Shown here: in pieces, positions 1 through 52,335 of the stretch
How positions within the stretch are numbered: the first letter of the stretch is position 1
Layout: each line of letters opens with the position of its first letter
Virus record (IMG/VR): IMGVR_UViG_3300020439_000007
Coordinates: 1-52,335 of that record
Origin: a virus
Strand: one strand, 5' to 3'
DNA length: 52,335 nucleotides
The notes under the pieces: generated by a model
What the model saw: only the letters and a program-made list of their open reading frames with translations
What the model was told of the DNA's origin: nothing
The model's database searches: none
Made by a program: the position numbers and the translations under genes

Positions 1-220
1 TGATTACACTGGTTTTGGATGGGTGTTGATTCGTAAGGGCGTCTTTGAGCGTCTCGAATACCCTTGGTTTGCTCCTAAGATGCAAGTCTTTGAATCTGGT
101 GGAGTTCAAGATATGTGCGGAGAGGACGTATCGTTCTGTCTGGATGCCAAGGAAGCAGGTGTCGAAACCTGGTGCGACCCTCGTATTCGTGTTGGTCACG
201 AAAAGATGCGTATCATCTGA
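1..220 (+). CDS. Glycosyltransferase, C-terminal fragment (gene starts before window)
   Basis: The reading frame is open from base 2 (first residues DYTGFGWVLIRKGVF) and stops at TGA 218-220, so only the last 72 residues are visible. The pattern TGFGWVLIR, a PWF element and then GEDVSFCLDAKEAG followed by a DPRIRVGHE tail resembles the C-terminal half of GT-A fold, family 2-like glycosyltransferases. In those proteins an (E)D-x-x-F-C acceptor-side motif is followed by a conserved Gly-His. The acidic GED is the likely catalytic-base region. That is family knowledge; the donor sugar and acceptor cannot be read from this fragment. The stop overlaps the start of the next gene (TGATG), so the two are probably translationally coupled. 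The GTG at 23 is internal and not a start. A GT25-like enzyme lies at 46993-47916, so the phage carries at least two sugar transferases. Confidence 0.7.
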   Translation, partial: DYTGFGWVLIRKGVFERLEYPWFAPKMQVFESGGVQDMCGEDVSFCLDAKEAGVETWCDPRIRVGHEKMRII

Positions 221-378
221 TGGATATCCTTTATAACATCTGTTATAATGGCGAGGTACTCCTTCAGGGAATCACTCTGGAGGAGTCCACAGAGGTCCTA
301 CAAGACCTCTCTGAACGTTATTATGAAGGAGAACCCATAAATCCTTCATTTATCTCACTTGAACCAATTCTTGATTAA
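220..378 (+). CDS. Small hypothetical protein, 52 aa
   Basis: The ATG at 220 overlaps the TGA of the upstream glycosyltransferase (TGATG), which decides this start over an upstream in-frame start at 115 that lies inside the glycosyltransferase. The product begins MDILYNICYNGEVLL, is acidic overall and has a central helix-prone stretch (EESTEVLQDLSERYYEG). No catalytic motif, cysteine pair or membrane segment is visible. The short segment around GITLEESTEVLQDLSERYY looks like the small acidic proteins often found between T4-like structural genes, but I do not recognise a family. It is probably co-transcribed with its neighbours; the next gene starts 2 bases after its stop. Confidence 0.6.
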   Translation: MDILYNICYNGEVLLQGITLEESTEVLQDLSERYYEGEPINPSFISLEPILD

Positions 379-380
379 TT

Positions 381-527
381 ATGGCAAAAGTTAAAAAGTC
401 TATGATGGGCACTCAGTTCATCGAGTCTACCCCGAAAAAAACTCGGCAAGGAAGCGGACAGCACACCAAATACGCCGCGACATCTCGGAACTCTAAGCCA
501 AAACGTTATCGCGGACAAGGGCGTTGA
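381..527 (+). CDS. Small basic hypothetical protein, 48 aa
   Basis: ATG at 381, two bases after the upstream stop, and TGA at 525-527. The product starts MAKVKKSMMGTQFIESTPKK and is strongly basic, with a Lys/Arg-rich body (KKTRQGSGQHTK) and tail (KPKRYRGQGR). It has no cysteines and no hydrophobic segment, and is probably disordered and able to bind nucleic acid; that function is inferred from charge alone. From memory, very similar proteins of about 50 residues with a TPKKTRQG core and an RYRGQGR end recur next to structural genes in cyanophages, which supports it being a real gene. A TAAATA motif follows 5 bases after its stop. Confidence 0.65.
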   Translation: MAKVKKSMMGTQFIESTPKKTRQGSGQHTKYAATSRNSKPKRYRGQGR

Positions 528-532
528 TCATG

Positions 533-538
533 TAAATA
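533..538 (+). promoter_or_regulatory. Putative late promoter (TAAATA)
   Basis: GTAAATA in the 33-base gap before the gene at 561. The match is to the T4-type late promoter core (TATAAATA, recognised by gp55/gp33-modified polymerase). The expected start would be about 6 bases past the final A, near 544. The motif is weaker than the ATAAATA copies elsewhere because a G precedes the T. It abuts an inverted repeat (536-562) that covers the AUG of the next gene. Confidence 0.5.
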
Positions 539-562
539 GTAATAGTTAAGATCTATTGCTAT
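536..562 (+). promoter_or_regulatory. Hairpin covering the start codon of the gene at 561
   Basis: ATAGTAATAG (536-545) pairs with CTATTGCTAT (553-562) over 10 bp, with one U-G wobble and a 7-base loop. The 3' arm includes the first two bases of the ATG at 561. RNA entering from upstream would carry both arms. RNA starting at the late promoter just upstream (near 544) would lack most of the 5' arm and leave the AUG free. No clear Shine-Dalgarno sequence is present. Confidence 0.55.
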
Positions 563-1229
563 GGCAGCGTTAATCTGTAACCTTCCTGCTGTTGAGGTTT
601 GGGTTCGTAAAGAATATCTTACTGATCATCAGTTTGGTCATGGTGAATTTGTTAAAGGCGTCTGGGTATCGTGTAAGTCGATGCCTGGGCGTACTTTTTA
701 TTTTGAGACATATTTACCAGAGTATGCGGCAATGTATGATAAGTTGCCTATCAGCGCGTTTCTCTCGGAGCCAGAACTTCCTGATCCTGATATGGATCTC
801 CCAAATCTACAGTTTTGGAACTGTATGGACTATGGGGTTGTATCGATTCAAAAACAATTCATTGGATCTATGGATTTTGAACTATATACTAGGGATCATG
901 GCATACAAAAGGGAACATATATCTGTACAATAGACAATTATCATCAAGATCCAGACGTTATTGACTACGCAACAAGCGAAAATCCCGCTGAACACAAGTC
1001 ACATAACCTCATTGAGTTGAACAATGGTCAATATGCACTCTATCCAAACAATAGAATGCGTATTTTTGACAATAGTTTGACTCCTGTTGAACCAAAAATG
1101 CCAGATTTCAAGGTTTCTACGGAATTTTACTCAGTCGAGAACGGTTTTGAGCGTCTTGGTATGGGTCGAGAAGACGAATATTTTTGGAAAACAGCAAAAG
1201 AGCGCGAAAACGAAGAAAATCAGGGATAG
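561..1229 (+). CDS. Conserved cyanophage-type protein of unknown function, 222 aa
   Basis: ATG at 561, TAG at 1227-1229. The product is soluble, acidic and rich in aromatic residues: WVRKEYLTDHQFGHGEF near residue 14, GRTFYFETYLPEYAAMYDKL near residue 43, QFWNCMDYG near 104, and a C-terminal half with AEHKSHNLIELNNGQYALYP (residues ~161-180) and MRIFDNSLTPVEPKMPDFKVS. No signal peptide, membrane span or known catalytic motif is seen. From memory it matches a family conserved in marine T4-like phages and in some pelagiphages beside baseplate genes, without an assigned function. Its position just ahead of gp25 makes a virion or assembly role likely but unproven. Its translation may be gated by the hairpin at 536-562. 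Confidence 0.7.
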   Translation: MAALICNLPAVEVWVRKEYLTDHQFGHGEFVKGVWVSCKSMPGRTFYFETYLPEYAAMYDKLPISAFLSEPELPDPDMDLPNLQFWNCMDYGVVSIQKQFIGSMDFELYTRDHGIQKGTYICTIDNYHQDPDVIDYATSENPAEHKSHNLIELNNGQYALYPNNRMRIFDNSLTPVEPKMPDFKVSTEFYSVENGFERLGMGREDEYFWKTAKERENEENQG

Positions 1230-1271
1230 TAACCCCTCTAAAAGTTCCCAAATTCAACTACGGAGCAAAAA

Positions 1272-1448
1272 ATGGGCAATTATCACAAGGTCGATAAGGG
1301 AGAATTCTTCATTGAAGAGGGAATGACCCTAATTACAGAAGTTGATAGTGACAAATATCTTGATATGGCTGCAAGAAGACGCCGTGCGAAAGAAAAAGAA
1401 GAAGTTTACGCTCCAGAGACCGATTATTTGGAGCGTTTGGAGGACTGA
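1272..1448 (+). CDS. Small charged hypothetical protein, 58 aa
   Basis: ATG at 1272 with a short GGAG about 12 bases upstream (1262-1265), TGA at 1446-1448. The product begins MGNYHKVDKGEFFIEEG and is dense in charge, with a basic patch AARRRRAKEKEEV near residues 33-45 flanked by acidic ends (PETDYLERLED). It is predicted to be largely helical, with no cysteines and no membrane segment. I do not recognise a family. The gene sits in a 272-base stretch between two longer genes, with codon use like its neighbours, and its tail is directly followed by a hairpin with a late promoter for gp25. Confidence 0.6.
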   Translation: MGNYHKVDKGEFFIEEGMTLITEVDSDKYLDMAARRRRAKEKEEVYAPETDYLERLED

Positions 1449-1456
1449 AGTCGAGT

Positions 1457-1490
1457 AAAAGTGTACTAAATAACTGAAAAGTACGCTTTT
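1457..1490 (+). promoter_or_regulatory. Late promoter inside an inverted repeat, upstream of gp25
   Basis: AAAAGTGTAC (1457-1466) pairs with GTACGCTTTT (1481-1490): 10 bp with one U-G wobble, and a 14-base loop that begins exactly with TAAATA (1467-1472). A second CTAAATAT lies at 1493-1500, so close to the ATG at 1502 that a transcript from it would start past the start codon. The hairpin followed by TTTT could also act as a weak terminator for read-through RNA. gp25 has no visible Shine-Dalgarno sequence. Confidence 0.55.
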
Positions 1491-1501
1491 CCCTAAATAT
1501 C

Positions 1502-1903
1502 ATGCCATTAGAGCGAGTTAGTCGCAGATTTAAAGATATAAGTCTCACGTTGAAGAGAAATCCTTTGACGAGAGACTTAATTACTTTACAAAATGAGTAT
1601 GCTATATCCCGTGCAGTACAAAATCTTGTGCTTACTATACAGGGAGAGAAGTTTTTTGACCCAGATTTTGGGTGTGCTGTCAATAGACTGTTATTTGAGA
1701 ACATTGACTTCTTTACTGCAAGAACATTAAAGGATGAAATTGAATCGGTTATTAGAGTAAATGAACCGAGAGTGGATTTGACGGAGGTAGTTGTAATTCC
1801 AAACTATGATGAAGGATTAATGGACGTTACCATTAAGTATCTCATTATAGGAATTGATGCGACAGCACAGCAGTTACAGTTCGTATTACTACCAACACGA
1901 TAA
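1502..1903 (+). CDS. gp25: Baseplate wedge subunit gp25
   Basis: This is the 133-residue homologue of T4 gp25 (132 residues), a small wedge protein that clamps the gp6-gp7 bundle and helps nucleate the sheath in the baseplate. The diagnostic gp25-like core is clear: GEKFFDPDFGCAVNRLLFEN (about residues 50-69), then VNEPRVDLTEVVV near residue 90, a DVTIKYLI strand, and the terminal FVLLPTR. The start ATG at 1502 gives full length. gp6 begins immediately after the stop (TAAATG at the join), so the two are coupled as in other T4-like phages. The upstream hairpin-promoter at 1457-1490 is its likely control element. Confidence 0.93.
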   Translation: MPLERVSRRFKDISLTLKRNPLTRDLITLQNEYAISRAVQNLVLTIQGEKFFDPDFGCAVNRLLFENIDFFTARTLKDEIESVIRVNEPRVDLTEVVVIPNYDEGLMDVTIKYLIIGIDATAQQLQFVLLPTR

Positions 1904-3811
1904 ATGTCACTAGTCAACGTCTCATCTCTAGATTTTGAAGAAATCAAAGAGTCAATAAAAAGTTACCTGAGAGCAGATGGTACTTTTACTGACTATGACT
2001 TTGAAGGGTCTAACTTTACTGTGTTGTTAGACACTTTGGCATATAACACGTATATTAGTTCCTACAACGCTAATATGCTAACCAATGAGGTGTTCCTTGA
2101 TGGAGCAACCTTAAGAGAGAACGTAGTGTCTCTAGCAAGGAATCTTGGATATATCCCCAGATCGGTTACTTCTGCAAGAGCAGTAATCAGTTTTTATCTT
2201 GATCTCACCAGTTTTGCCACAAACCCAGTATCGGTAACTCTTAAAAAGGGTATTGTTGCAACTTCTTCGGTAAACTACTCTGGAAGGAACTATGTGTTCA
2301 CTATTCCAGAAGATATTACCGTTCCTGTAAGTTCAGATACTGCTATTTTTGATGAGGTTACCATTTACGAAGGTGCATACGTTCAAAACACCTTTACAGT
2401 AGATGCAAATAATAAAAATCAGAAGTTTATCCTTCAAAATCCACGAATTGATACTGAATTGATTCGAGTTGAAGTAAGAGAGAGCAGAAATAGCAATGTA
2501 ACCAGAGTTTACAAGAAATCTGATAATTTAACGACTACAAAGGGGACGGATGATGTCTTCTTCATCAATGAAATTACTGATTCTAGATATGAACTGATCT
2601 TTGGTGATGGTAGTTTTGGAAGTAAACTTAAAAATGGAAATTACATCATTGTAACTTATATTGTTACTAATGGTGAGCGTGCTAACGGTATCAATAAGTT
2701 CTCATTTACGGGTAGATTTGTCGATAACAATGGATCACCCGTAAAGATCACTTCACCCCTCGTAGAGACGATCCAGGGCACCGCATACGGCGCTCCTATA
2801 GAGAGTGTGGAGTCAGTCAAGAAGCTTGCACCAAGGGTATATGCATCACAAAACAGAGCAGTTACTGCTAATGACTATGAAGCACTAATTCCTCAAATAT
2901 ATCCAGAAGCAGAGTCAGTATCTGTGTTTGGTGGAGAAGAATTAAGTCCACCAAAATATGGAAAAGTCTTCATCACGGTAAAACCACAAAATGGTTCATA
3001 TTTACCTAACATTGTTAAAGATAATATTAAAACTCTTCTGAGAAGATATGCCGTAGCAGGAATTATTCCAGAATTTATCGATCTCAAATATCTGTATATT
3101 GAGTACTACACTAACGTTTACTATAACCAGAACCTTGGTAATGCTGAAGGAATTAAATCTGCGGTATCTAAAAATCTTGAAAAGTATGCTGCTTCTGATG
3201 AGTTAAATAGATACGGTTCAAGGTTTAGATATAGTAAGTTCTTGAAACTGATTGACGACACATCTGTTGCAATTACTTCTAATATTACGTCCATTGCAAT
3301 TAGAAGAGATGTAAAACTTACATTAAATGTGTTTAGTGAGAATGAAATTTGCTTCGGCAACAAAATACACATTAAGAACCAAAGTGGATACAACTTTAAA
3401 ACTAGCGGAGTTCAAATTCAAGGTATAACTGGAACAGTTTACTTTAGTGATATTCCGAATTCAGATGGAACGACTGGAAATGTATTTGCATTTAAATTAA
3501 ATGCTTCTTCACAACCCATCATCGTTAGACAAAATGTTGGAATTATTGATTATGAGAAGGGTGAAATTAAGTTGAATGCCCTTAACTTTACAAATACATC
3601 GAAATTGAAGTTTGGCGACAATATTATGGAAGTATCCATAATTCCAAGATCAAATGACATCATTGGTCTCCAAGATTTGTATCTACAACTCGATACAACC
3701 ACTTCAGAAGTAACAATGGTCTCTGATGTTATCTCTTCTGGAGCAGACCTCTCAGGATCTCAATACATAGTATCATCTAGCTACTTAAACGGCGCATACG
3801 TAAGGTTATAA
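1904..3811 (+). CDS. gp6: Baseplate wedge subunit gp6
   Basis: 635 residues against about 660 in T4. In T4, gp6 dimers form the continuous ring of the baseplate wedge and belong to the baseplate-J family. Support: N-terminal LDFEEIKESIKSYLRADGTF with SNFTVLLDTLAYNTY (residues ~33-47), then FLDGATLRENVVSLARNLGY, which is the typical gp6/J-like opening. A beta-rich middle carries FINEITDSRYELIFGDGSFG near residue 220, and then comes AVTANDYEALIPQIYPEAESV (residues ~320-340), the conserved baseplate-J helix motif. The gene begins right at the gp25 stop and is followed 4 bases later by the giant gene. No truncation or frameshift is seen. Confidence 0.92.
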   Translation: MSLVNVSSLDFEEIKESIKSYLRADGTFTDYDFEGSNFTVLLDTLAYNTYISSYNANMLTNEVFLDGATLRENVVSLARNLGYIPRSVTSARAVISFYLDLTSFATNPVSVTLKKGIVATSSVNYSGRNYVFTIPEDITVPVSSDTAIFDEVTIYEGAYVQNTFTVDANNKNQKFILQNPRIDTELIRVEVRESRNSNVTRVYKKSDNLTTTKGTDDVFFINEITDSRYELIFGDGSFGSKLKNGNYIIVTYIVTNGERANGINKFSFTGRFVDNNGSPVKITSPLVETIQGTAYGAPIESVESVKKLAPRVYASQNRAVTANDYEALIPQIYPEAESVSVFGGEELSPPKYGKVFITVKPQNGSYLPNIVKDNIKTLLRRYAVAGIIPEFIDLKYLYIEYYTNVYYNQNLGNAEGIKSAVSKNLEKYAASDELNRYGSRFRYSKFLKLIDDTSVAITSNITSIAIRRDVKLTLNVFSENEICFGNKIHIKNQSGYNFKTSGVQIQGITGTVYFSDIPNSDGTTGNVFAFKLNASSQPIIVRQNVGIIDYEKGEIKLNALNFTNTSKLKFGDNIMEVSIIPRSNDIIGLQDLYLQLDTTTSEVTMVSDVISSGADLSGSQYIVSSSYLNGAYVRL

Positions 3812-3815
3812 AGAT

Positions 3816-6800
3816 ATGCAAAATAGAGTTCAAATCAAGAATCTCGTTCAGGACCAAGTTCCTCAGTACGTTAGAGATCAGTATCCAGAATTCATTGAGT
3901 TTTTAGTAGATTACTACAGAACTCTTGAAGATCCTGGCGGTCCTCTTGATATTATCAACAATATTGATAATTATACTGCACTTGAGCAGTTAGCAGAACT
4001 CACATATAAAACAGATTCGACAGAATCTGTTGGATATAGCACTGACATTGTTAGAGTAACAGATACTCACGGATTTCCAGATAAAAATGGTTTAATTAAA
4101 ATCAATAGTGAGTTGATTCACTATAGATCTAAGACACCTACCAGCTTTAATGGTTGTTCTAGAGGTTTTTCTGGAATTACTTCTTATTATGCATCAGAAT
4201 CAACTCCTCCCGAGTTTGAGAAGAGTTTAGTTGGTATTCATAGTAGTGGTGTAGATGTATTCAATTTGAATGCATTATTTTTAACAGAGTTATACCGAAA
4301 GTATAAGCGACAGTATGCTCCTGGATTTGATGATCTTCAGTTCTTTGAATCAATTAATGAAAAAGTTGCTGTTGCAAGGTTAAAGGACTTTTACTCAGCA
4401 AAAGGTGCAAACTCTTCGTTTGAAGTTTTGTTTAAGTTATTATATGGCGTTGATGTTGACGTTATCAAACCTAGAGACTTCCTTATTCAACCATCTGATG
4501 CTGATTACAGAATCACCAGAGACCTGGTTGTAGAGAGACTTATCGGTGATCCAGAAGAATTAGTAAACAGAACTCTTTATCAAGATCCAACTGATAAAAT
4601 TCAAAAAGCAGCGGGTACAATTACCGACGTTGAGAAGATTTTTAGAGATGGTGAAGAATATTACAGACTTAGTTTAGATTATAACCCAGAATTAGAGACT
4701 TTTGTATTTACAGTACACCCAAAAACAAGAGTAACAAATCCAGTTTCTATTGGTCAAACTTATATTGACGTAGATTCAACTCTTAGTTTTGATAATGAAG
4801 GAACTCTTGTTATTTTTGATAATGAAGTAGAATATCAAATTGAGTATGAATCTAAAAGTTCTACTCAATTCTTTGGATTATCTTCTCCAGTTGCACTGAG
4901 TCTCAATCAAAATATTACAACTCCAGACTACGCTTACGCCACTGTTGATGGTGACGAGATTAGAGTAAAAGTCACGGGAGTTCTTGGTGATCTTGAATTT
5001 AAGAAAGAGGATTCATACTATTATCAATCAGGAGATCAAATTGAGATTGTTTCTTTAGGAACAGACAGTGATGATTATAGAACAAAGAGTTGGATTATTA
5101 ACTCCACTCCAGAATATGAGATTGCTGAACTGACACAGGTTGCACTTAAGTTAAATGGTGCTGCTCAGTATAGAGTTAGGACATTTGATCCACATATCTT
5201 TACTTTAGGTGATATTGGAACTGTTACTGGCACTGACGGCAACCAGTATGACATCTTTGTGATTGCAGTTTCTGATGAGTATGAGTTTGATATAAACTTA
5301 ACTACAGTTATCAATACAACTCAAGTAAAGTATGTTATTAGAAAGGGTGTATCTAAAACTGAATCTATAAGTAACCCACAATTGAATATCATGTCTGCTA
5401 ATGTGCAGAATGTATACGTTGATGATGAAGATACTTATGTTGTAGCTTCTTCTTTACCAGATTACTACAATACACCAATTACTGTAGAAGATTTATCTGT
5501 TACCTTTAGTGGTCAATTTGATGGTGAAGACATCAACATTGGTGGAAATGCATTTACCACAGGAGATGCAATCAATTATTCATATAATAACAATATTGGA
5601 TTGGATATTCTTGAGGGACAGTATTTTGTATTTAAAGTAAATTCCTCAACAATCAGATTGGCAACATCTAGATCGAATATTAGAAGTGGAATTTTCGTTA
5701 AAGTTTTTGGAACGGTTTTCAACAATAAATTTGAGTTACTAAGATTCCAAGATAAATCTCTTCAACCACAAGATGTTATCAGAAAGTTCTCTCCACCAAA
5801 ACCTGCTGATGACCCAGAAGAGGCAGTAACAGTTCCAGGAAATGTTGGAATGTTCATAAATGGTGTTGAAATTGTTAATTATAAATCATCTGATACTCTT
5901 TATTACGGTCCAATTAAATCCATTGATGTATCTGCACCAGGAGATAGTAATTATGATGTGATCAATCCACCAATTATTACTATTGATGACAATGTTGGTA
6001 GTGGTAATACAACATTTGGATCAGGTGCTGAAGCAGTTGTCAACGTTGTAGGGTCTTTAAGTAGAATCAATATCCTCGATAAGGGTTTTGATTACGTTGA
6101 GGAACCAAAAGTTACTATATCTGGCGGTAATGGCAACTCTGCAGAGGCAAAATGTAATGTTTCAAAAGTAATACACTCAGTGTCATTTAATGCTGGTAGT
6201 CTATATGATAATTTGAACCTTACCAATAATACTATTGGTTTTTCCACTGATCATAGATTGCGTGATTTAGAAAAAGTTCTATATTCTCGACAAGATCAAG
6301 ATTCTGTTGGTGGATTAGTTGATGATAACATTTACTTTGTTAAAAGAATTGATTCAACTACAATTAAACTCCACAATACTTTAGATGATGCTATTGTTGG
6401 TTTAAATACCGTTAATTTTACGTCTTATGGAGATGGTCTTCAAAAAATAATTTCATTCAATAAGAAAAATGTTATTAGTTCTGTTGAAATTGTAAATCCA
6501 GGAGAAGGATATACAAACAAAACATTATTCTTTGAAGAAGAGAATGTAAACATCTACGATAACAAGATTGATTATCCAAATCATGGATATAACAATAGAG
6601 AAATAATTAGATTTAATAGTGAGGGAACTTTACCTGTAGGTCTCAATTCTACATCAGAATATTATGTAAGTGTTGTTGACAAGGATTCTTTTAGAGTCGC
6701 AGAGTACAGACCCGTAGGTGTTGGTAGCACATTACCTTCAGACTACAATTATATTAATAGGAGATTTATTGATTTCACTGATGGTGGAACAGGTATTCAT

Positions 6801-9800
6801 GATATCAAGTATAGACCAATCACAGTCTCTCTTGAAGCACCTATTGGAATCACAACAACATCTGGTCAAGACTTTTTTGCAAAAATTGAACCTGTATTTA
6901 CTGGAGATATTACCTCAGTATCTGTTAAGAAACCTGGTAATGGATATGGCGATGAAAATGTATTGAATTACAACAGACAACCAAATATTACATTATCTAG
7001 TGGTAGTGGAGCACAATTAAGTGTAATTGTATCTTCTGCAGGAAGAATTATTGGTGTTATTGTTAATTTTGGTGGTTCTGGATATAATTCTCCACCAGAA
7101 ATTAGAACTATTGGATCTGGTGATGGTGCAATCTTAACACCTATCATTGAAAATGGAGTTATACAAGAAGTTAGAATTATTGATGGTGGATTTGGATATA
7201 AACAGGTAGATACTGTTTTACAAGTTGTTCCAACAGGATCTGGAGCACAATTTAGAGCAAATATTGCATCATGGTCTATTAATTATATTGAAAAAATTAT
7301 TCAATCAGAAAAATTAAATCCTGATGATGGAATTATTACATCAGCTCTGAGTGCAGAAAAAGGTCTTCAGTATGTTCATGGATATGCTGGTAGAGAATTC
7401 AGACGTAAGGTTCTTGCAACATCAATTGATATTGATGGAAATACTATCTACAGAGATGATATTGAAAATGACACCAATTCTGTCCTATATCACTCTCCAA
7501 TTATTGGTTGGGCATATGATGGTCATCCGATTTATGGTCCATATGGATATGCAGATAAAGAGGGTGGTGCAGTAAAGCGTTTACAGACTAGTTACAGTCT
7601 TCAACTTCAATCAAATAGACCAGGAACTGCACAGTTCCCAGCAGGAATTTTCCGAGAAGATTTTGTCTATGTTGGTGATGGAGACTTAGATATTCATAAT
7701 GGAAGATATTGTAAGACTCCAGAGTTTCCAGACGGCGTATATGCTTACTTTGCAACAATTAACTCAACACCAGAATCTAGTGGTCCTCTGAATGGATATA
7801 AAAAACCACTATTCCCATATATTATTGGAGACTCATACAAATCAAAACCAATTAGTTACAATTTTGAAAGATTATCAAATACATTATTCTATAATGTTAA
7901 CGAAAGTGGTTGGGTTAGATATACTGGTCATTTAGGTCTCCTCAATAACTACACCAAGTATTCTGGATTCTTACAACCAGATGATTTCTCTGAAGGATTC
8001 ACTGAAATTGAGACCACCAGTCCAGGAGAACTGAGCAGATTGAATATTGTGTCTCCTGGAGATAACTATTCTCTTGCTGACCAAATCTTCTTTGATAACC
8101 GAGGCAGTGGTGGATCTGGTGCGTATGCAAGAATTACTGAACTTGGAGGAAAGTCTGTCGATAACATTCAATATAATGAATTTGTCTTAAACAATGTTCA
8201 GTTTACTCCATTTAAACAAGATGGTAGATATGTTGGATTTGGAAGCACTGCACATGGTTATAAAGATGGCGATATAGTCTCTATTCAAAACCTCAATATT
8301 TTATCAACTCAATTTAGTAGTTCTTATCCAATTGGAGTTACTACTAATACACTAGTATTGACAAATAGTGTTGGTGATGCAGCTGCTACTGGCATCGTCA
8401 CCTTCTTTAATGTGTCGGGTAATATGTCTTTCCCAACACTATCCAATAATGACATATATGAAGTTGGTTCGGAATTAGTTAAAGTTCTGAATGTTTTCCA
8501 AAATGATGGAAGAATAAGAGTTCAGCGATCAATTAACGGAACTAGCAGCATTCATACAAGTGGTGCTGAAGTTGTTGAGCAAACTAGAAAGTTAACCGTA
8601 AATACTGGATTCTCTACATCTACAGAGTATCGTTTAGACAAAACATACTATTTTGATCCAAGAGAATCAGTCATTATCTCTGCAGAAAACCTTCTTCTTT
8701 ATTCTGATCCTGTTCCCAGTGGTATTGGTACTCAGTGGAATTACTACACTGCAGGTATTGGTACAGGAACTATCAATTACTATGATTCTACTGCCCCAGA
8801 TGGAACAACGGAAGCAGCTAAAGTTGCTTTTGGTGCAACTACTGGTAGTTCTGATGCATTTGGTCTTCAGTATGAATCTGTAGGTCTTGCTGCTGATGAT
8901 TATGTTGCATCTGTATTCTTAAAAGGTGATATTGGAGGAGAGGAAGTTTATTTAATACTTGAGGATGGTCTTACGTACCACAACTCAAAAGTTACTCTAA
9001 CAAACAAATGGCAGAGGTTCTCATTCCAAACATTTACAAGTGCTGGTCAACACAGATTTAAGATTGGTACTTTTGGACCTCAGGGTCTTGTAACAAATGT
9101 TACATCAACGATATACGTTTGGGGTGCTCAAGTAGAGCAAGGTGTTCTTAGAAGCACTTATTATAGTACTCAAGGTTCTGCTTTAACTAGAAATCAGAAT
9201 AAGTCTGGACTTCTCTATATTAGCAATCCAGGATTGTCACAAGAATCTATTATTGCACCGAGATTAAATACATTCTTCCTCCCAGATCATGGATTCAAAA
9301 CCAACGATTTACTCACTTACAATGTAGGTGCTGGTGGAACAGGAGTTAGTGTAAGTATTGCTGCAACTACTTTCCCATTAGAGAACGACGATAAACTCTA
9401 CATTGCAGCATATGATGCTGACTTTATTGGTATATCTACCATGAAAGTTGGTGTTGGATCTACTGGAGGATTTGTTGGTGTTGGAACAGAACCATTAAAA
9501 CTGTTCTCGCTTAGTACTTATGGTGGTGGTGAAATTCATAGCTTCACAACAAATAATGAACTAACAATTGTTGGTGATGTTTACAAAAAGACAGCGACTG
9601 TTACAACTAAAGTAGCACATAGTTTATCTGATGGTGATCAAGTTTCTATCAATGTAGTTTCTGGTATTCAAACATCTATCAAAATTACATATGATGATGT
9701 TAATCGTCGTATGCTTGTCAATCCCAGAGAATTTATTGATTCTGCCGTTGACATTAATAGAAATACTATTACTATTCCCAACCATGGATTTAGAAATGGT

Positions 9801-12800
9801 GAGAAGGTTATTTTTAACTCATCTTCCGTTCCAGTAGGTCTAACAAACTCTGCAATTTATTATATAATCAAACTTGATGATGACACTATTTCTCTGTCAA
9901 ACTATTACTATGAAGTAATCTCATCTAATGAAAATGTTGAGATTATTAATATTCAAACCCAATCTTTTGGTAAACTAAGTTCTGTAAATCCAGAAATAAC
10001 AGGAGTTAGAGACTCTACTATTATATTTGATCTATCAGATCAAACACTTACTGCTAACTCATTGCCAGCATTCAATTTCTTCCTGTACACTGACGAAGAA
10101 CTCACTGATGAATTTTTCTTTGCAGAGAGAGAACAGGCAGAATTTGACTTTCTTGGAGATGATGCACCAGAAACCAATGCATTTAGTGTAAAAACATCAG
10201 GTGTTATTGGAGAACCTAATGCAAAATTAGAGTTGATTATTGAAGATAGTGTTCCTAATAATCTGTTCTATAATTTAGTTCCCATTGAGTATAATGGCGC
10301 TTCTATTGATAAGTTGGGCATCATTAATGATAGATTTAATATTAGAAACTCAAATAAATTATCAATTATCGATAGTGGTTACAATTTAACTACTCGTATC
10401 ACTGGTGTTACTTCTACAGGTTTTAATTATACACTTAGAGAAACTCCAGAAAGAGAATTCTATCCAGATAATGAAGCAACTCTAAAGTATTCTACCACTT
10501 CTTTGACTGCTATTGGACCTGTTGATAGAGTCCAATTGGACTCTGCTGGACGTGGTTACAGGTCACTTCCTAATGTTAGTAAAATTGTTAGTGCTGGTGG
10601 AACTGGTGCAATTTTCTTACCATCAAGTACACGTATAGGTAAAGCAGACTCTGTTGTTCTTACTGACATTGGATTTGACTATCCACCAGATAAAACTCTT
10701 CGTCCTATTGCACAATTCCCATATACTTACAAGATTGAACCTCTATCCAAGTTCCAATCTATTAAGATTGCAAATCCTGGTGTAAATTACTTTATTCCTC
10801 CACAACTAGTAGTTCTTGATGGATTTACTGGAAGAGTTAACTCAGAAGTTTCTCTTGATTATAATATTGGAGATACTGAAGTAACAATTGTAAGAAATAC
10901 TACAGGTCTTTACAATGTAACTCCAAAAATTCTTCCAATTAATAATCCAAATGGAGTTAGAATTCAAAATATTAATTTTGACAGTAATACAAAAGATGTA
11001 GTCATTGGATTTGCTGTTACTTTCAATAGTTCTGAAGACTATCCGTTTAGAGTTGGTGATAAAGTAATTGTTGAGAACACTAACACGGATACAACAGTAT
11101 CTAATCCTAAAGGATTCAACTCTGCAGATTATGGATATACTTTATTCACTTTGACAGCTGTAGACCCTGATCTTACTGGAGATAATCCAACAATTACTTA
11201 TAATTTAGCAGATAATTTAAAGTCTGGAGAACAACCAGGTAATTTTGATAGCTTTGATTCTTTTGGTACTGTAACACCAGAATCTTACTTCCCACAATTC
11301 GATATTGAATTGGAAAAAGATTCATTTAGAGCAGGTGAGGTTATTATTGCTCAAGACGATAATGTTGGTGTTGTTCAATCTTATGATTTAAGAAATGAGT
11401 ACCTTAGAGTAAGATCTAAAATTCCATTCTCTCAAGATGATTTGATTATTGGTCAATCCTCTCAGAATAAAGGTTTGATATCTTCTGTTGATGGCATTAG
11501 TTCCAAATACAAGATTGGATCAAATAGTATTACCAGAAAAGGTTGGTTGAAAGATACTGGCAAATTAAACCAGTTCTTCCAAAGAATGCATGATAATGAT
11601 TACTATCAATACTTCTCGTATTCTGTTAGATCTTCTATCAGTTTTGAAAAATGGAATCCGATTGTAAGTAATCTTAACCATACTGCAGGATTTAAGAAGT
11701 TTAGCGAACTTGTTATTGATTCATATGATCCAACAGTATCTGGTATTCAAACAGCACAAGACCTTAATACTGTTACTGCTATTTCAGATCTTACAAACAT
11801 TGTTGATCTCAATACAGTAAAAGACTTCGATATTGCTAGAGAAAAGAGTATTGATGTTAGTGGAACATTAGTATCAAACGAAGTCCTATTTAACTTACCA
11901 TTCCTTGCAAAATATCAAGAATTCATTGGTAATAGAGTTCTTACCATTGATGATTTCAGTGATCAATTTGATGGAGTTCAGAGAGGATTTGAATTATTTA
12001 CAGATACCAACCCTATTTTTGAAATTGAATTTGATGGAAGTGATATTGCCAACATTGGTGTTGGTGAAGGTACAATTAATGTCACCAATCACTATTTTGT
12101 CAGTGGTGAACTTATTGAGTACGTTCCACCAGGTAACAATAAAGCAAATTCTATTCAGATTCAAGAGACTGACTTTGGTGTTGGTATTGGAACAACAACA
12201 TTACTTCCATCTCAATTCTATGTCATTAAACAGGATAATCAGAAAGTTAGAGTCGCAACTTCTGCAACTAATGCACTTCTGTTTAATCCAATTGGTGTTG
12301 GACTGACTGGAGTTGGTATCGGTTCTACGCACATTTTTAGAGCAATTGAACCCAATAATAGACTCCTCATCACTGTTAATGGAACAATTCAATCACCAAT
12401 GGTTGGAACTGCAGTAACGACTGCATTGTCTGCAAATGTTGGTATTGGAAGTACCGTTATCGACGTTGTAGGAATTACTTCTGTCTTCGGAGGAGACATC
12501 CTTAGAGTTAATGATGAGGTAATGCTCATTGCTGCATCCGATAGTACAAATAATACTTTAACAGTTAGAAGAGGGTGGATGGGATCTACTGAAGCATCCC
12601 ATAGTTCTTCTGACGTATTAACAAAGCAGTCTGGTAATTATGCTGTTGTTCGCAATACTCTTCACTTTATTGAAGGTCCATGGGGCAATCTTCCTGTTGG
12701 TTTAGGTACTACAGCACAAGATGCTGGTGATGCGGATTACACTGGTTTAACAACAAGTTCCAGATTTAGTGGTCGTATCTTCCTGAGATCTGCACTTAAC

Positions 12801-15800
12801 CAGGCATTTACCACGAGCTTCTTACCAGCATATGATAATAACTTTATTTACGATGATATTTCTGATCAATTCAATGGCATCAATACATCATTTACTCTGA
12901 AGTATAAGGGAGCAGATATTGATAATGTTACTGCAGAGAACACTATCATCTTGATTGATGATATATTCCAGGGTCCTCAAAGACTTGGTAACGTTCTTAC
13001 AAACATTGAGGGTGATTATAAGTTAGAAGCAGGTGGTGGAGCACTACAACTTGGTTTTAATGGTGAAGTTACTGACCCATCAAATCATAATGATATTAAT
13101 GTTAATAAAGTTCCTAGAGGTGGAGTTATTGTTAGTGTTCAATCAAAAGAAGGTTATGGATTCCAACCTTTAGTTGGTGCAGGCGCAACTGCTCTTGTTT
13201 CTGCAGCAGGAACAATTACTAGCATCTCAATCGGTAATACTGGATCTGGATATAGATCTGGTCTACAAACGGTATCTGTTGGTATTCAAACAGCAAGTTA
13301 TGGTTCCGCAAATATCACTGCAGTTGGTGTTGCTACTGTTGTAGATGGTCATGTTGTTGGTGTTGCGATTACTAACTCTAAGGTATTCTATGCTCCTAGA
13401 GAAATATCTAATATTGGATATAGTTCTATTACAGGTGTAACAACTGTTACAACTGCCACACCTCATAACTTACAGTTGGGAAGTGAAGTTCAGATTGTTG
13501 GTGCAGCGTTTACATGTGATTATTACCCACCAGTGGACGTTACAAACGCCCTGTATGACACTACAACTGGTATTATGACAGTTACTACTGGAGTGTCAAC
13601 ATTTACAGTAACTAACTTTACTTACGATAATACTACTGGTCTTGCGACAGTAACGACATTGGAACCAATGAAGATTGTTCCAATGACTGCAATTGGAAGA
13701 AGTTTTAGTCTTGCTGGACTGGCACTTTCTTGTGTTGGATATGGCAATACTATTGGTGTTGTTGGATTTAATTACAACAATGTTAACGGTATTGCTGAGA
13801 TTATCACAGATGCTGATCATGGACTCAGCGGTGGTGATGACTTTAAGATGAGAGAACTTATCTTTAGTTGTGACGTTGGAGGAGCAACGGGTTATGGACA
13901 GACGTTTACTATTACACAGTTCCAGTATGACAATGTTACTGGTCTGTCTACAATTACTACTTCTGATCCTATTACTGGCGTTATAGGAATCGGTAGTGAT
14001 ATTAGACTTGATAATCTTGAGTTCTCTTGCCCAGGAGGATCTGGTATCACAACTACGATCTTCCCAGATGGAACACAGGGCAATACATTCACAGTCACTA
14101 ACGTAATTGCATCTGATCAATTTGAATTAAATGTTGGTGTATCCACTATTCCTCATACCTATGTTGAGAACGATGCTGGACAAGTAACTGCAGGTCTTAC
14201 AACGACTAAGTTCCCTGATGGATCTCAAGGATACTTCTTCAGAGTTCAAGCAGTTGGTACAACAACTTCATTTACAGTTAATGTTGGACCATCTACAATC
14301 TCTCATACTTACGTCTCTGGTGGTGTTGTTCAAGTTGGTATTACAACAAATATATTCCCAGGAAATGCACAGAACTCCCCACTTGGTGATACCTTTATTG
14401 TATCTTCTGCACCAAACTGGAATCAACTAACATTTAACGCTGGAATATCTACCATTCCACACAACTATGTTAGTGGAGGATCTCTCACCTTTGGTCATAA
14501 ACTTAAGGTTGGCACTGATGTTGCACTTACTGGTTTAGCATTTACTTGCTCTTATGATGGTGGTGTTGGAATTCTTACTCACCCAAGAGTAAGTGATCCA
14601 ACATACTGTGGAACACAAGTTACTAGAATTAATAGCATTGATGAATTTGAAATCAATGTTGGTGTAAGTACTGCTGAATCTTTCTATACTTCTGGTGGTA
14701 TTGTTGAGGAGATTATTCTTGCTCCTAGACCAATTAATAACTCCCCATCAGGACAAGACCCTGCAACTAATGGCACGTCTATTGTTAAGGTAATTGATGA
14801 GTTCTCCTTCATCATAAACTCTGGTCCATCTCCATACACTCATGCATATAAGAGATGTGGAGAGGTAAGAGTTCCTCTTGATGTTGTAATTGATCAACCA
14901 TTACCATACTTCAACGTACCTCTGATTTATGCTGAAGGCAATACTGGATTTGGAACTGGAGCAACTGTTGACCTTGCTCCAAGTTTAGATAGCACAATGC
15001 TCAACTTTGAAGTTAACAACTTTGGATATGGTTATGGATCTGGAGAGAAATTAACAGTATCTATTGGTGGAACCACTGGCATTCAAACATTCGCAGCGAA
15101 GACCTCTAATGCAATCCTTCCAGTTGTTGCTGGTGGTGACTACCCACATACTTTCGTAAGTGCTGAAGAGGGAAGTGTAAATGTAACGGGCATTGGAACA
15201 ACTACTCCAACTGATGCAACATACTCTGGTTCTACTGGAGAACTGGTCTTAACTATTCCAGGTCATTCCTACACAACATCAAATACTGTTGGTATTGGAA
15301 CTAGCACCATTGCATTTACCTGCGGTAGTGATGGCAATCAATCAATTCTTTATTATCCAAAACCAACTGATCCAATTGCTGGTATTGTAACTGGAATTAC
15401 TACTACAACTGCAAATACTATTACATTATTTGTTGGTATCACAACTCTTGTTAAGTATCCTGTTACTGATGCAACATATGATCCAGACACTGGATTCTCA
15501 GTTCTTACCATTGGACCACACAACTTAACAACGGCAAATACAATCAGACTTGCAAACGAATCTCTGCTGTTCAAGTGTTCACTTGATGGTTACAGCACTA
15601 TTGAGGCATATCCAAGACCAAACAAAGATACAAATATCTATGGTAAGTCTGTAGGTATTACCTCATATACTTCTGATAGTATCACTGTATTTGCTGGACC
15701 ATCTCCTGTAGGTCTTAGATATCCACACACATTTGTTGGTGTTGGTTCTTACAGACAATTTGAATTGACCATTGATCGCGTATTCCAATCTAAGTTCTCT

Positions 15801-17672
15801 GGATGGAACGTTGGTGAATTCATTGTTCTTGATGAAGTTGAACAATTCTTCAATGGTGCTAGAAGACTATTCCCACTATCTGTTAATGGTGAGAGTATCT
15901 CGTTCTTCGCAAAAGCAAACTCTGGTATTAATCTTCAGTCCAACCTGTTGGTATTTGTCAATGACATCCTACAAACACCTGGAGAAGGTTATCAGTTCAC
16001 TGGTGGTAGCACCATCAGATTTACAGAAGCACCTAAGGGTGGTGTTGCTGGATTCACCACTGAAGGTGATAGAGCAAAGATCTTCATGTATACTGGTACA
16101 GAATCTATTGACGTTCGTACTGTAGACGTTCTTCCAACTGTTGAGGTTGGTGATGAGATTCAACTCTACAGCAACCAAGACACTACATTCATTCAAGATC
16201 CTAGACTTGTAATGGATATTAAAGCAGCAGATAAAGTTATTACTAATAACTACGCTGGTCAAGGTGTGACTTTAAATGAACTTTTTGAAAGACCTCTTTC
16301 CTGGTCTAAGCAAAAAGTAGATAAAATTATTGATAATGTTTATATTGGTAAGGATAGAGTTTATTATGAACCAGTAATCAATCCGAACACAAATATTATT
16401 AGTAATGTTGGTGTAGCAGATAGTTCAGTATATGTCTATGATGTTAGACCACTATTTGATAACCCCTTTGAGGGAATTTCTGCAAATGATAGAGCAGAGA
16501 TTGAAATTATTTCTCAAGATAGACTAGAAGGTGCAACTGCATCTGCTGTAGTTGGAACTGGTGGAACTATTGTCAATCTCTTGGTTACAAATATTGGATA
16601 TGGATATACCACTGCCCCTGAAGTGACGATTGCCAAACCATATGGTGATGGAACACAGGCAATTGGTGGTGTTACTATTGGTGCTGGAGGAACTGTAACT
16701 TCTGCAACAGTTAGTGCTGGTGGAACGAATTACTTCTATGGACCTATGTCCTCTATGACAGTATATTCTCAAGGTACAGGATTCCCACCAATTAGTGCTC
16801 CAAATAATGTATTCAAAGGAGCAAGATTGAAGAGTGAAACTGGAATTGGTGTTGGAGCGATTGCTGATATTGAGATCAGCGATCTTAACTTCTCTGTGGC
16901 ATCAATTAATGTCCTTGAAGGTGGAGCAAATTATCAAGTTGGAGATAGATTGTTTGTTGATACCTTTGATAATGTAGGTCTTGCAACAACTTCAAGAAAG
17001 TGGGCACTCGCTGCTCCAATTAAGTTCACTGTTGCTGCTATTGAACCACCATCTGTTCTCATTGCACCACCAAAGAGAGGAGTTGAAGAATCCAGATTTG
17101 TTACATACGAGGGTGATTATGGATTAGTGGTTGGTGTTGGTACTACTGCAATTGGTGCTGGAACGAGTATCGGTGTGGTCTTTGATCTATACATCCCAAT
17201 GGATTCTGATCTTAGGAGTGGAATTAATCTTACTCTACCAGGAATCACTACAGGAGACTTGTTCAATTTAACCGAAACTAACTTTGTAAGTGCTGCTCAA
17301 ACTTCTCTTAGTGCCGATGGATCTGTAATTGGCATCTCCACACTTCATGGAGATATGACTTATGAATGTATTGATTACTATACAAAACAATCCATAATTC
17401 CTGCGGGTCTGAATGGACTCGGAACCACTGTCGGATTCGGAACAACAGTAACTTCCGTTGTTGTTGCTTTACAAAGTGCTGGATCAAATAATGTGGTAGG
17501 TGTTGCTACGACAGCACTCTATGGATACTACACATGGGGTAAAGTTGGTCTTCCAGTAAGAATTGGTCCTAAAAATTGGACGGCAGATCATAATGGATTA
17601 CAAGCTGGTATTGGAACTAATCCAATATTAAGACGCAAAAATCCACTGAAATATCTTGGTTATATTTCCTAA
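3816..17672 (+). CDS. Giant baseplate/tail structural protein, 4618 aa (gp7 position)
   Basis: One uninterrupted 13.9-kb frame in the position of T4 gp7 (1032 residues). The N-terminus, VPQYVRDQYPEFIEFLVDYY (about residues 15-34), is typical of cyanophage wedge proteins. Visible modules in order: an INSELIHYRS...RGF adhesin-like unit (~90-130); many G-x-GY beta units (about residues 720-1160); a YHYH-like domain (~1150-1335) with WAYDGHPIYGPYGY and LDIHNGRYCKTPEFPDG; a carbohydrate-binding-like jelly roll (~1620-1795) starting SAENLLLYSDP and ending IYVWGAQVEQG; a RKGWLKDTGKLNQFFQRMHD...YYQYFSYSVRSS segment (~2570-2640); seven Cys-containing repeats (~3205-3985); and a C-terminus with more GYGY units. 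There is no signal peptide or membrane segment. It is probably a baseplate wedge or periphery scaffold that also displays binding domains. The gp7 assignment is by position, not by demonstrated homology. Confidence 0.8.
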   Translation: MQNRVQIKNLVQDQVPQYVRDQYPEFIEFLVDYYRTLEDPGGPLDIINNIDNYTALEQLAELTYKTDSTESVGYSTDIVRVTDTHGFPDKNGLIKINSELIHYRSKTPTSFNGCSRGFSGITSYYASESTPPEFEKSLVGIHSSGVDVFNLNALFLTELYRKYKRQYAPGFDDLQFFESINEKVAVARLKDFYSAKGANSSFEVLFKLLYGVDVDVIKPRDFLIQPSDADYRITRDLVVERLIGDPEELVNRTLYQDPTDKIQKAAGTITDVEKIFRDGEEYYRLSLDYNPELETFVFTVHPKTRVTNPVSIGQTYIDVDSTLSFDNEGTLVIFDNEVEYQIEYESKSSTQFFGLSSPVALSLNQNITTPDYAYATVDGDEIRVKVTGVLGDLEFKKEDSYYYQSGDQIEIVSLGTDSDDYRTKSWIINSTPEYEIAELTQVALKLNGAAQYRVRTFDPHIFTLGDIGTVTGTDGNQYDIFVIAVSDEYEFDINLTTVINTTQVKYVIRKGVSKTESISNPQLNIMSANVQNVYVDDEDTYVVASSLPDYYNTPITVEDLSVTFSGQFDGEDINIGGNAFTTGDAINYSYNNNIGLDILEGQYFVFKVNSSTIRLATSRSNIRSGIFVKVFGTVFNNKFELLRFQDKSLQPQDVIRKFSPPKPADDPEEAVTVPGNVGMFINGVEIVNYKSSDTLYYGPIKSIDVSAPGDSNYDVINPPIITIDDNVGSGNTTFGSGAEAVVNVVGSLSRINILDKGFDYVEEPKVTISGGNGNSAEAKCNVSKVIHSVSFNAGSLYDNLNLTNNTIGFSTDHRLRDLEKVLYSRQDQDSVGGLVDDNIYFVKRIDSTTIKLHNTLDDAIVGLNTVNFTSYGDGLQKIISFNKKNVISSVEIVNPGEGYTNKTLFFEEENVNIYDNKIDYPNHGYNNREIIRFNSEGTLPVGLNSTSEYYVSVVDKDSFRVAEYRPVGVGSTLPSDYNYINRRFIDFTDGGTGIHDIKYRPITVSLEAPIGITTTSGQDFFAKIEPVFTGDITSVSVKKPGNGYGDENVLNYNRQPNITLSSGSGAQLSVIVSSAGRIIGVIVNFGGSGYNSPPEIRTIGSGDGAILTPIIENGVIQEVRIIDGGFGYKQVDTVLQVVPTGSGAQFRANIASWSINYIEKIIQSEKLNPDDGIITSALSAEKGLQYVHGYAGREFRRKVLATSIDIDGNTIYRDDIENDTNSVLYHSPIIGWAYDGHPIYGPYGYADKEGGAVKRLQTSYSLQLQSNRPGTAQFPAGIFREDFVYVGDGDLDIHNGRYCKTPEFPDGVYAYFATINSTPESSGPLNGYKKPLFPYIIGDSYKSKPISYNFERLSNTLFYNVNESGWVRYTGHLGLLNNYTKYSGFLQPDDFSEGFTEIETTSPGELSRLNIVSPGDNYSLADQIFFDNRGSGGSGAYARITELGGKSVDNIQYNEFVLNNVQFTPFKQDGRYVGFGSTAHGYKDGDIVSIQNLNILSTQFSSSYPIGVTTNTLVLTNSVGDAAATGIVTFFNVSGNMSFPTLSNNDIYEVGSELVKVLNVFQNDGRIRVQRSINGTSSIHTSGAEVVEQTRKLTVNTGFSTSTEYRLDKTYYFDPRESVIISAENLLLYSDPVPSGIGTQWNYYTAGIGTGTINYYDSTAPDGTTEAAKVAFGATTGSSDAFGLQYESVGLAADDYVASVFLKGDIGGEEVYLILEDGLTYHNSKVTLTNKWQRFSFQTFTSAGQHRFKIGTFGPQGLVTNVTSTIYVWGAQVEQGVLRSTYYSTQGSALTRNQNKSGLLYISNPGLSQESIIAPRLNTFFLPDHGFKTNDLLTYNVGAGGTGVSVSIAATTFPLENDDKLYIAAYDADFIGISTMKVGVGSTGGFVGVGTEPLKLFSLSTYGGGEIHSFTTNNELTIVGDVYKKTATVTTKVAHSLSDGDQVSINVVSGIQTSIKITYDDVNRRMLVNPREFIDSAVDINRNTITIPNHGFRNGEKVIFNSSSVPVGLTNSAIYYIIKLDDDTISLSNYYYEVISSNENVEIINIQTQSFGKLSSVNPEITGVRDSTIIFDLSDQTLTANSLPAFNFFLYTDEELTDEFFFAEREQAEFDFLGDDAPETNAFSVKTSGVIGEPNAKLELIIEDSVPNNLFYNLVPIEYNGASIDKLGIINDRFNIRNSNKLSIIDSGYNLTTRITGVTSTGFNYTLRETPEREFYPDNEATLKYSTTSLTAIGPVDRVQLDSAGRGYRSLPNVSKIVSAGGTGAIFLPSSTRIGKADSVVLTDIGFDYPPDKTLRPIAQFPYTYKIEPLSKFQSIKIANPGVNYFIPPQLVVLDGFTGRVNSEVSLDYNIGDTEVTIVRNTTGLYNVTPKILPINNPNGVRIQNINFDSNTKDVVIGFAVTFNSSEDYPFRVGDKVIVENTNTDTTVSNPKGFNSADYGYTLFTLTAVDPDLTGDNPTITYNLADNLKSGEQPGNFDSFDSFGTVTPESYFPQFDIELEKDSFRAGEVIIAQDDNVGVVQSYDLRNEYLRVRSKIPFSQDDLIIGQSSQNKGLISSVDGISSKYKIGSNSITRKGWLKDTGKLNQFFQRMHDNDYYQYFSYSVRSSISFEKWNPIVSNLNHTAGFKKFSELVIDSYDPTVSGIQTAQDLNTVTAISDLTNIVDLNTVKDFDIAREKSIDVSGTLVSNEVLFNLPFLAKYQEFIGNRVLTIDDFSDQFDGVQRGFELFTDTNPIFEIEFDGSDIANIGVGEGTINVTNHYFVSGELIEYVPPGNNKANSIQIQETDFGVGIGTTTLLPSQFYVIKQDNQKVRVATSATNALLFNPIGVGLTGVGIGSTHIFRAIEPNNRLLITVNGTIQSPMVGTAVTTALSANVGIGSTVIDVVGITSVFGGDILRVNDEVMLIAASDSTNNTLTVRRGWMGSTEASHSSSDVLTKQSGNYAVVRNTLHFIEGPWGNLPVGLGTTAQDAGDADYTGLTTSSRFSGRIFLRSALNQAFTTSFLPAYDNNFIYDDISDQFNGINTSFTLKYKGADIDNVTAENTIILIDDIFQGPQRLGNVLTNIEGDYKLEAGGGALQLGFNGEVTDPSNHNDINVNKVPRGGVIVSVQSKEGYGFQPLVGAGATALVSAAGTITSISIGNTGSGYRSGLQTVSVGIQTASYGSANITAVGVATVVDGHVVGVAITNSKVFYAPREISNIGYSSITGVTTVTTATPHNLQLGSEVQIVGAAFTCDYYPPVDVTNALYDTTTGIMTVTTGVSTFTVTNFTYDNTTGLATVTTLEPMKIVPMTAIGRSFSLAGLALSCVGYGNTIGVVGFNYNNVNGIAEIITDADHGLSGGDDFKMRELIFSCDVGGATGYGQTFTITQFQYDNVTGLSTITTSDPITGVIGIGSDIRLDNLEFSCPGGSGITTTIFPDGTQGNTFTVTNVIASDQFELNVGVSTIPHTYVENDAGQVTAGLTTTKFPDGSQGYFFRVQAVGTTTSFTVNVGPSTISHTYVSGGVVQVGITTNIFPGNAQNSPLGDTFIVSSAPNWNQLTFNAGISTIPHNYVSGGSLTFGHKLKVGTDVALTGLAFTCSYDGGVGILTHPRVSDPTYCGTQVTRINSIDEFEINVGVSTAESFYTSGGIVEEIILAPRPINNSPSGQDPATNGTSIVKVIDEFSFIINSGPSPYTHAYKRCGEVRVPLDVVIDQPLPYFNVPLIYAEGNTGFGTGATVDLAPSLDSTMLNFEVNNFGYGYGSGEKLTVSIGGTTGIQTFAAKTSNAILPVVAGGDYPHTFVSAEEGSVNVTGIGTTTPTDATYSGSTGELVLTIPGHSYTTSNTVGIGTSTIAFTCGSDGNQSILYYPKPTDPIAGIVTGITTTTANTITLFVGITTLVKYPVTDATYDPDTGFSVLTIGPHNLTTANTIRLANESLLFKCSLDGYSTIEAYPRPNKDTNIYGKSVGITSYTSDSITVFAGPSPVGLRYPHTFVGVGSYRQFELTIDRVFQSKFSGWNVGEFIVLDEVEQFFNGARRLFPLSVNGESISFFAKANSGINLQSNLLVFVNDILQTPGEGYQFTGGSTIRFTEAPKGGVAGFTTEGDRAKIFMYTGTESIDVRTVDVLPTVEVGDEIQLYSNQDTTFIQDPRLVMDIKAADKVITNNYAGQGVTLNELFERPLSWSKQKVDKIIDNVYIGKDRVYYEPVINPNTNIISNVGVADSSVYVYDVRPLFDNPFEGISANDRAEIEIISQDRLEGATASAVVGTGGTIVNLLVTNIGYGYTTAPEVTIAKPYGDGTQAIGGVTIGAGGTVTSATVSAGGTNYFYGPMSSMTVYSQGTGFPPISAPNNVFKGARLKSETGIGVGAIADIEISDLNFSVASINVLEGGANYQVGDRLFVDTFDNVGLATTSRKWALAAPIKFTVAAIEPPSVLIAPPKRGVEESRFVTYEGDYGLVVGVGTTAIGAGTSIGVVFDLYIPMDSDLRSGINLTLPGITTGDLFNLTETNFVSAAQTSLSADGSVIGISTLHGDMTYECIDYYTKQSIIPAGLNGLGTTVGFGTTVTSVVVALQSAGSNNVVGVATTALYGYYTWGKVGLPVRIGPKNWTADHNGLQAGIGTNPILRRKNPLKYLGYIS
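13425..15770 (+). repeat. Tandem protein-coding repeats, about seven Cys-bearing beta modules
   Basis: Within the giant gene, residues ~3205-3985 hold repeated units built as Y-D-x-x-T-G strand, HNL/HGL turn, a core of AFTC, ALSC, IFSC, EFSC, AFTC, AFTC or LFKC, a linker with FPDG or YPRP, and a closing NVGxST...H-x-Y-V-S-G-G strand. Seven copies of the Cys core and about seven H-x-(Y/F) closers can be counted by eye. The copies differ at many positions, so this is an old expansion, not a recent DNA duplication. Confidence 0.65.
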
Positions 17673-17678
17673 TAAATA
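17673..17678 (+). promoter_or_regulatory. Putative late promoter (ATAAATA) upstream of gp8
   Basis: AATAAATAG follows directly on the stop codon of the giant gene, 26 bases before the gp8 ATG. It is a close match to the T4-type late promoter core. A 7-bp hairpin GAAATAT/ATATTTC (17648-17668) lies just upstream, inside the end of the giant gene. No Shine-Dalgarno sequence is obvious before gp8. Confidence 0.6.
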
Positions 17679-17704
17679 GATCATAGAAAAAGTTCTTTCA
17701 ACAA

Positions 17705-19288
17705 ATGGCAGCAATTATAACTGACTTATTGAGAGTAAACAACGCTAGGAACTTTATTGAGAAAATTAGGGACGCTAATAGATCGTATTACACGTTCATT
17801 GGTCTCCCTAATGCCTCTGAAGTATCGGCGTCGTGGGATACTTCCCCACCCTCTCCAAGAGACTGTTTTGATGATGCGAATACGTATTACGATACGATGC
17901 TCGCTCTCAAGAAGATATCTGCTGATGATATTCGACCAGTTGTTAGAAAGATTGGATGGGCATCTGCAACCATCTATGACATGTATCGTCATGATGTAAA
18001 TCGTAATAATTTATCTAGACCATCAAACAAAACAAGTTTGTATGCGTCCAACTATTATGTTGTAAACAGTGAGTTCCGTGTTTATATCTGTCTTAACAAT
18101 GGTATTGACCCAGAGAACCCAAATGGCAGACCTTCTCTGGACGAACCTCTCTTTACTGACCTAGAACCAAGAGCTGCAGGTACTAGTGGTGATGGTTATA
18201 TTTGGAAGTATCTTTATACAATTAGTCCCAGTGACGTTATTAAATTTGACTCTTTGAATTTTATTCCACTCCCTGTTGATTGGGAGACTAATGCAGTATA
18301 TCAAACAGTTAGAAATAATGCAATTACTAGTGGACAGTTAAAGACTGTTACTATTACAAACAGAGGATTCCTTGTTGGACCTCCAAATATCACATACTCT
18401 AGAGTTCCCATCAGAGGAGATGGAACTGGTGCAGAGTGTACGATTGTTGTTAACAATGACTCAAAAGTAGAGTCAATTACCGTATCTAATGGTGGTAGTG
18501 GATATACTTACGGAAGTGTTGACTTAGTTGGAGGTAATGTTCCTACTGGATCAACAACACCAACTTTTGATGTTATTATTCCACCCCCAGGTGGTCACGG
18601 ATCTGACGTTTATTCGGAACTTGGGTCTACTAACGTTCTGATTTACTCCAGAATTGAGAATGATGAGCAAAATCCAGACTTTGTTACTGGAGCATCTGTT
18701 GCAAGAATTGGTATTGTAGAAAATCCAAAAGGATTCCAATCCAATACAATTTTGACTGATGATAGAGCAAGTGGTCTTTATGGATTGGTATTAAAAGGTC
18801 AAGCACCAAATCAAGATGACTTTAAAACAACTACATTTGAACCAAATACTGTTATCACCCAAACTGTAGGAACAGGTGTTACTGCTGTCGGTAGAGTTAT
18901 CTCGTATAACGCACAAACAGGTGTTTTAAGATACTGGCAAGATAGATCTCTTGTTGGATTTAATACTGATGGCACTCAGAGAAGTAATCCAGAGTATGGA
19001 TTCTCTCAAAACAATTTTACATCCACGCTTCAAACTGGAGGTTCTCTAAAGATTGTAGGTGGAAGTAAGGAATTGTTTATTGATGAAGGGTTCGGAACTG
19101 ATACCAATCCAGGTATTAGTACCGTCATAAATAATAAGACATACTACCTGGGACAGACTTATATTAAGGGTGTAGCAAGTCCAGAGGTTGAAAAATACTC
19201 TGGAACCATACTTTATGTGGACAATAGACCCTCGATTACTAGGTCAGTAAACCAAAGAGAAGATATCAAAGTTATTTTGCAATTCTAA
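17705..19288 (+). CDS. gp8: Baseplate wedge subunit gp8
   Basis: 527 residues against 334 in T4 gp8. T4 gp8 is a dimeric wedge protein that links gp7 and gp10. The ends identify it: near residues 158-178 GTSGDGYIWKYLYTISPSDV matches T4 gp8 (GDGYVWEYLFEIPP), and the C-terminus GTILYVDNRPSITRSVNQRE then DIKVILQF aligns with the T4 end (GEMIYMENRPPI...INILFTF). The extra length is mostly a central insertion (~residues 215-330) with a TVSNGGSGYTYG unit and proline/glycine-rich linkers, the same module seen in gp14, gp18 and the giant protein. It begins 32 bases after the giant gene behind its own late promoter and ends 6 bases before the next ATG. Confidence 0.92.
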   Translation: MAAIITDLLRVNNARNFIEKIRDANRSYYTFIGLPNASEVSASWDTSPPSPRDCFDDANTYYDTMLALKKISADDIRPVVRKIGWASATIYDMYRHDVNRNNLSRPSNKTSLYASNYYVVNSEFRVYICLNNGIDPENPNGRPSLDEPLFTDLEPRAAGTSGDGYIWKYLYTISPSDVIKFDSLNFIPLPVDWETNAVYQTVRNNAITSGQLKTVTITNRGFLVGPPNITYSRVPIRGDGTGAECTIVVNNDSKVESITVSNGGSGYTYGSVDLVGGNVPTGSTTPTFDVIIPPPGGHGSDVYSELGSTNVLIYSRIENDEQNPDFVTGASVARIGIVENPKGFQSNTILTDDRASGLYGLVLKGQAPNQDDFKTTTFEPNTVITQTVGTGVTAVGRVISYNAQTGVLRYWQDRSLVGFNTDGTQRSNPEYGFSQNNFTSTLQTGGSLKIVGGSKELFIDEGFGTDTNPGISTVINNKTYYLGQTYIKGVASPEVEKYSGTILYVDNRPSITRSVNQREDIKVILQF

Positions 19289-19294
19289 AGGATT

Positions 19295-22200
19295 ATGCCA
19301 CAAGAAACTAATCTCAACGTATCTCCTTATTTTGACGACTTTGATCCAGCGAAGAATTACTACCGAGTATTATTCAAGCCAGGTCTGCCAGTTCAAGCAA
19401 GAGAGTTAACGTCACTCCAAGCCGTTCTTCAGGATCAAGTTGAACAAATCGGAACCCACTTGTTCAAAGAGGGTTCCATTGTCATACCTGGTCAAGTTAA
19501 CTACAATAATACACTATTTGCAGTTGAAGTTGAACCAGAGTATCTTGGCATTCCTATTGAAAGTTATGCCGACGAACTAGTCAACGTCTACATTAGAGGA
19601 CAAAGCTCTAATGTACTTGCAAAAATTGTTTTTTATGAGGGAACAGCAGCATCTGAACGTGGATATTATACCTTCTTTGTAAGTTATGTTGGTGCTGGTA
19701 ATGAAGGTAAGGATACTTTTGATGATGACGAGACTCTTCTTTTAGAAGACAATCTTTCGACTCCTGTAGTAAACTTCCAGAGTGGTCAGGGATTTGCAAA
19801 TACTGCACCAATCAACTCAACATCTATTGGTTCTGCAGTATTTTTAACGGAAGGTGTATACTTTCTGCGCGGAACTTTTGTAAAGGTTCCTGGACAGACT
19901 CTTGTTCTTGACGCACACAAATCTGACCCATCCTATAGAGTTGGTCTTGAGATTTTTGAAGAGGTTATTTCTTCTGGTCAAGATAATACCCTTACTGACA
20001 ATGCGAAAGGATTTAATAACTATGCTGCACCTGGTGCGGATAGATTAAAAATTAGTGCTGTACTCTCTAAAAAACCATTAGAGTCTGATAAAAGTGAAAA
20101 CTTTGTTCAGTTGATGCTCATCAGAGATGGTAGTTTACAGCATATTCAAGATAGAACACAATATAATGAGTTAGCAGAAGAGCTGGCAAGAAGAACTTAC
20201 GATCAGTCTGGTGACTTTTATGTAAAACCATTCTCTATTCATGCTAGAGAATCTCTTGATGATCGTAAAGGTAATAATGGTATCTTTACAAAAGACCAAT
20301 TAACATACAACAATAATATTCCTAGCGATGATCTTGGTACATATAAGATCTCTCCAGGTAAAGCATTTATTCGTGGTTTTGAAGTAGATTCTGGAACAGT
20401 TCATTATCTGGATTTTGAAAAGACCAGAACTGTCAAAACATTAAAGGACCAAGCAGTTAATTATTTTACTGGTCCAACTTTAACACTGAATAGAACATTC
20501 GGTGCTCCTAGAATTGGATTCAGCACTTCTTCAACTATTAGTCTTAGAGATTCTAGAATTGGTGTCACAAGCACAACGCCTGCTGGTAAAGAGATTGGTC
20601 TTGCTCGCGTATATGACCATGCATTAGAATCTGGATCGTATTCTAGTGTAGCATCTGATATTAATGAGTGGGATATTACTCTGTATGATATTCAACCATA
20701 TACTGAGATTAGTATTAACCAGTCAACTACACTGAATGTACCTACTTATATTGAAGGTAAGTCTAGTGGTGCAACCGCACACTTACGCTTTAACACCACT
20801 ACTGGTATTGTAACCGCTTATGGAACCAAGGGTTCTTTCCTTAAAGGAGAAAAGTTAGTATTTAATGGTGTTGATGATGGAAGAATCTCAACAGCAGTTA
20901 CAGAATACAGTGTTGCTGACGTAAAGTCTCTGTATAGTAGCGTTGGTGCTGGACAGACCTTTAATAGTGATGTTAAGCAGTATGCCAAAGCAGAATTTAG
21001 TGGAATCACAATTTCTCCTAAGTCTGGATCTGCACCAGGAATCTCTACAGTAACATCTTCTGAGCAACTGTTCACTGGTGTTGTAAAAATTGGAGATCTG
21101 GTATCATTTACCAACAGTCTTCTTGGAAGTACATCGGTTAAGACTTATGCGAAAGTTGACAGTATTACTGATTCTAACAATATTATCATTTCTGGCATTA
21201 CTACAGTATCACTTATTAATGACGGCGGTCTGCCAACCTCAAGCATTACTCCCTCCGACTTTAAGGTCCTCGGTTCACGATTCCAATCTTCAACCGACAA
21301 CACTTTATACACTCCTCTGCCAAAATCGTTCGTCTCTTCAGTAGACCTTACAAAATCAACAATCTCTATTAAGAGAGAGTTTAACGTAACAATTACTGCT
21401 AACGCAACTAATACAATTCAAGCAGGAGAGAATGAGACCTTCCTCCCCTATGATGAAGAGCGTTACGTCCTTATCAATAGTCAAGGTGGATTTGAAATCT
21501 TAACTGCTGATAAATTCAGATATACAAATGGTGGAAGAGAGTTAAGAATCTTTGGTCTTGATGTTACTGGTTCTGGACGTTTAATTGCAACTTTAAGTAA
21601 GAATAATGTAACCAATAAAGTCAAAAACTCGATCAAAACAAATTCTATTATTGTCAATAAGTCTAAACTTTCTTCATCTGGTATTGGATCGACCACATTA
21701 AATGATGGACTTACTTATGGTTCTTATGGTTATGGTCTTAGAGTTCAAGACAGAGAAGTTTGTCTTCTTGAACCAGACGTAATCAAAGTTTATGGTGTAT
21801 TTGAAGCAAATGATACTGGAGCTCCAGATCTTCCATCAATTTCTCTGTTTAATCTTAACGGACCAACAGGTAAAACAGAAGACTTTGTTATTGGTGAAGA
21901 GATTGTTGGTCAAACTAGTGGCGCTATTGGTCTTTTTATTGAAAGACCAAATTCCGCTTCAGCAAGCATTGTATATCTGAACGACTTACGTTTTGAAATT
22001 GGAGAATCTGTTCTCACAGAGACTACAGGAATTACTGGTACAATTAATGACTTTGATGAGGGTGATGAAAATATTCTCAATCGCTTTACCTTAGATTCTG
22101 GTCATAGAGATACTATTGTAGATTACTCTAGACTGATTAGAAAACCTAACGCTAAAGCACCAAGAAGACAGTTAAGAGTTATTTTTGAATCTGCAGAATA

Positions 22201-25200
22201 TACAGACTCTACTGAAGGTGATCTGACAACGGTATCTTCTTACGATCAGTTTGATTACTGTGATCTTCCACTTCTTAAAGATGATACAAGATTAACTGAT
22301 GTTATTGACATTAGACCAAGAGTAAGGCAGTTTGATTCCAATTCAAGTTCCGTATCTCCTTTTGAGTTTAATTCAAGAACCTTTGAAGATGGAACAAACT
22401 CCGCTAAGAATATTCTTGCATCTGATGAGTCTATTCTCATAACTTATAGTCACTATCTTCCTAGAATTGATAAACTATACTTTAATCCAGACGGAGGATT
22501 CCAACTGCTGAAGGGTGTTCCTAGTGAGTCTCCTCTTCCCCCACTTCCAATTGAAAATGCCCTGGAAGTAGCAACAATAGATCTTCCACCGTATATCTGT
22601 AATGCAGAGAATGTAAGCATTTCTCTGAAGTCTCATAAGAGATACAGAATGCAAGACATTGCACTTCTGGAAGATAGAATTAAAAATCTTGAGTATTATA
22701 CTGCACTGTCTCTGCTTGAAGCAAAGACTGAAGCATTAATCATTCCAGATGAAAGTGGTCTGACTAGATTCAAGTCTGGTATTTTTGTTGATAACTTTAC
22801 AACTACCAGGAATCAACTCAAAGCTGGTAGTATTACCAACTCTATCGACCCAGTTAATACTGAATTGAGACCTTCTCACTTCACAACTGAAGTTGATATG
22901 TTAATCGGTTCCAGATCTCTGATTGGCATTGGAACCACAGCAAATCCAAATGTAAGTCCTGCATTTGTAACTGACATTGTTGGTTCTAACTATAGAAGAA
23001 CTGGTCAGGTAGTTACTATTAACTATGTTGATAGTCTTGAAATTCAGAACCCATTCGCAACAAGAGTTGAGAACGTAACTCCATATCTGGTTACAACTTA
23101 CGCTGGTAATATTGAACTCTTCCCAACCTCAGATATCTGGATTGACCAGGTAAGATTGGCACCACAGAGAATCAATGTAGATGATTACACCCAAACCAGA
23201 TTACAACTTGAGTTTGCTGGTTATGATGCACAAACAGGTCTTGGACCTGTACGTTGGGGTGCTTGGGCAGCAACGTGGACTGGATCTTCTACTACATCCA
23301 CAAGCAGCACGGTTCAAACAGGCAGCAGACAGTCTCAAAGTGGCAGAACAATTACTACTACCAATAGCTTTAGAACAACAACTACTACAACCACTACTAG
23401 AACTGGTACAGAAAATAGAAGTGGCGATAGACTCAGAGTTTCTGAACAGACTGAAGTTATCAATGAAGGTGACAGAGTTGTAAGTTCTGATGTGATCGCA
23501 TTTATGAGATCACGTAATATTGAATTTACTGGTAGAAAGTTTAAACCAAGAACCAGAGTTTATGGATTCTTTGATGGTACTAATGTAAACAACTTCGTTG
23601 TTCCAAAACTACTTGAAATTAGAATGATTAGTGGATCATTCTCTGTTGGTGAGACTGTAACTGGCACAATGCCAACCAGCGCAACTCCTACTGTTGGAAA
23701 TAGTACTCCAGCAATTTCATTCAGAGTTGCTCAGTCCAACCACAAGTATGGACCAATTAATGCACCCACTGATGTATATACACTCAGTCCATATGACGAG
23801 AACTACACAATTCCAGAGAACTATTCAAGTTCTTCCATCATTCTTAATGTAGATACCAGAACTCTCTCTGAGAGCAATCAGTCACTTTATACTGGTTGGG
23901 TTAGAACTGGTATGCGCCTTAGAGGTGCTAATGGTGAAGCAGAAGTTATTGATGTTAAATTAGTAACTGATAGAATTGGAACGGTAATTGGTACGTTCTT
24001 TATTCCAAATCCAAATAATCCAACAAATCCAACCTTTGAAGTAGGCACAAAGGTATTCAGACTTACCAGCAGTTCTGTTAATAGTAATCTTGGTGGTCTT
24101 ACTGTCACGAGTGGAGAAGAAGCATACTTTGCTTCGGGTACTCTTAATAATGTTCAAGAGACTATTAGATCTACCAGAAAACCACGATTTGAAAGAGTAA
24201 CAGCATCTGAGTCGAGACCTGCAACTGATGTACAGGTGACAACCGCAGTAACTAACAGTACTCAGACTAGTGTTAGAGTCTTGCCACCACCTCCTCCACC
24301 GCCACCGCCACCACCGCCACCACCAAGGCCAAGACCTTCGGCACCGAGACCTAATCCTCCAAGGCCACGTCCTGCGCCACCACCACGTCCTCCAAGACCT
24401 CCAAGACCCCCTCGTCCACCTCGTCCGCCACGTCCACCGAGACCACCGCGTAGAAGAGGTAAAGACCCCTTGGCGCAATCATTCTCGATTGTTGATGATC
24501 CAGGAGCATTTGTAACTGAGGTTGAAGTATTCTTCAGAACGAAGGACCCACTTCTACCTGTCACAGTACAATTGAGACCAATGGTCAATGGATATCCTTC
24601 TAATGAAGTTTACCCATTTGGTGAAGTAATTCTTGAATCTGACGACATTGAAGAATCTTTTGATGCAACAATTCCTACAACTGTTGTATTCCCAGCACCA
24701 GTTTATCTGAATGGTAATACAGAGCATTGTGTTGTTCTTCTTTCTGATTCTAATGAATATACCGTCTGGATTTCCAGAATGGGCGAAGTAGACGTAAGTA
24801 CACTTCTGCAAGCAGAATCTAGACAAGTTCTTGTATCTGCACAACCACACCTTGGTTCTCTGTTCAAATCTCAGAATGGTTCTACTTGGAATGCTTCTCA
24901 GTATGAAGATCTCAAGATGAATCTTTATACTGCAGGATTTGATGAAAGTGCTACTATCTCCTTCTTTAACCCCGAACTTGCTAGAGGTAATCAGCAAATT
25001 GCAAACCTTACTAAGGATGCTCTTGAATTTGAATCTAAGCGTGTAATTGTTACTGCCAATGATATTATTGATACATCAAACTTCGTAATTGGTAATACTA
25101 TTGTTCAAAAGGATGCAAATGTAAGTGGTGACTATGTTGGTGCTGGTGGATCTGCCACAGGCGCTCTGACAATTGTTAATGCTGGTATTGGTTACACTCC

Positions 25201-26947
25201 ATCTGATGGAAATCAATTCACCTTCACTAACGTACCTCTGATTACATTCAGTGGTAATGGTAGAAATGCTACTGCTGACATCACAATCGGTGCTCAGGGT
25301 GCTACAAATGGTGTTGCTATCGCTGCAACTATCAATACTGGTGGATCTGGATACCAAGTTGGTGATGTATTTACAGTTGGTAGCTTTGGTAATGATCAAT
25401 TAGGAAGAAACCTTCAACTGTCTCTTGGTAATGTAACTGGTATCAATGAACTAATCATTGATAACATTCAAGGCGAATTTGAGATTAATGCTGCCAAACC
25501 ACTGCAGTATATTAGTCCAAGCACAGGAATCACAACAATGGTTGCTGTTGCTGGTGGTGATATTCAAGTCAGTGATTTTGAACTTGCAACTCTTGCCGAA
25601 GATGGATTGCACATCAAGGTTAATCATAAGAACCATGGTATGCACTCTACCCTCAATACTGTAAACATTAAAGGTGTTAAGGGTGATCTTAAGGCAACAA
25701 CTCTTACTGCTGAGTATACAAATTCAGATTCTGGAGCAATCAGTATTGCAAGTACTATTGGTTTTGAAACATTTGAGAATGTATCCGTTGCATCTACTAA
25801 CCCTGGTTATGTAATTCTTGATGATGAAATTATCGCTTACACTGGCGTTGCAGCAGGACAACTGACTGGAATCACCAGAGGTGTTGATAATACAAGAACC
25901 TTCACATATCCATTGAAGACTTCTATTCAAAAGTATGAGAACAACGGCATCTCTTTGAGAAGAATCAATACTGATCATACTCTTCAAGATGCTCTTGTAA
26001 ACAGACCTATTACTCTTGATTCTTACTATATTAGAATTAATACTGCTATCAATGGTGTTAATAGAAATAGTGGTTCGGGACTTCCCAAACTCTATATTAA
26101 TAATGCCAAATCTAGTGGTGGTGACATGATGTTCGCAACACAGAACATTCAATATGAAGCAGTTAGACCTATTGTTCAAACAATGACTCTGCCAGGAACA
26201 GCAATTTCTGCAGAACTTAAAGGAATTACTGCAACTAGTGTTGATGGTAGTGAAATCTCATTTGAAGAGACTCAAAAAACTACAATCAATCTTGACGAGG
26301 ACACTTATCTGCCCGAACCTAGAATGATTGCTTCTAGAGTCAATGAACTTGCACAACTTGATAATCTCCCTGGCAATAAGTCCATGGAACTGACATTTAC
26401 ATTGTCTACAGCAAATAGCAATGTATCTCCAGTTATTGACCTTGACCGAGTTGGTATGGTTCTTATCTCCAATAGAGTAAATGCTCCAATTACGGATTAT
26501 AAGAATGACTCTAGAACTGCATCCCTTAATGAAGATCCAACTGCGTTTATCTACGCAAATAAACCAGTAGAACTGGAGAATCCAGGAACTTCTATCAAGG
26601 TTCTTCTTGCAGGTTATGTCAATAGTTACAATGACATTAGAGCGTTCTACTCTATCAGTAACTCTCCAGAAGTTGAACCACTTTACTATCCATTCCCTGG
26701 ATATGATAATCTGGATATAAATGGAAACATCCTTGATTTTGCTAATAGTAGTGGTCTCCCTAACAAGAGAGTTCCTAAGACAGATGTACTTGCATCTGAG
26801 AGTCAAAATCTGATTTACAAAGATTATGAATTCAGTATTGATAATTTGCCAGAGTTTAAATACTTTAGTATTAAACTTGTAGGAACCTCTACAAATCAGG
26901 CATATCCACCAAGGATCAGAGACCTCAGAGTTATCGCACTTGCATAA
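19295..26947 (+). CDS. Large tail/baseplate structural protein, DUF4815-like N-terminus, 2550 aa
   Basis: It lies where T4 has its short-tail-fibre and pin genes (gp9-gp12). The N-terminus NLNVSPYFDDFDPAKNYYRV, then LFKPGLPVQARELTSLQAVL and IGTHLFKEGSIVIPG, fits the large cyanophage proteins with a DUF4815-like domain (from memory). Further along are a Thr/Ser-rich linker (~residues 1330-1380), a conserved segment FMRSRNIEFTGRKFKPRTRV (~1404-1423), a 59-residue Pro/Arg hinge (~1664-1722), then DPLAQSFSIVDDPGAFVTEV with FFRTKDPLLPVTVQLRP, two GxGY units (~1960-2020) and a DDEIIAYTG...GITRGVDNTR unit (~2180). No signal peptide or membrane span is present. It is likely a fibre- or pin-like part of the baseplate periphery, the hinge separating an anchored N-terminal part from a distal part. 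The exact T4 equivalent is not assignable. Confidence 0.78.
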   Translation: MPQETNLNVSPYFDDFDPAKNYYRVLFKPGLPVQARELTSLQAVLQDQVEQIGTHLFKEGSIVIPGQVNYNNTLFAVEVEPEYLGIPIESYADELVNVYIRGQSSNVLAKIVFYEGTAASERGYYTFFVSYVGAGNEGKDTFDDDETLLLEDNLSTPVVNFQSGQGFANTAPINSTSIGSAVFLTEGVYFLRGTFVKVPGQTLVLDAHKSDPSYRVGLEIFEEVISSGQDNTLTDNAKGFNNYAAPGADRLKISAVLSKKPLESDKSENFVQLMLIRDGSLQHIQDRTQYNELAEELARRTYDQSGDFYVKPFSIHARESLDDRKGNNGIFTKDQLTYNNNIPSDDLGTYKISPGKAFIRGFEVDSGTVHYLDFEKTRTVKTLKDQAVNYFTGPTLTLNRTFGAPRIGFSTSSTISLRDSRIGVTSTTPAGKEIGLARVYDHALESGSYSSVASDINEWDITLYDIQPYTEISINQSTTLNVPTYIEGKSSGATAHLRFNTTTGIVTAYGTKGSFLKGEKLVFNGVDDGRISTAVTEYSVADVKSLYSSVGAGQTFNSDVKQYAKAEFSGITISPKSGSAPGISTVTSSEQLFTGVVKIGDLVSFTNSLLGSTSVKTYAKVDSITDSNNIIISGITTVSLINDGGLPTSSITPSDFKVLGSRFQSSTDNTLYTPLPKSFVSSVDLTKSTISIKREFNVTITANATNTIQAGENETFLPYDEERYVLINSQGGFEILTADKFRYTNGGRELRIFGLDVTGSGRLIATLSKNNVTNKVKNSIKTNSIIVNKSKLSSSGIGSTTLNDGLTYGSYGYGLRVQDREVCLLEPDVIKVYGVFEANDTGAPDLPSISLFNLNGPTGKTEDFVIGEEIVGQTSGAIGLFIERPNSASASIVYLNDLRFEIGESVLTETTGITGTINDFDEGDENILNRFTLDSGHRDTIVDYSRLIRKPNAKAPRRQLRVIFESAEYTDSTEGDLTTVSSYDQFDYCDLPLLKDDTRLTDVIDIRPRVRQFDSNSSSVSPFEFNSRTFEDGTNSAKNILASDESILITYSHYLPRIDKLYFNPDGGFQLLKGVPSESPLPPLPIENALEVATIDLPPYICNAENVSISLKSHKRYRMQDIALLEDRIKNLEYYTALSLLEAKTEALIIPDESGLTRFKSGIFVDNFTTTRNQLKAGSITNSIDPVNTELRPSHFTTEVDMLIGSRSLIGIGTTANPNVSPAFVTDIVGSNYRRTGQVVTINYVDSLEIQNPFATRVENVTPYLVTTYAGNIELFPTSDIWIDQVRLAPQRINVDDYTQTRLQLEFAGYDAQTGLGPVRWGAWAATWTGSSTTSTSSTVQTGSRQSQSGRTITTTNSFRTTTTTTTTRTGTENRSGDRLRVSEQTEVINEGDRVVSSDVIAFMRSRNIEFTGRKFKPRTRVYGFFDGTNVNNFVVPKLLEIRMISGSFSVGETVTGTMPTSATPTVGNSTPAISFRVAQSNHKYGPINAPTDVYTLSPYDENYTIPENYSSSSIILNVDTRTLSESNQSLYTGWVRTGMRLRGANGEAEVIDVKLVTDRIGTVIGTFFIPNPNNPTNPTFEVGTKVFRLTSSSVNSNLGGLTVTSGEEAYFASGTLNNVQETIRSTRKPRFERVTASESRPATDVQVTTAVTNSTQTSVRVLPPPPPPPPPPPPPPRPRPSAPRPNPPRPRPAPPPRPPRPPRPPRPPRPPRPPRPPRRRGKDPLAQSFSIVDDPGAFVTEVEVFFRTKDPLLPVTVQLRPMVNGYPSNEVYPFGEVILESDDIEESFDATIPTTVVFPAPVYLNGNTEHCVVLLSDSNEYTVWISRMGEVDVSTLLQAESRQVLVSAQPHLGSLFKSQNGSTWNASQYEDLKMNLYTAGFDESATISFFNPELARGNQQIANLTKDALEFESKRVIVTANDIIDTSNFVIGNTIVQKDANVSGDYVGAGGSATGALTIVNAGIGYTPSDGNQFTFTNVPLITFSGNGRNATADITIGAQGATNGVAIAATINTGGSGYQVGDVFTVGSFGNDQLGRNLQLSLGNVTGINELIIDNIQGEFEINAAKPLQYISPSTGITTMVAVAGGDIQVSDFELATLAEDGLHIKVNHKNHGMHSTLNTVNIKGVKGDLKATTLTAEYTNSDSGAISIASTIGFETFENVSVASTNPGYVILDDEIIAYTGVAAGQLTGITRGVDNTRTFTYPLKTSIQKYENNGISLRRINTDHTLQDALVNRPITLDSYYIRINTAINGVNRNSGSGLPKLYINNAKSSGGDMMFATQNIQYEAVRPIVQTMTLPGTAISAELKGITATSVDGSEISFEETQKTTINLDEDTYLPEPRMIASRVNELAQLDNLPGNKSMELTFTLSTANSNVSPVIDLDRVGMVLISNRVNAPITDYKNDSRTASLNEDPTAFIYANKPVELENPGTSIKVLLAGYVNSYNDIRAFYSISNSPEVEPLYYPFPGYDNLDINGNILDFANSSGLPNKRVPKTDVLASESQNLIYKDYEFSIDNLPEFKYFSIKLVGTSTNQAYPPRIRDLRVIALA
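24281..24457 (+). repeat. Proline-arginine minisatellite coding a rigid hinge
   Basis: Within the 2550-residue gene: a run of 14 Pro codons, then mixed Pro/Arg/Ala/Ser, then a seven-fold R-P-P series ending in PRRRGKDP. The DNA is a locally C-rich, purine-poor tract of CCA/CCT/CCG codons, unlike the AT-leaning sequence around it. Different synonymous codons are used in successive units, so the repeat is probably kept for the peptide and not merely a recent slippage product. Confidence 0.85.
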
Positions 26948-26948
26948 T

Positions 26949-27161
26949 ATGGACAATAGGTATCTTAAAGTTGAAGGTCATAGTTTTCTGGTCAGAGATT
27001 CACACTCAAACGCGATTGTGAATCGAGACCAGAAAGGTTATGACACATATAAAAATCTTAAGAGAGCGAAGAGTAAGGAAAAAGAGAGACTTGATAAATT
27101 AGAAAATGATGTCAGTGAAATCAAGGATCTCTTAATTCAATTAATAAACAAGGACAAGTAA
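26949..27161 (+). CDS. Small coiled-coil protein, 70 aa
   Basis: ATG at 26949, one base after the stop of the 2550-residue gene (an in-frame TTG at 26940 would lie inside that gene). The product begins MDNRYLKVEGHSFLVRDSHS, with a short beta-type N-terminal half (FLVRDSHSNAIVNRD) and a strongly charged helix from about residue 34 to the end. The heptad pattern LDKLENDVSEIKDLLIQLIN indicates a coiled coil that could form a trimer or dimer. From memory, a small gene of this type sits directly before gp13 in many marine T4-like phages. No function has been assigned to my knowledge. Coupling to both neighbours is tight (gp13 starts at the base after its stop), so it probably acts in neck or tail assembly; this is inference. 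Confidence 0.7.
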   Translation: MDNRYLKVEGHSFLVRDSHSNAIVNRDQKGYDTYKNLKRAKSKEKERLDKLENDVSEIKDLLIQLINKDK

Positions 27162-28001
27162 ATGGCAACTCCAGCAAGCAGACAAGGACTGATTGACTAC
27201 GCAAAGAGGCAACTAGGTGCTCCTGTGCTGGAGATCAATGTTGCTGATGAACAAATCGATGATATCATCGATGATTCTCTACAATTCTTTTATGAGAGAC
27301 ATTTTGATGGCGTTGTTCAAACGTTTTTGAAGTATGAAGTAACTCAAGCAGATATTGATAGAGCAAGAGCACAGGTAGGTGGAGTTGGTATTGCATCAAC
27401 TCAAGCAACTGGAAATGTAGGAGGAACACCAACTACATTCAACTTCTATGAGACTGAGAATTTTATTCCTGTCCCACCTCAGATTATTGGTATTACTAAA
27501 GTATTCCATTTTGAGGGATCTAGCAGTCTCTCCAGTGGAATGTTTAATATTAAGTATCAGTTGTTCTTGAATGATCTTTATCATTTTAGTTCTCTTGAAC
27601 TCTTAACATATTCTATGGTTAAGAGACAATTGTCTGATATTGACTTTTTACTTACAACACAAAAACAAATAAGATTCAATCAAAGACAAGATAGACTCTA
27701 CATGGATATGGACTGGTCGTCCCTCGATCCTGGAGATATCTTAGTGATTGATTGCTATAGACTTCTTGATCCAAATGATTCTCCTGGAGTATGGAGCGAT
27801 TCTTTCCTCAAGAAGTATGTTACTGCTGCACTCAAGAAGCAGTGGGGTCAGAACCTAATTAAATTCCAGGGAGTAAAACTTCCTGGTGGAACAGAATTAA
27901 ATGGCAGACAAATTTACGACGATGGTGTGAATGAGCTAAATGCTCTGATAGACAAGATGTCTTCTACATACGAACTTCCACCATTAGATATGATCGGTTA
28001 A
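27162..28001 (+). CDS. gp13: Neck protein gp13
   Basis: 279 residues against 309 in T4. In T4, gp13 and gp14 form the neck that closes the filled head below the portal and accepts the tail. The N-terminus SRQGLIDYAKRQLGAPVLEI, then NVADEQIDDIIDDSLQFFYE (about residues 26-45), is the characteristic gp13 opening, and LDPGDILVIDCYRLLDP plus LKKYVTAALKKQWGQNLIKF (residues ~222-241) and a PGGTELNGRQIYDDG segment fit the conserved C-terminal half. The start ATG at 27162 follows the previous stop directly (TAAATG). gp14 follows after 4 bases. Confidence 0.93.
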   Translation: MATPASRQGLIDYAKRQLGAPVLEINVADEQIDDIIDDSLQFFYERHFDGVVQTFLKYEVTQADIDRARAQVGGVGIASTQATGNVGGTPTTFNFYETENFIPVPPQIIGITKVFHFEGSSSLSSGMFNIKYQLFLNDLYHFSSLELLTYSMVKRQLSDIDFLLTTQKQIRFNQRQDRLYMDMDWSSLDPGDILVIDCYRLLDPNDSPGVWSDSFLKKYVTAALKKQWGQNLIKFQGVKLPGGTELNGRQIYDDGVNELNALIDKMSSTYELPPLDMIG

Positions 28002-28005
28002 TAAT

Positions 28006-29406
28006 ATGGCGTTAAATCCATTCTTTCTCCATGGTTCTTCTGGGGAACAAAATTTAGTCCAAGATTTGGTAAACGAGCAACTTAAGATGTTCGGAGTGGA
28101 GGTTTATTATCTCCCAAGAATTTACCAAAATGAAAAAACTGTTATGGAGGAAGTGTCTCGGTCTGAGTTTACCGCAGCAATTCCTCTTGAAGCATATGTA
28201 GATACATATGATGGATTCAGTGGTGCTGGAACCTTACTGTCTAAATTTGGTGTTCAAGAAGTTGACGATTTAACAATTATCATATCAAAAGAGAGATATG
28301 AATCTGTTGTTCAACAACAAGCAGCGGTAATCGATAAAACTAAATTAACTTCTAGACCAAAAGAAGGAGATTTAATCTACTTCCCCCTTGGTGATAGATT
28401 ATTTGAGATTAAGTATGTTGAGCACGAAAAACCATTCTGGCAATTACAAAAAAATTATGTTTATGAACTGAGATTAGAACTCTTTGCATACAACGACGAA
28501 GAGATTGATACTGGAATCTCTGAAATTGATGATAATACTCAAGATGCGGGTTACATTCAGACCTTCAATATGGTTGGTATTGGATCTACCGCAACTGCAA
28601 TTACCTCTCTGAGAGATGGTGCTGTAAGAAGAGTTATTGTAAACAGAAGAGGATCTGGATATACTGGAGTTCCAAGAGTTGCAATCAGTTCTGCTCCATC
28701 TGGTGGCATAACTGCAGTTGGTATTGCTTCAATGATTGGTGGTATTATAGATCTTTGTGATGCAAGTCCAGATAATCTTAGAGTGCAAAAAGTTACTCTT
28801 GCAGATCCTGGAATGGGATACACTGCTGCCCCAAGAGTTACATTCCATGGTGGTGAGGGATCTGGTGCATATGCAACTGCTCAAATTGCAGATAGAGTAG
28901 TTGGAATTATAACCATAACAAGTGGTGGTAGTGGTTACATTGGCATTCCAACAGTAACTGTTGTCGCACCTGGTATTGCGAGTACCACTATTGATGCAAA
29001 GATTACGGCAAGACTCTCTGGTCTTGGAACAATCACAGAACTGGTAATCGAAGATGCTGGTGGATATTATGAAGGAGTACCAGAAATTAGAATTGCTGGA
29101 CCACAAAATACAGTTGGTTACGGTACATATCTAACGAATGAAGATGTGGTTGGTTCTGCAAGTAGTGCAACTGCACGGGTCAATTCTTGGAATGCTGTAA
29201 CTCAGGTCCTTAAATTGAAAGATATTGTTGGTGAGTTCCAGAGTGGAGAGTCTATTATAGGTCAAGCGAGTGGTGCTGCTTACGCAAATATTGACCTAAA
29301 TAAATTTAACGTTCCTGAAAATGGTTACGCACAGAACGTTACCATTGAGCAGGAAGCAGACGCGATTCTTGACTTTAGTGAATCTAACCCATTTGGTAGC
29401 CCATAG
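28006..29406 (+). CDS. gp14: Neck protein gp14
   Basis: 466 residues, nearly twice T4 gp14 (256). The first ~185 residues are the gp14 core: LNPFFLHGSSGEQNLVQDLV, YLPRIYQNEKTVMEEV and FGVQEVDDLTIIISKERYE, then GDLIYFPLGDRLFEIKYVEH and FWQLQKNYVYELRLELFAY. From about residue 195 to 410 there is an inserted beta-rich part with three G-x-GY units (GSGYTGVPRV, GMGYTAAPRV, GSGYIGIPTV) and a GEFQSGESIIGQASGAA element. The original C-terminal end is kept (FNVPENGYAQNVTIEQEADA). The insert is probably displayed on the outside of the neck, and the family-wide recurrence of the module suggests a shared surface or packing role. gp15 starts 10 bases after the stop behind AGGAGA. Confidence 0.92.
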   Translation: MALNPFFLHGSSGEQNLVQDLVNEQLKMFGVEVYYLPRIYQNEKTVMEEVSRSEFTAAIPLEAYVDTYDGFSGAGTLLSKFGVQEVDDLTIIISKERYESVVQQQAAVIDKTKLTSRPKEGDLIYFPLGDRLFEIKYVEHEKPFWQLQKNYVYELRLELFAYNDEEIDTGISEIDDNTQDAGYIQTFNMVGIGSTATAITSLRDGAVRRVIVNRRGSGYTGVPRVAISSAPSGGITAVGIASMIGGIIDLCDASPDNLRVQKVTLADPGMGYTAAPRVTFHGGEGSGAYATAQIADRVVGIITITSGGSGYIGIPTVTVVAPGIASTTIDAKITARLSGLGTITELVIEDAGGYYEGVPEIRIAGPQNTVGYGTYLTNEDVVGSASSATARVNSWNAVTQVLKLKDIVGEFQSGESIIGQASGAAYANIDLNKFNVPENGYAQNVTIEQEADAILDFSESNPFGSP

Positions 29407-29416
29407 GAGATAGACC

Positions 29417-30391
29417 ATGTTTGATCATTTTTATCACCAGATTTTTAGGAAGACGGTGATTGCGTTTGGAACTTTGTTCAATGGGATTGAAATCAATAGG
29501 GATGGTAATGAGATTATTAAAGTCCCTCTTGCATATGGACCCACTCAAAAATTCTTAGCAAGACTAGAGCAGCAACCTGATCTGAATAAACCAATTCAGA
29601 TTAGTCTCCCAAGAATGTCATTTGAGTTCACTGGGGTGTCCTATGACAATAGTCGCAAATTAGCGACTACACAAGCATATGCTGTAGCACCCAGAACAAA
29701 TAAAACAGATATTAAAAAAATGTTCTTTCCTGTGCCATATAATATGGCATTTGAGTTGAACATCATGACACTTTTAAATGATGACGCTCTTCAAATCGTA
29801 GAACAAATATTACCATACTTTCAACCAAATTTTAATCTGTCAATTGATTTAATTGAGTCTATTGGTGAAAAAAGAGATATTCCAATTACATTAGAGAGTG
29901 TATCCTTCGAGGACAATTACGAGGGAGATTATACATCTAGAAGAGTATTATTGTATACTCTAAAGTTTACTGCAAAGACATTCCTGTTTGGTCCTGTACC
30001 AGACAGCAGCAAGGACATCATCTCCAGAGTTTCTGTTGGATTGGGTGCTGGAGATCCAAGTCCAGAAGCAAGAAGGTCTATTACATATACAACTCCTGTT
30101 GCTACAAAAGCATACAACGGAAATGTTATTACAAACCTGGCAGAAGATTTATCTGCTGCTAGTAACTTGATTAAGATCAATGATGATCAAAACATTCCAG
30201 TAAGATCCTATATCACTATTGATGATGAGACAATGTATGTCAAGAAGAAGGATGGTGGTGAGTTAACAGTTACTCGTGGAATGTATAGAACTACAGCGGT
30301 TGAGCACGTTGAGGGTGCTGGTGTTATGTTAATTACCAGTGCTGACAATTCAGCAATCGAAGCTGGTGATGATTTTGGGTTTAGTGGGTAA
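29417..30391 (+). CDS. gp15: Tail terminator / sheath stabiliser gp15
   Basis: 324 residues against 272 in T4. T4 gp15 forms the hexameric ring that caps the finished tail and joins it to the neck. Support: FDHFYHQIFRKTVIAFGTLF, the typical gp15 start, then NGIEINRDG, VPLAYGPTQKFLARLEQQ (~residues 36-53), YNMAFELNIMTLLNDDALQI and LYTLKFTAKTFLFGP (~184-198). The extra C-terminal ~90 residues hold a DDETMYVKKKDGGELTVTRG...EHVEG unit that also occurs in the giant and the 2550-residue protein. A good Shine-Dalgarno (AGGAGA) precedes the ATG. Confidence 0.92.
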   Translation: MFDHFYHQIFRKTVIAFGTLFNGIEINRDGNEIIKVPLAYGPTQKFLARLEQQPDLNKPIQISLPRMSFEFTGVSYDNSRKLATTQAYAVAPRTNKTDIKKMFFPVPYNMAFELNIMTLLNDDALQIVEQILPYFQPNFNLSIDLIESIGEKRDIPITLESVSFEDNYEGDYTSRRVLLYTLKFTAKTFLFGPVPDSSKDIISRVSVGLGAGDPSPEARRSITYTTPVATKAYNGNVITNLAEDLSAASNLIKINDDQNIPVRSYITIDDETMYVKKKDGGELTVTRGMYRTTAVEHVEGAGVMLITSADNSAIEAGDDFGFSG

Positions 30392-30396
30392 TTTGT

Positions 30397-30819
30397 ATGA
30401 GTGACAAGTTTAAGGATCTTAACGATACATTTGACGTGGAAGCGGAGATTGTAAAACCCGAGAAGGAGAAGAAGGAGATAACAAAACCTTCAGAATCTGA
30501 AGATGTAACTAAGGATTATGAATACACGAGAGGTAACCTCTATTCCATCATTGAGAAGGGACAAGAGGCGTTGGATACTGCGTTGGAACTCGCCCAAGAC
30601 AGTGGACAAGCAAGACAGTTTGAAGTCGTCGGACAGTTAATTAAAAACGTTGCTGATGCAACTGACAAATTACTTGATCTTCAGAAGAAGTTGAAGGACT
30701 TGGATGCCGATGAAAAGGGTCCTACAAATGTGACTAATAATGCAATGTTCTTCGGATCTACTGCAGAGTTATCAAAGATGCTTAAGCAGCAAGCTAAAAA
30801 TCTAAACGAAGATAAATAG
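30397..30819 (+). CDS. gp16: Small terminase subunit gp16
   Basis: 140 residues (T4: 164). gp16 recognises concatemeric DNA and regulates the gp17 packaging motor. The protein has an acidic, disordered N-terminus (EAEIVKPEKEKKEITKPS), a helical core starting YEYTRGNLYSIIEKGQEALD (residues ~47-66), then LELAQDSGQARQFEVVGQLI and a long coiled-coil-like helix through KLLDLQKKLKDLDADEKG. The C-terminal FGSTAELSKMLKQ element is usual in gp16 of cyanophages. It starts 5 bases after gp15. Unlike in T4, gp17 is not next: about 4.8 kb of basic protein genes intervene. Its last codons contain a late promoter motif. Confidence 0.88.
   Translation: MSDKFKDLNDTFDVEAEIVKPEKEKKEITKPSESEDVTKDYEYTRGNLYSIIEKGQEALDTALELAQDSGQARQFEVVGQLIKNVADATDKLLDLQKKLKDLDADEKGPTNVTNNAMFFGSTAELSKMLKQQAKNLNEDK
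30813..30818 (+). promoter_or_regulatory. Putative late promoter (GATAAATA) at the end of gp16
   Basis: GATAAATAG overlaps the last two codons and the stop of gp16, 21 bases before the ATG at 30840. It is a close match to the late promoter core and would start the basic internal-protein module. Only a 5-bp stem (GAAAA/TTTTC) is seen downstream, with no promoter-embedding inverted repeat. Confidence 0.55.
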
Positions 30820-30839
30820 AAAAAAAGTGTTTTCTAGAG

Positions 30840-33800
30840 ATGCCTAGTTTTGAAATCAACCCTAACGCGAAGAAGGGTTCCGAGAGAGATAAGAAACTCC
30901 AGAATAGAGCAGACGCTGGCGGTGTTGAAGGAAGAACTGCTGCAAAGATGCTGCAAAAGAAAGGTAAAGGACCTTCCCTCCCTGGACGCACTCAAGACAT
31001 GAAAAAAGTGTCTGAAGAGGAAGTCGTACCTGGTATCAAACTTGTTGATGTCATTCTCGGTGAAGAGAAGTGTGGTAAGGGTATGTACTACTGCTACACT
31101 GATAAGAAGTGTAAGAAGATGCCTGAGGGTCTTAAGATGACTGCACGCTTTGGTGGCGGTGGTCATGAACCCCAAGAAGTTGGCATTGACAAACCTGTAG
31201 AAGGTGGTGAAGGTGGCAACGGCGGTAATGGTGGTGGACCTAGTGAATCCGTCTCCATTGAAGATGCTTTTGGTAACAAGTTTATGGAAGTGGTTGATCT
31301 GATCAAACCAGAAGATATTACTGAGAAGTGCTGGAAGGGATATAAGAAAAAAGGAATGAAGACAATGTTTGGTAAGAGATATCCAAACTGCGTCAAAGCA
31401 AATGAAGAAAATGAAACTGTTGATGAAGGTAATCAACCGCAAGCGGGCGACAACGAGAGGAAAATGGCAAAGATGGGAGCAGAGCGTCAGAACGCTGTTG
31501 CCAAACTGATGCAGAGCAAGGAAATGCAAAAGCGTTTTGATGCTGCTATTGATAAGAAGATTAAGAAAGAAAAAGAAGAACAGGCGAAAAGAATGAGAGG
31601 TGAAGAAGTGGAAGTTGATGAAAAGTATCAGGGAATGTATCAGTCTCCTGCTCCCACTCATAATAGATTAAAGAGTAGTGATGAAAAAGCACGTATGTCT
31701 CCTGGTCGTCGTGCAATGGCAAAGTCTGATGAACTTGAAAAGTCTCAACCTGGATCTAAGAGAGCAAAAGCACAGAAGAAGGCATCAATGCAAATGGCAC
31801 GCAACTTCAAGTCTGCTAGAGACACTAAAGAAGAAGTGAATGTTGATGAAGCAGTAAGACTTCAAGCAGAATATGGTAACCTCTTAGCAGTTGTTGTCAT
31901 GTGGAGAGGTAGATCTCTCATGATCAAAATGTTCTTCCCTCAGGCATCCATGCCTAAGAGAGAAGATGTTCAAAGAGAAATTGAAAAAGTCTATCCTGGT
32001 GGTAAGGTAACCCACTTCCATAGAACTGATCTTCCAAGTGAGTATTCTCCCCATAATGCTCCTATTGTAAGAGTACAAAAGGAAGAGGCAGAATGTGCAG
32101 GAACTCCAAAAGGTAAGGACTGTCCCGTTCATGGTCAGAAGTGCTGCCCAAATCTCTCTGAGGAAGAGGTAGATGAGGCAGCGGGAGAGAAGGATGCTTG
32201 CTATCACAAGGTAAAATCACGCTACAGTGTTTGGCCAAGTGCATATGCTTCTGGTGCATTAGTTAAGTGCCGCAAGAAAGGTGCTAAGAACTGGGGCAAC
32301 AAAACCAAGAAAGAAGAGTTTGAGTATGAACTCAATGAAGGTTGGGTAGCAAACACTGCTGCTAAGGCTTTTGTTGAGGAAGGTCTCAATGAAGAGGGTG
32401 TTGCAATTCTCATCGAAGAGATGGGTCTTGAATCCTTTGTTGAGTTTGTTTATGATCTTGGTGAAGATACAATGCTCTCCGAAGCAAGAGCAGGTGGCGT
32501 TAGAGTAGAGCCAGTAACCAAGGGTGGCAAAGCAGTAGGTTCACTCAAAGGTGGTCCTAAAGCAGCAGCAATTAAGAGACTTCGTAAGGAGAAGCAGGCA
32601 AGAAGAGACGCTGAGTCTGGTAGTTCCAAACCATCTGGAATGAAGGCAGCACTCAAGAGTCAGTCCGACAGAGCGAAGGCAGTCAAGAGTGCTAAGAGTC
32701 AGCAACCTAAGAAGAGAGGTCTTCTTGATAAGGTTGCTAAGACAGTCCTTGACGGTATGGATCGTCACAACAAAGCAATGAAAAAAGCGAAGGGTGACAT
32801 CGAAACCACCAAAAAAGTTGCTAAGAAAGCAGGTAAAGCAGCAAAGAGTTTTGGATCTGGATTTGTCTCTGGAGTAAAGACCGCAGGCAAAGTTGCTAAG
32901 GCAGGATATAAAATGGCAACCGAGGAGGAAGACCGCCTGGGAAAGTCTGATTTGGATGAGGCAACCCCTCGTCCAAAAGCGACACAAAGGGGTAAGATCT
33001 CTAAAGCAGAAGCGCAAAAGCGTCAGGCACGAGCAGATAGAAGAGCGGCAGCACAAGAGCGCCGTGATGATAAAGCAAAGGCAGGTATTGATGCTCTGAT
33101 TGGTTCTGATGCAGACCGTAAAGCAGCTGCGGCAGCAAGAGCAAATCCTGAAGGCCAAAGACAAAAAGCACTAAAGAGAACCATTGCCGATAGAATGGCA
33201 AAGGGTGCAAAAGATAATAAATTAGGTGAAAAGTTAAATCTTAAAAAGGCAGATATGGGAGAAGTCATTGACGACTTCTATGATTCTGATGCTCCTCAAT
33301 TTAAAGGCAAGTCCAAAGAGAAGCGTCGTCAGATGGCAATTGCTGCCAAACTGCAGGCGAATGAAAATCGTTTTGCTTCTCATGGTGGAAAAGATACCGA
33401 TGCTGGGTCTGCTTATGCAAAACCAAGCAAAGGTGGAAACAAGAAAGGTGTTTACACTTTAAAAGGTAAAGACGGCAAACCTTTGTTTGATAAGAATGAA
33501 GCAATTGATCTCAAGAAGAAGTCTTCTGAGAGAAAGTTAAATACTAATCCAGGAGAAAAACCAGAGTCTGCTAAGGAGTATCGTAAGAACTCCGAACCTC
33601 TGAGAAAGCATCGTGAGAAGTTTGGTGACCTTGCTAAAGAAGATTGGCAGTCTGTCAATCGTAAGGACAAGACCGATGGTCTGAGTCAGAAGGCAGTCAA
33701 TGCTTATCGTAAAGAGAACCCAGGTTCTAAACTGAAGACTGCTGTCACCAAGAAACCTTCTGAACTTAAGAAGGGATCCAAAGATGCTAAGCGTAGATCT

Positions 33801-33911
33801 TCATTTTGTTCCAGGATGAAGGGTATGAAGAAGAGACTGACCTCTGCAAAAACTGCAAGAGATCCAGACTCCAGAATCAACAAAGCACTCCGTCGTTGGA
33901 ATTGTAACTGA
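30840..33911 (+). CDS. Large basic mosaic structural protein, 1023 aa (probable capsid-internal)
   Basis: Rich in Lys/Arg/Ala/Glu, mostly disordered or helical. Embedded are short Cys-containing units: EKCGKGMYYCYTDKKCKK (~residues 75-92), EKCWKGYKKKGMKTMFGKRY ending PNC (~162-184), CAGTPKGKDCPVHGQKCC (~419-436), ACYHKVKSRYSVWPSAYASG...VKC (~453-480), and the C-terminus SFCSRMKGMKKRLTSAKTAR...RWNCN. A small alpha/beta unit (GNLLAVVVMWRGRSLMIKMF, ~345-365) is also present. From memory, such CYHKVKSRY and SFCxRMxGMKKxLTSAKTA modules occur in cyanophages and giant algal viruses. Several L/I-x-E or similar sites (for example TMLSE-ARAGG) could be cut by gp21. Charge, location between terminase genes and the following CTS-bearing genes suggest a packaged DNA-associated protein; this is inference. 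Confidence 0.7.
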   Translation: MPSFEINPNAKKGSERDKKLQNRADAGGVEGRTAAKMLQKKGKGPSLPGRTQDMKKVSEEEVVPGIKLVDVILGEEKCGKGMYYCYTDKKCKKMPEGLKMTARFGGGGHEPQEVGIDKPVEGGEGGNGGNGGGPSESVSIEDAFGNKFMEVVDLIKPEDITEKCWKGYKKKGMKTMFGKRYPNCVKANEENETVDEGNQPQAGDNERKMAKMGAERQNAVAKLMQSKEMQKRFDAAIDKKIKKEKEEQAKRMRGEEVEVDEKYQGMYQSPAPTHNRLKSSDEKARMSPGRRAMAKSDELEKSQPGSKRAKAQKKASMQMARNFKSARDTKEEVNVDEAVRLQAEYGNLLAVVVMWRGRSLMIKMFFPQASMPKREDVQREIEKVYPGGKVTHFHRTDLPSEYSPHNAPIVRVQKEEAECAGTPKGKDCPVHGQKCCPNLSEEEVDEAAGEKDACYHKVKSRYSVWPSAYASGALVKCRKKGAKNWGNKTKKEEFEYELNEGWVANTAAKAFVEEGLNEEGVAILIEEMGLESFVEFVYDLGEDTMLSEARAGGVRVEPVTKGGKAVGSLKGGPKAAAIKRLRKEKQARRDAESGSSKPSGMKAALKSQSDRAKAVKSAKSQQPKKRGLLDKVAKTVLDGMDRHNKAMKKAKGDIETTKKVAKKAGKAAKSFGSGFVSGVKTAGKVAKAGYKMATEEEDRLGKSDLDEATPRPKATQRGKISKAEAQKRQARADRRAAAQERRDDKAKAGIDALIGSDADRKAAAAARANPEGQRQKALKRTIADRMAKGAKDNKLGEKLNLKKADMGEVIDDFYDSDAPQFKGKSKEKRRQMAIAAKLQANENRFASHGGKDTDAGSAYAKPSKGGNKKGVYTLKGKDGKPLFDKNEAIDLKKKSSERKLNTNPGEKPESAKEYRKNSEPLRKHREKFGDLAKEDWQSVNRKDKTDGLSQKAVNAYRKENPGSKLKTAVTKKPSELKKGSKDAKRRSSFCSRMKGMKKRLTSAKTARDPDSRINKALRRWNCN

Positions 33912-34438
33912 TGAAAACATTTAGAGACTTCATGACAGAGGCAAAGGATGAGACCGAAATTGGTGCTCATACTGGAGAACTGGTGCCTAAGAAAAAAATG
34001 TCTGCTGCAAAGCGACATGAGTTTGAAAAGAAGAGAAGAGAGAACCTAAAGAAAAAACCTGGAGATGCTCCTGGTGACAATAAGTTGATTAATGCACTTA
34101 GAGACAAAGCAAAGAGAGAGGGTAATTATGCTGAAGAGCGAGTCCAAGAGGGGAACAAAAGTGGTGATTCTTCTCTGCGTGACTGGTTTGGCAAGAGTCG
34201 CTCTTCTGATGGCACCCCTGGTTGGGTTCAGTTGGGCGGTAAATACTCAGGAAAACCCTGTGCAAGACAACCTGGACAAAAGACCAAACCCAAGTGTGGT
34301 TCTTCAAAAATGAAGCGCAACCTCTCCAAGAAGGAAGAGGATAGTGCATTCAGAAGAAAGAATCGACAGGATGGTAATCCAGATCGTAAGGGTAAAGCAA
34401 TTAACGTCGCTACTGAAAAGAAGAGGAAGAAAAAATGA
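33911..34438 (+). CDS. Basic internal-protein-like protein with capsid targeting sequence, 175 aa
   Basis: ATG overlaps the upstream stop (TGATG). The N-terminus MKTFRDFMTEAKDETEIGAH closely resembles the T4 capsid targeting sequence (IPIII begins MKTYQEFIAE), which sends internal proteins into the prohead core and is removed by gp21 after the Glu. Here a cut would fall after FMTE (residue 10). The rest is very basic. A unit at about residues 85-125 (SSLRDWFGKSRSSDGTPGWV, then GKYSGKPCARQPGQ, then KCGSSKMKRNLSKKEED) is a known small module of phage and large DNA virus proteins, from memory. The tail is KKRKKK. A capsid-packaged, DNA-binding, possibly injected protein is the best reading. The next gene overlaps it by ATGA. 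Confidence 0.7.
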   Translation: MKTFRDFMTEAKDETEIGAHTGELVPKKKMSAAKRHEFEKKRRENLKKKPGDAPGDNKLINALRDKAKREGNYAEERVQEGNKSGDSSLRDWFGKSRSSDGTPGWVQLGGKYSGKPCARQPGQKTKPKCGSSKMKRNLSKKEEDSAFRRKNRQDGNPDRKGKAINVATEKKRKKK

Positions 34439-35055
34439 AGACTTTTAGAGAGTTTATGTACGAAGAGGATAACTTCGGACAAGCTAAAAAAGTAATGCGT
34501 AAGCATAGTGACAGATTAAAAAAACTCCATCGTCAAATTGACAAAGGAAGTGGCAGTGGAGAAGACGTTAATGAAGACAAGAGAGAAGAGAAAGCAAGAA
34601 GATCTGAATTAGCAAAGAAACATGGAATTGACATGACTAAGCCTGGAGCACGGGCAAAGTTAACACGTCTAATGAAGGCAGATACCATCTCTAAAAAGAG
34701 AAAGGAAAGTGGTGATGTTAGAACTGATAAAGAAGTAAGAAAAGACAACGCTGCCAATAGAAAGGCAATTGATGCCACCAGACAACAGTTAGGGCAGTCT
34801 AAAACTAAAAAGGGGACTGAGAGGAGAAGACAAGTTGATAAAAAGTTGGATAACTTCAGAAAAGAACTCAGAAGTTCCGATAAACCTGCTGAAGCACCAC
34901 CAACTAGACAAAAGGTTAGAGTACAAGTTGGTACAAAAGTAGATAAACCTGCTGAAGGACCAAAGACTGGTAGAAACAAACCAACTGCTGCAAAGCGTGC
35001 TGATAGGAAGTCTTATGAGGCACAACAGCGTAGAAACGCCAAGGAGGATTCCTGA
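34435..35055 (+). CDS. Second basic internal-protein-like protein with capsid targeting sequence, 206 aa
   Basis: Starts by a 4-base ATGA overlap with the gene before it. The N-terminus MKTFREFMYEEDNFGQAKKV repeats the MKTFRxFMxE targeting-type motif of its neighbour, with a predicted gp21 cut after residue 10. The mature part is highly charged and helical (KVMRKHSDRLKKLHRQIDKG, EKARRSELAKKHGIDM, KPGARAKLTRLMKADTISKK) and ends in a Pro/Lys-rich disordered tail with two KPAEG/KPAEA copies. It has no cysteine or catalytic motif. It is probably a second packaged DNA-associated protein. Apart from the first 10 residues it shows little likeness to the gene upstream, so the shared part is probably a signal and not a duplication of the whole gene. 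Confidence 0.68.
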   Translation: MKTFREFMYEEDNFGQAKKVMRKHSDRLKKLHRQIDKGSGSGEDVNEDKREEKARRSELAKKHGIDMTKPGARAKLTRLMKADTISKKRKESGDVRTDKEVRKDNAANRKAIDATRQQLGQSKTKKGTERRRQVDKKLDNFRKELRSSDKPAEAPPTRQKVRVQVGTKVDKPAEGPKTGRNKPTAAKRADRKSYEAQQRRNAKEDS

Positions 35056-35330
35056 TGCAAGTAGTAAAACTTTTAGGTGAATCAACACAGGTAAATGCAG
35101 GGTCTGGGTCATCAGTACCAAGTATCGATGGTATTGGTGCTCAATATGTAATGATTCAACACAGTCACTCTTCTGATCGTTTAGTAGAAATAAGAACTGG
35201 TGCAGGCGTCACGACAGGATCTATGCATATGACAGGTAAAGATCCTGTTATTATTCATAAAGAGAGAACAGATTTAGTTTATTCTACTGCCAGTGACGTA
35301 TATGCTACTTCAGTAGTGTATCAAGGATAA
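35055..35330 (+). CDS. Small beta-type protein A, 91 aa
   Basis: ATG overlaps the previous stop (TGATG). It begins MQVVKLLGESTQVNAGSGSS and alternates short strands (QYVMIQHS, LVEIRTGAGVTTGSM, PVIIHKERTDLVYS, VYATSVVYQG), a pattern typical of small all-beta virion proteins. It has no cysteine, signal or membrane span. It shares general architecture with the next gene (LLGE/ILGD-x-T start, V-x-I/V-x-L strands, VIIH/VLIH), so the two may be diverged paralogues. Such pairs of about 90-residue genes beside gp17 are common in cyanophages, from memory. A capsid decoration or tail-associated role is possible but unproven. Confidence 0.65.
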   Translation: MQVVKLLGESTQVNAGSGSSVPSIDGIGAQYVMIQHSHSSDRLVEIRTGAGVTTGSMHMTGKDPVIIHKERTDLVYSTASDVYATSVVYQG

Positions 35331-35333
35331 ATA
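35328..35333 (+). promoter_or_regulatory. Putative late promoter (GATAAATA) at the end of gene 35055-35330
   Basis: GGATAAATAAAAATAAAAC overlaps the stop of the preceding gene, 20 bases before the ATG at 35353. It is a good late promoter core match in an A-rich context, and would serve the small beta protein and perhaps gp17. Confidence 0.55.
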
Positions 35334-35352
35334 AAAATAAAACTATAGAACA

Positions 35353-35610
35353 ATGAAGATCTTAGGAGATGCCACTGCATTAGCAACAGGCACAACAAAA
35401 TTTACATCAGCAACTGCGGTATGGGTGTCTAATACTGATACCAGCGCATCTACTGTGACTCTTCGTAACGCTGCTGATGACGCCAATCTCGGATCTATAA
35501 GTGTCCCTGCATCAAGTGGAGTTTTAATTCATTTGATTGCTGGTCAAGGTTTGAGAGGAGCAGCAACTCTTTTAGGAACACAAGTTGGTGGGTCTGAAAC
35601 TGGACTTTGA
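35353..35610 (+). CDS. Small beta-type protein B, 85 aa
   Basis: Begins MKILGDATALATGTTKFTSA. It is made of short strands (TAVWVSNTDTSASTVTLRNA, LGSISVPASSGVLIHLIAGQ) with a Gly/Ala-rich end (LRGAATLLGTQVGGSETGL). It is neutral, with no cysteine and no membrane segment. It resembles the gene before it in the start (K-I/L-L-G-x-x-T) and in strand order, suggesting an old duplication. It lies between a late promoter (35328-35333) and gp17, whose ATG is 20 bases downstream. Function unknown; a minor virion component is the likeliest reading. Confidence 0.65.
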   Translation: MKILGDATALATGTTKFTSATAVWVSNTDTSASTVTLRNAADDANLGSISVPASSGVLIHLIAGQGLRGAATLLGTQVGGSETGL

Positions 35611-35629
35611 ATACTTAATTAATTGAATT

Positions 35630-37276
35630 ATGGCTGTTGATCATTATCTTGGTAATCCCCTTCTAAAAAAAGCAAATACAACTCAAGAATTTACAGAAGA
35701 ACAAGTTCTTGAGTTTGCAAAGTGTATTGATGATCCAGTCTACTTTGCAATGAACTATATCCAGATTGTTACTCTGGATTATGGTCTGCAAAATTTCAAA
35801 CCATATGAATTCCAAAAGGTTATGTTGGATCGATTCCATCATAACCGATTTAACATATGTAAACTACCCCGACAGTCTGGTAAGTCAACGATTGTTGTGT
35901 CTTACCTTCTTCACTATGCAATCTTTAACGACAACGTAAATATTGCAATCCTTGCTAACAAGGCGTCTACTGCTAAAGACCTGTTAGATAGATTGCAGAC
36001 TGCATATGAGAATTTACCTCGCTGGTTACAGCAGGGTGTTTTGACCTGGAACAAAGCATCTCTTGAATTAGAGAACGGGTCAAAGATTATTGCTGCATCA
36101 ACATCAGCATCTGCTGTTCGTGGTGGATCTTATAACATCATCTTCCTGGACGAATTTGCGTTCGTTGCAAATCACATCGCTGATCAATTCTTCAGTTCAG
36201 TATATCCTACAATTTCATCTGGTAAAAATACCAAAGTTATTATCGTGAGCACGCCTCACGGTATGAATCACTTCTATAAACTCTGGCATGATGCAGAGCG
36301 AGAGAAGAACGAATATATTCCGACAGAAGTTCACTGGAGTGATGTTCCAGGTAGAGATGAGAAGTGGAAGAAGCAGACGATTGCAAACACTTCTGAGCAA
36401 CAGTTCAAAGTTGAGTTTGAGTGTGAATTTCTCGGATCTGTTGACACTCTGATTGCTCCAAGCAAATTAAGAACGATGGTTTATGAACAACCATCAATAT
36501 CACACCAAGGATTAGATGTATTTACGGATGTAATACCTGATCACAATTATGTAATCTCTGTTGACGTTGCAAGAGGAGTCGGTGGTGACTACTCTGCATT
36601 TACTGTTATTGACATCACATCATTTCCACACCAATTAGTATGTAAGTATAGAAATAATGAAATCAAACCGATGCTATTCCCCAGCATCATTAAAGAAGTA
36701 GCGGATAATTATAATAAAGCATATGTATTATGTGAAGTCAATGATGTTGGAGATCAGGTTGCTGCAATTCTAAACTTTGACTTAGAATATGAAAATGTTC
36801 TGATGTGTTCTATGAGAGGCAGAGCGGGACAGATTGTTGGTCAAGGATTCTCTGGTAAGAAGACACAACTTGGTGTCAAGATGTCTAAGACTGTTAAGAA
36901 GGTTGGATGCTTGAACCTTAAGACTTTGATTGAAGAAGATAAGTTGATCTTCAAGGACTATGATGTCATTGCAGAACTTACTACATTCATTCAAAAGCAC
37001 AATTCATTTGAGGCAGAAGATGGATGTAATGATGACTTAGCAATGTGTTTGGTTATCTATGCCTGGTTAGTTCAGCAAGATTACTTTAAAGAATTAACTG
37101 ATCAGGATGTTCGTAAGAGATTATATGAAGAGCAGAAAAATCAAATAGAACAAGACATGGCACCATTTGGTTTTATTGAAGATGGTTTAGATTCAACTTC
37201 ATTTGTAGATGCAGATGGTGATCGTTGGCATACTGATGAGTATGGCGATATGTCTTACATGTGGGATTATAGATAA
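35630..37276 (+). CDS. gp17: Large terminase subunit gp17 (packaging ATPase-nuclease)
   Basis: 548 residues against 610 in T4. It pumps DNA into the prohead through the gp20 portal and cuts the concatemer. The ATPase domain shows Walker A LPRQSGKST (K85), Walker B NIIFLDEF (D174, catalytic E175) and a coupling motif VSTPHG (~207-212). The nuclease domain has an RNase H-type acid set: VISVDVARGVGGDYSAF (D312), VLCEVNDVGD (E369, D372) and DGCNDDLAMC (D468/D469). N-terminal QIVTLDYGLQNFKPYEFQ is the usual adenine-binding region of T4-like terminases. There is no intein or frameshift. The next mini-gene overlaps its stop (TAATG). Confidence 0.96.
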   Translation: MAVDHYLGNPLLKKANTTQEFTEEQVLEFAKCIDDPVYFAMNYIQIVTLDYGLQNFKPYEFQKVMLDRFHHNRFNICKLPRQSGKSTIVVSYLLHYAIFNDNVNIAILANKASTAKDLLDRLQTAYENLPRWLQQGVLTWNKASLELENGSKIIAASTSASAVRGGSYNIIFLDEFAFVANHIADQFFSSVYPTISSGKNTKVIIVSTPHGMNHFYKLWHDAEREKNEYIPTEVHWSDVPGRDEKWKKQTIANTSEQQFKVEFECEFLGSVDTLIAPSKLRTMVYEQPSISHQGLDVFTDVIPDHNYVISVDVARGVGGDYSAFTVIDITSFPHQLVCKYRNNEIKPMLFPSIIKEVADNYNKAYVLCEVNDVGDQVAAILNFDLEYENVLMCSMRGRAGQIVGQGFSGKKTQLGVKMSKTVKKVGCLNLKTLIEEDKLIFKDYDVIAELTTFIQKHNSFEAEDGCNDDLAMCLVIYAWLVQQDYFKELTDQDVRKRLYEEQKNQIEQDMAPFGFIEDGLDSTSFVDADGDRWHTDEYGDMSYMWDYR

Positions 37277-37470
37277 TGGATACCAAACGTCAGGTTATAA
37301 ACCTAATAAAGATTGTCATTCTATTCCAGTTAGGAATAGTTGGCGTAACTATAGTAGGATGCTTCCTTCCCATGGTCAATAAATGTGACTCTGACACTAA
37401 ACAGCACATTGCTAATATGATGACAGTTATTACAACATCAACGTTTGCATTGTATGCAGCAGAAAAATAA
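37276..37470 (+). CDS. Small membrane protein, 64 aa
   Basis: ATG shares a base with the gp17 stop (TAATG), indicating coupled translation. One strong hydrophobic segment (residues ~9-32: LIKIVILFQLGIVGVTIVGC) is followed by a polar loop with NKCDSDTKQHIAN and a second moderately hydrophobic stretch (MMTVITTSTFALYAAEK). It is basic before the first segment (MDTKRQ), so the N-terminus probably stays in the cytoplasm. The size and possible two-segment layout allow a holin-like or membrane-anchoring role, but the sequence does not decide, and no lysis gene is next to it. From memory it resembles a short membrane protein often found right after gp17 in cyanophages. Confidence 0.65.
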   Translation: MDTKRQVINLIKIVILFQLGIVGVTIVGCFLPMVNKCDSDTKQHIANMMTVITTSTFALYAAEK

Positions 37471-37682
37471 TGGACTTAGATGATCAGGTAAAATTTGGTC
37501 ATCTACTTCTACATGATAGGAAGTGTAGAACTTGTGGTGAGAGAAAGAATCTTATAGAAGGATTTTACAGAACCAGAAAGGATCGAGGGGCGATTCCCTC
37601 ATCATTCTCATATGAATGCAAAGAGTGTACAAAAAAGAGAGTCAAGAAGTCTTCAAATGCTTGGGAGTACCCAGATTGGTAG
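37470..37682 (+). CDS. Small zinc-ribbon protein, 70 aa
   Basis: ATG shares a base with the previous stop (TAATG). It has two Cys pairs, CRTCGERKNL (about residues 19-22) and YECKECTKKR (about 49-52), spaced by 26 residues with a GFYRTRKDRG turn, which is a zinc-ribbon layout. The C-xx-C...F-Y-x-R...Y-x-C-K-x-C-xx-x-R pattern is like the small zinc fingers attached to HNH or VSR-type nucleases and some phage transcription factors. No HNH residues or other catalytic motif follow (the tail is SSNAWEYPDW). It may bind DNA, RNA or a phage protein; function unknown. It is the third gene in a gp17-membrane-zinc string of one-base overlaps. Confidence 0.68.
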   Translation: MDLDDQVKFGHLLLHDRKCRTCGERKNLIEGFYRTRKDRGAIPSSFSYECKECTKKRVKKSSNAWEYPDW

Positions 37683-37719
37683 TTCACGCTGAAATTCCCC
37701 GCGTAAATGCCCTTTTTCC

Positions 37720-37725
37720 TAAATA
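37720..37725 (+). promoter_or_regulatory. Putative late promoter (CCTAAATA) upstream of gp18
   Basis: TTTCCTAAATATTTTC lies in the 81-base gap between the zinc-ribbon gene and gp18, with the expected start near 37731, followed by AAGGAGA (37749-37755) and ATG at 37764. gp18 therefore has its own promoter and a strong ribosome-binding site. The rest of the gap shows only a weak CTGAAA/TTTCAG pair (37688-37693 with 37727-37732). Confidence 0.6.
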
Positions 37726-37763
37726 TTTTCAGATAAACTGAGACTTACAAGGAGACAGAATCC

Positions 37764-40568
37764 ATGGCGACTCCTCAATTATCTCCTGGTGTATTAACTA
37801 GAGAGGTTGACTTAACCGTAGGAAGAGCTGAGAACGTTCTTGATAATATTGGAGGTATTGCGGGTCCTTTTGAACGTGGACCTGTTAATGAACCAATCAC
37901 GGTATCTACCGAGCAAGAATTCATCAACAACTTCGGCAAACCAAAAACAGAGGACAATCAGTATGAATACTGGATGTCTGGATCTGCATATCTACAGTAC
38001 GGTGGTATCCTCAAAGTAGTTCGTACTGATGGAGCAAACCTGACCAATGCTAACGTTGGTATTGGAACATCCGCACTGGCAGACACAAAGATCAAGAATT
38101 TTGATGACTACAATAGCAACTATGCTACTGCAGCATCCAACTTCTACTATGCAGCAAAGAACCCAGGAACTTGGGCAAATAACCTTAAGATTTGCGTCAT
38201 TGACGACTTAGGTGACCAAATCCTCGGTATTGGAACAACTTCTGGTGCTTCTGTTGGTGCTCAAGTTGGTTACGGTGTCACCGTTGACATCAGTGGACAG
38301 GTAATTCCTGGAGCAGGAACAACTCAAGCCTTTACTGGATATCTGAAGGGAGTCGTAACTCAAGTTGTTGACACTCCAGAGATTGGATTAACTGCAGTTA
38401 CTGTTAAGATTCACTCCAGAGTATCTACTGGTGGTACACAACCAGGAAGACACTACAGAGTTCCTTACACTGAGAATAGTGCATATTCTTCCTTCTTAAA
38501 AGGTCAAAGAATCAGCTTCATCGATAATAATGGATTAGTTGCTTCTCCAGTAGACTCTATTGCTACAGTTGGAATCACAACATCTACTCCTATCAATGGT
38601 GAGCAAGGACAATCCTATACTGGTGTAGGAGGAACTTCTTCTGGTTCTGGTAGTCAAGCAACATTCACCATTACAAGAAACAATACAGATGGTAATGTTG
38701 ATGCTTCTGGTGTCGTACTGGTAAATGCAGGTTTAGGATACACTGTAGGTGAGACCGTATCTATCGGTGGTTCTTCTGTTGGTGGTTTTGATCTCCATCA
38801 AGGTGCTATTAAGACAATTGGTCTCACAACTTCCACTACTGTCCCTGCAGCATCTAATGGTGTATACCTGAGTGTTGCTGGCGTAAGCACAGTTGGTTCT
38901 GGCGTCTCCTTCAATGTTTACAGAGATGCATCTGGTGGAATTGGAACTGTAACTGCAACAAACACTGGTCTTGCTTATGCAAACGGTGGCACAGTTACTA
39001 TTCCAGGTAATGTAATTGGTGGTGTCACCCCAGGTGATGATGCTACTATGACAATCTCTGCACTTAGAGATGACAAGATTGTTCTTGAAATCACTCAGGC
39101 AGATTCTAGAGTCGAAATTGCTGGTGTTGATGACTGGTACAATTCTCAAACATTAGGTTTGGAGAATTCCACGATTTACTGGAGCACACTTGCACCAAAA
39201 CCAGGAACTTCTGCATATTCTGCTGAGCGTAATGCTGAAAATGATGAGTTGCACGTCGTTGTTGTTGACGATGATGGATCTGTAACTGGTGTAAGAGGTA
39301 ATATCCTTGAGAAGCACGTTGCTCTGTCTAAGGCAAAAGATGCAGTATCTCAGGTTAATTCTCCTCAAAAGATCTGGTATAAGAATTATCTAGCAAACTT
39401 CTCCGAATATCTCTACGCTGGAGGTAATCAGAGTACAAATAACGATAATTACCACAATACCTTCCCAACATCGACTGTATTTACTGAAGCAGCAACTGCA
39501 ACCATTTATCAGGGTGCAGATCCAGCAACAACATTCAGTGTTCCATCTGCTATCTCACAACTTCAATGGGATAAAGATGCACAGGGTCAAACCTTTAGTT
39601 CTATTGGTGCTGCTTCATATGTTCTTGAGAACGGTAAAAATTACACTTCTCAAGGTAATCTGAAGGCATCTCTTGGAGATATAATCACAGCATACGATCT
39701 CTTCAATAACAAAGAGGATGTTGCAGTTGATTATCTCATCATGGGTCCTGGTTGCGATTCAATTACTGATAGCCAAGCAAAAGCAAATCGTTTGATCTCC
39801 ATCGCAGATGGTAGAAAGGATTGTGTTGCGGTAATCTCTCCTCATAGAGCATCTATCGTAGACCTTACGAATCCATCTGTACAGACAAACAATCTGCTTC
39901 AGTTCTTCGGACCACTAACTTCCTCATCTTATGCAATCTTTGATAGTGGTTACAAGTACACCTATGACAGATTTAACAATCTCTTCCGTTATGTACCATG
40001 TAATGCAGACATTGCTGGTTTGATGTGCCGCACAAATATCGTTGCATACCCATGGTTCTCCCCAGCGGGTCAGCAAAGAGGTATTATCAAGAATGCAATT
40101 AAACTTGCATACAATCCTGATAAGGCACAAAGAGACGCTCTGTATTCTGCAAGAATTAACTCTGTTGTTAATCAGTCTGGTGCAGGTGTACTCCTCTTTG
40201 GTGATAAGACCGCGCTCGCATATGCGTCCGCATTCGATAGAATCAATGTTCGCCGCCTGTTCCTCACAGTTGAGCAATCTCTGCAGAGAGCAGCGGAAGC
40301 ACAACTCTTTGAATTCAACGATCAAATCACAAGATCTAACTTCGTGAACATCGTTGAACCATATCTTCGCGATATTCAAGCGAAGCGTGGAATCTATGAT
40401 TATCTGGTCATTTGTGATGAGACCAATAACACACCTGATGTTATTGATAACAACGAGTTCAGAGCAGACATCTTCCTGAAGCCTGCTAAGTCGATTAACT
40501 ACGTCACACTGACGTTTGTTGCTACCAGAACTGGCGTCTCCTTTGAAGAAGTCGCTGGTAGAGTCTGA
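37764..40568 (+). CDS. gp18: Tail sheath protein gp18
   Basis: 934 residues against 659 in T4, forming the contractile sheath around the gp19 tube. The N-terminus SPGVLTREVDLTVGRAENVL is the canonical sheath start, followed by GPFERGPVNEPITVSTEQEF. The conserved C-terminal domain shows GLMCRTNIVAYPWFSPAGQQ (~residues 753-772), FDRINVRRLFLTVEQSLQRA and INYVTLTFVATRTGVSFEEV just before the end. The added ~270 residues lie in the first half (~residues 130-430) and include IGTTSGASVGAQVGYG, two GxGY-type units (VNAGLGYTVGETVSIGG, TNTGLAYANGGTVTIPG) and Ser/Thr/Gly-rich strands, which would project outward from the sheath. It has a late promoter and strong Shine-Dalgarno; gp19 follows after 36 bases. 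Confidence 0.95.
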   Translation: MATPQLSPGVLTREVDLTVGRAENVLDNIGGIAGPFERGPVNEPITVSTEQEFINNFGKPKTEDNQYEYWMSGSAYLQYGGILKVVRTDGANLTNANVGIGTSALADTKIKNFDDYNSNYATAASNFYYAAKNPGTWANNLKICVIDDLGDQILGIGTTSGASVGAQVGYGVTVDISGQVIPGAGTTQAFTGYLKGVVTQVVDTPEIGLTAVTVKIHSRVSTGGTQPGRHYRVPYTENSAYSSFLKGQRISFIDNNGLVASPVDSIATVGITTSTPINGEQGQSYTGVGGTSSGSGSQATFTITRNNTDGNVDASGVVLVNAGLGYTVGETVSIGGSSVGGFDLHQGAIKTIGLTTSTTVPAASNGVYLSVAGVSTVGSGVSFNVYRDASGGIGTVTATNTGLAYANGGTVTIPGNVIGGVTPGDDATMTISALRDDKIVLEITQADSRVEIAGVDDWYNSQTLGLENSTIYWSTLAPKPGTSAYSAERNAENDELHVVVVDDDGSVTGVRGNILEKHVALSKAKDAVSQVNSPQKIWYKNYLANFSEYLYAGGNQSTNNDNYHNTFPTSTVFTEAATATIYQGADPATTFSVPSAISQLQWDKDAQGQTFSSIGAASYVLENGKNYTSQGNLKASLGDIITAYDLFNNKEDVAVDYLIMGPGCDSITDSQAKANRLISIADGRKDCVAVISPHRASIVDLTNPSVQTNNLLQFFGPLTSSSYAIFDSGYKYTYDRFNNLFRYVPCNADIAGLMCRTNIVAYPWFSPAGQQRGIIKNAIKLAYNPDKAQRDALYSARINSVVNQSGAGVLLFGDKTALAYASAFDRINVRRLFLTVEQSLQRAAEAQLFEFNDQITRSNFVNIVEPYLRDIQAKRGIYDYLVICDETNNTPDVIDNNEFRADIFLKPAKSINYVTLTFVATRTGVSFEEVAGRV

Positions 40569-40604
40569 TCTATTTGATAATTAAAACACGGAGGAATCTA
40601 ACAA

Positions 40605-41222
40605 ATGGCACGCGCAATCAGAACTATCAGCGCCTTTAAATCAAAATTAGCAGGTGGCGCTGCTAGACCCAACCTGTTCGAGGTTGAAATTCCAAGCTTC
40701 CCCGCCTTCGTGGCGGGAGACTGGGACAATGAAACTAGAGAGAAGTTCAGCTTCATGGCAAAGGCAGCAGCATTACCTGCTTCTAATGTTGCTCAAATCG
40801 AAATTCCATTCAGAGGAAGAGTTCTGAAGGTTGCGGGAGATCGCACCTTCGATGTGTGGACTGTCACCATCATTAACGATGAGGACTTCAAAATCCGCAC
40901 AGCAATGGAACAGTGGATGAACATGCTTAGCAAGTTGGATAACGCAACTGGCGCTACCAACCCAAGTTCCTACATGGTTGATGCATTTGTTCATCAACTG
41001 GGTAGAGGTATTAGCAAGAACTCCACTGGTCATGGTGGAGAGAACACTCAATACGAGGCACCTCTTAGAACCTACAGATTCTATGATATCTTCCCAACTA
41101 ATGTTGGTCAGATTGATCTGTCTTATGAATCAACTGATACTCCAGAGGAGTTTACAGTTGACTTCCAGGTACAATACTGGGCTGCTGGAGAAGGTGATCA
41201 AACTGGAACAATCATCAGTTGA
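40605..41222 (+). CDS. gp19: Tail tube protein gp19
   Basis: 205 residues (T4: 163). It polymerises into the inner tube through which DNA and internal proteins pass. The family pattern is clear: ARPNLFEVEIPSFPAFVAG (residues ~20-38), FSFMAKAAALPASNVAQIEI then PFRGRVLKVAGDRTFDVWTV, TVTIINDEDFKIRTAMEQWM (~84-103), and a C-terminal YRFYDIFPTNVGQIDLSYES plus FTVDFQVQYWAAGE. It is preceded by a strong ribosome-binding site (GGAGGAAT, 40590-40597), consistent with high expression. No TAAATA motif occurs in the short gap from gp18, so it is probably read from the gp18 transcript. A hairpin with a promoter follows its stop. Confidence 0.95.
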   Translation: MARAIRTISAFKSKLAGGAARPNLFEVEIPSFPAFVAGDWDNETREKFSFMAKAAALPASNVAQIEIPFRGRVLKVAGDRTFDVWTVTIINDEDFKIRTAMEQWMNMLSKLDNATGATNPSSYMVDAFVHQLGRGISKNSTGHGGENTQYEAPLRTYRFYDIFPTNVGQIDLSYESTDTPEEFTVDFQVQYWAAGEGDQTGTIIS

Positions 41223-41227
41223 TCTAA

Positions 41228-41263
41228 GTTAGTGCTATTTGTTGTATAATAAATAGTACTAAC
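41228..41263 (+). promoter_or_regulatory. Late promoter inside a 13-bp inverted repeat between gp19 and gp20
   Basis: GTTAGTGCTATTT (41228-41240) pairs with AAATAGTACTAAC (41251-41263) over 13 bp with one G-U wobble and a 10-base loop. The late core ATAATAAATA spans the loop and the 3' arm (TAAATA 41250-41255). A TATAAT sits at 41245-41250. Read-through RNA from gp19 would fold this hairpin, followed by AGUUUUA (terminator-like). RNA starting at the promoter (about 41261) would not contain the 5' arm. gp20 at 41284 has no obvious Shine-Dalgarno. Confidence 0.65.
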
Positions 41264-41283
41264 AGTTTTACGCCCAAGTTATA

Positions 41284-42945
41284 ATGGCGAAATTATTTGG
41301 TTTTTCCATCGAAGATGGTGATAATAAGCCGAAAGGTGCAGTCTCCCCCGTTCCTCAGAATAATGAGGACGGGGTAGATCATTATCTGACGAGTGGATTT
41401 TTTGGTTCTTATGTTGACATTGAGGGCGTCTACAGATCTGAATATGATCTAATTAAACGTTATAGAGAGATGGCACTGCATCCAGAGGTGGATGGTGCGA
41501 TTGAAGATATTGTTAACGAAGCAATCGTAAGTGATACAAATGATAGTCCTGTTCAGATTGAATTATCTAATCTGAATGCAAGTGATGGTCTTAAGAAAAA
41601 AATCAGAGAGGAGTTCAAGTACCTTCTTGAATTGCTTGATTTTGATAAAAAAGCACATGAGATCTACAGGAACTGGTATGTAGATGGTAGACTTTATTAT
41701 CATAAAGTAATTGATCTCAAAAACCCCAGTGATGGTATTCAAGAACTGAGATACATTGATGCGCTGAAGATGCGTTTTGTTCGTCAGGCAGGAAAGCAAA
41801 AGAAGGAAGATATTAGATATCAACCAAATGCTGAGAAGGATCCTAAAGATGCAGGGTTCCCAAATATTCAAGAATACTTTATCTACAATCAATCTACAAG
41901 TCAGATTGGTTCTATCGCAAACAGAGGATCCAATCAAGCATCTCAAGGAATTAAGTTTGCAAAAGATTCGATCACCTATTGTACGTCTGGATTGGTAGAT
42001 CGCAATAAAAATCTTACTCTCTCATATTTGCATAAGGCAATCAAAGGTCTTAATCAACTTCGTATGATCGAAGACTCTTTGGTTATCTATCGTCTGAGTA
42101 GAGCACCTGAGCGTCGTATCTTTTATATTGATGTTGGTAATCTGCCTAAGATGAAGGCAGAACAGTATCTCCGTGATGTGATGATGAGATATCGCAACAA
42201 ACTTGTATACGATGCTCAAACTGGAGAGATCCGTGACGACAAGAAGTTCATGTCTATGTTGGAAGACTTCTGGCTTCCTAGACGTGAAGGTGGTCGTGGA
42301 ACGGAGATCTCTACTCTTCCTGGAGGTCAGAATCTTGGAGAATTGTCTGATATCAAATACTTCCAAGAAAAACTCTATCGTTCATTGAACGTTCCCACAT
42401 CCAGAATTGGTGGTCAAGAAGGATTCAATCTTGGTCGTTCCTCTGAAATTCTTAGAGATGAACTGAAGTTCACTAAGTTTGTTGGACGACTGAGAAAGAG
42501 ATTCTCTGCTATGTTCAACGATCTTCTCAAAACTCAGTTGATCCTTAAGAACATCGTATCTCCAGAAGATTGGAATACGATGTCAGAGCACATTCAATAT
42601 GATTTCCTTTATGATAATCACTTCTCTGAACTCAAAGATGCGGAGTTGATGACTGAGAGACTGAATATTGCTGCAACCGCAGAACCTTACATTGGTAAGT
42701 ATTACTCTCAAGATTATGTCCGCCGTAAAATTCTTCGTCAGACCGATGAAGAGATTATCGAACAGGACAAGTTGATCAAGCAAGAGATTGCTGCAGGAAT
42801 TATTCCTGATCCTAATGCACCTATTGATCCTGCAACAGGAGAACCAGTTCCCGCTGGGGGTGAAGACTTGGGAGACCCAATTCAAGAACCAAATCTTGAT
42901 GGAGTAAAAGACGGAGGAAGTACAGAAGCACCTGAAATAGTTTAA
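41284..42945 (+). CDS. gp20: Portal vertex protein gp20
   Basis: 553 residues (T4: 524). Twelve copies form the portal at the unique vertex, initiating head assembly and guiding DNA. The conserved portal segments are present: VDIEGVYRSEYDLIKRYREM (~residues 43-62), HPEVDGAIEDIVNEAIV, GRLYYHKVIDLKNPSDGIQE, then RIFYIDVGNLPKMKAEQYLR (~280-299), MMRYRNKLVYDAQTGEI, FWLPRREGGRGTEISTLPGG, and LYRSLNVPTSRIGGQEGFNL. The g20 region used for cyanophage diversity surveys falls within this stretch. The C-terminus is acidic and Pro-rich (PDPNAPIDPATGEPVPAGG). The accessory oxygenase-like gene starts 2 bases after its stop. Confidence 0.95.
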   Translation: MAKLFGFSIEDGDNKPKGAVSPVPQNNEDGVDHYLTSGFFGSYVDIEGVYRSEYDLIKRYREMALHPEVDGAIEDIVNEAIVSDTNDSPVQIELSNLNASDGLKKKIREEFKYLLELLDFDKKAHEIYRNWYVDGRLYYHKVIDLKNPSDGIQELRYIDALKMRFVRQAGKQKKEDIRYQPNAEKDPKDAGFPNIQEYFIYNQSTSQIGSIANRGSNQASQGIKFAKDSITYCTSGLVDRNKNLTLSYLHKAIKGLNQLRMIEDSLVIYRLSRAPERRIFYIDVGNLPKMKAEQYLRDVMMRYRNKLVYDAQTGEIRDDKKFMSMLEDFWLPRREGGRGTEISTLPGGQNLGELSDIKYFQEKLYRSLNVPTSRIGGQEGFNLGRSSEILRDELKFTKFVGRLRKRFSAMFNDLLKTQLILKNIVSPEDWNTMSEHIQYDFLYDNHFSELKDAELMTERLNIAATAEPYIGKYYSQDYVRRKILRQTDEEIIEQDKLIKQEIAAGIIPDPNAPIDPATGEPVPAGGEDLGDPIQEPNLDGVKDGGSTEAPEIV

Positions 42946-42947
42946 TT

Positions 42948-43610
42948 ATGAATTCATATCATAGGTTTTTGGATATTGGGGATTATGTCCCCAATATTGA
43001 CGTGTCAAAATATAGAACAGAAGGAATACGTTGGCCAGAGTTTCATAAACAATTACAGTTTAAAGATCTTGGCAACGATAAAATAAAACCATGGTTAGAG
43101 GGTATGGGATTTACCTCTACATGGATTGAATTTTTCTATACTCCACCACATGATGATGGAGTAATTCACTCCGATAATGTTTACTATGCTGACTGGGCAA
43201 AGCTAATATTTCAATTTAATGGTGAAGGTAGTACCATGAGATGGTGGAAGTCCGATATGGTAATGAGAGTCAGTACTAGTGCAGAGCAAGTTTGCTCTAC
43301 TCAAATTCCAGAGAGAAGTGAATATAATGTGGGTGATAGAACTAATGACCACTATCATGGGCAAGTTCTTGTAACCAGAGAGCAATACTCTACCTTACAA
43401 TATGAAGCAGATGTATCTACACCAAGTTTAGTGAATGTGGGTCCTCTCCATAGTTCACATAATCCAACAGACAATAAGAGATTCACTATTACTATTGCAC
43501 TGATGGATAAAAATACTCCTTATGAGAGGAGAATCTTATGGGACGAAGCAGTGGAAGCGTTCAAACCTTACACAGTTGATTCTTTAGTAAACCTTTACGT
43601 CTCAAAATAA
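42948..43610 (+). CDS. Putative 2-oxoglutarate/Fe(II)-dependent oxygenase-like protein, 220 aa
   Basis: ATG 2 bases after the gp20 stop, so it is probably coupled. The metal-binding facial triad expected of this superfamily is present: H-x-D in GVIHSDNVYY (H74, D76) and a distal His in VGPLHSSHNPTDNKRF (H168 or H171), with R178 seven to ten residues later as a 2OG carboxylate anchor. Strands follow in the usual double-stranded beta-helix order (WAKLIFQFNGEG, STMRWWKS, LVNVGPLH, RFTITIALMD). This resembles the small aspartyl/prolyl-hydroxylase-like oxygenases common in marine cyanophages; that is family knowledge, and the substrate is unknown. Its last 50 bases overlap, tail to tail, the radical SAM gene on the other strand. 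An inactive jelly-roll or cupin protein is the alternative. Confidence 0.6.
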   Translation: MNSYHRFLDIGDYVPNIDVSKYRTEGIRWPEFHKQLQFKDLGNDKIKPWLEGMGFTSTWIEFFYTPPHDDGVIHSDNVYYADWAKLIFQFNGEGSTMRWWKSDMVMRVSTSAEQVCSTQIPERSEYNVGDRTNDHYHGQVLVTREQYSTLQYEADVSTPSLVNVGPLHSSHNPTDNKRFTITIALMDKNTPYERRILWDEAVEAFKPYTVDSLVNLYVSK

Positions 43611-45312
43611 ACACAGTGTGAGGATCGTTTCTATCGAATTCCTTGAATTCTGTGTCTACCGCATAAGTATCTTTACCACATTGAATTTGATACGGGTATT
43701 CAGTGTCTTCATCAAAAATAAATGCCCTTTGGAGTTTTAAAGTATCTTCAGTGACTAGATTTAAATCAGATAGAATATCAAAAATACTTTCTTTATTTCT
43801 GAACATAAAGGCAAAACTTGCAGCATGAAGAGTGTGTCCATGTTTACCTTGATCTAAGATTTTACCAGTCTTCATGTAGTGAGACACAGATCTTTCAATT
43901 TCCCTATAGTGATCCCCAATAACACCAGGATCATTTTTTATGTAATCGAACAGTTTATCATAAAAAGACCGATACCCCATTCCAAGACTATTGAGATGTT
44001 TTGCAACAAGTTGAGTATATCCTGCAATATGAAATTGAATGACTAACCACCCGTAAAGATATGCTTCAATAAGTTCGTCATTAGTCATTGTGTTGGTTTC
44101 CGAGATCAACTCAATGACTTCTTTAATTCCATGATCATCTTTACTAAAGGACATATAGTCTTCAGCTTTGATAGTTTTAATGCCATGAACTTCTCTTGAC
44201 AGGGCACTATTTAAATCAGTATCACCAAACATTTGACAGAACCAAACATCTATAGATTCATGTTGCCCACACTCAAGTATCTGAGAAAATCCATCCTTCC
44301 AAGAATCTAAGGTTTCTTCAGGTAATCCAAGTATCAGTTCAGTATATGTCTTTACGCCATATTTTTTACTCTTCTCGATTTGCTCAGAAATTTTATTGAT
44401 ACTCATGTTCTTTCTCTTAATTGATTTAAGAGTCGGTTCATTCATACTTTGAACACTAAGTGTCACTCCTCTACTAATATCACCAAGAATTTGAGCAATC
44501 TCAAAGATGACTTCGGTTGAGTTCTTTGAATACTGAACATTAATCGCTTCTATTTTACCACGATTTGCTGCATCTCTGAAGAGCTTGGCAATCTCAAGGT
44601 CTCTCTCCTTGAACATTCCAAAGTTTGCATCTGCATTGAATATGAATCCAACATTATGTCTTGCTGCCCAATCAATGTCATGTTCGATTCTTTCTAATCC
44701 AAAGTGCTTAACTTTTTGATAAGTCATTCCACCCCAGTCACAATAAGTGCATCTGTGAGGACAACCTCTATTGGTCTCTATCGTCATAGACCAAAGAACG
44801 TCAGGATTGTCTGCAACTATTTTATTGAATACTCCCAATTGATATGGGCTTTGAAAGTCCAGGTCATCTATTCTTTCTTTTTTATAGATTCTCTCATAAG
44901 GTTCATGCATTATTATCTTCCTAAGAAGATCTAAAAATGATTGCTCACCTTCAGAGATAATAATACAGTCAATAAAGTCATACTTTGCAAGTTTCTCGGT
45001 TGCTTGAGGTCCTCCAAATTCTATAACGCAGTTTGGATACTTCTCCTTTATCAACTTGGCAACATGTAAATTGTATTGCTCATTCCAAATGTAAGTACTG
45101 AATGCACAAACTACTGGGTTCTCTAATCTAGCAACGAGTTCTTCTGGGTTCTCTCTTTTAAAAATAAAATCTTTTAAGTGATATCCACTAGCAACATCAC
45201 CATATTGTAAACAATATGCCCAGAGACAACCAACACTATAAGGTAACCAATACGTGTCTTCCTTTCTGACTTCTACCGCATACTGCGGTTGGAACATGTA
45301 TAAGTTTCTCAT
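43561..45312 (-). CDS. B12-binding-type radical SAM enzyme 1, 583 aa
   Basis: The radical SAM cluster motif C-x3-C-x2-C is in NRGCPHRCTYCDWGG (C184, C188, C191), with an ETNRGCP lead and a NADANFGMFKERDLEIAKLF segment (~residues 218-237), TLSVQSMNEPTL and ELILGLPEETLDSW following in order as in a TIM-barrel radical SAM domain. The N-terminal ~150 residues look like a cobalamin-binding Rossmann domain: VCAFSTYIWNEQY, VIEFGGPQATEK (GGP turn) and IIISEGEQSFLDLL. The classical D-x-H-x-x-G cobalamin motif is not seen. The last ~200 residues form an unrecognised helical domain. It overlaps the next operon gene by ATGA, and its 3' end overlaps the oxygenase-like gene. Enzymes of this class usually methylate or rearrange unactivated carbons or phosphinates. 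The substrate is unknown. Confidence 0.85.
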   Translation of the reverse strand: MRNLYMFQPQYAVEVRKEDTYWLPYSVGCLWAYCLQYGDVASGYHLKDFIFKRENPEELVARLENPVVCAFSTYIWNEQYNLHVAKLIKEKYPNCVIEFGGPQATEKLAKYDFIDCIIISEGEQSFLDLLRKIIMHEPYERIYKKERIDDLDFQSPYQLGVFNKIVADNPDVLWSMTIETNRGCPHRCTYCDWGGMTYQKVKHFGLERIEHDIDWAARHNVGFIFNADANFGMFKERDLEIAKLFRDAANRGKIEAINVQYSKNSTEVIFEIAQILGDISRGVTLSVQSMNEPTLKSIKRKNMSINKISEQIEKSKKYGVKTYTELILGLPEETLDSWKDGFSQILECGQHESIDVWFCQMFGDTDLNSALSREVHGIKTIKAEDYMSFSKDDHGIKEVIELISETNTMTNDELIEAYLYGWLVIQFHIAGYTQLVAKHLNSLGMGYRSFYDKLFDYIKNDPGVIGDHYREIERSVSHYMKTGKILDQGKHGHTLHAASFAFMFRNKESIFDILSDLNLVTEDTLKLQRAFIFDEDTEYPYQIQCGKDTYAVDTEFKEFDRNDPHTVFILRRKGLLKNQLCKV

Positions 45313-47036
45313 AGTGCTGTGATTTTATTTTTTAAAAGATTCTTTCTTTTTAAAACCCAGATATCGTCTCTTTCTTCTTCCATTCTAGCATTATCTACCA
45401 AATATTCTCCAACATGTTGAGGGTAGTCTATATTTGGATTATATATGTAACTTCTTTGTAGTTCCATAATATCGTCTGGAATAAACATTCCACAACAATT
45501 CCTAATATAGTTGATGACTACTTCTTTATGGGACCAGAAGAATTCAAAGTCGGTTCCCATACTCAATTCAAGAGTATGCCCAGTATCTTTATCAGACAAA
45601 ATTTTTCCATTCTTCAAATAGCTAGATACTCGTTCTTTTAACTCTCTAAAGTGTTTTCCAAGAGAACTATAATCTTTACCCAATGTATCAAATATATTAT
45701 CATAAAATTTACGATAACTAACTCCAAACTCTTTATTCAAATAGTCTGAGATTATCTCAGAGTATCCGTTGATGTGTAATTGTATAATCATCCACGAGTA
45801 GAGATATGCCTCTATCATTTCATCTGTAGTCATTGAATTTGTTTTATTGATAATCTCAACAATTTCTTTTACATTATCTTCTTTATTTGTGAATGACACA
45901 TAGTCCTCAGCATTAACAACCTTAATACCATACTTATCTCTATTAGAATTTAACTCAGTATTACCAAATACCTGACAAAACCAAACATCAATACTATCTT
46001 GCCCACAATCAAGAAGTTGACATATACCATCTTTCCAGGATTCTAAAGTTTCCTCAGGTAATCCCAAAATCAATTCAGTATATACATTTAAGTTACGTTC
46101 TCTTGCTTTCTTTACAAACTCGGCATTCCTTTTATTGTTTTGCCTTTTAATTGCACGGAGAGTAGGTCCATTCATAGACTGAACACTCATAGTCACACCA
46201 CGTCTATCATATGGACCAAGTGCCTCACTAATATCAAAGACAACATCTGTTGCATTTTTTGTATATTGAACAGTCAGGTCATCAATGATTGCATCTGGAT
46301 GATCTGCTGCTTTTCTTAGCATCTTTGCAATCTTAAGATCTCTATCCGCAAATATCCCAAAGTTTGCATCTGCCACCATTAGGAATCCAACTCGATGTGT
46401 GGACATCCAATTAATATCTCTTTCCACTTGGTCAAGATCAAACTTTTTAATTTTATTCATCCAGGTTCCCCAATCACAAAAAGTGCAGTGATGAGGACAA
46501 CCTCTGGTGGTTTCAATTAAAGTTGCCCAATTATATTCTGGATATTGATTTACAATATCATCAAAGATTCCAGATTCATATGGACTGGTATAACTTAAGT
46601 TCTCTAATTGAAGTCGTTCATAAACTGGTGGTATTGAGTGTCCGTTTTTTATCCTATTGAGAAGATCAACAAATGCTTGCTCACCTTCTCCAAGTAAAAC
46701 AGTATCTACATACTCTCTATCTACTAGACCTCTTGTTGCTTGTGGTCCACCAAATTCAATAACACATTTTGGATATCTTTTTTTAATCTCCTCTGCAAGA
46801 ATTAGATTATATTGTTCATTCCAAATATATGTACTAAAAGCGCAAACATCAGGATCTTTTATTCTATCGAGGACTTTATTAATGCTCTCTCTTTTAAATA
46901 CAATCTCTCCTAGTTCACATTCTGGTATCTGTTGTTTTGCATAACTCCAGAGACAACCAGCAGCATATGGTAACCAGTAATTTTTTGTTCCTTTAATTGT
47001 AATCTCGTGCTGAGGTTGGAACAAGTATACCTTCAT
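45309..47036 (-). CDS. B12-binding-type radical SAM enzyme 2, 575 aa (paralogue of enzyme 1)
   Basis: Same architecture and length as its neighbour. Cluster motif TRGCPHHCTFCDWG (C180, C184, C187); N-terminal B12-type region with WLPYAAGCLWSYA, VCAFSTYIWNEQYNLILAEE, IEFGGPQATRG and LLGEGEQAFVDLL; barrel segments VADANFGIFADRDLKIAKML, RRGVTMSVQSMNGPTLRAIK and TELILGLPEETLESWKDG. Side by side, the two proteins share long runs (AFSTYIWNEQYNL, IEFGGPQAT, ELILGLPEETL), so they arose by tandem duplication and diverged, keeping both clusters. D-x-H-x-x-G is absent here too. The start ATG (47034-47036) lies inside the upstream gene by 44 bases and its stop overlaps enzyme 1 (ATGA), making a compact operon. 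Two related enzymes could act on successive steps or form a pair. Confidence 0.85.
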   Translation of the reverse strand: MKVYLFQPQHEITIKGTKNYWLPYAAGCLWSYAKQQIPECELGEIVFKRESINKVLDRIKDPDVCAFSTYIWNEQYNLILAEEIKKRYPKCVIEFGGPQATRGLVDREYVDTVLLGEGEQAFVDLLNRIKNGHSIPPVYERLQLENLSYTSPYESGIFDDIVNQYPEYNWATLIETTRGCPHHCTFCDWGTWMNKIKKFDLDQVERDINWMSTHRVGFLMVADANFGIFADRDLKIAKMLRKAADHPDAIIDDLTVQYTKNATDVVFDISEALGPYDRRGVTMSVQSMNGPTLRAIKRQNNKRNAEFVKKARERNLNVYTELILGLPEETLESWKDGICQLLDCGQDSIDVWFCQVFGNTELNSNRDKYGIKVVNAEDYVSFTNKEDNVKEIVEIINKTNSMTTDEMIEAYLYSWMIIQLHINGYSEIISDYLNKEFGVSYRKFYDNIFDTLGKDYSSLGKHFRELKERVSSYLKNGKILSDKDTGHTLELSMGTDFEFFWSHKEVVINYIRNCCGMFIPDDIMELQRSYIYNPNIDYPQHVGEYLVDNARMEEERDDIWVLKRKNLLKNKITAL

Positions 47037-47916
47037 TATTTTTCATTGCTAGATCGTAAAAATATTTATCGTCCCACCTGGAGATGTCTCTCTCCATTAG
47101 AACATCATTATCTTTACTATAAGTAAAAAAATCATCTAAAGAAAATTTATCTCTATCATTATTCCACCACTCATGATATGCTTCATGACATTTGACAAAG
47201 CTGAGTTTTGGTTCCCATTTTAATTTACCAAATGGACCCTGATGGCTAATGCCAGCAAGGTAAGGATTTATTGGAATCAAAGGTATCGAATAACTTTTCC
47301 CAGATTGATTTATATAATAGTCTGGACTACCAGAAGTTGCAACATATTCAAGACCGTCGTGTATTCCAGAATCTCTATCAATATAAATGTGATTGGCAAT
47401 CGTATAATCAAACTTATATTTACCTAAAGGTTTGTGTAGATTAAGTAACTTCTCTACGTAGTCTCTATTAAGTAAGGAAGCACCTAATGAGTATTGTGAT
47501 TTAGTTGGATGAAGATAAAAAGGTATTATGTCTGGAGACTCAAATCCCAACTGTATAGAATCCCAGTCATACGGAATTCTACTCATAAATTCATCCCAAG
47601 TGAAGTGCCACTTCTTCATTAAAGATAAATCGTAATCATCTTCCATAAAAAGAAGATAATCCTCATCTGTTGCCAACCACTCTTCAAAAAAATCAAACAA
47701 CAAAGATCCATACCAGTTAATCCACTGTGAGCAGTTATCTGGATAATTACCTGTTAGGTTGTCTAAAAAATTTTTTGGTGGACCATCTTTAGGACAGGAT
47801 AGCATCTCTATCCTTGTATATGATAATCCAAGGGAATCAAATTGAGATTCCATATACTTCTTTCTATCTACTTTACGATCTACATTCGTATAGTAGATAT
47901 GAGGGAACCCATCCAT
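46993..47916 (-). CDS. Glycosyltransferase family 25-like protein, 307 aa
   Basis: First gene of the minus-strand operon. The start is taken as ATG at 47914-47916 (a GTG codon one step upstream is also in frame). The N-terminus HIYYTNVDRKVDRKKYMESQ is the typical INLDRR-DR opening of GT25/LPS-type glycosyltransferases, and LLFMEDDYDLSL (E92, D93, D94) is the acidic metal- and sugar-nucleotide-binding motif of the family. Later segments include GASLLNRDYVEKLLN (a family-like turn), YTIANHIYIDRDSG and ISHQGPFGKLKW. GT25 members transfer galactose or glucose onto glycan, LPS or hydroxylysine. The actual acceptor here is unknown. The last 44 bases overlap radical SAM 2. Transcription probably starts at the minus-strand late promoter 47936-47941. 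Confidence 0.8.
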   Translation of the reverse strand: MDGFPHIYYTNVDRKVDRKKYMESQFDSLGLSYTRIEMLSCPKDGPPKNFLDNLTGNYPDNCSQWINWYGSLLFDFFEEWLATDEDYLLFMEDDYDLSLMKKWHFTWDEFMSRIPYDWDSIQLGFESPDIIPFYLHPTKSQYSLGASLLNRDYVEKLLNLHKPLGKYKFDYTIANHIYIDRDSGIHDGLEYVATSGSPDYYINQSGKSYSIPLIPINPYLAGISHQGPFGKLKWEPKLSFVKCHEAYHEWWNNDRDKFSLDDFFTYSKDNDVLMERDISRWDDKYFYDLAMKNNEGILVPTSARDYN

Positions 47917-47935
47917 CACAAAAAGTCTTTACTGA

Positions 47936-47941
47936 TATTTA
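47936..47941 (-). promoter_or_regulatory. Putative late promoter for the GT25-radical SAM operon (minus strand)
   Basis: On the minus strand this reads GGATAAATATC, a late promoter core match, ending 20 bases before the ATG of the GT25-like gene; the expected start is near 47930. It is separated by only 3 bp (TCC) from the plus-strand TAAATA at 47945-47950, so the two form the palindrome TATTTA-TCC-TAAATA and cannot easily be bound by two polymerases at once. Confidence 0.6.
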
Positions 47942-47944
47942 TCC

Positions 47945-47950
47945 TAAATA
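47945..47950 (+). promoter_or_regulatory. Putative late promoter for gp67 and downstream head genes
   Basis: CCTAAATAAC lies 24 bases before the ATG at 47974. It forms the plus-strand half of the back-to-back promoter pair described at 47936. A small palindrome CATTG-TAA-CAATG (47964-47976) covers the start codon of gp67, and no Shine-Dalgarno sequence is visible. Confidence 0.6.
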
Positions 47951-47973
47951 ACTGGGTAATCCACATTGTAACA

Positions 47974-48135
47974 ATGGACGACATTTTAGATATGATCATC
48001 GGTGACGAATCTCCATCGAACGTCTCTGATAAGATCAAAGATTTGCTCTATGCAAAGACTTCGGAGAAGGTAGAAGCACTGAGACCTGAGGTGTCAAACA
48101 GTATGTTTGATGGCGAAGATGAGGTCGAAGACTGA
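47974..48135 (+). CDS. gp67: Prohead core protein gp67-like, 53 aa
   Basis: Short acidic protein between the portal region and the prohead protease, the place and size of the T4 gp67-type core peptide. It begins MDDILDMIIGDESPSNVSDK and continues IKDLLYAKTSEKVEALRPEV, ending in an acidic tail (SMFDGEDEVED). It is predicted to be a single amphipathic helix. Cyanophage gp67 genes have nearly the same opening and an ALRPxVSxSMF end, from memory. T4 gp67 is a scaffold-core component needed for shape and is itself cut by gp21. A longer frame reaching back to 47842 was rejected because it crosses the divergent promoter region and the GT25-like gene. Its stop is inside the hairpin that precedes gp21. 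Confidence 0.75.
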   Translation: MDDILDMIIGDESPSNVSDKIKDLLYAKTSEKVEALRPEVSNSMFDGEDEVED

Positions 48136-48171
48136 ACCGTAATAAATAACTAAATACTCGATTACGTTCAG
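48132..48171 (+). promoter_or_regulatory. Two late promoter motifs inside a hairpin upstream of gp21
   Basis: CTGAACCGTAAT (48132-48143) pairs with ATTACGTTCAG (48161-48171) over 11 bp with one bulged C. The loop holds two cores, TAAATA at 48143-48148 and 48151-48156. The 3' arm ends 2 bases before the gp21 ATG (48174), where a ribosome-binding site would be, and no Shine-Dalgarno sequence is visible. Only read-through RNA (for example from gp67) contains the 5' arm, because the expected starts are near 48154 and 48162. Confidence 0.62.
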
Positions 48172-48173
48172 CG

Positions 48174-48827
48174 ATGAAACTGATAAGAGAAGAGATTGAG
48201 AAGGTTGAAGTTCTCACTGAGACCGTTAATGGTAAGAAGAACATGTTCATTAAGGGCGTGTTCCTTCAAAGTGAGATGGTCAACCGTAACGGTAGAATGT
48301 ATCCCTTTCCAATCATGGAAAGAGAGGTGAAGAGATATTCTAAAGATTATGTTGCTAAGGGCAGAGCACTTGGTGAACTGGGTCATCCTGATGGTCCAAC
48401 CGTAAACCTCGATAGAGTATCGCACAAGATTACTGAGCTTAAGCAAGAAGGTAATAACTTCATTGGTAAAGCACAGATTCTGCATACCCCTATGGGTAAA
48501 ATTGCAGAAGCACTTCTCAAAGATGGCGTAACACTCGGCGTGTCTTCTCGTGGAATTGGTTCTTTGAGAGATAACGTTAAGGCGGGTTACAAGGAAGTTG
48601 GTGAAGACTTCATGTTAGCAACTGCTGCTGACATTGTTGCTGATCCATCTGCTCCTGATGCTTTTGTTCAAGGCATCATGGAGGGTAAAGAATGGGTTTG
48701 GGATGGAGGTATCCTCCGCGAAAAACTCGCTCAACAAACACAAATGAGAATTGAAGCAGCATCTAGACAAAGGGTATTAGAAGAGAAGAAGTTGGACCTG
48801 TTCAATGACTTCCTGAATAATCTTTAA
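48174..48827 (+). CDS. gp21: Prohead core protease gp21
   Basis: 217 residues (T4: 212). This is the serine protease that matures the T4-like head, cutting scaffold, capsid and internal proteins after (L/I)-x-E. Catalytic residues fit T4 H85/S140: RALGELGHPDG (H71) and TLGVSSRGIG (S124/S125). Flanking conserved parts are FIKGVFLQSEMVNRNGRMYP (residues ~25-44), LDRVSHKITELKQEGN and ATAADIVADPSAPDAFVQG (~160-178). The C-terminal helix (REKLAQQTQMRIEAASRQRV) is the expected self-processing/activation region. It lies between the gp67 core gene and scaffold gp22, as in T4. Translation may be limited on read-through RNA by the hairpin at 48132-48171. Confidence 0.95.
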   Translation: MKLIREEIEKVEVLTETVNGKKNMFIKGVFLQSEMVNRNGRMYPFPIMEREVKRYSKDYVAKGRALGELGHPDGPTVNLDRVSHKITELKQEGNNFIGKAQILHTPMGKIAEALLKDGVTLGVSSRGIGSLRDNVKAGYKEVGEDFMLATAADIVADPSAPDAFVQGIMEGKEWVWDGGILREKLAQQTQMRIEAASRQRVLEEKKLDLFNDFLNNL

Positions 48828-48861
48828 GACGCTATATATACAGTTCAACTTTTAAAAATAA

Positions 48862-48871
48862 TAAATAAATA
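48862..48871 (+). promoter_or_regulatory. Putative tandem late promoters (ATAAATAAATA) upstream of gp22
   Basis: ATAATAAATAAATATAG contains two overlapping TAAATA cores (48862-48867 and 48866-48871), 41 and 37 bases before the gp22 ATG. Beyond it a 6-bp pair GATTAA/TTAATC (48874-48895) and a Shine-Dalgarno-like CGGAGAG (48895-48901) precede the start at 48908. The signal fits the need for high gp22-gp23 transcription. Confidence 0.6.
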
Positions 48872-48907
48872 TAGATTAAATTACAAAGGTTAATCGGAGA
48901 GTCTCAA

Positions 48908-50107
48908 ATGTCTAGTGACAACAACTTACAGGAAATGGAAGCAGGCACAACTCAATCCAAGACCGCTGTCAATGCTGGTGCAAAGGCAGGCGATCCCATG
49001 CAGAAGCTTGCTCCTGGCGCAGTAGCAGGTCAGACGGGATCGTATGAAGATCTTGGTGGTCCTACTCCAGACAACTATAAGTCTGACGACGAATCAGCTA
49101 AACTGAAAACCCCAGGCGCAACCCTCAAGCAGGTACGCGACGTTGTAAACAAAGGCGCTAAGTCTGCGGATGCAATGAAGGGTATGAAGGAAGAGGAAGA
49201 ACTCGATTCTGAAGAGGTAATCGAAGAAGACGAGGAAGTAACCGCAGAAGCAGAAGAAGTCGTATCCGAAGAAGAAGCAACCGAAACCGAGGAAGAGGTT
49301 GTTGCTGAAGAGGAAGAGTCCGAAGAGGAAGTTGTCGCTGAGGCAGAAGAGATCGAAGAAGAAGAGGAGTTTGATGTCTCTGAAGATGTCAGCGCCCTTC
49401 TTGAAGGTGAAGAGCTCTCGGAAGAATTCCAAGAAAAAGCTCGCACCATCTTTGAGGCAGCACTCCGTTCCAAGGTCGAGGAGATCAAGGAAGGAATGAT
49501 TGCCGCTTATGACGAAGCATACGAGGAGCGCCTCGTAGAAGAAGTTACTGAGATCAAGTCTGCTCTGACTGAAAGAGTAGATTCTTATCTTGAGTACGTA
49601 GCTGAGGAATGGGTTACCGAAAACAGACTCGCCATTGAGAGCGGTCTGAAGGCAGAAATGTCCGAATCCTTCCTTTCTGGCATGAAGAGTCTTTTTGAAG
49701 AACATTATGTATCCATCCCTGAAGAGAAATATGATGTACTTGAGAGCATGGTAGAAAAACTTGATGAAATGGAGACAAAACTCAACGAGCAGATTGAGAA
49801 GAATATCACCCTGAATTCCCGCCTCTCCGAGTCGGTTGCAGATGGTATCTTTGATGAAGTAGCTGAAGGTCTTGCCCTCAGTCAAAAAGAGAAGCTCGCC
49901 TCACTTGCCGAAAGTGTTGAGTTTGAAAGTGCAAAAACATATCGTGAAAAACTGGAGATGCTGAAGGAGTCCTACTTCGCAGCAAAGAAAGCTCCAAAAG
50001 CGCAGACTGAGAACCTCTCTGAGGAAGTAGATATTGATGCAACAGGTCATGCACCTGATTACATGAATAACTATCTCAGAACACTCGGTGCTGTAAGCAA
50101 AAAGTGA
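48908..50107 (+). CDS. gp22: Prohead core scaffold gp22
   Basis: 399 residues against 269 in T4. It forms the inner scaffold of the prohead and is degraded by gp21 before packaging. It is overall very acidic. After a Gly/Ala-rich start with QKLAPGAVAG come about 70 residues (~95-165) that are mainly Glu, Asp, Val and Ala, for example EEVIEEDEEVTAEAEEVV, explaining most of the extra length. Then follows the conserved helical scaffold part: SALLEGEELSEEFQEKARTI (~residues 165-184), FEAALRSKVEEIKEGMI, DSYLEYVAEEWVTENRLAIE, and a C-terminal HAPDYMNNYLRTLGAVSKK that is typical of cyanophage gp22. Multiple L/I-x-E sites are available for gp21. The gene has a Shine-Dalgarno and tandem late promoters and ends 42 bases before gp23. 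Confidence 0.9.
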   Translation: MSSDNNLQEMEAGTTQSKTAVNAGAKAGDPMQKLAPGAVAGQTGSYEDLGGPTPDNYKSDDESAKLKTPGATLKQVRDVVNKGAKSADAMKGMKEEEELDSEEVIEEDEEVTAEAEEVVSEEEATETEEEVVAEEEESEEEVVAEAEEIEEEEEFDVSEDVSALLEGEELSEEFQEKARTIFEAALRSKVEEIKEGMIAAYDEAYEERLVEEVTEIKSALTERVDSYLEYVAEEWVTENRLAIESGLKAEMSESFLSGMKSLFEEHYVSIPEEKYDVLESMVEKLDEMETKLNEQIEKNITLNSRLSESVADGIFDEVAEGLALSQKEKLASLAESVEFESAKTYREKLEMLKESYFAAKKAPKAQTENLSEEVDIDATGHAPDYMNNYLRTLGAVSKK

Positions 50108-50149
50108 TTTCTTAATTATCGATTCAAACGTAAACTAAGGTAAAAGCAA

Positions 50150-51553
50150 ATGTTCCAATCCGAGCATCTGCAGGAAAAGTGGGCACCACTTCTCGACTAT
50201 GATGGTATTGATCCTATCAAGGATAACCACAGAAGAGCAGTAACCGCTGTCCTGTTAGAAAACCAAGAAAAGTTCCTCCGTGAACAACAAGCATTCCAAG
50301 GCGGAATCCTGAACGAAACCCCAACCAACGCTGCTAACGCTGCTGGTGCTGGTGGTGGATTCGGTGGAGACGCAGCTGCAGGCGGTCCTGTTGCTGGTTT
50401 CGACCCTGTTCTGATCTCCCTGATCAGACGCGCAATGCCTAACCTGGTCGCTTATGACCTCGCAGGCGTTCAACCAATGAGCGGTCCTACTGGACTGATC
50501 TTCGCAATGCGTTCCCGCTACACCAATCAGAGCGGAACCGAAGCACTGTTCAACGAAGCAGATACTGCATTCTCTGGTCAGGACGATGGTCTTGATGAGG
50601 CAAGCGGATTCTCTGATGGCGTTGCAGGTATGGGTACTACCAGCCAAGCTGGTTCTAACCCTGGTCTCCTGAACCCCGTTGGTACTGCATCTTCCACTGG
50701 CTACAACGTTGGTCAGGGCATGAAGACTGGTGATGCTGAGAACCTGGGCAATGGCACAGGCAATCAGTTCAACGAGATGGCATTCTCCATCGAGAAGGTT
50801 CTCGTTGAAGCCAAGTCCAGAGCACTGAAGGCAGAATACAGCCTTGAGCTTGCACAGGACCTGAAGGCAATCCACGGTCTGAACGCTGAAGCGGAACTCG
50901 CAAACATTCTCTCCACTGAGATTCTTGCTGAGATCAACCGCGAAGTCATCAGAACCATCTACAAGGTTGCTGAGCAAGGTGCTGCTGCAAACACCGCAAC
51001 TGCTGGTGTATTCGACCTCGACATCGACTCCAACGGTCGCTGGAGTGTTGAGAAGTTCAAGGGTCTGCTGTTCCAAATCGAGCGCGATGCTAACGCAATC
51101 GCACAAAGAACTCGTAGAGGAAAGGGCAATGTAATCATGTGCTCCGCCGACGTTGCATCCGCACTGTCCATGGCTGGCGTACTCGACTACACCCCTGCAC
51201 TCAACGCTAACCTGAACGTTGATGACACTGGTAACACCTTCGCTGGTGTTCTGCTTGGTAAGTACAGAGTCTACATCGATCCTTATGCTGCAAACGTTGC
51301 TGCTCAGCAGTACTACGTTGTCGGTTACAAGGGCACCTCTCCTTACGACGCAGGTCTCTTCTACTGCCCATATGTACCTCTCCAGATGGTACGTGCAGTT
51401 GGCGAGAACACCTTCCAACCCAAGATCGGCTTCAAGACCCGTTATGGTCTTGTTGCAAACCCCTTCGCAGAAGGAACCGAGCAAGGTCTGGGTCGCCTCA
51501 AGGTCAACCAGAACCGTTACTACAGAAGAGTTCAGATCAAGAACCTCATGTGA
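50150..51553 (+). CDS. gp23: Major capsid protein gp23
   Basis: 467 residues (T4: 521), HK97-fold capsid protein of the hexamers. The N-terminal propeptide EHLQEKWAPLLDYDGIDPIK runs to a gp21-type site GGILNE (residue 56) followed by TPTN, matching cyanophage gp23 maturation. Conserved core: PVLISLIRRAMPNLVAYDLA then GVQPMSGPTGLIFAMRSRY (~residues 86-123), MAFSIEKVLVEAKSRALKAE and YSLELAQDLKAIHGLNAEAE (~205-244), and a C-terminal YRVYIDPYAANVAAQQYYV and VGENTFQPKIGFKTRYGLV. The gene is richer in G/C at third positions than the tail and accessory genes, a sign of strong expression. It has AAGG before its start and a strong terminator after its stop. Confidence 0.97.
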   Translation: MFQSEHLQEKWAPLLDYDGIDPIKDNHRRAVTAVLLENQEKFLREQQAFQGGILNETPTNAANAAGAGGGFGGDAAAGGPVAGFDPVLISLIRRAMPNLVAYDLAGVQPMSGPTGLIFAMRSRYTNQSGTEALFNEADTAFSGQDDGLDEASGFSDGVAGMGTTSQAGSNPGLLNPVGTASSTGYNVGQGMKTGDAENLGNGTGNQFNEMAFSIEKVLVEAKSRALKAEYSLELAQDLKAIHGLNAEAELANILSTEILAEINREVIRTIYKVAEQGAAANTATAGVFDLDIDSNGRWSVEKFKGLLFQIERDANAIAQRTRRGKGNVIMCSADVASALSMAGVLDYTPALNANLNVDDTGNTFAGVLLGKYRVYIDPYAANVAAQQYYVVGYKGTSPYDAGLFYCPYVPLQMVRAVGENTFQPKIGFKTRYGLVANPFAEGTEQGLGRLKVNQNRYYRRVQIKNLM

Positions 51554-51577
51554 TCCATCGGATTCACAATCTGTTCC

Positions 51578-51603
51578 AGAGACCCGCAAGGGTCTCTTTT
51601 TTT
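51578..51603 (+). terminator. Strong intrinsic terminator after gp23
   Basis: AGAGACCC (51578-51585), a GCAA tetraloop (GNRA type), and GGGTCTCT (51590-51597) form an 8-bp perfect stem running into a run of Ts to 51603. This is a classical rho-independent terminator 25 bases after the gp23 stop. It isolates the head operon from the next gene, which has its own late promoter immediately after. Confidence 0.92.
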
Positions 51604-51608
51604 GTCTC

Positions 51609-51614
51609 TAAATA
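51609..51614 (+). promoter_or_regulatory. Putative late promoter (CTAAATA) after the gp23 terminator
   Basis: TCTCTAAATAAAATATAC, 5 bases past the T-run of the terminator and 22 bases before the ATG at 51636. Terminator plus promoter back to back show that the following gene is transcribed separately from gp23. Confidence 0.6.
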
Positions 51615-51635
51615 AAATATACTTGTTATATCGTG

Positions 51636-52335
51636 ATGAAAGATCTCCTTATTACATTTGGTGATAGTTGGACTTTTGGTGAGGGATCTGCCTACAAAGA
51701 TGGCATGAACCAACCACAATATGAACGAATTCAACATGATCCAGACTTATGTTGGGAAAATGGTTGGAGAAGGCGTGTTGTAGAACATTTTGATTTTGAC
51801 CATATAAACTTTGGTGTGGGTGGTAGTAGTAATGACAAACAGTTTAGAGTAGCAAAAAAATTCTTTGCTTCTAAAAAATTTAAAGAGATATATCAACAGA
51901 AACGAAAGATATATGTGTTGTGGGGAACAACATCGGTCAATAGGTATGACTTTTGGGTAAAAGAAACATACCAGTATGAACACATATTTTTAAAGGATAT
52001 TAATGGTAAAGACGCTAACCCAGAACAGTGGGGAGCAGATGCACAAGCTATTGATTATATTGCTGATTGTTTGAATAAATATTCTTACTGTGAACCAGCT
52101 AGAGTTAAAGAATTAGAGATTGAATTTTTACATTGGAATCAATACTTTAAACTTCTAGGGATTAAAAATTTTTGGTATGACACTTTTTGTTCTTTTAATT
52201 ACACAATAAAAGTTCCAAACTTTTTTGACATGAATAAAAAGAGAAGGGATTTATTATCCGTGATTGTGGATAACCATAGGAAAGATCATCCATCTTTAAG
52301 AGACTTCTTCCCTCAAGACGATTTTGTATATGCTT
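51636..52335 (+). CDS. SGNH/GDSL hydrolase-like protein, N-terminal 233 aa (runs off window)
   Basis: Open from ATG 51636 to the window edge. The start MKDLLITFGDSWTFGEGSAY contains block I (GDS, S11 as nucleophile), and INFGVGGSSNDKQF (~residues 59-72) holds the block II Gly and an N in the family-like GxGGSSN turn. VLWGTTSVNRYDFW is at the place of block III, where the usual GxND is altered to GTTS. A block V D-x-x-H might be in the DHPSLRDFFP segment near residue 222. Similar proteins are common in marine phages (family knowledge from memory), where they may deacylate or esterify sugars or act on lipids; the substrate here is unknown. It is AT-rich, like the minus-strand cassette and unlike gp23. 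Confidence 0.65.
   Translation, partial: MKDLLITFGDSWTFGEGSAYKDGMNQPQYERIQHDPDLCWENGWRRRVVEHFDFDHINFGVGGSSNDKQFRVAKKFFASKKFKEIYQQKRKIYVLWGTTSVNRYDFWVKETYQYEHIFLKDINGKDANPEQWGADAQAIDYIADCLNKYSYCEPARVKELEIEFLHWNQYFKLLGIKNFWYDTFCSFNYTIKVPNFFDMNKKRRDLLSVIVDNHRKDHPSLRDFFPQDDFVYA

What the first reader, a model, noticed from the sequence alone, without database searches (positions are those of the whole stretch)
42948..47916. Accessory chemical-tailoring island inside the head gene cluster
Between portal gp20 and core gp67, where T4 has only head genes, lie a 2OG/Fe(II)-oxygenase-like gene, two B12-type radical SAM enzymes and a GT25-like glycosyltransferase, the last three on the opposite strand as a tight operon. 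None is an assembly gene. The combination (radical methylation or rearrangement, hydroxylation, glycosylation) looks like a small pathway that modifies a glycan, peptide or small molecule, perhaps of the virion or host surface. It is the best candidate for an undescribed system in this window.
Basis: partly seen in the sequence, partly recalled or inferred. Interest (0 to 1): 0.78.

Follow-up and report, generated by a model that had tools for sequence, protein, structure and literature searches.

The report
Cyanophage late-expressed sugar-tailoring gene island
Inside the head-building genes of an uncultured group of cyanobacterial viruses sits a backward-facing set of enzyme genes with its own late switch; it probably adds methyl groups and sugars to a surface glycan, but what it modifies is not known.

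Summary
The four genes are real. Between portal gp20 and a small conserved ORF before gp21 lie a 2OG/Fe(II)-oxygenase-like gene (OXY, +), two cobalamin-dependent radical SAM genes (RSA, RSB, -) and a GT25-like glycosyltransferase (GT, -). RSA and RSB are TokK/CysS-type C-methyltransferases by sequence, with the CX3CX2C motif and the TokK Trp76 equivalent invariant; they are diverged paralogs in a phage clade. The island occupies one fixed site in uncultured Kyanoviridae-like cyanophages; 69 related genomes have an empty site, and no phage isolate in the collection carries RSA. A late-promoter motif precedes the reverse operon in every island genome examined, so expression is probably late. OXY and GT are each absent in about a third of 40 islands, and GT and the second radical SAM gene are often swapped. 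Several cellular homologs lie in surface-polysaccharide or nucleotide-sugar clusters, and three large island contigs also carry a GT25/aminotransferase/sugar-dehydrogenase array beside gp41. Best reading: a late glycan-tailoring (C-methylation plus glycosylation) cassette. Substrate and location (virion or host surface) are not shown.

The parts
42948..43610 (+). OXY, 2OG/Fe(II)-oxygenase-like gene, 220 aa
   Evidence: ORF; H74, D76, H168, R178 invariant in 19 homologs; weak oxygenase fold match; no family hit
43561..45312 (-). RSA, cobalamin-dependent radical SAM methyltransferase homolog, 583 aa, third gene of the reverse operon
   Evidence: PF04055 E 1.7e-15; TokK E 2e-73; invariant CX3CX2C and W76
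45309..47036 (-). RSB, paralogous cobalamin-dependent radical SAM methyltransferase homolog, 575 aa
   Evidence: PF04055 E 3.1e-16; TokK E 1.2e-66; 48% identical to RSA
46993..47919 (-). GT, GT25-like glycosyltransferase, 308 aa (GTG start; ATG at 47916), first gene of the reverse operon
   Evidence: PHROG 2835 E 2e-30; fold nearest COLGALT1 and mimivirus R655
47936..47943 (-). Reverse-strand late-promoter-like motif GATAAATA, 20 bases before the GT ATG
   Evidence: Sequence; motif in every relative's gap, in 2 of 69 empty sites
47944..47950 (+). Forward late-promoter-like motif CTAAATA for the downstream head genes
   Evidence: Sequence; forward motif in all 69 empty sites

Best explanation
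The island is a late-expressed glycan-tailoring cassette of uncultured T4-like cyanophages. Shown: GT, RSB and RSA are overlapping reverse-strand genes behind a conserved T4-type late-promoter motif, at a site that is otherwise empty; RSA and RSB have the sequence features of class-2 cobalamin-dependent radical SAM C-methyltransferases. Inferred from homologs: RSA and RSB methylate unactivated carbons of a sugar, nucleotide sugar or sugar-bearing chain, using methylcobalamin and 5'-deoxyadenosyl radicals with host-made cobalamin; GT adds a sugar; OXY, co-directional with gp20, hydroxylates a substrate residue or sugar where it is present. Inferred more weakly: the product completes a glycan whose earlier steps (aminotransferase, sugar dehydrogenase, sulfotransferase, five or six GT25 enzymes) are encoded beside gp41, and late timing makes decoration of new virions slightly more likely than alteration of the host surface against superinfection.
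For: TokK E 2e-73 and 1e-66, CysS E 9e-36 and 3e-39; invariant C184/C188/C191 and W76 in 20 homologs, W76 aligning with TokK Trp76 (role in PMC13331322). Reverse-strand late-promoter motif in every island gap against 2 of 69 empty sites; cyanophage late consensus NATAAATA (PMC2984593). Cellular homologs beside LicD, GDP-mannose dehydratase, epimerase, DegT, NeuB or GT2 genes. GT25/DegT/dehydrogenase array in contigs that carry the island (G001-G003); DegT absent and at most one GT25 in G007-G009, which lack it. GT fold nearest COLGALT1 and mimivirus R655. Purifying selection on RSA and RSB like that on head genes.
Against: No substrate, product or expression has been measured. Cellular homologs are only 26-37% identical, and some lie in other contexts (Streptomyces; FAD oxidoreductase or acetyltransferase neighbours). 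TokK and CysS act on small-molecule natural products, not polysaccharides. OXY and GT are each missing in about a third of islands. Island and array co-occurrence rests on three against three contigs. Promoter assignment is by motif only.
Confidence: 0.5

Rival explanations
1. Virion-protein modification: OXY hydroxylates a residue of a capsid or tail protein, GT (GT25, as in collagen hydroxylysine galactosylation) glycosylates it, and RSA/RSB C-methylate the protein itself, as radical SAM peptide methylases do.
For: Late-promoter motif and position in the head cluster; GT fold nearest COLGALT1 and mimivirus R655; OXY's weak solved-structure matches are mostly JmjC-type protein hydroxylases (NO66, MINA53, YxbC).
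Against: No collagen-like Gly-X-Y tract in any window protein examined; GT occurs without OXY and OXY without GT; RSA/RSB are closest to small-molecule methylases, not to peptide methylases.
Confidence: 0.2
2. Peptide (RiPP-like) or small-molecule natural product made by the phage, with RSA/RSB as maturases. The ~50-115 aa ORF at the operon head of a GT-less subclade would be a precursor.
For: A conserved small ORF (YPGPFxTxSDNDDxIAH) lies first behind the late-promoter motif in that subclade; TokK, CysS and KedN5 act in natural-product pathways.
Against: The ORF is missing from most islands, including the window; no transporter, protease or synthetase in the island; no family match ties RSA/RSB to RiPP maturases above cut-off.
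Confidence: 0.1
3. DNA hypermodification: the oxygenase, GT and radical SAM enzymes decorate phage DNA bases to evade restriction.
For: Phage base-modification pathways combining oxygenases and glycosyltransferases are known (own knowledge).
Against: GT is closest to GT25 enzymes; no T4 DNA glucosyltransferase is among its 50 best fold matches; no Tet/JBP match in seven contigs (but no control rang); late rather than early promoter motif.
Confidence: 0.05
4. Unrelated accessory genes collected at one permissive insertion site, with no shared pathway.
For: Partial independence of OXY, GT and the second radical SAM gene; gene-by-gene mosaicism; an OXY homolog beside a psbA-like gene and an RSA homolog beside gp41.
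Against: Conserved order and orientation, overlapping reading frames and a shared promoter motif across diverged relatives; purifying selection on all four genes.
Confidence: 0.15

Closest known systems
TokK / CysS / KedN5 cobalamin-dependent radical SAM C-methyltransferases
   Same: Similarity to TokK from the B12 domain to residue ~470, CX3CX2C motif, Trp at the TokK Trp76 position
   Different: Distant; far below the KedN5 family cut-off (177 and 154 against 700 bits); phage-encoded, tandem paralogs, no natural-product cluster around them
Glycosyltransferase cluster of isolated cyanophage S-SCSM2R
   Same: GT25 genes next to 2OG oxygenases, an aminotransferase and a radical SAM gene in a cyanophage
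   Different: Its radical SAM is annotated as a SkfB/NifB/PqqE-type maturase; no RSA or RSB relative in that genome by tblastn
LPS and radical SAM cassettes in the host-recognition cluster of pelagimyophages (PMC7029224)
   Same: Marine T4-like phages carrying glycosyltransferase and radical SAM cassettes; the glycosyltransferases are read there as O-chain modification
   Different: Different site (host-recognition cluster, not gp20 to gp21) and different phage group; radical SAM subtype not stated in the passages read
GT25 collagen galactosyltransferase COLGALT1 and mimivirus R655
   Same: Best named fold matches of GT
   Different: About 15% identity, TM-score under 0.5; no collagen-like substrate found

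Membership tests
Class-2 cobalamin-dependent radical SAM methyltransferases (TokK/CysS type) | CX3CX2C iron-sulfur motif | tested here: met
   C184, C188, C191 invariant in 20 homologs; PF04055 E 1.7e-15 and 3.1e-16
Class-2 cobalamin-dependent radical SAM methyltransferases (TokK/CysS type) | Hydrophobic residue under cobalt (TokK Trp76) | tested here: met
   W76 invariant, aligned with TokK Trp76
Class-2 cobalamin-dependent radical SAM methyltransferases (TokK/CysS type) | N-terminal cobalamin-binding Rossmann domain | tested here: inconclusive
   PF02310 21.0 and 22.6 bits against a cut-off of 32.1; the TokK alignment covers the domain
Class-2 cobalamin-dependent radical SAM methyltransferases (TokK/CysS type) | Methyl transfer to unactivated carbon | not testable with these tools
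   Needs an enzyme assay
KedN5 family (NF033712) | Score above curated cut-off | tested here: not met
   176.8 and 153.9 bits against 700
GT25 glycosyltransferases | Pfam GT25 match above cut-off | tested here: not met
   No hit for window GT; array homologs E 0.0006-0.0009, below cut-off
GT25 glycosyltransferases | GT25 fold and acidic motif | tested here: inconclusive
   Best fold hits are GT25 enzymes, TMq 0.47; MEDDYD motif, D94 invariant in 26 sequences
2OG/Fe(II) oxygenases | HxD...H iron triad and 2OG-binding Arg | tested here: met
   H74, D76, H168, R178 invariant in 19 homologs; roles assigned by sequence pattern, not by structure
2OG/Fe(II) oxygenases | Recognised family or fold match | tested here: inconclusive
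   No Pfam, PHROG, NCBIfam or significant PDB sequence hit; weak fold hits to NO66/YxbC, TM under 0.4; good hits only to uncharacterised phage proteins
Pelagimyophage host-recognition-cluster cassette | Location in the host-recognition cluster | tested here: not met
   Island lies between gp20 and gp21

The most novel reading that the evidence does not exclude
A phage-encoded system that C-methylates a virion or host-surface glycan late in infection through two cobalamin-dependent radical SAM enzymes, with a slowly changing core (RSA, often with OXY) and exchangeable specificity genes (second radical SAM gene, GT), so that phage lineages differ in surface chemistry.
Probability: 0.25. Interest if true: 0.75.

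Novelty: new variant of a known kind. Interest (0 to 1): 0.5.

Why it matters
Radical C-methylation of unactivated carbons is a chemically demanding reaction known mainly from natural-product pathways. A late-expressed, selected pair of such enzymes inside the head cluster of a cyanophage group found across many metagenomes would link vitamin B12-dependent chemistry to virion or host-surface glycans, and would give a concrete, testable function to accessory genes usually filed as 'auxiliary metabolic'.

Tried and rejected
Collagen-like substrate in the window: no Gly-X-Y tract. Sequence search for OXY in Pfam, PHROGs, NCBIfam, PDB and phage isolates: nothing significant. Tet/JBP-type DNA modification: no match, but no control rang, so not excluded. 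Literature on this island: none found in the papers searched. The match of the L388 oxygenase ORF to phage isolates covers, in the rows listed, only its first 31-72 residues, near photosystem or transaldolase genes, and says nothing about the oxygenase domain. In the gp41-site array of G003 no late motif lies directly before the first array gene.

Full report
The window is a 52,335-base IMG/VR virus fragment. Its portal is closest to those of Kyanoviridae cyanophages (S-SM2 76%), and two large relatives with the same island each encode two photosystem reaction-centre (PF00124) proteins (G001, G002), so the hosts are most likely cyanobacteria.

Anatomy. OXY follows gp20 by two bases on the + strand. 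RSA, RSB and GT read the other way with 4- and 44-base overlaps, and OXY and RSA overlap tail to tail by 50 bases.

Enzymes. RSA and RSB match TokK (E 2e-73, 1e-66) and CysS (E 9e-36, 3e-39). The three motif cysteines and W76 are invariant in 20 homologs; W76 aligns with TokK Trp76, which sits under the cobalt in place of a ligand (PMC13331322). RSA and RSB are 48% identical. In a 40-protein tree the proteins of these phages form one clade together with one more distant viral sequence (99/100), and the second-position genes (RSB side) form a subclade of their own (98/99), which points to an old duplication inside phages. GT matches PHROG 2835 and cyanophage enzymes annotated as family 25; its model (pLDDT 88) is nearest COLGALT1 and mimivirus R655. 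OXY has no family match; 19 homologs keep H74, D76, H168 and R178, and its model (pLDDT 75) gives only weak matches to solved oxygenases and better ones to uncharacterised phage proteins.

Distribution. In the 50,697-record phage collection the only matches to RSA or RSB are two human-faecal phage records at 22-27% identity; no cultured cyanophage there has either. Seven annotated isolates examined have no such island after gp20, and 69 loci have gp20 directly followed by the small ORF. In the portal-based sample, loci with portal identity of 87% or more that reach the site all have island genes, presence is mixed near 80%, and it is absent below about 79%; yet one divergent genome found through OXY (portal 69%) has OXY and RSA. 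Of 40 contigs spanning the site, all have a radical SAM gene, 36 have two or more, 27 have OXY, and 27 have GT, counting L017 whose GT the gene caller missed. Most of these contigs were fetched through their radical SAM genes, so the 40 of 40 is partly by selection. GT and the second radical SAM gene are often replaced while neighbours stay similar: L003 keeps OXY, RSA and RSB at 95-98% with GT at 70%; L009 keeps OXY and RSA at 95% with the second radical SAM at 51% and GT at 47%. Selection is purifying for all four genes; GT is the loosest.

Expression. Between the reverse operon and the small ORF, the extracted gaps show a divergent pair of late-promoter-like motifs, TATTTAT and (C)TAAATA (in L014 the extracted stretch ends before the forward one). 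The reverse-strand motif occurs in 2 of 69 empty sites, the forward one in all 69. The published cyanophage late consensus is NATAAATA (PMC2984593). In the window the reverse motif is GATAAATA at 47943-47936, 20 bases before the GT ATG. This is motif evidence only.

Context. Cellular relatives of RSA are up to 37% identical. Several sit in glycan clusters: Pelagibacteraceae L275 (LicD, GDP-mannose dehydratase, epimerase, DegT), archaeon L264 (NeuB), Yanofskybacteria L261 (epimerase, weak GT2 match), Clostridia L257/L258 (GT2). Others do not: FAD oxidoreductase, acetyltransferase and acyltransferase neighbours. The three large island contigs that reach gp41 (G001-G003) also carry a GT25 array with DegT, sugar dehydrogenase and sulfotransferase genes; G007-G009, without the island, have no DegT match and at most one GT25. 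G003, whose portal is 99% identical to the window's, is among the carriers.

Judgement. Late-expressed glycan tailoring by radical C-methylation and glycosylation is the best-supported reading, at about even odds. The substrate, the role of OXY and the choice between virion and host surface are inferences.

Noticed in passing
L394 (G003:58000-76000), L160, L162: A GT25 array beside the gp41 helicase with DegT aminotransferase, sulfotransferase and nucleotide-sugar dehydrogenase genes; in L394 also a 2OG oxygenase, with a tryptophan-halogenase-like gene nearby.
   Followed up: partly
L380:9168-9515, L043, L045, L049, L065, L372: A conserved 47-115 aa ORF (YPGPFxTxSDNDDxIAH) first in the reverse operon of a subclade lacking GT.
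   Followed up: partly
L043:12108-12464 and L046, L047, L048, L055, L058, L067: A 118-141 aa ORF between gp20 and OXY in one subclade, unknown function.
   Followed up: no
L051:4837-6651: An RSA homolog directly after a gp41-like helicase gene instead of at the gp20 site.
   Followed up: no
L388:960-1592: An OXY homolog (44%) just downstream of an open-ended 278-aa ORF that reads like PsbA (D1), outside any island.
   Followed up: partly
L376: A more divergent phage (portal 69%) with OXY and RSA at the same site.
   Followed up: no
window 3816-17672 and 19295-26947: Two giant ORFs (4618 and 2550 aa) next to baseplate wedge genes.
   Followed up: no
window 51633-52334: A weakly GDSL-hydrolase-like ORF after gp23, found at 39-73% identity in several relatives and not seen in others.
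   Followed up: no
L393 (S-SCSM2R 224249-243052): A cyanophage isolate with GT25 genes, 2OG oxygenases, a radical SAM maturase, an aminotransferase and an amidinotransferase in one cluster.
   Followed up: partly
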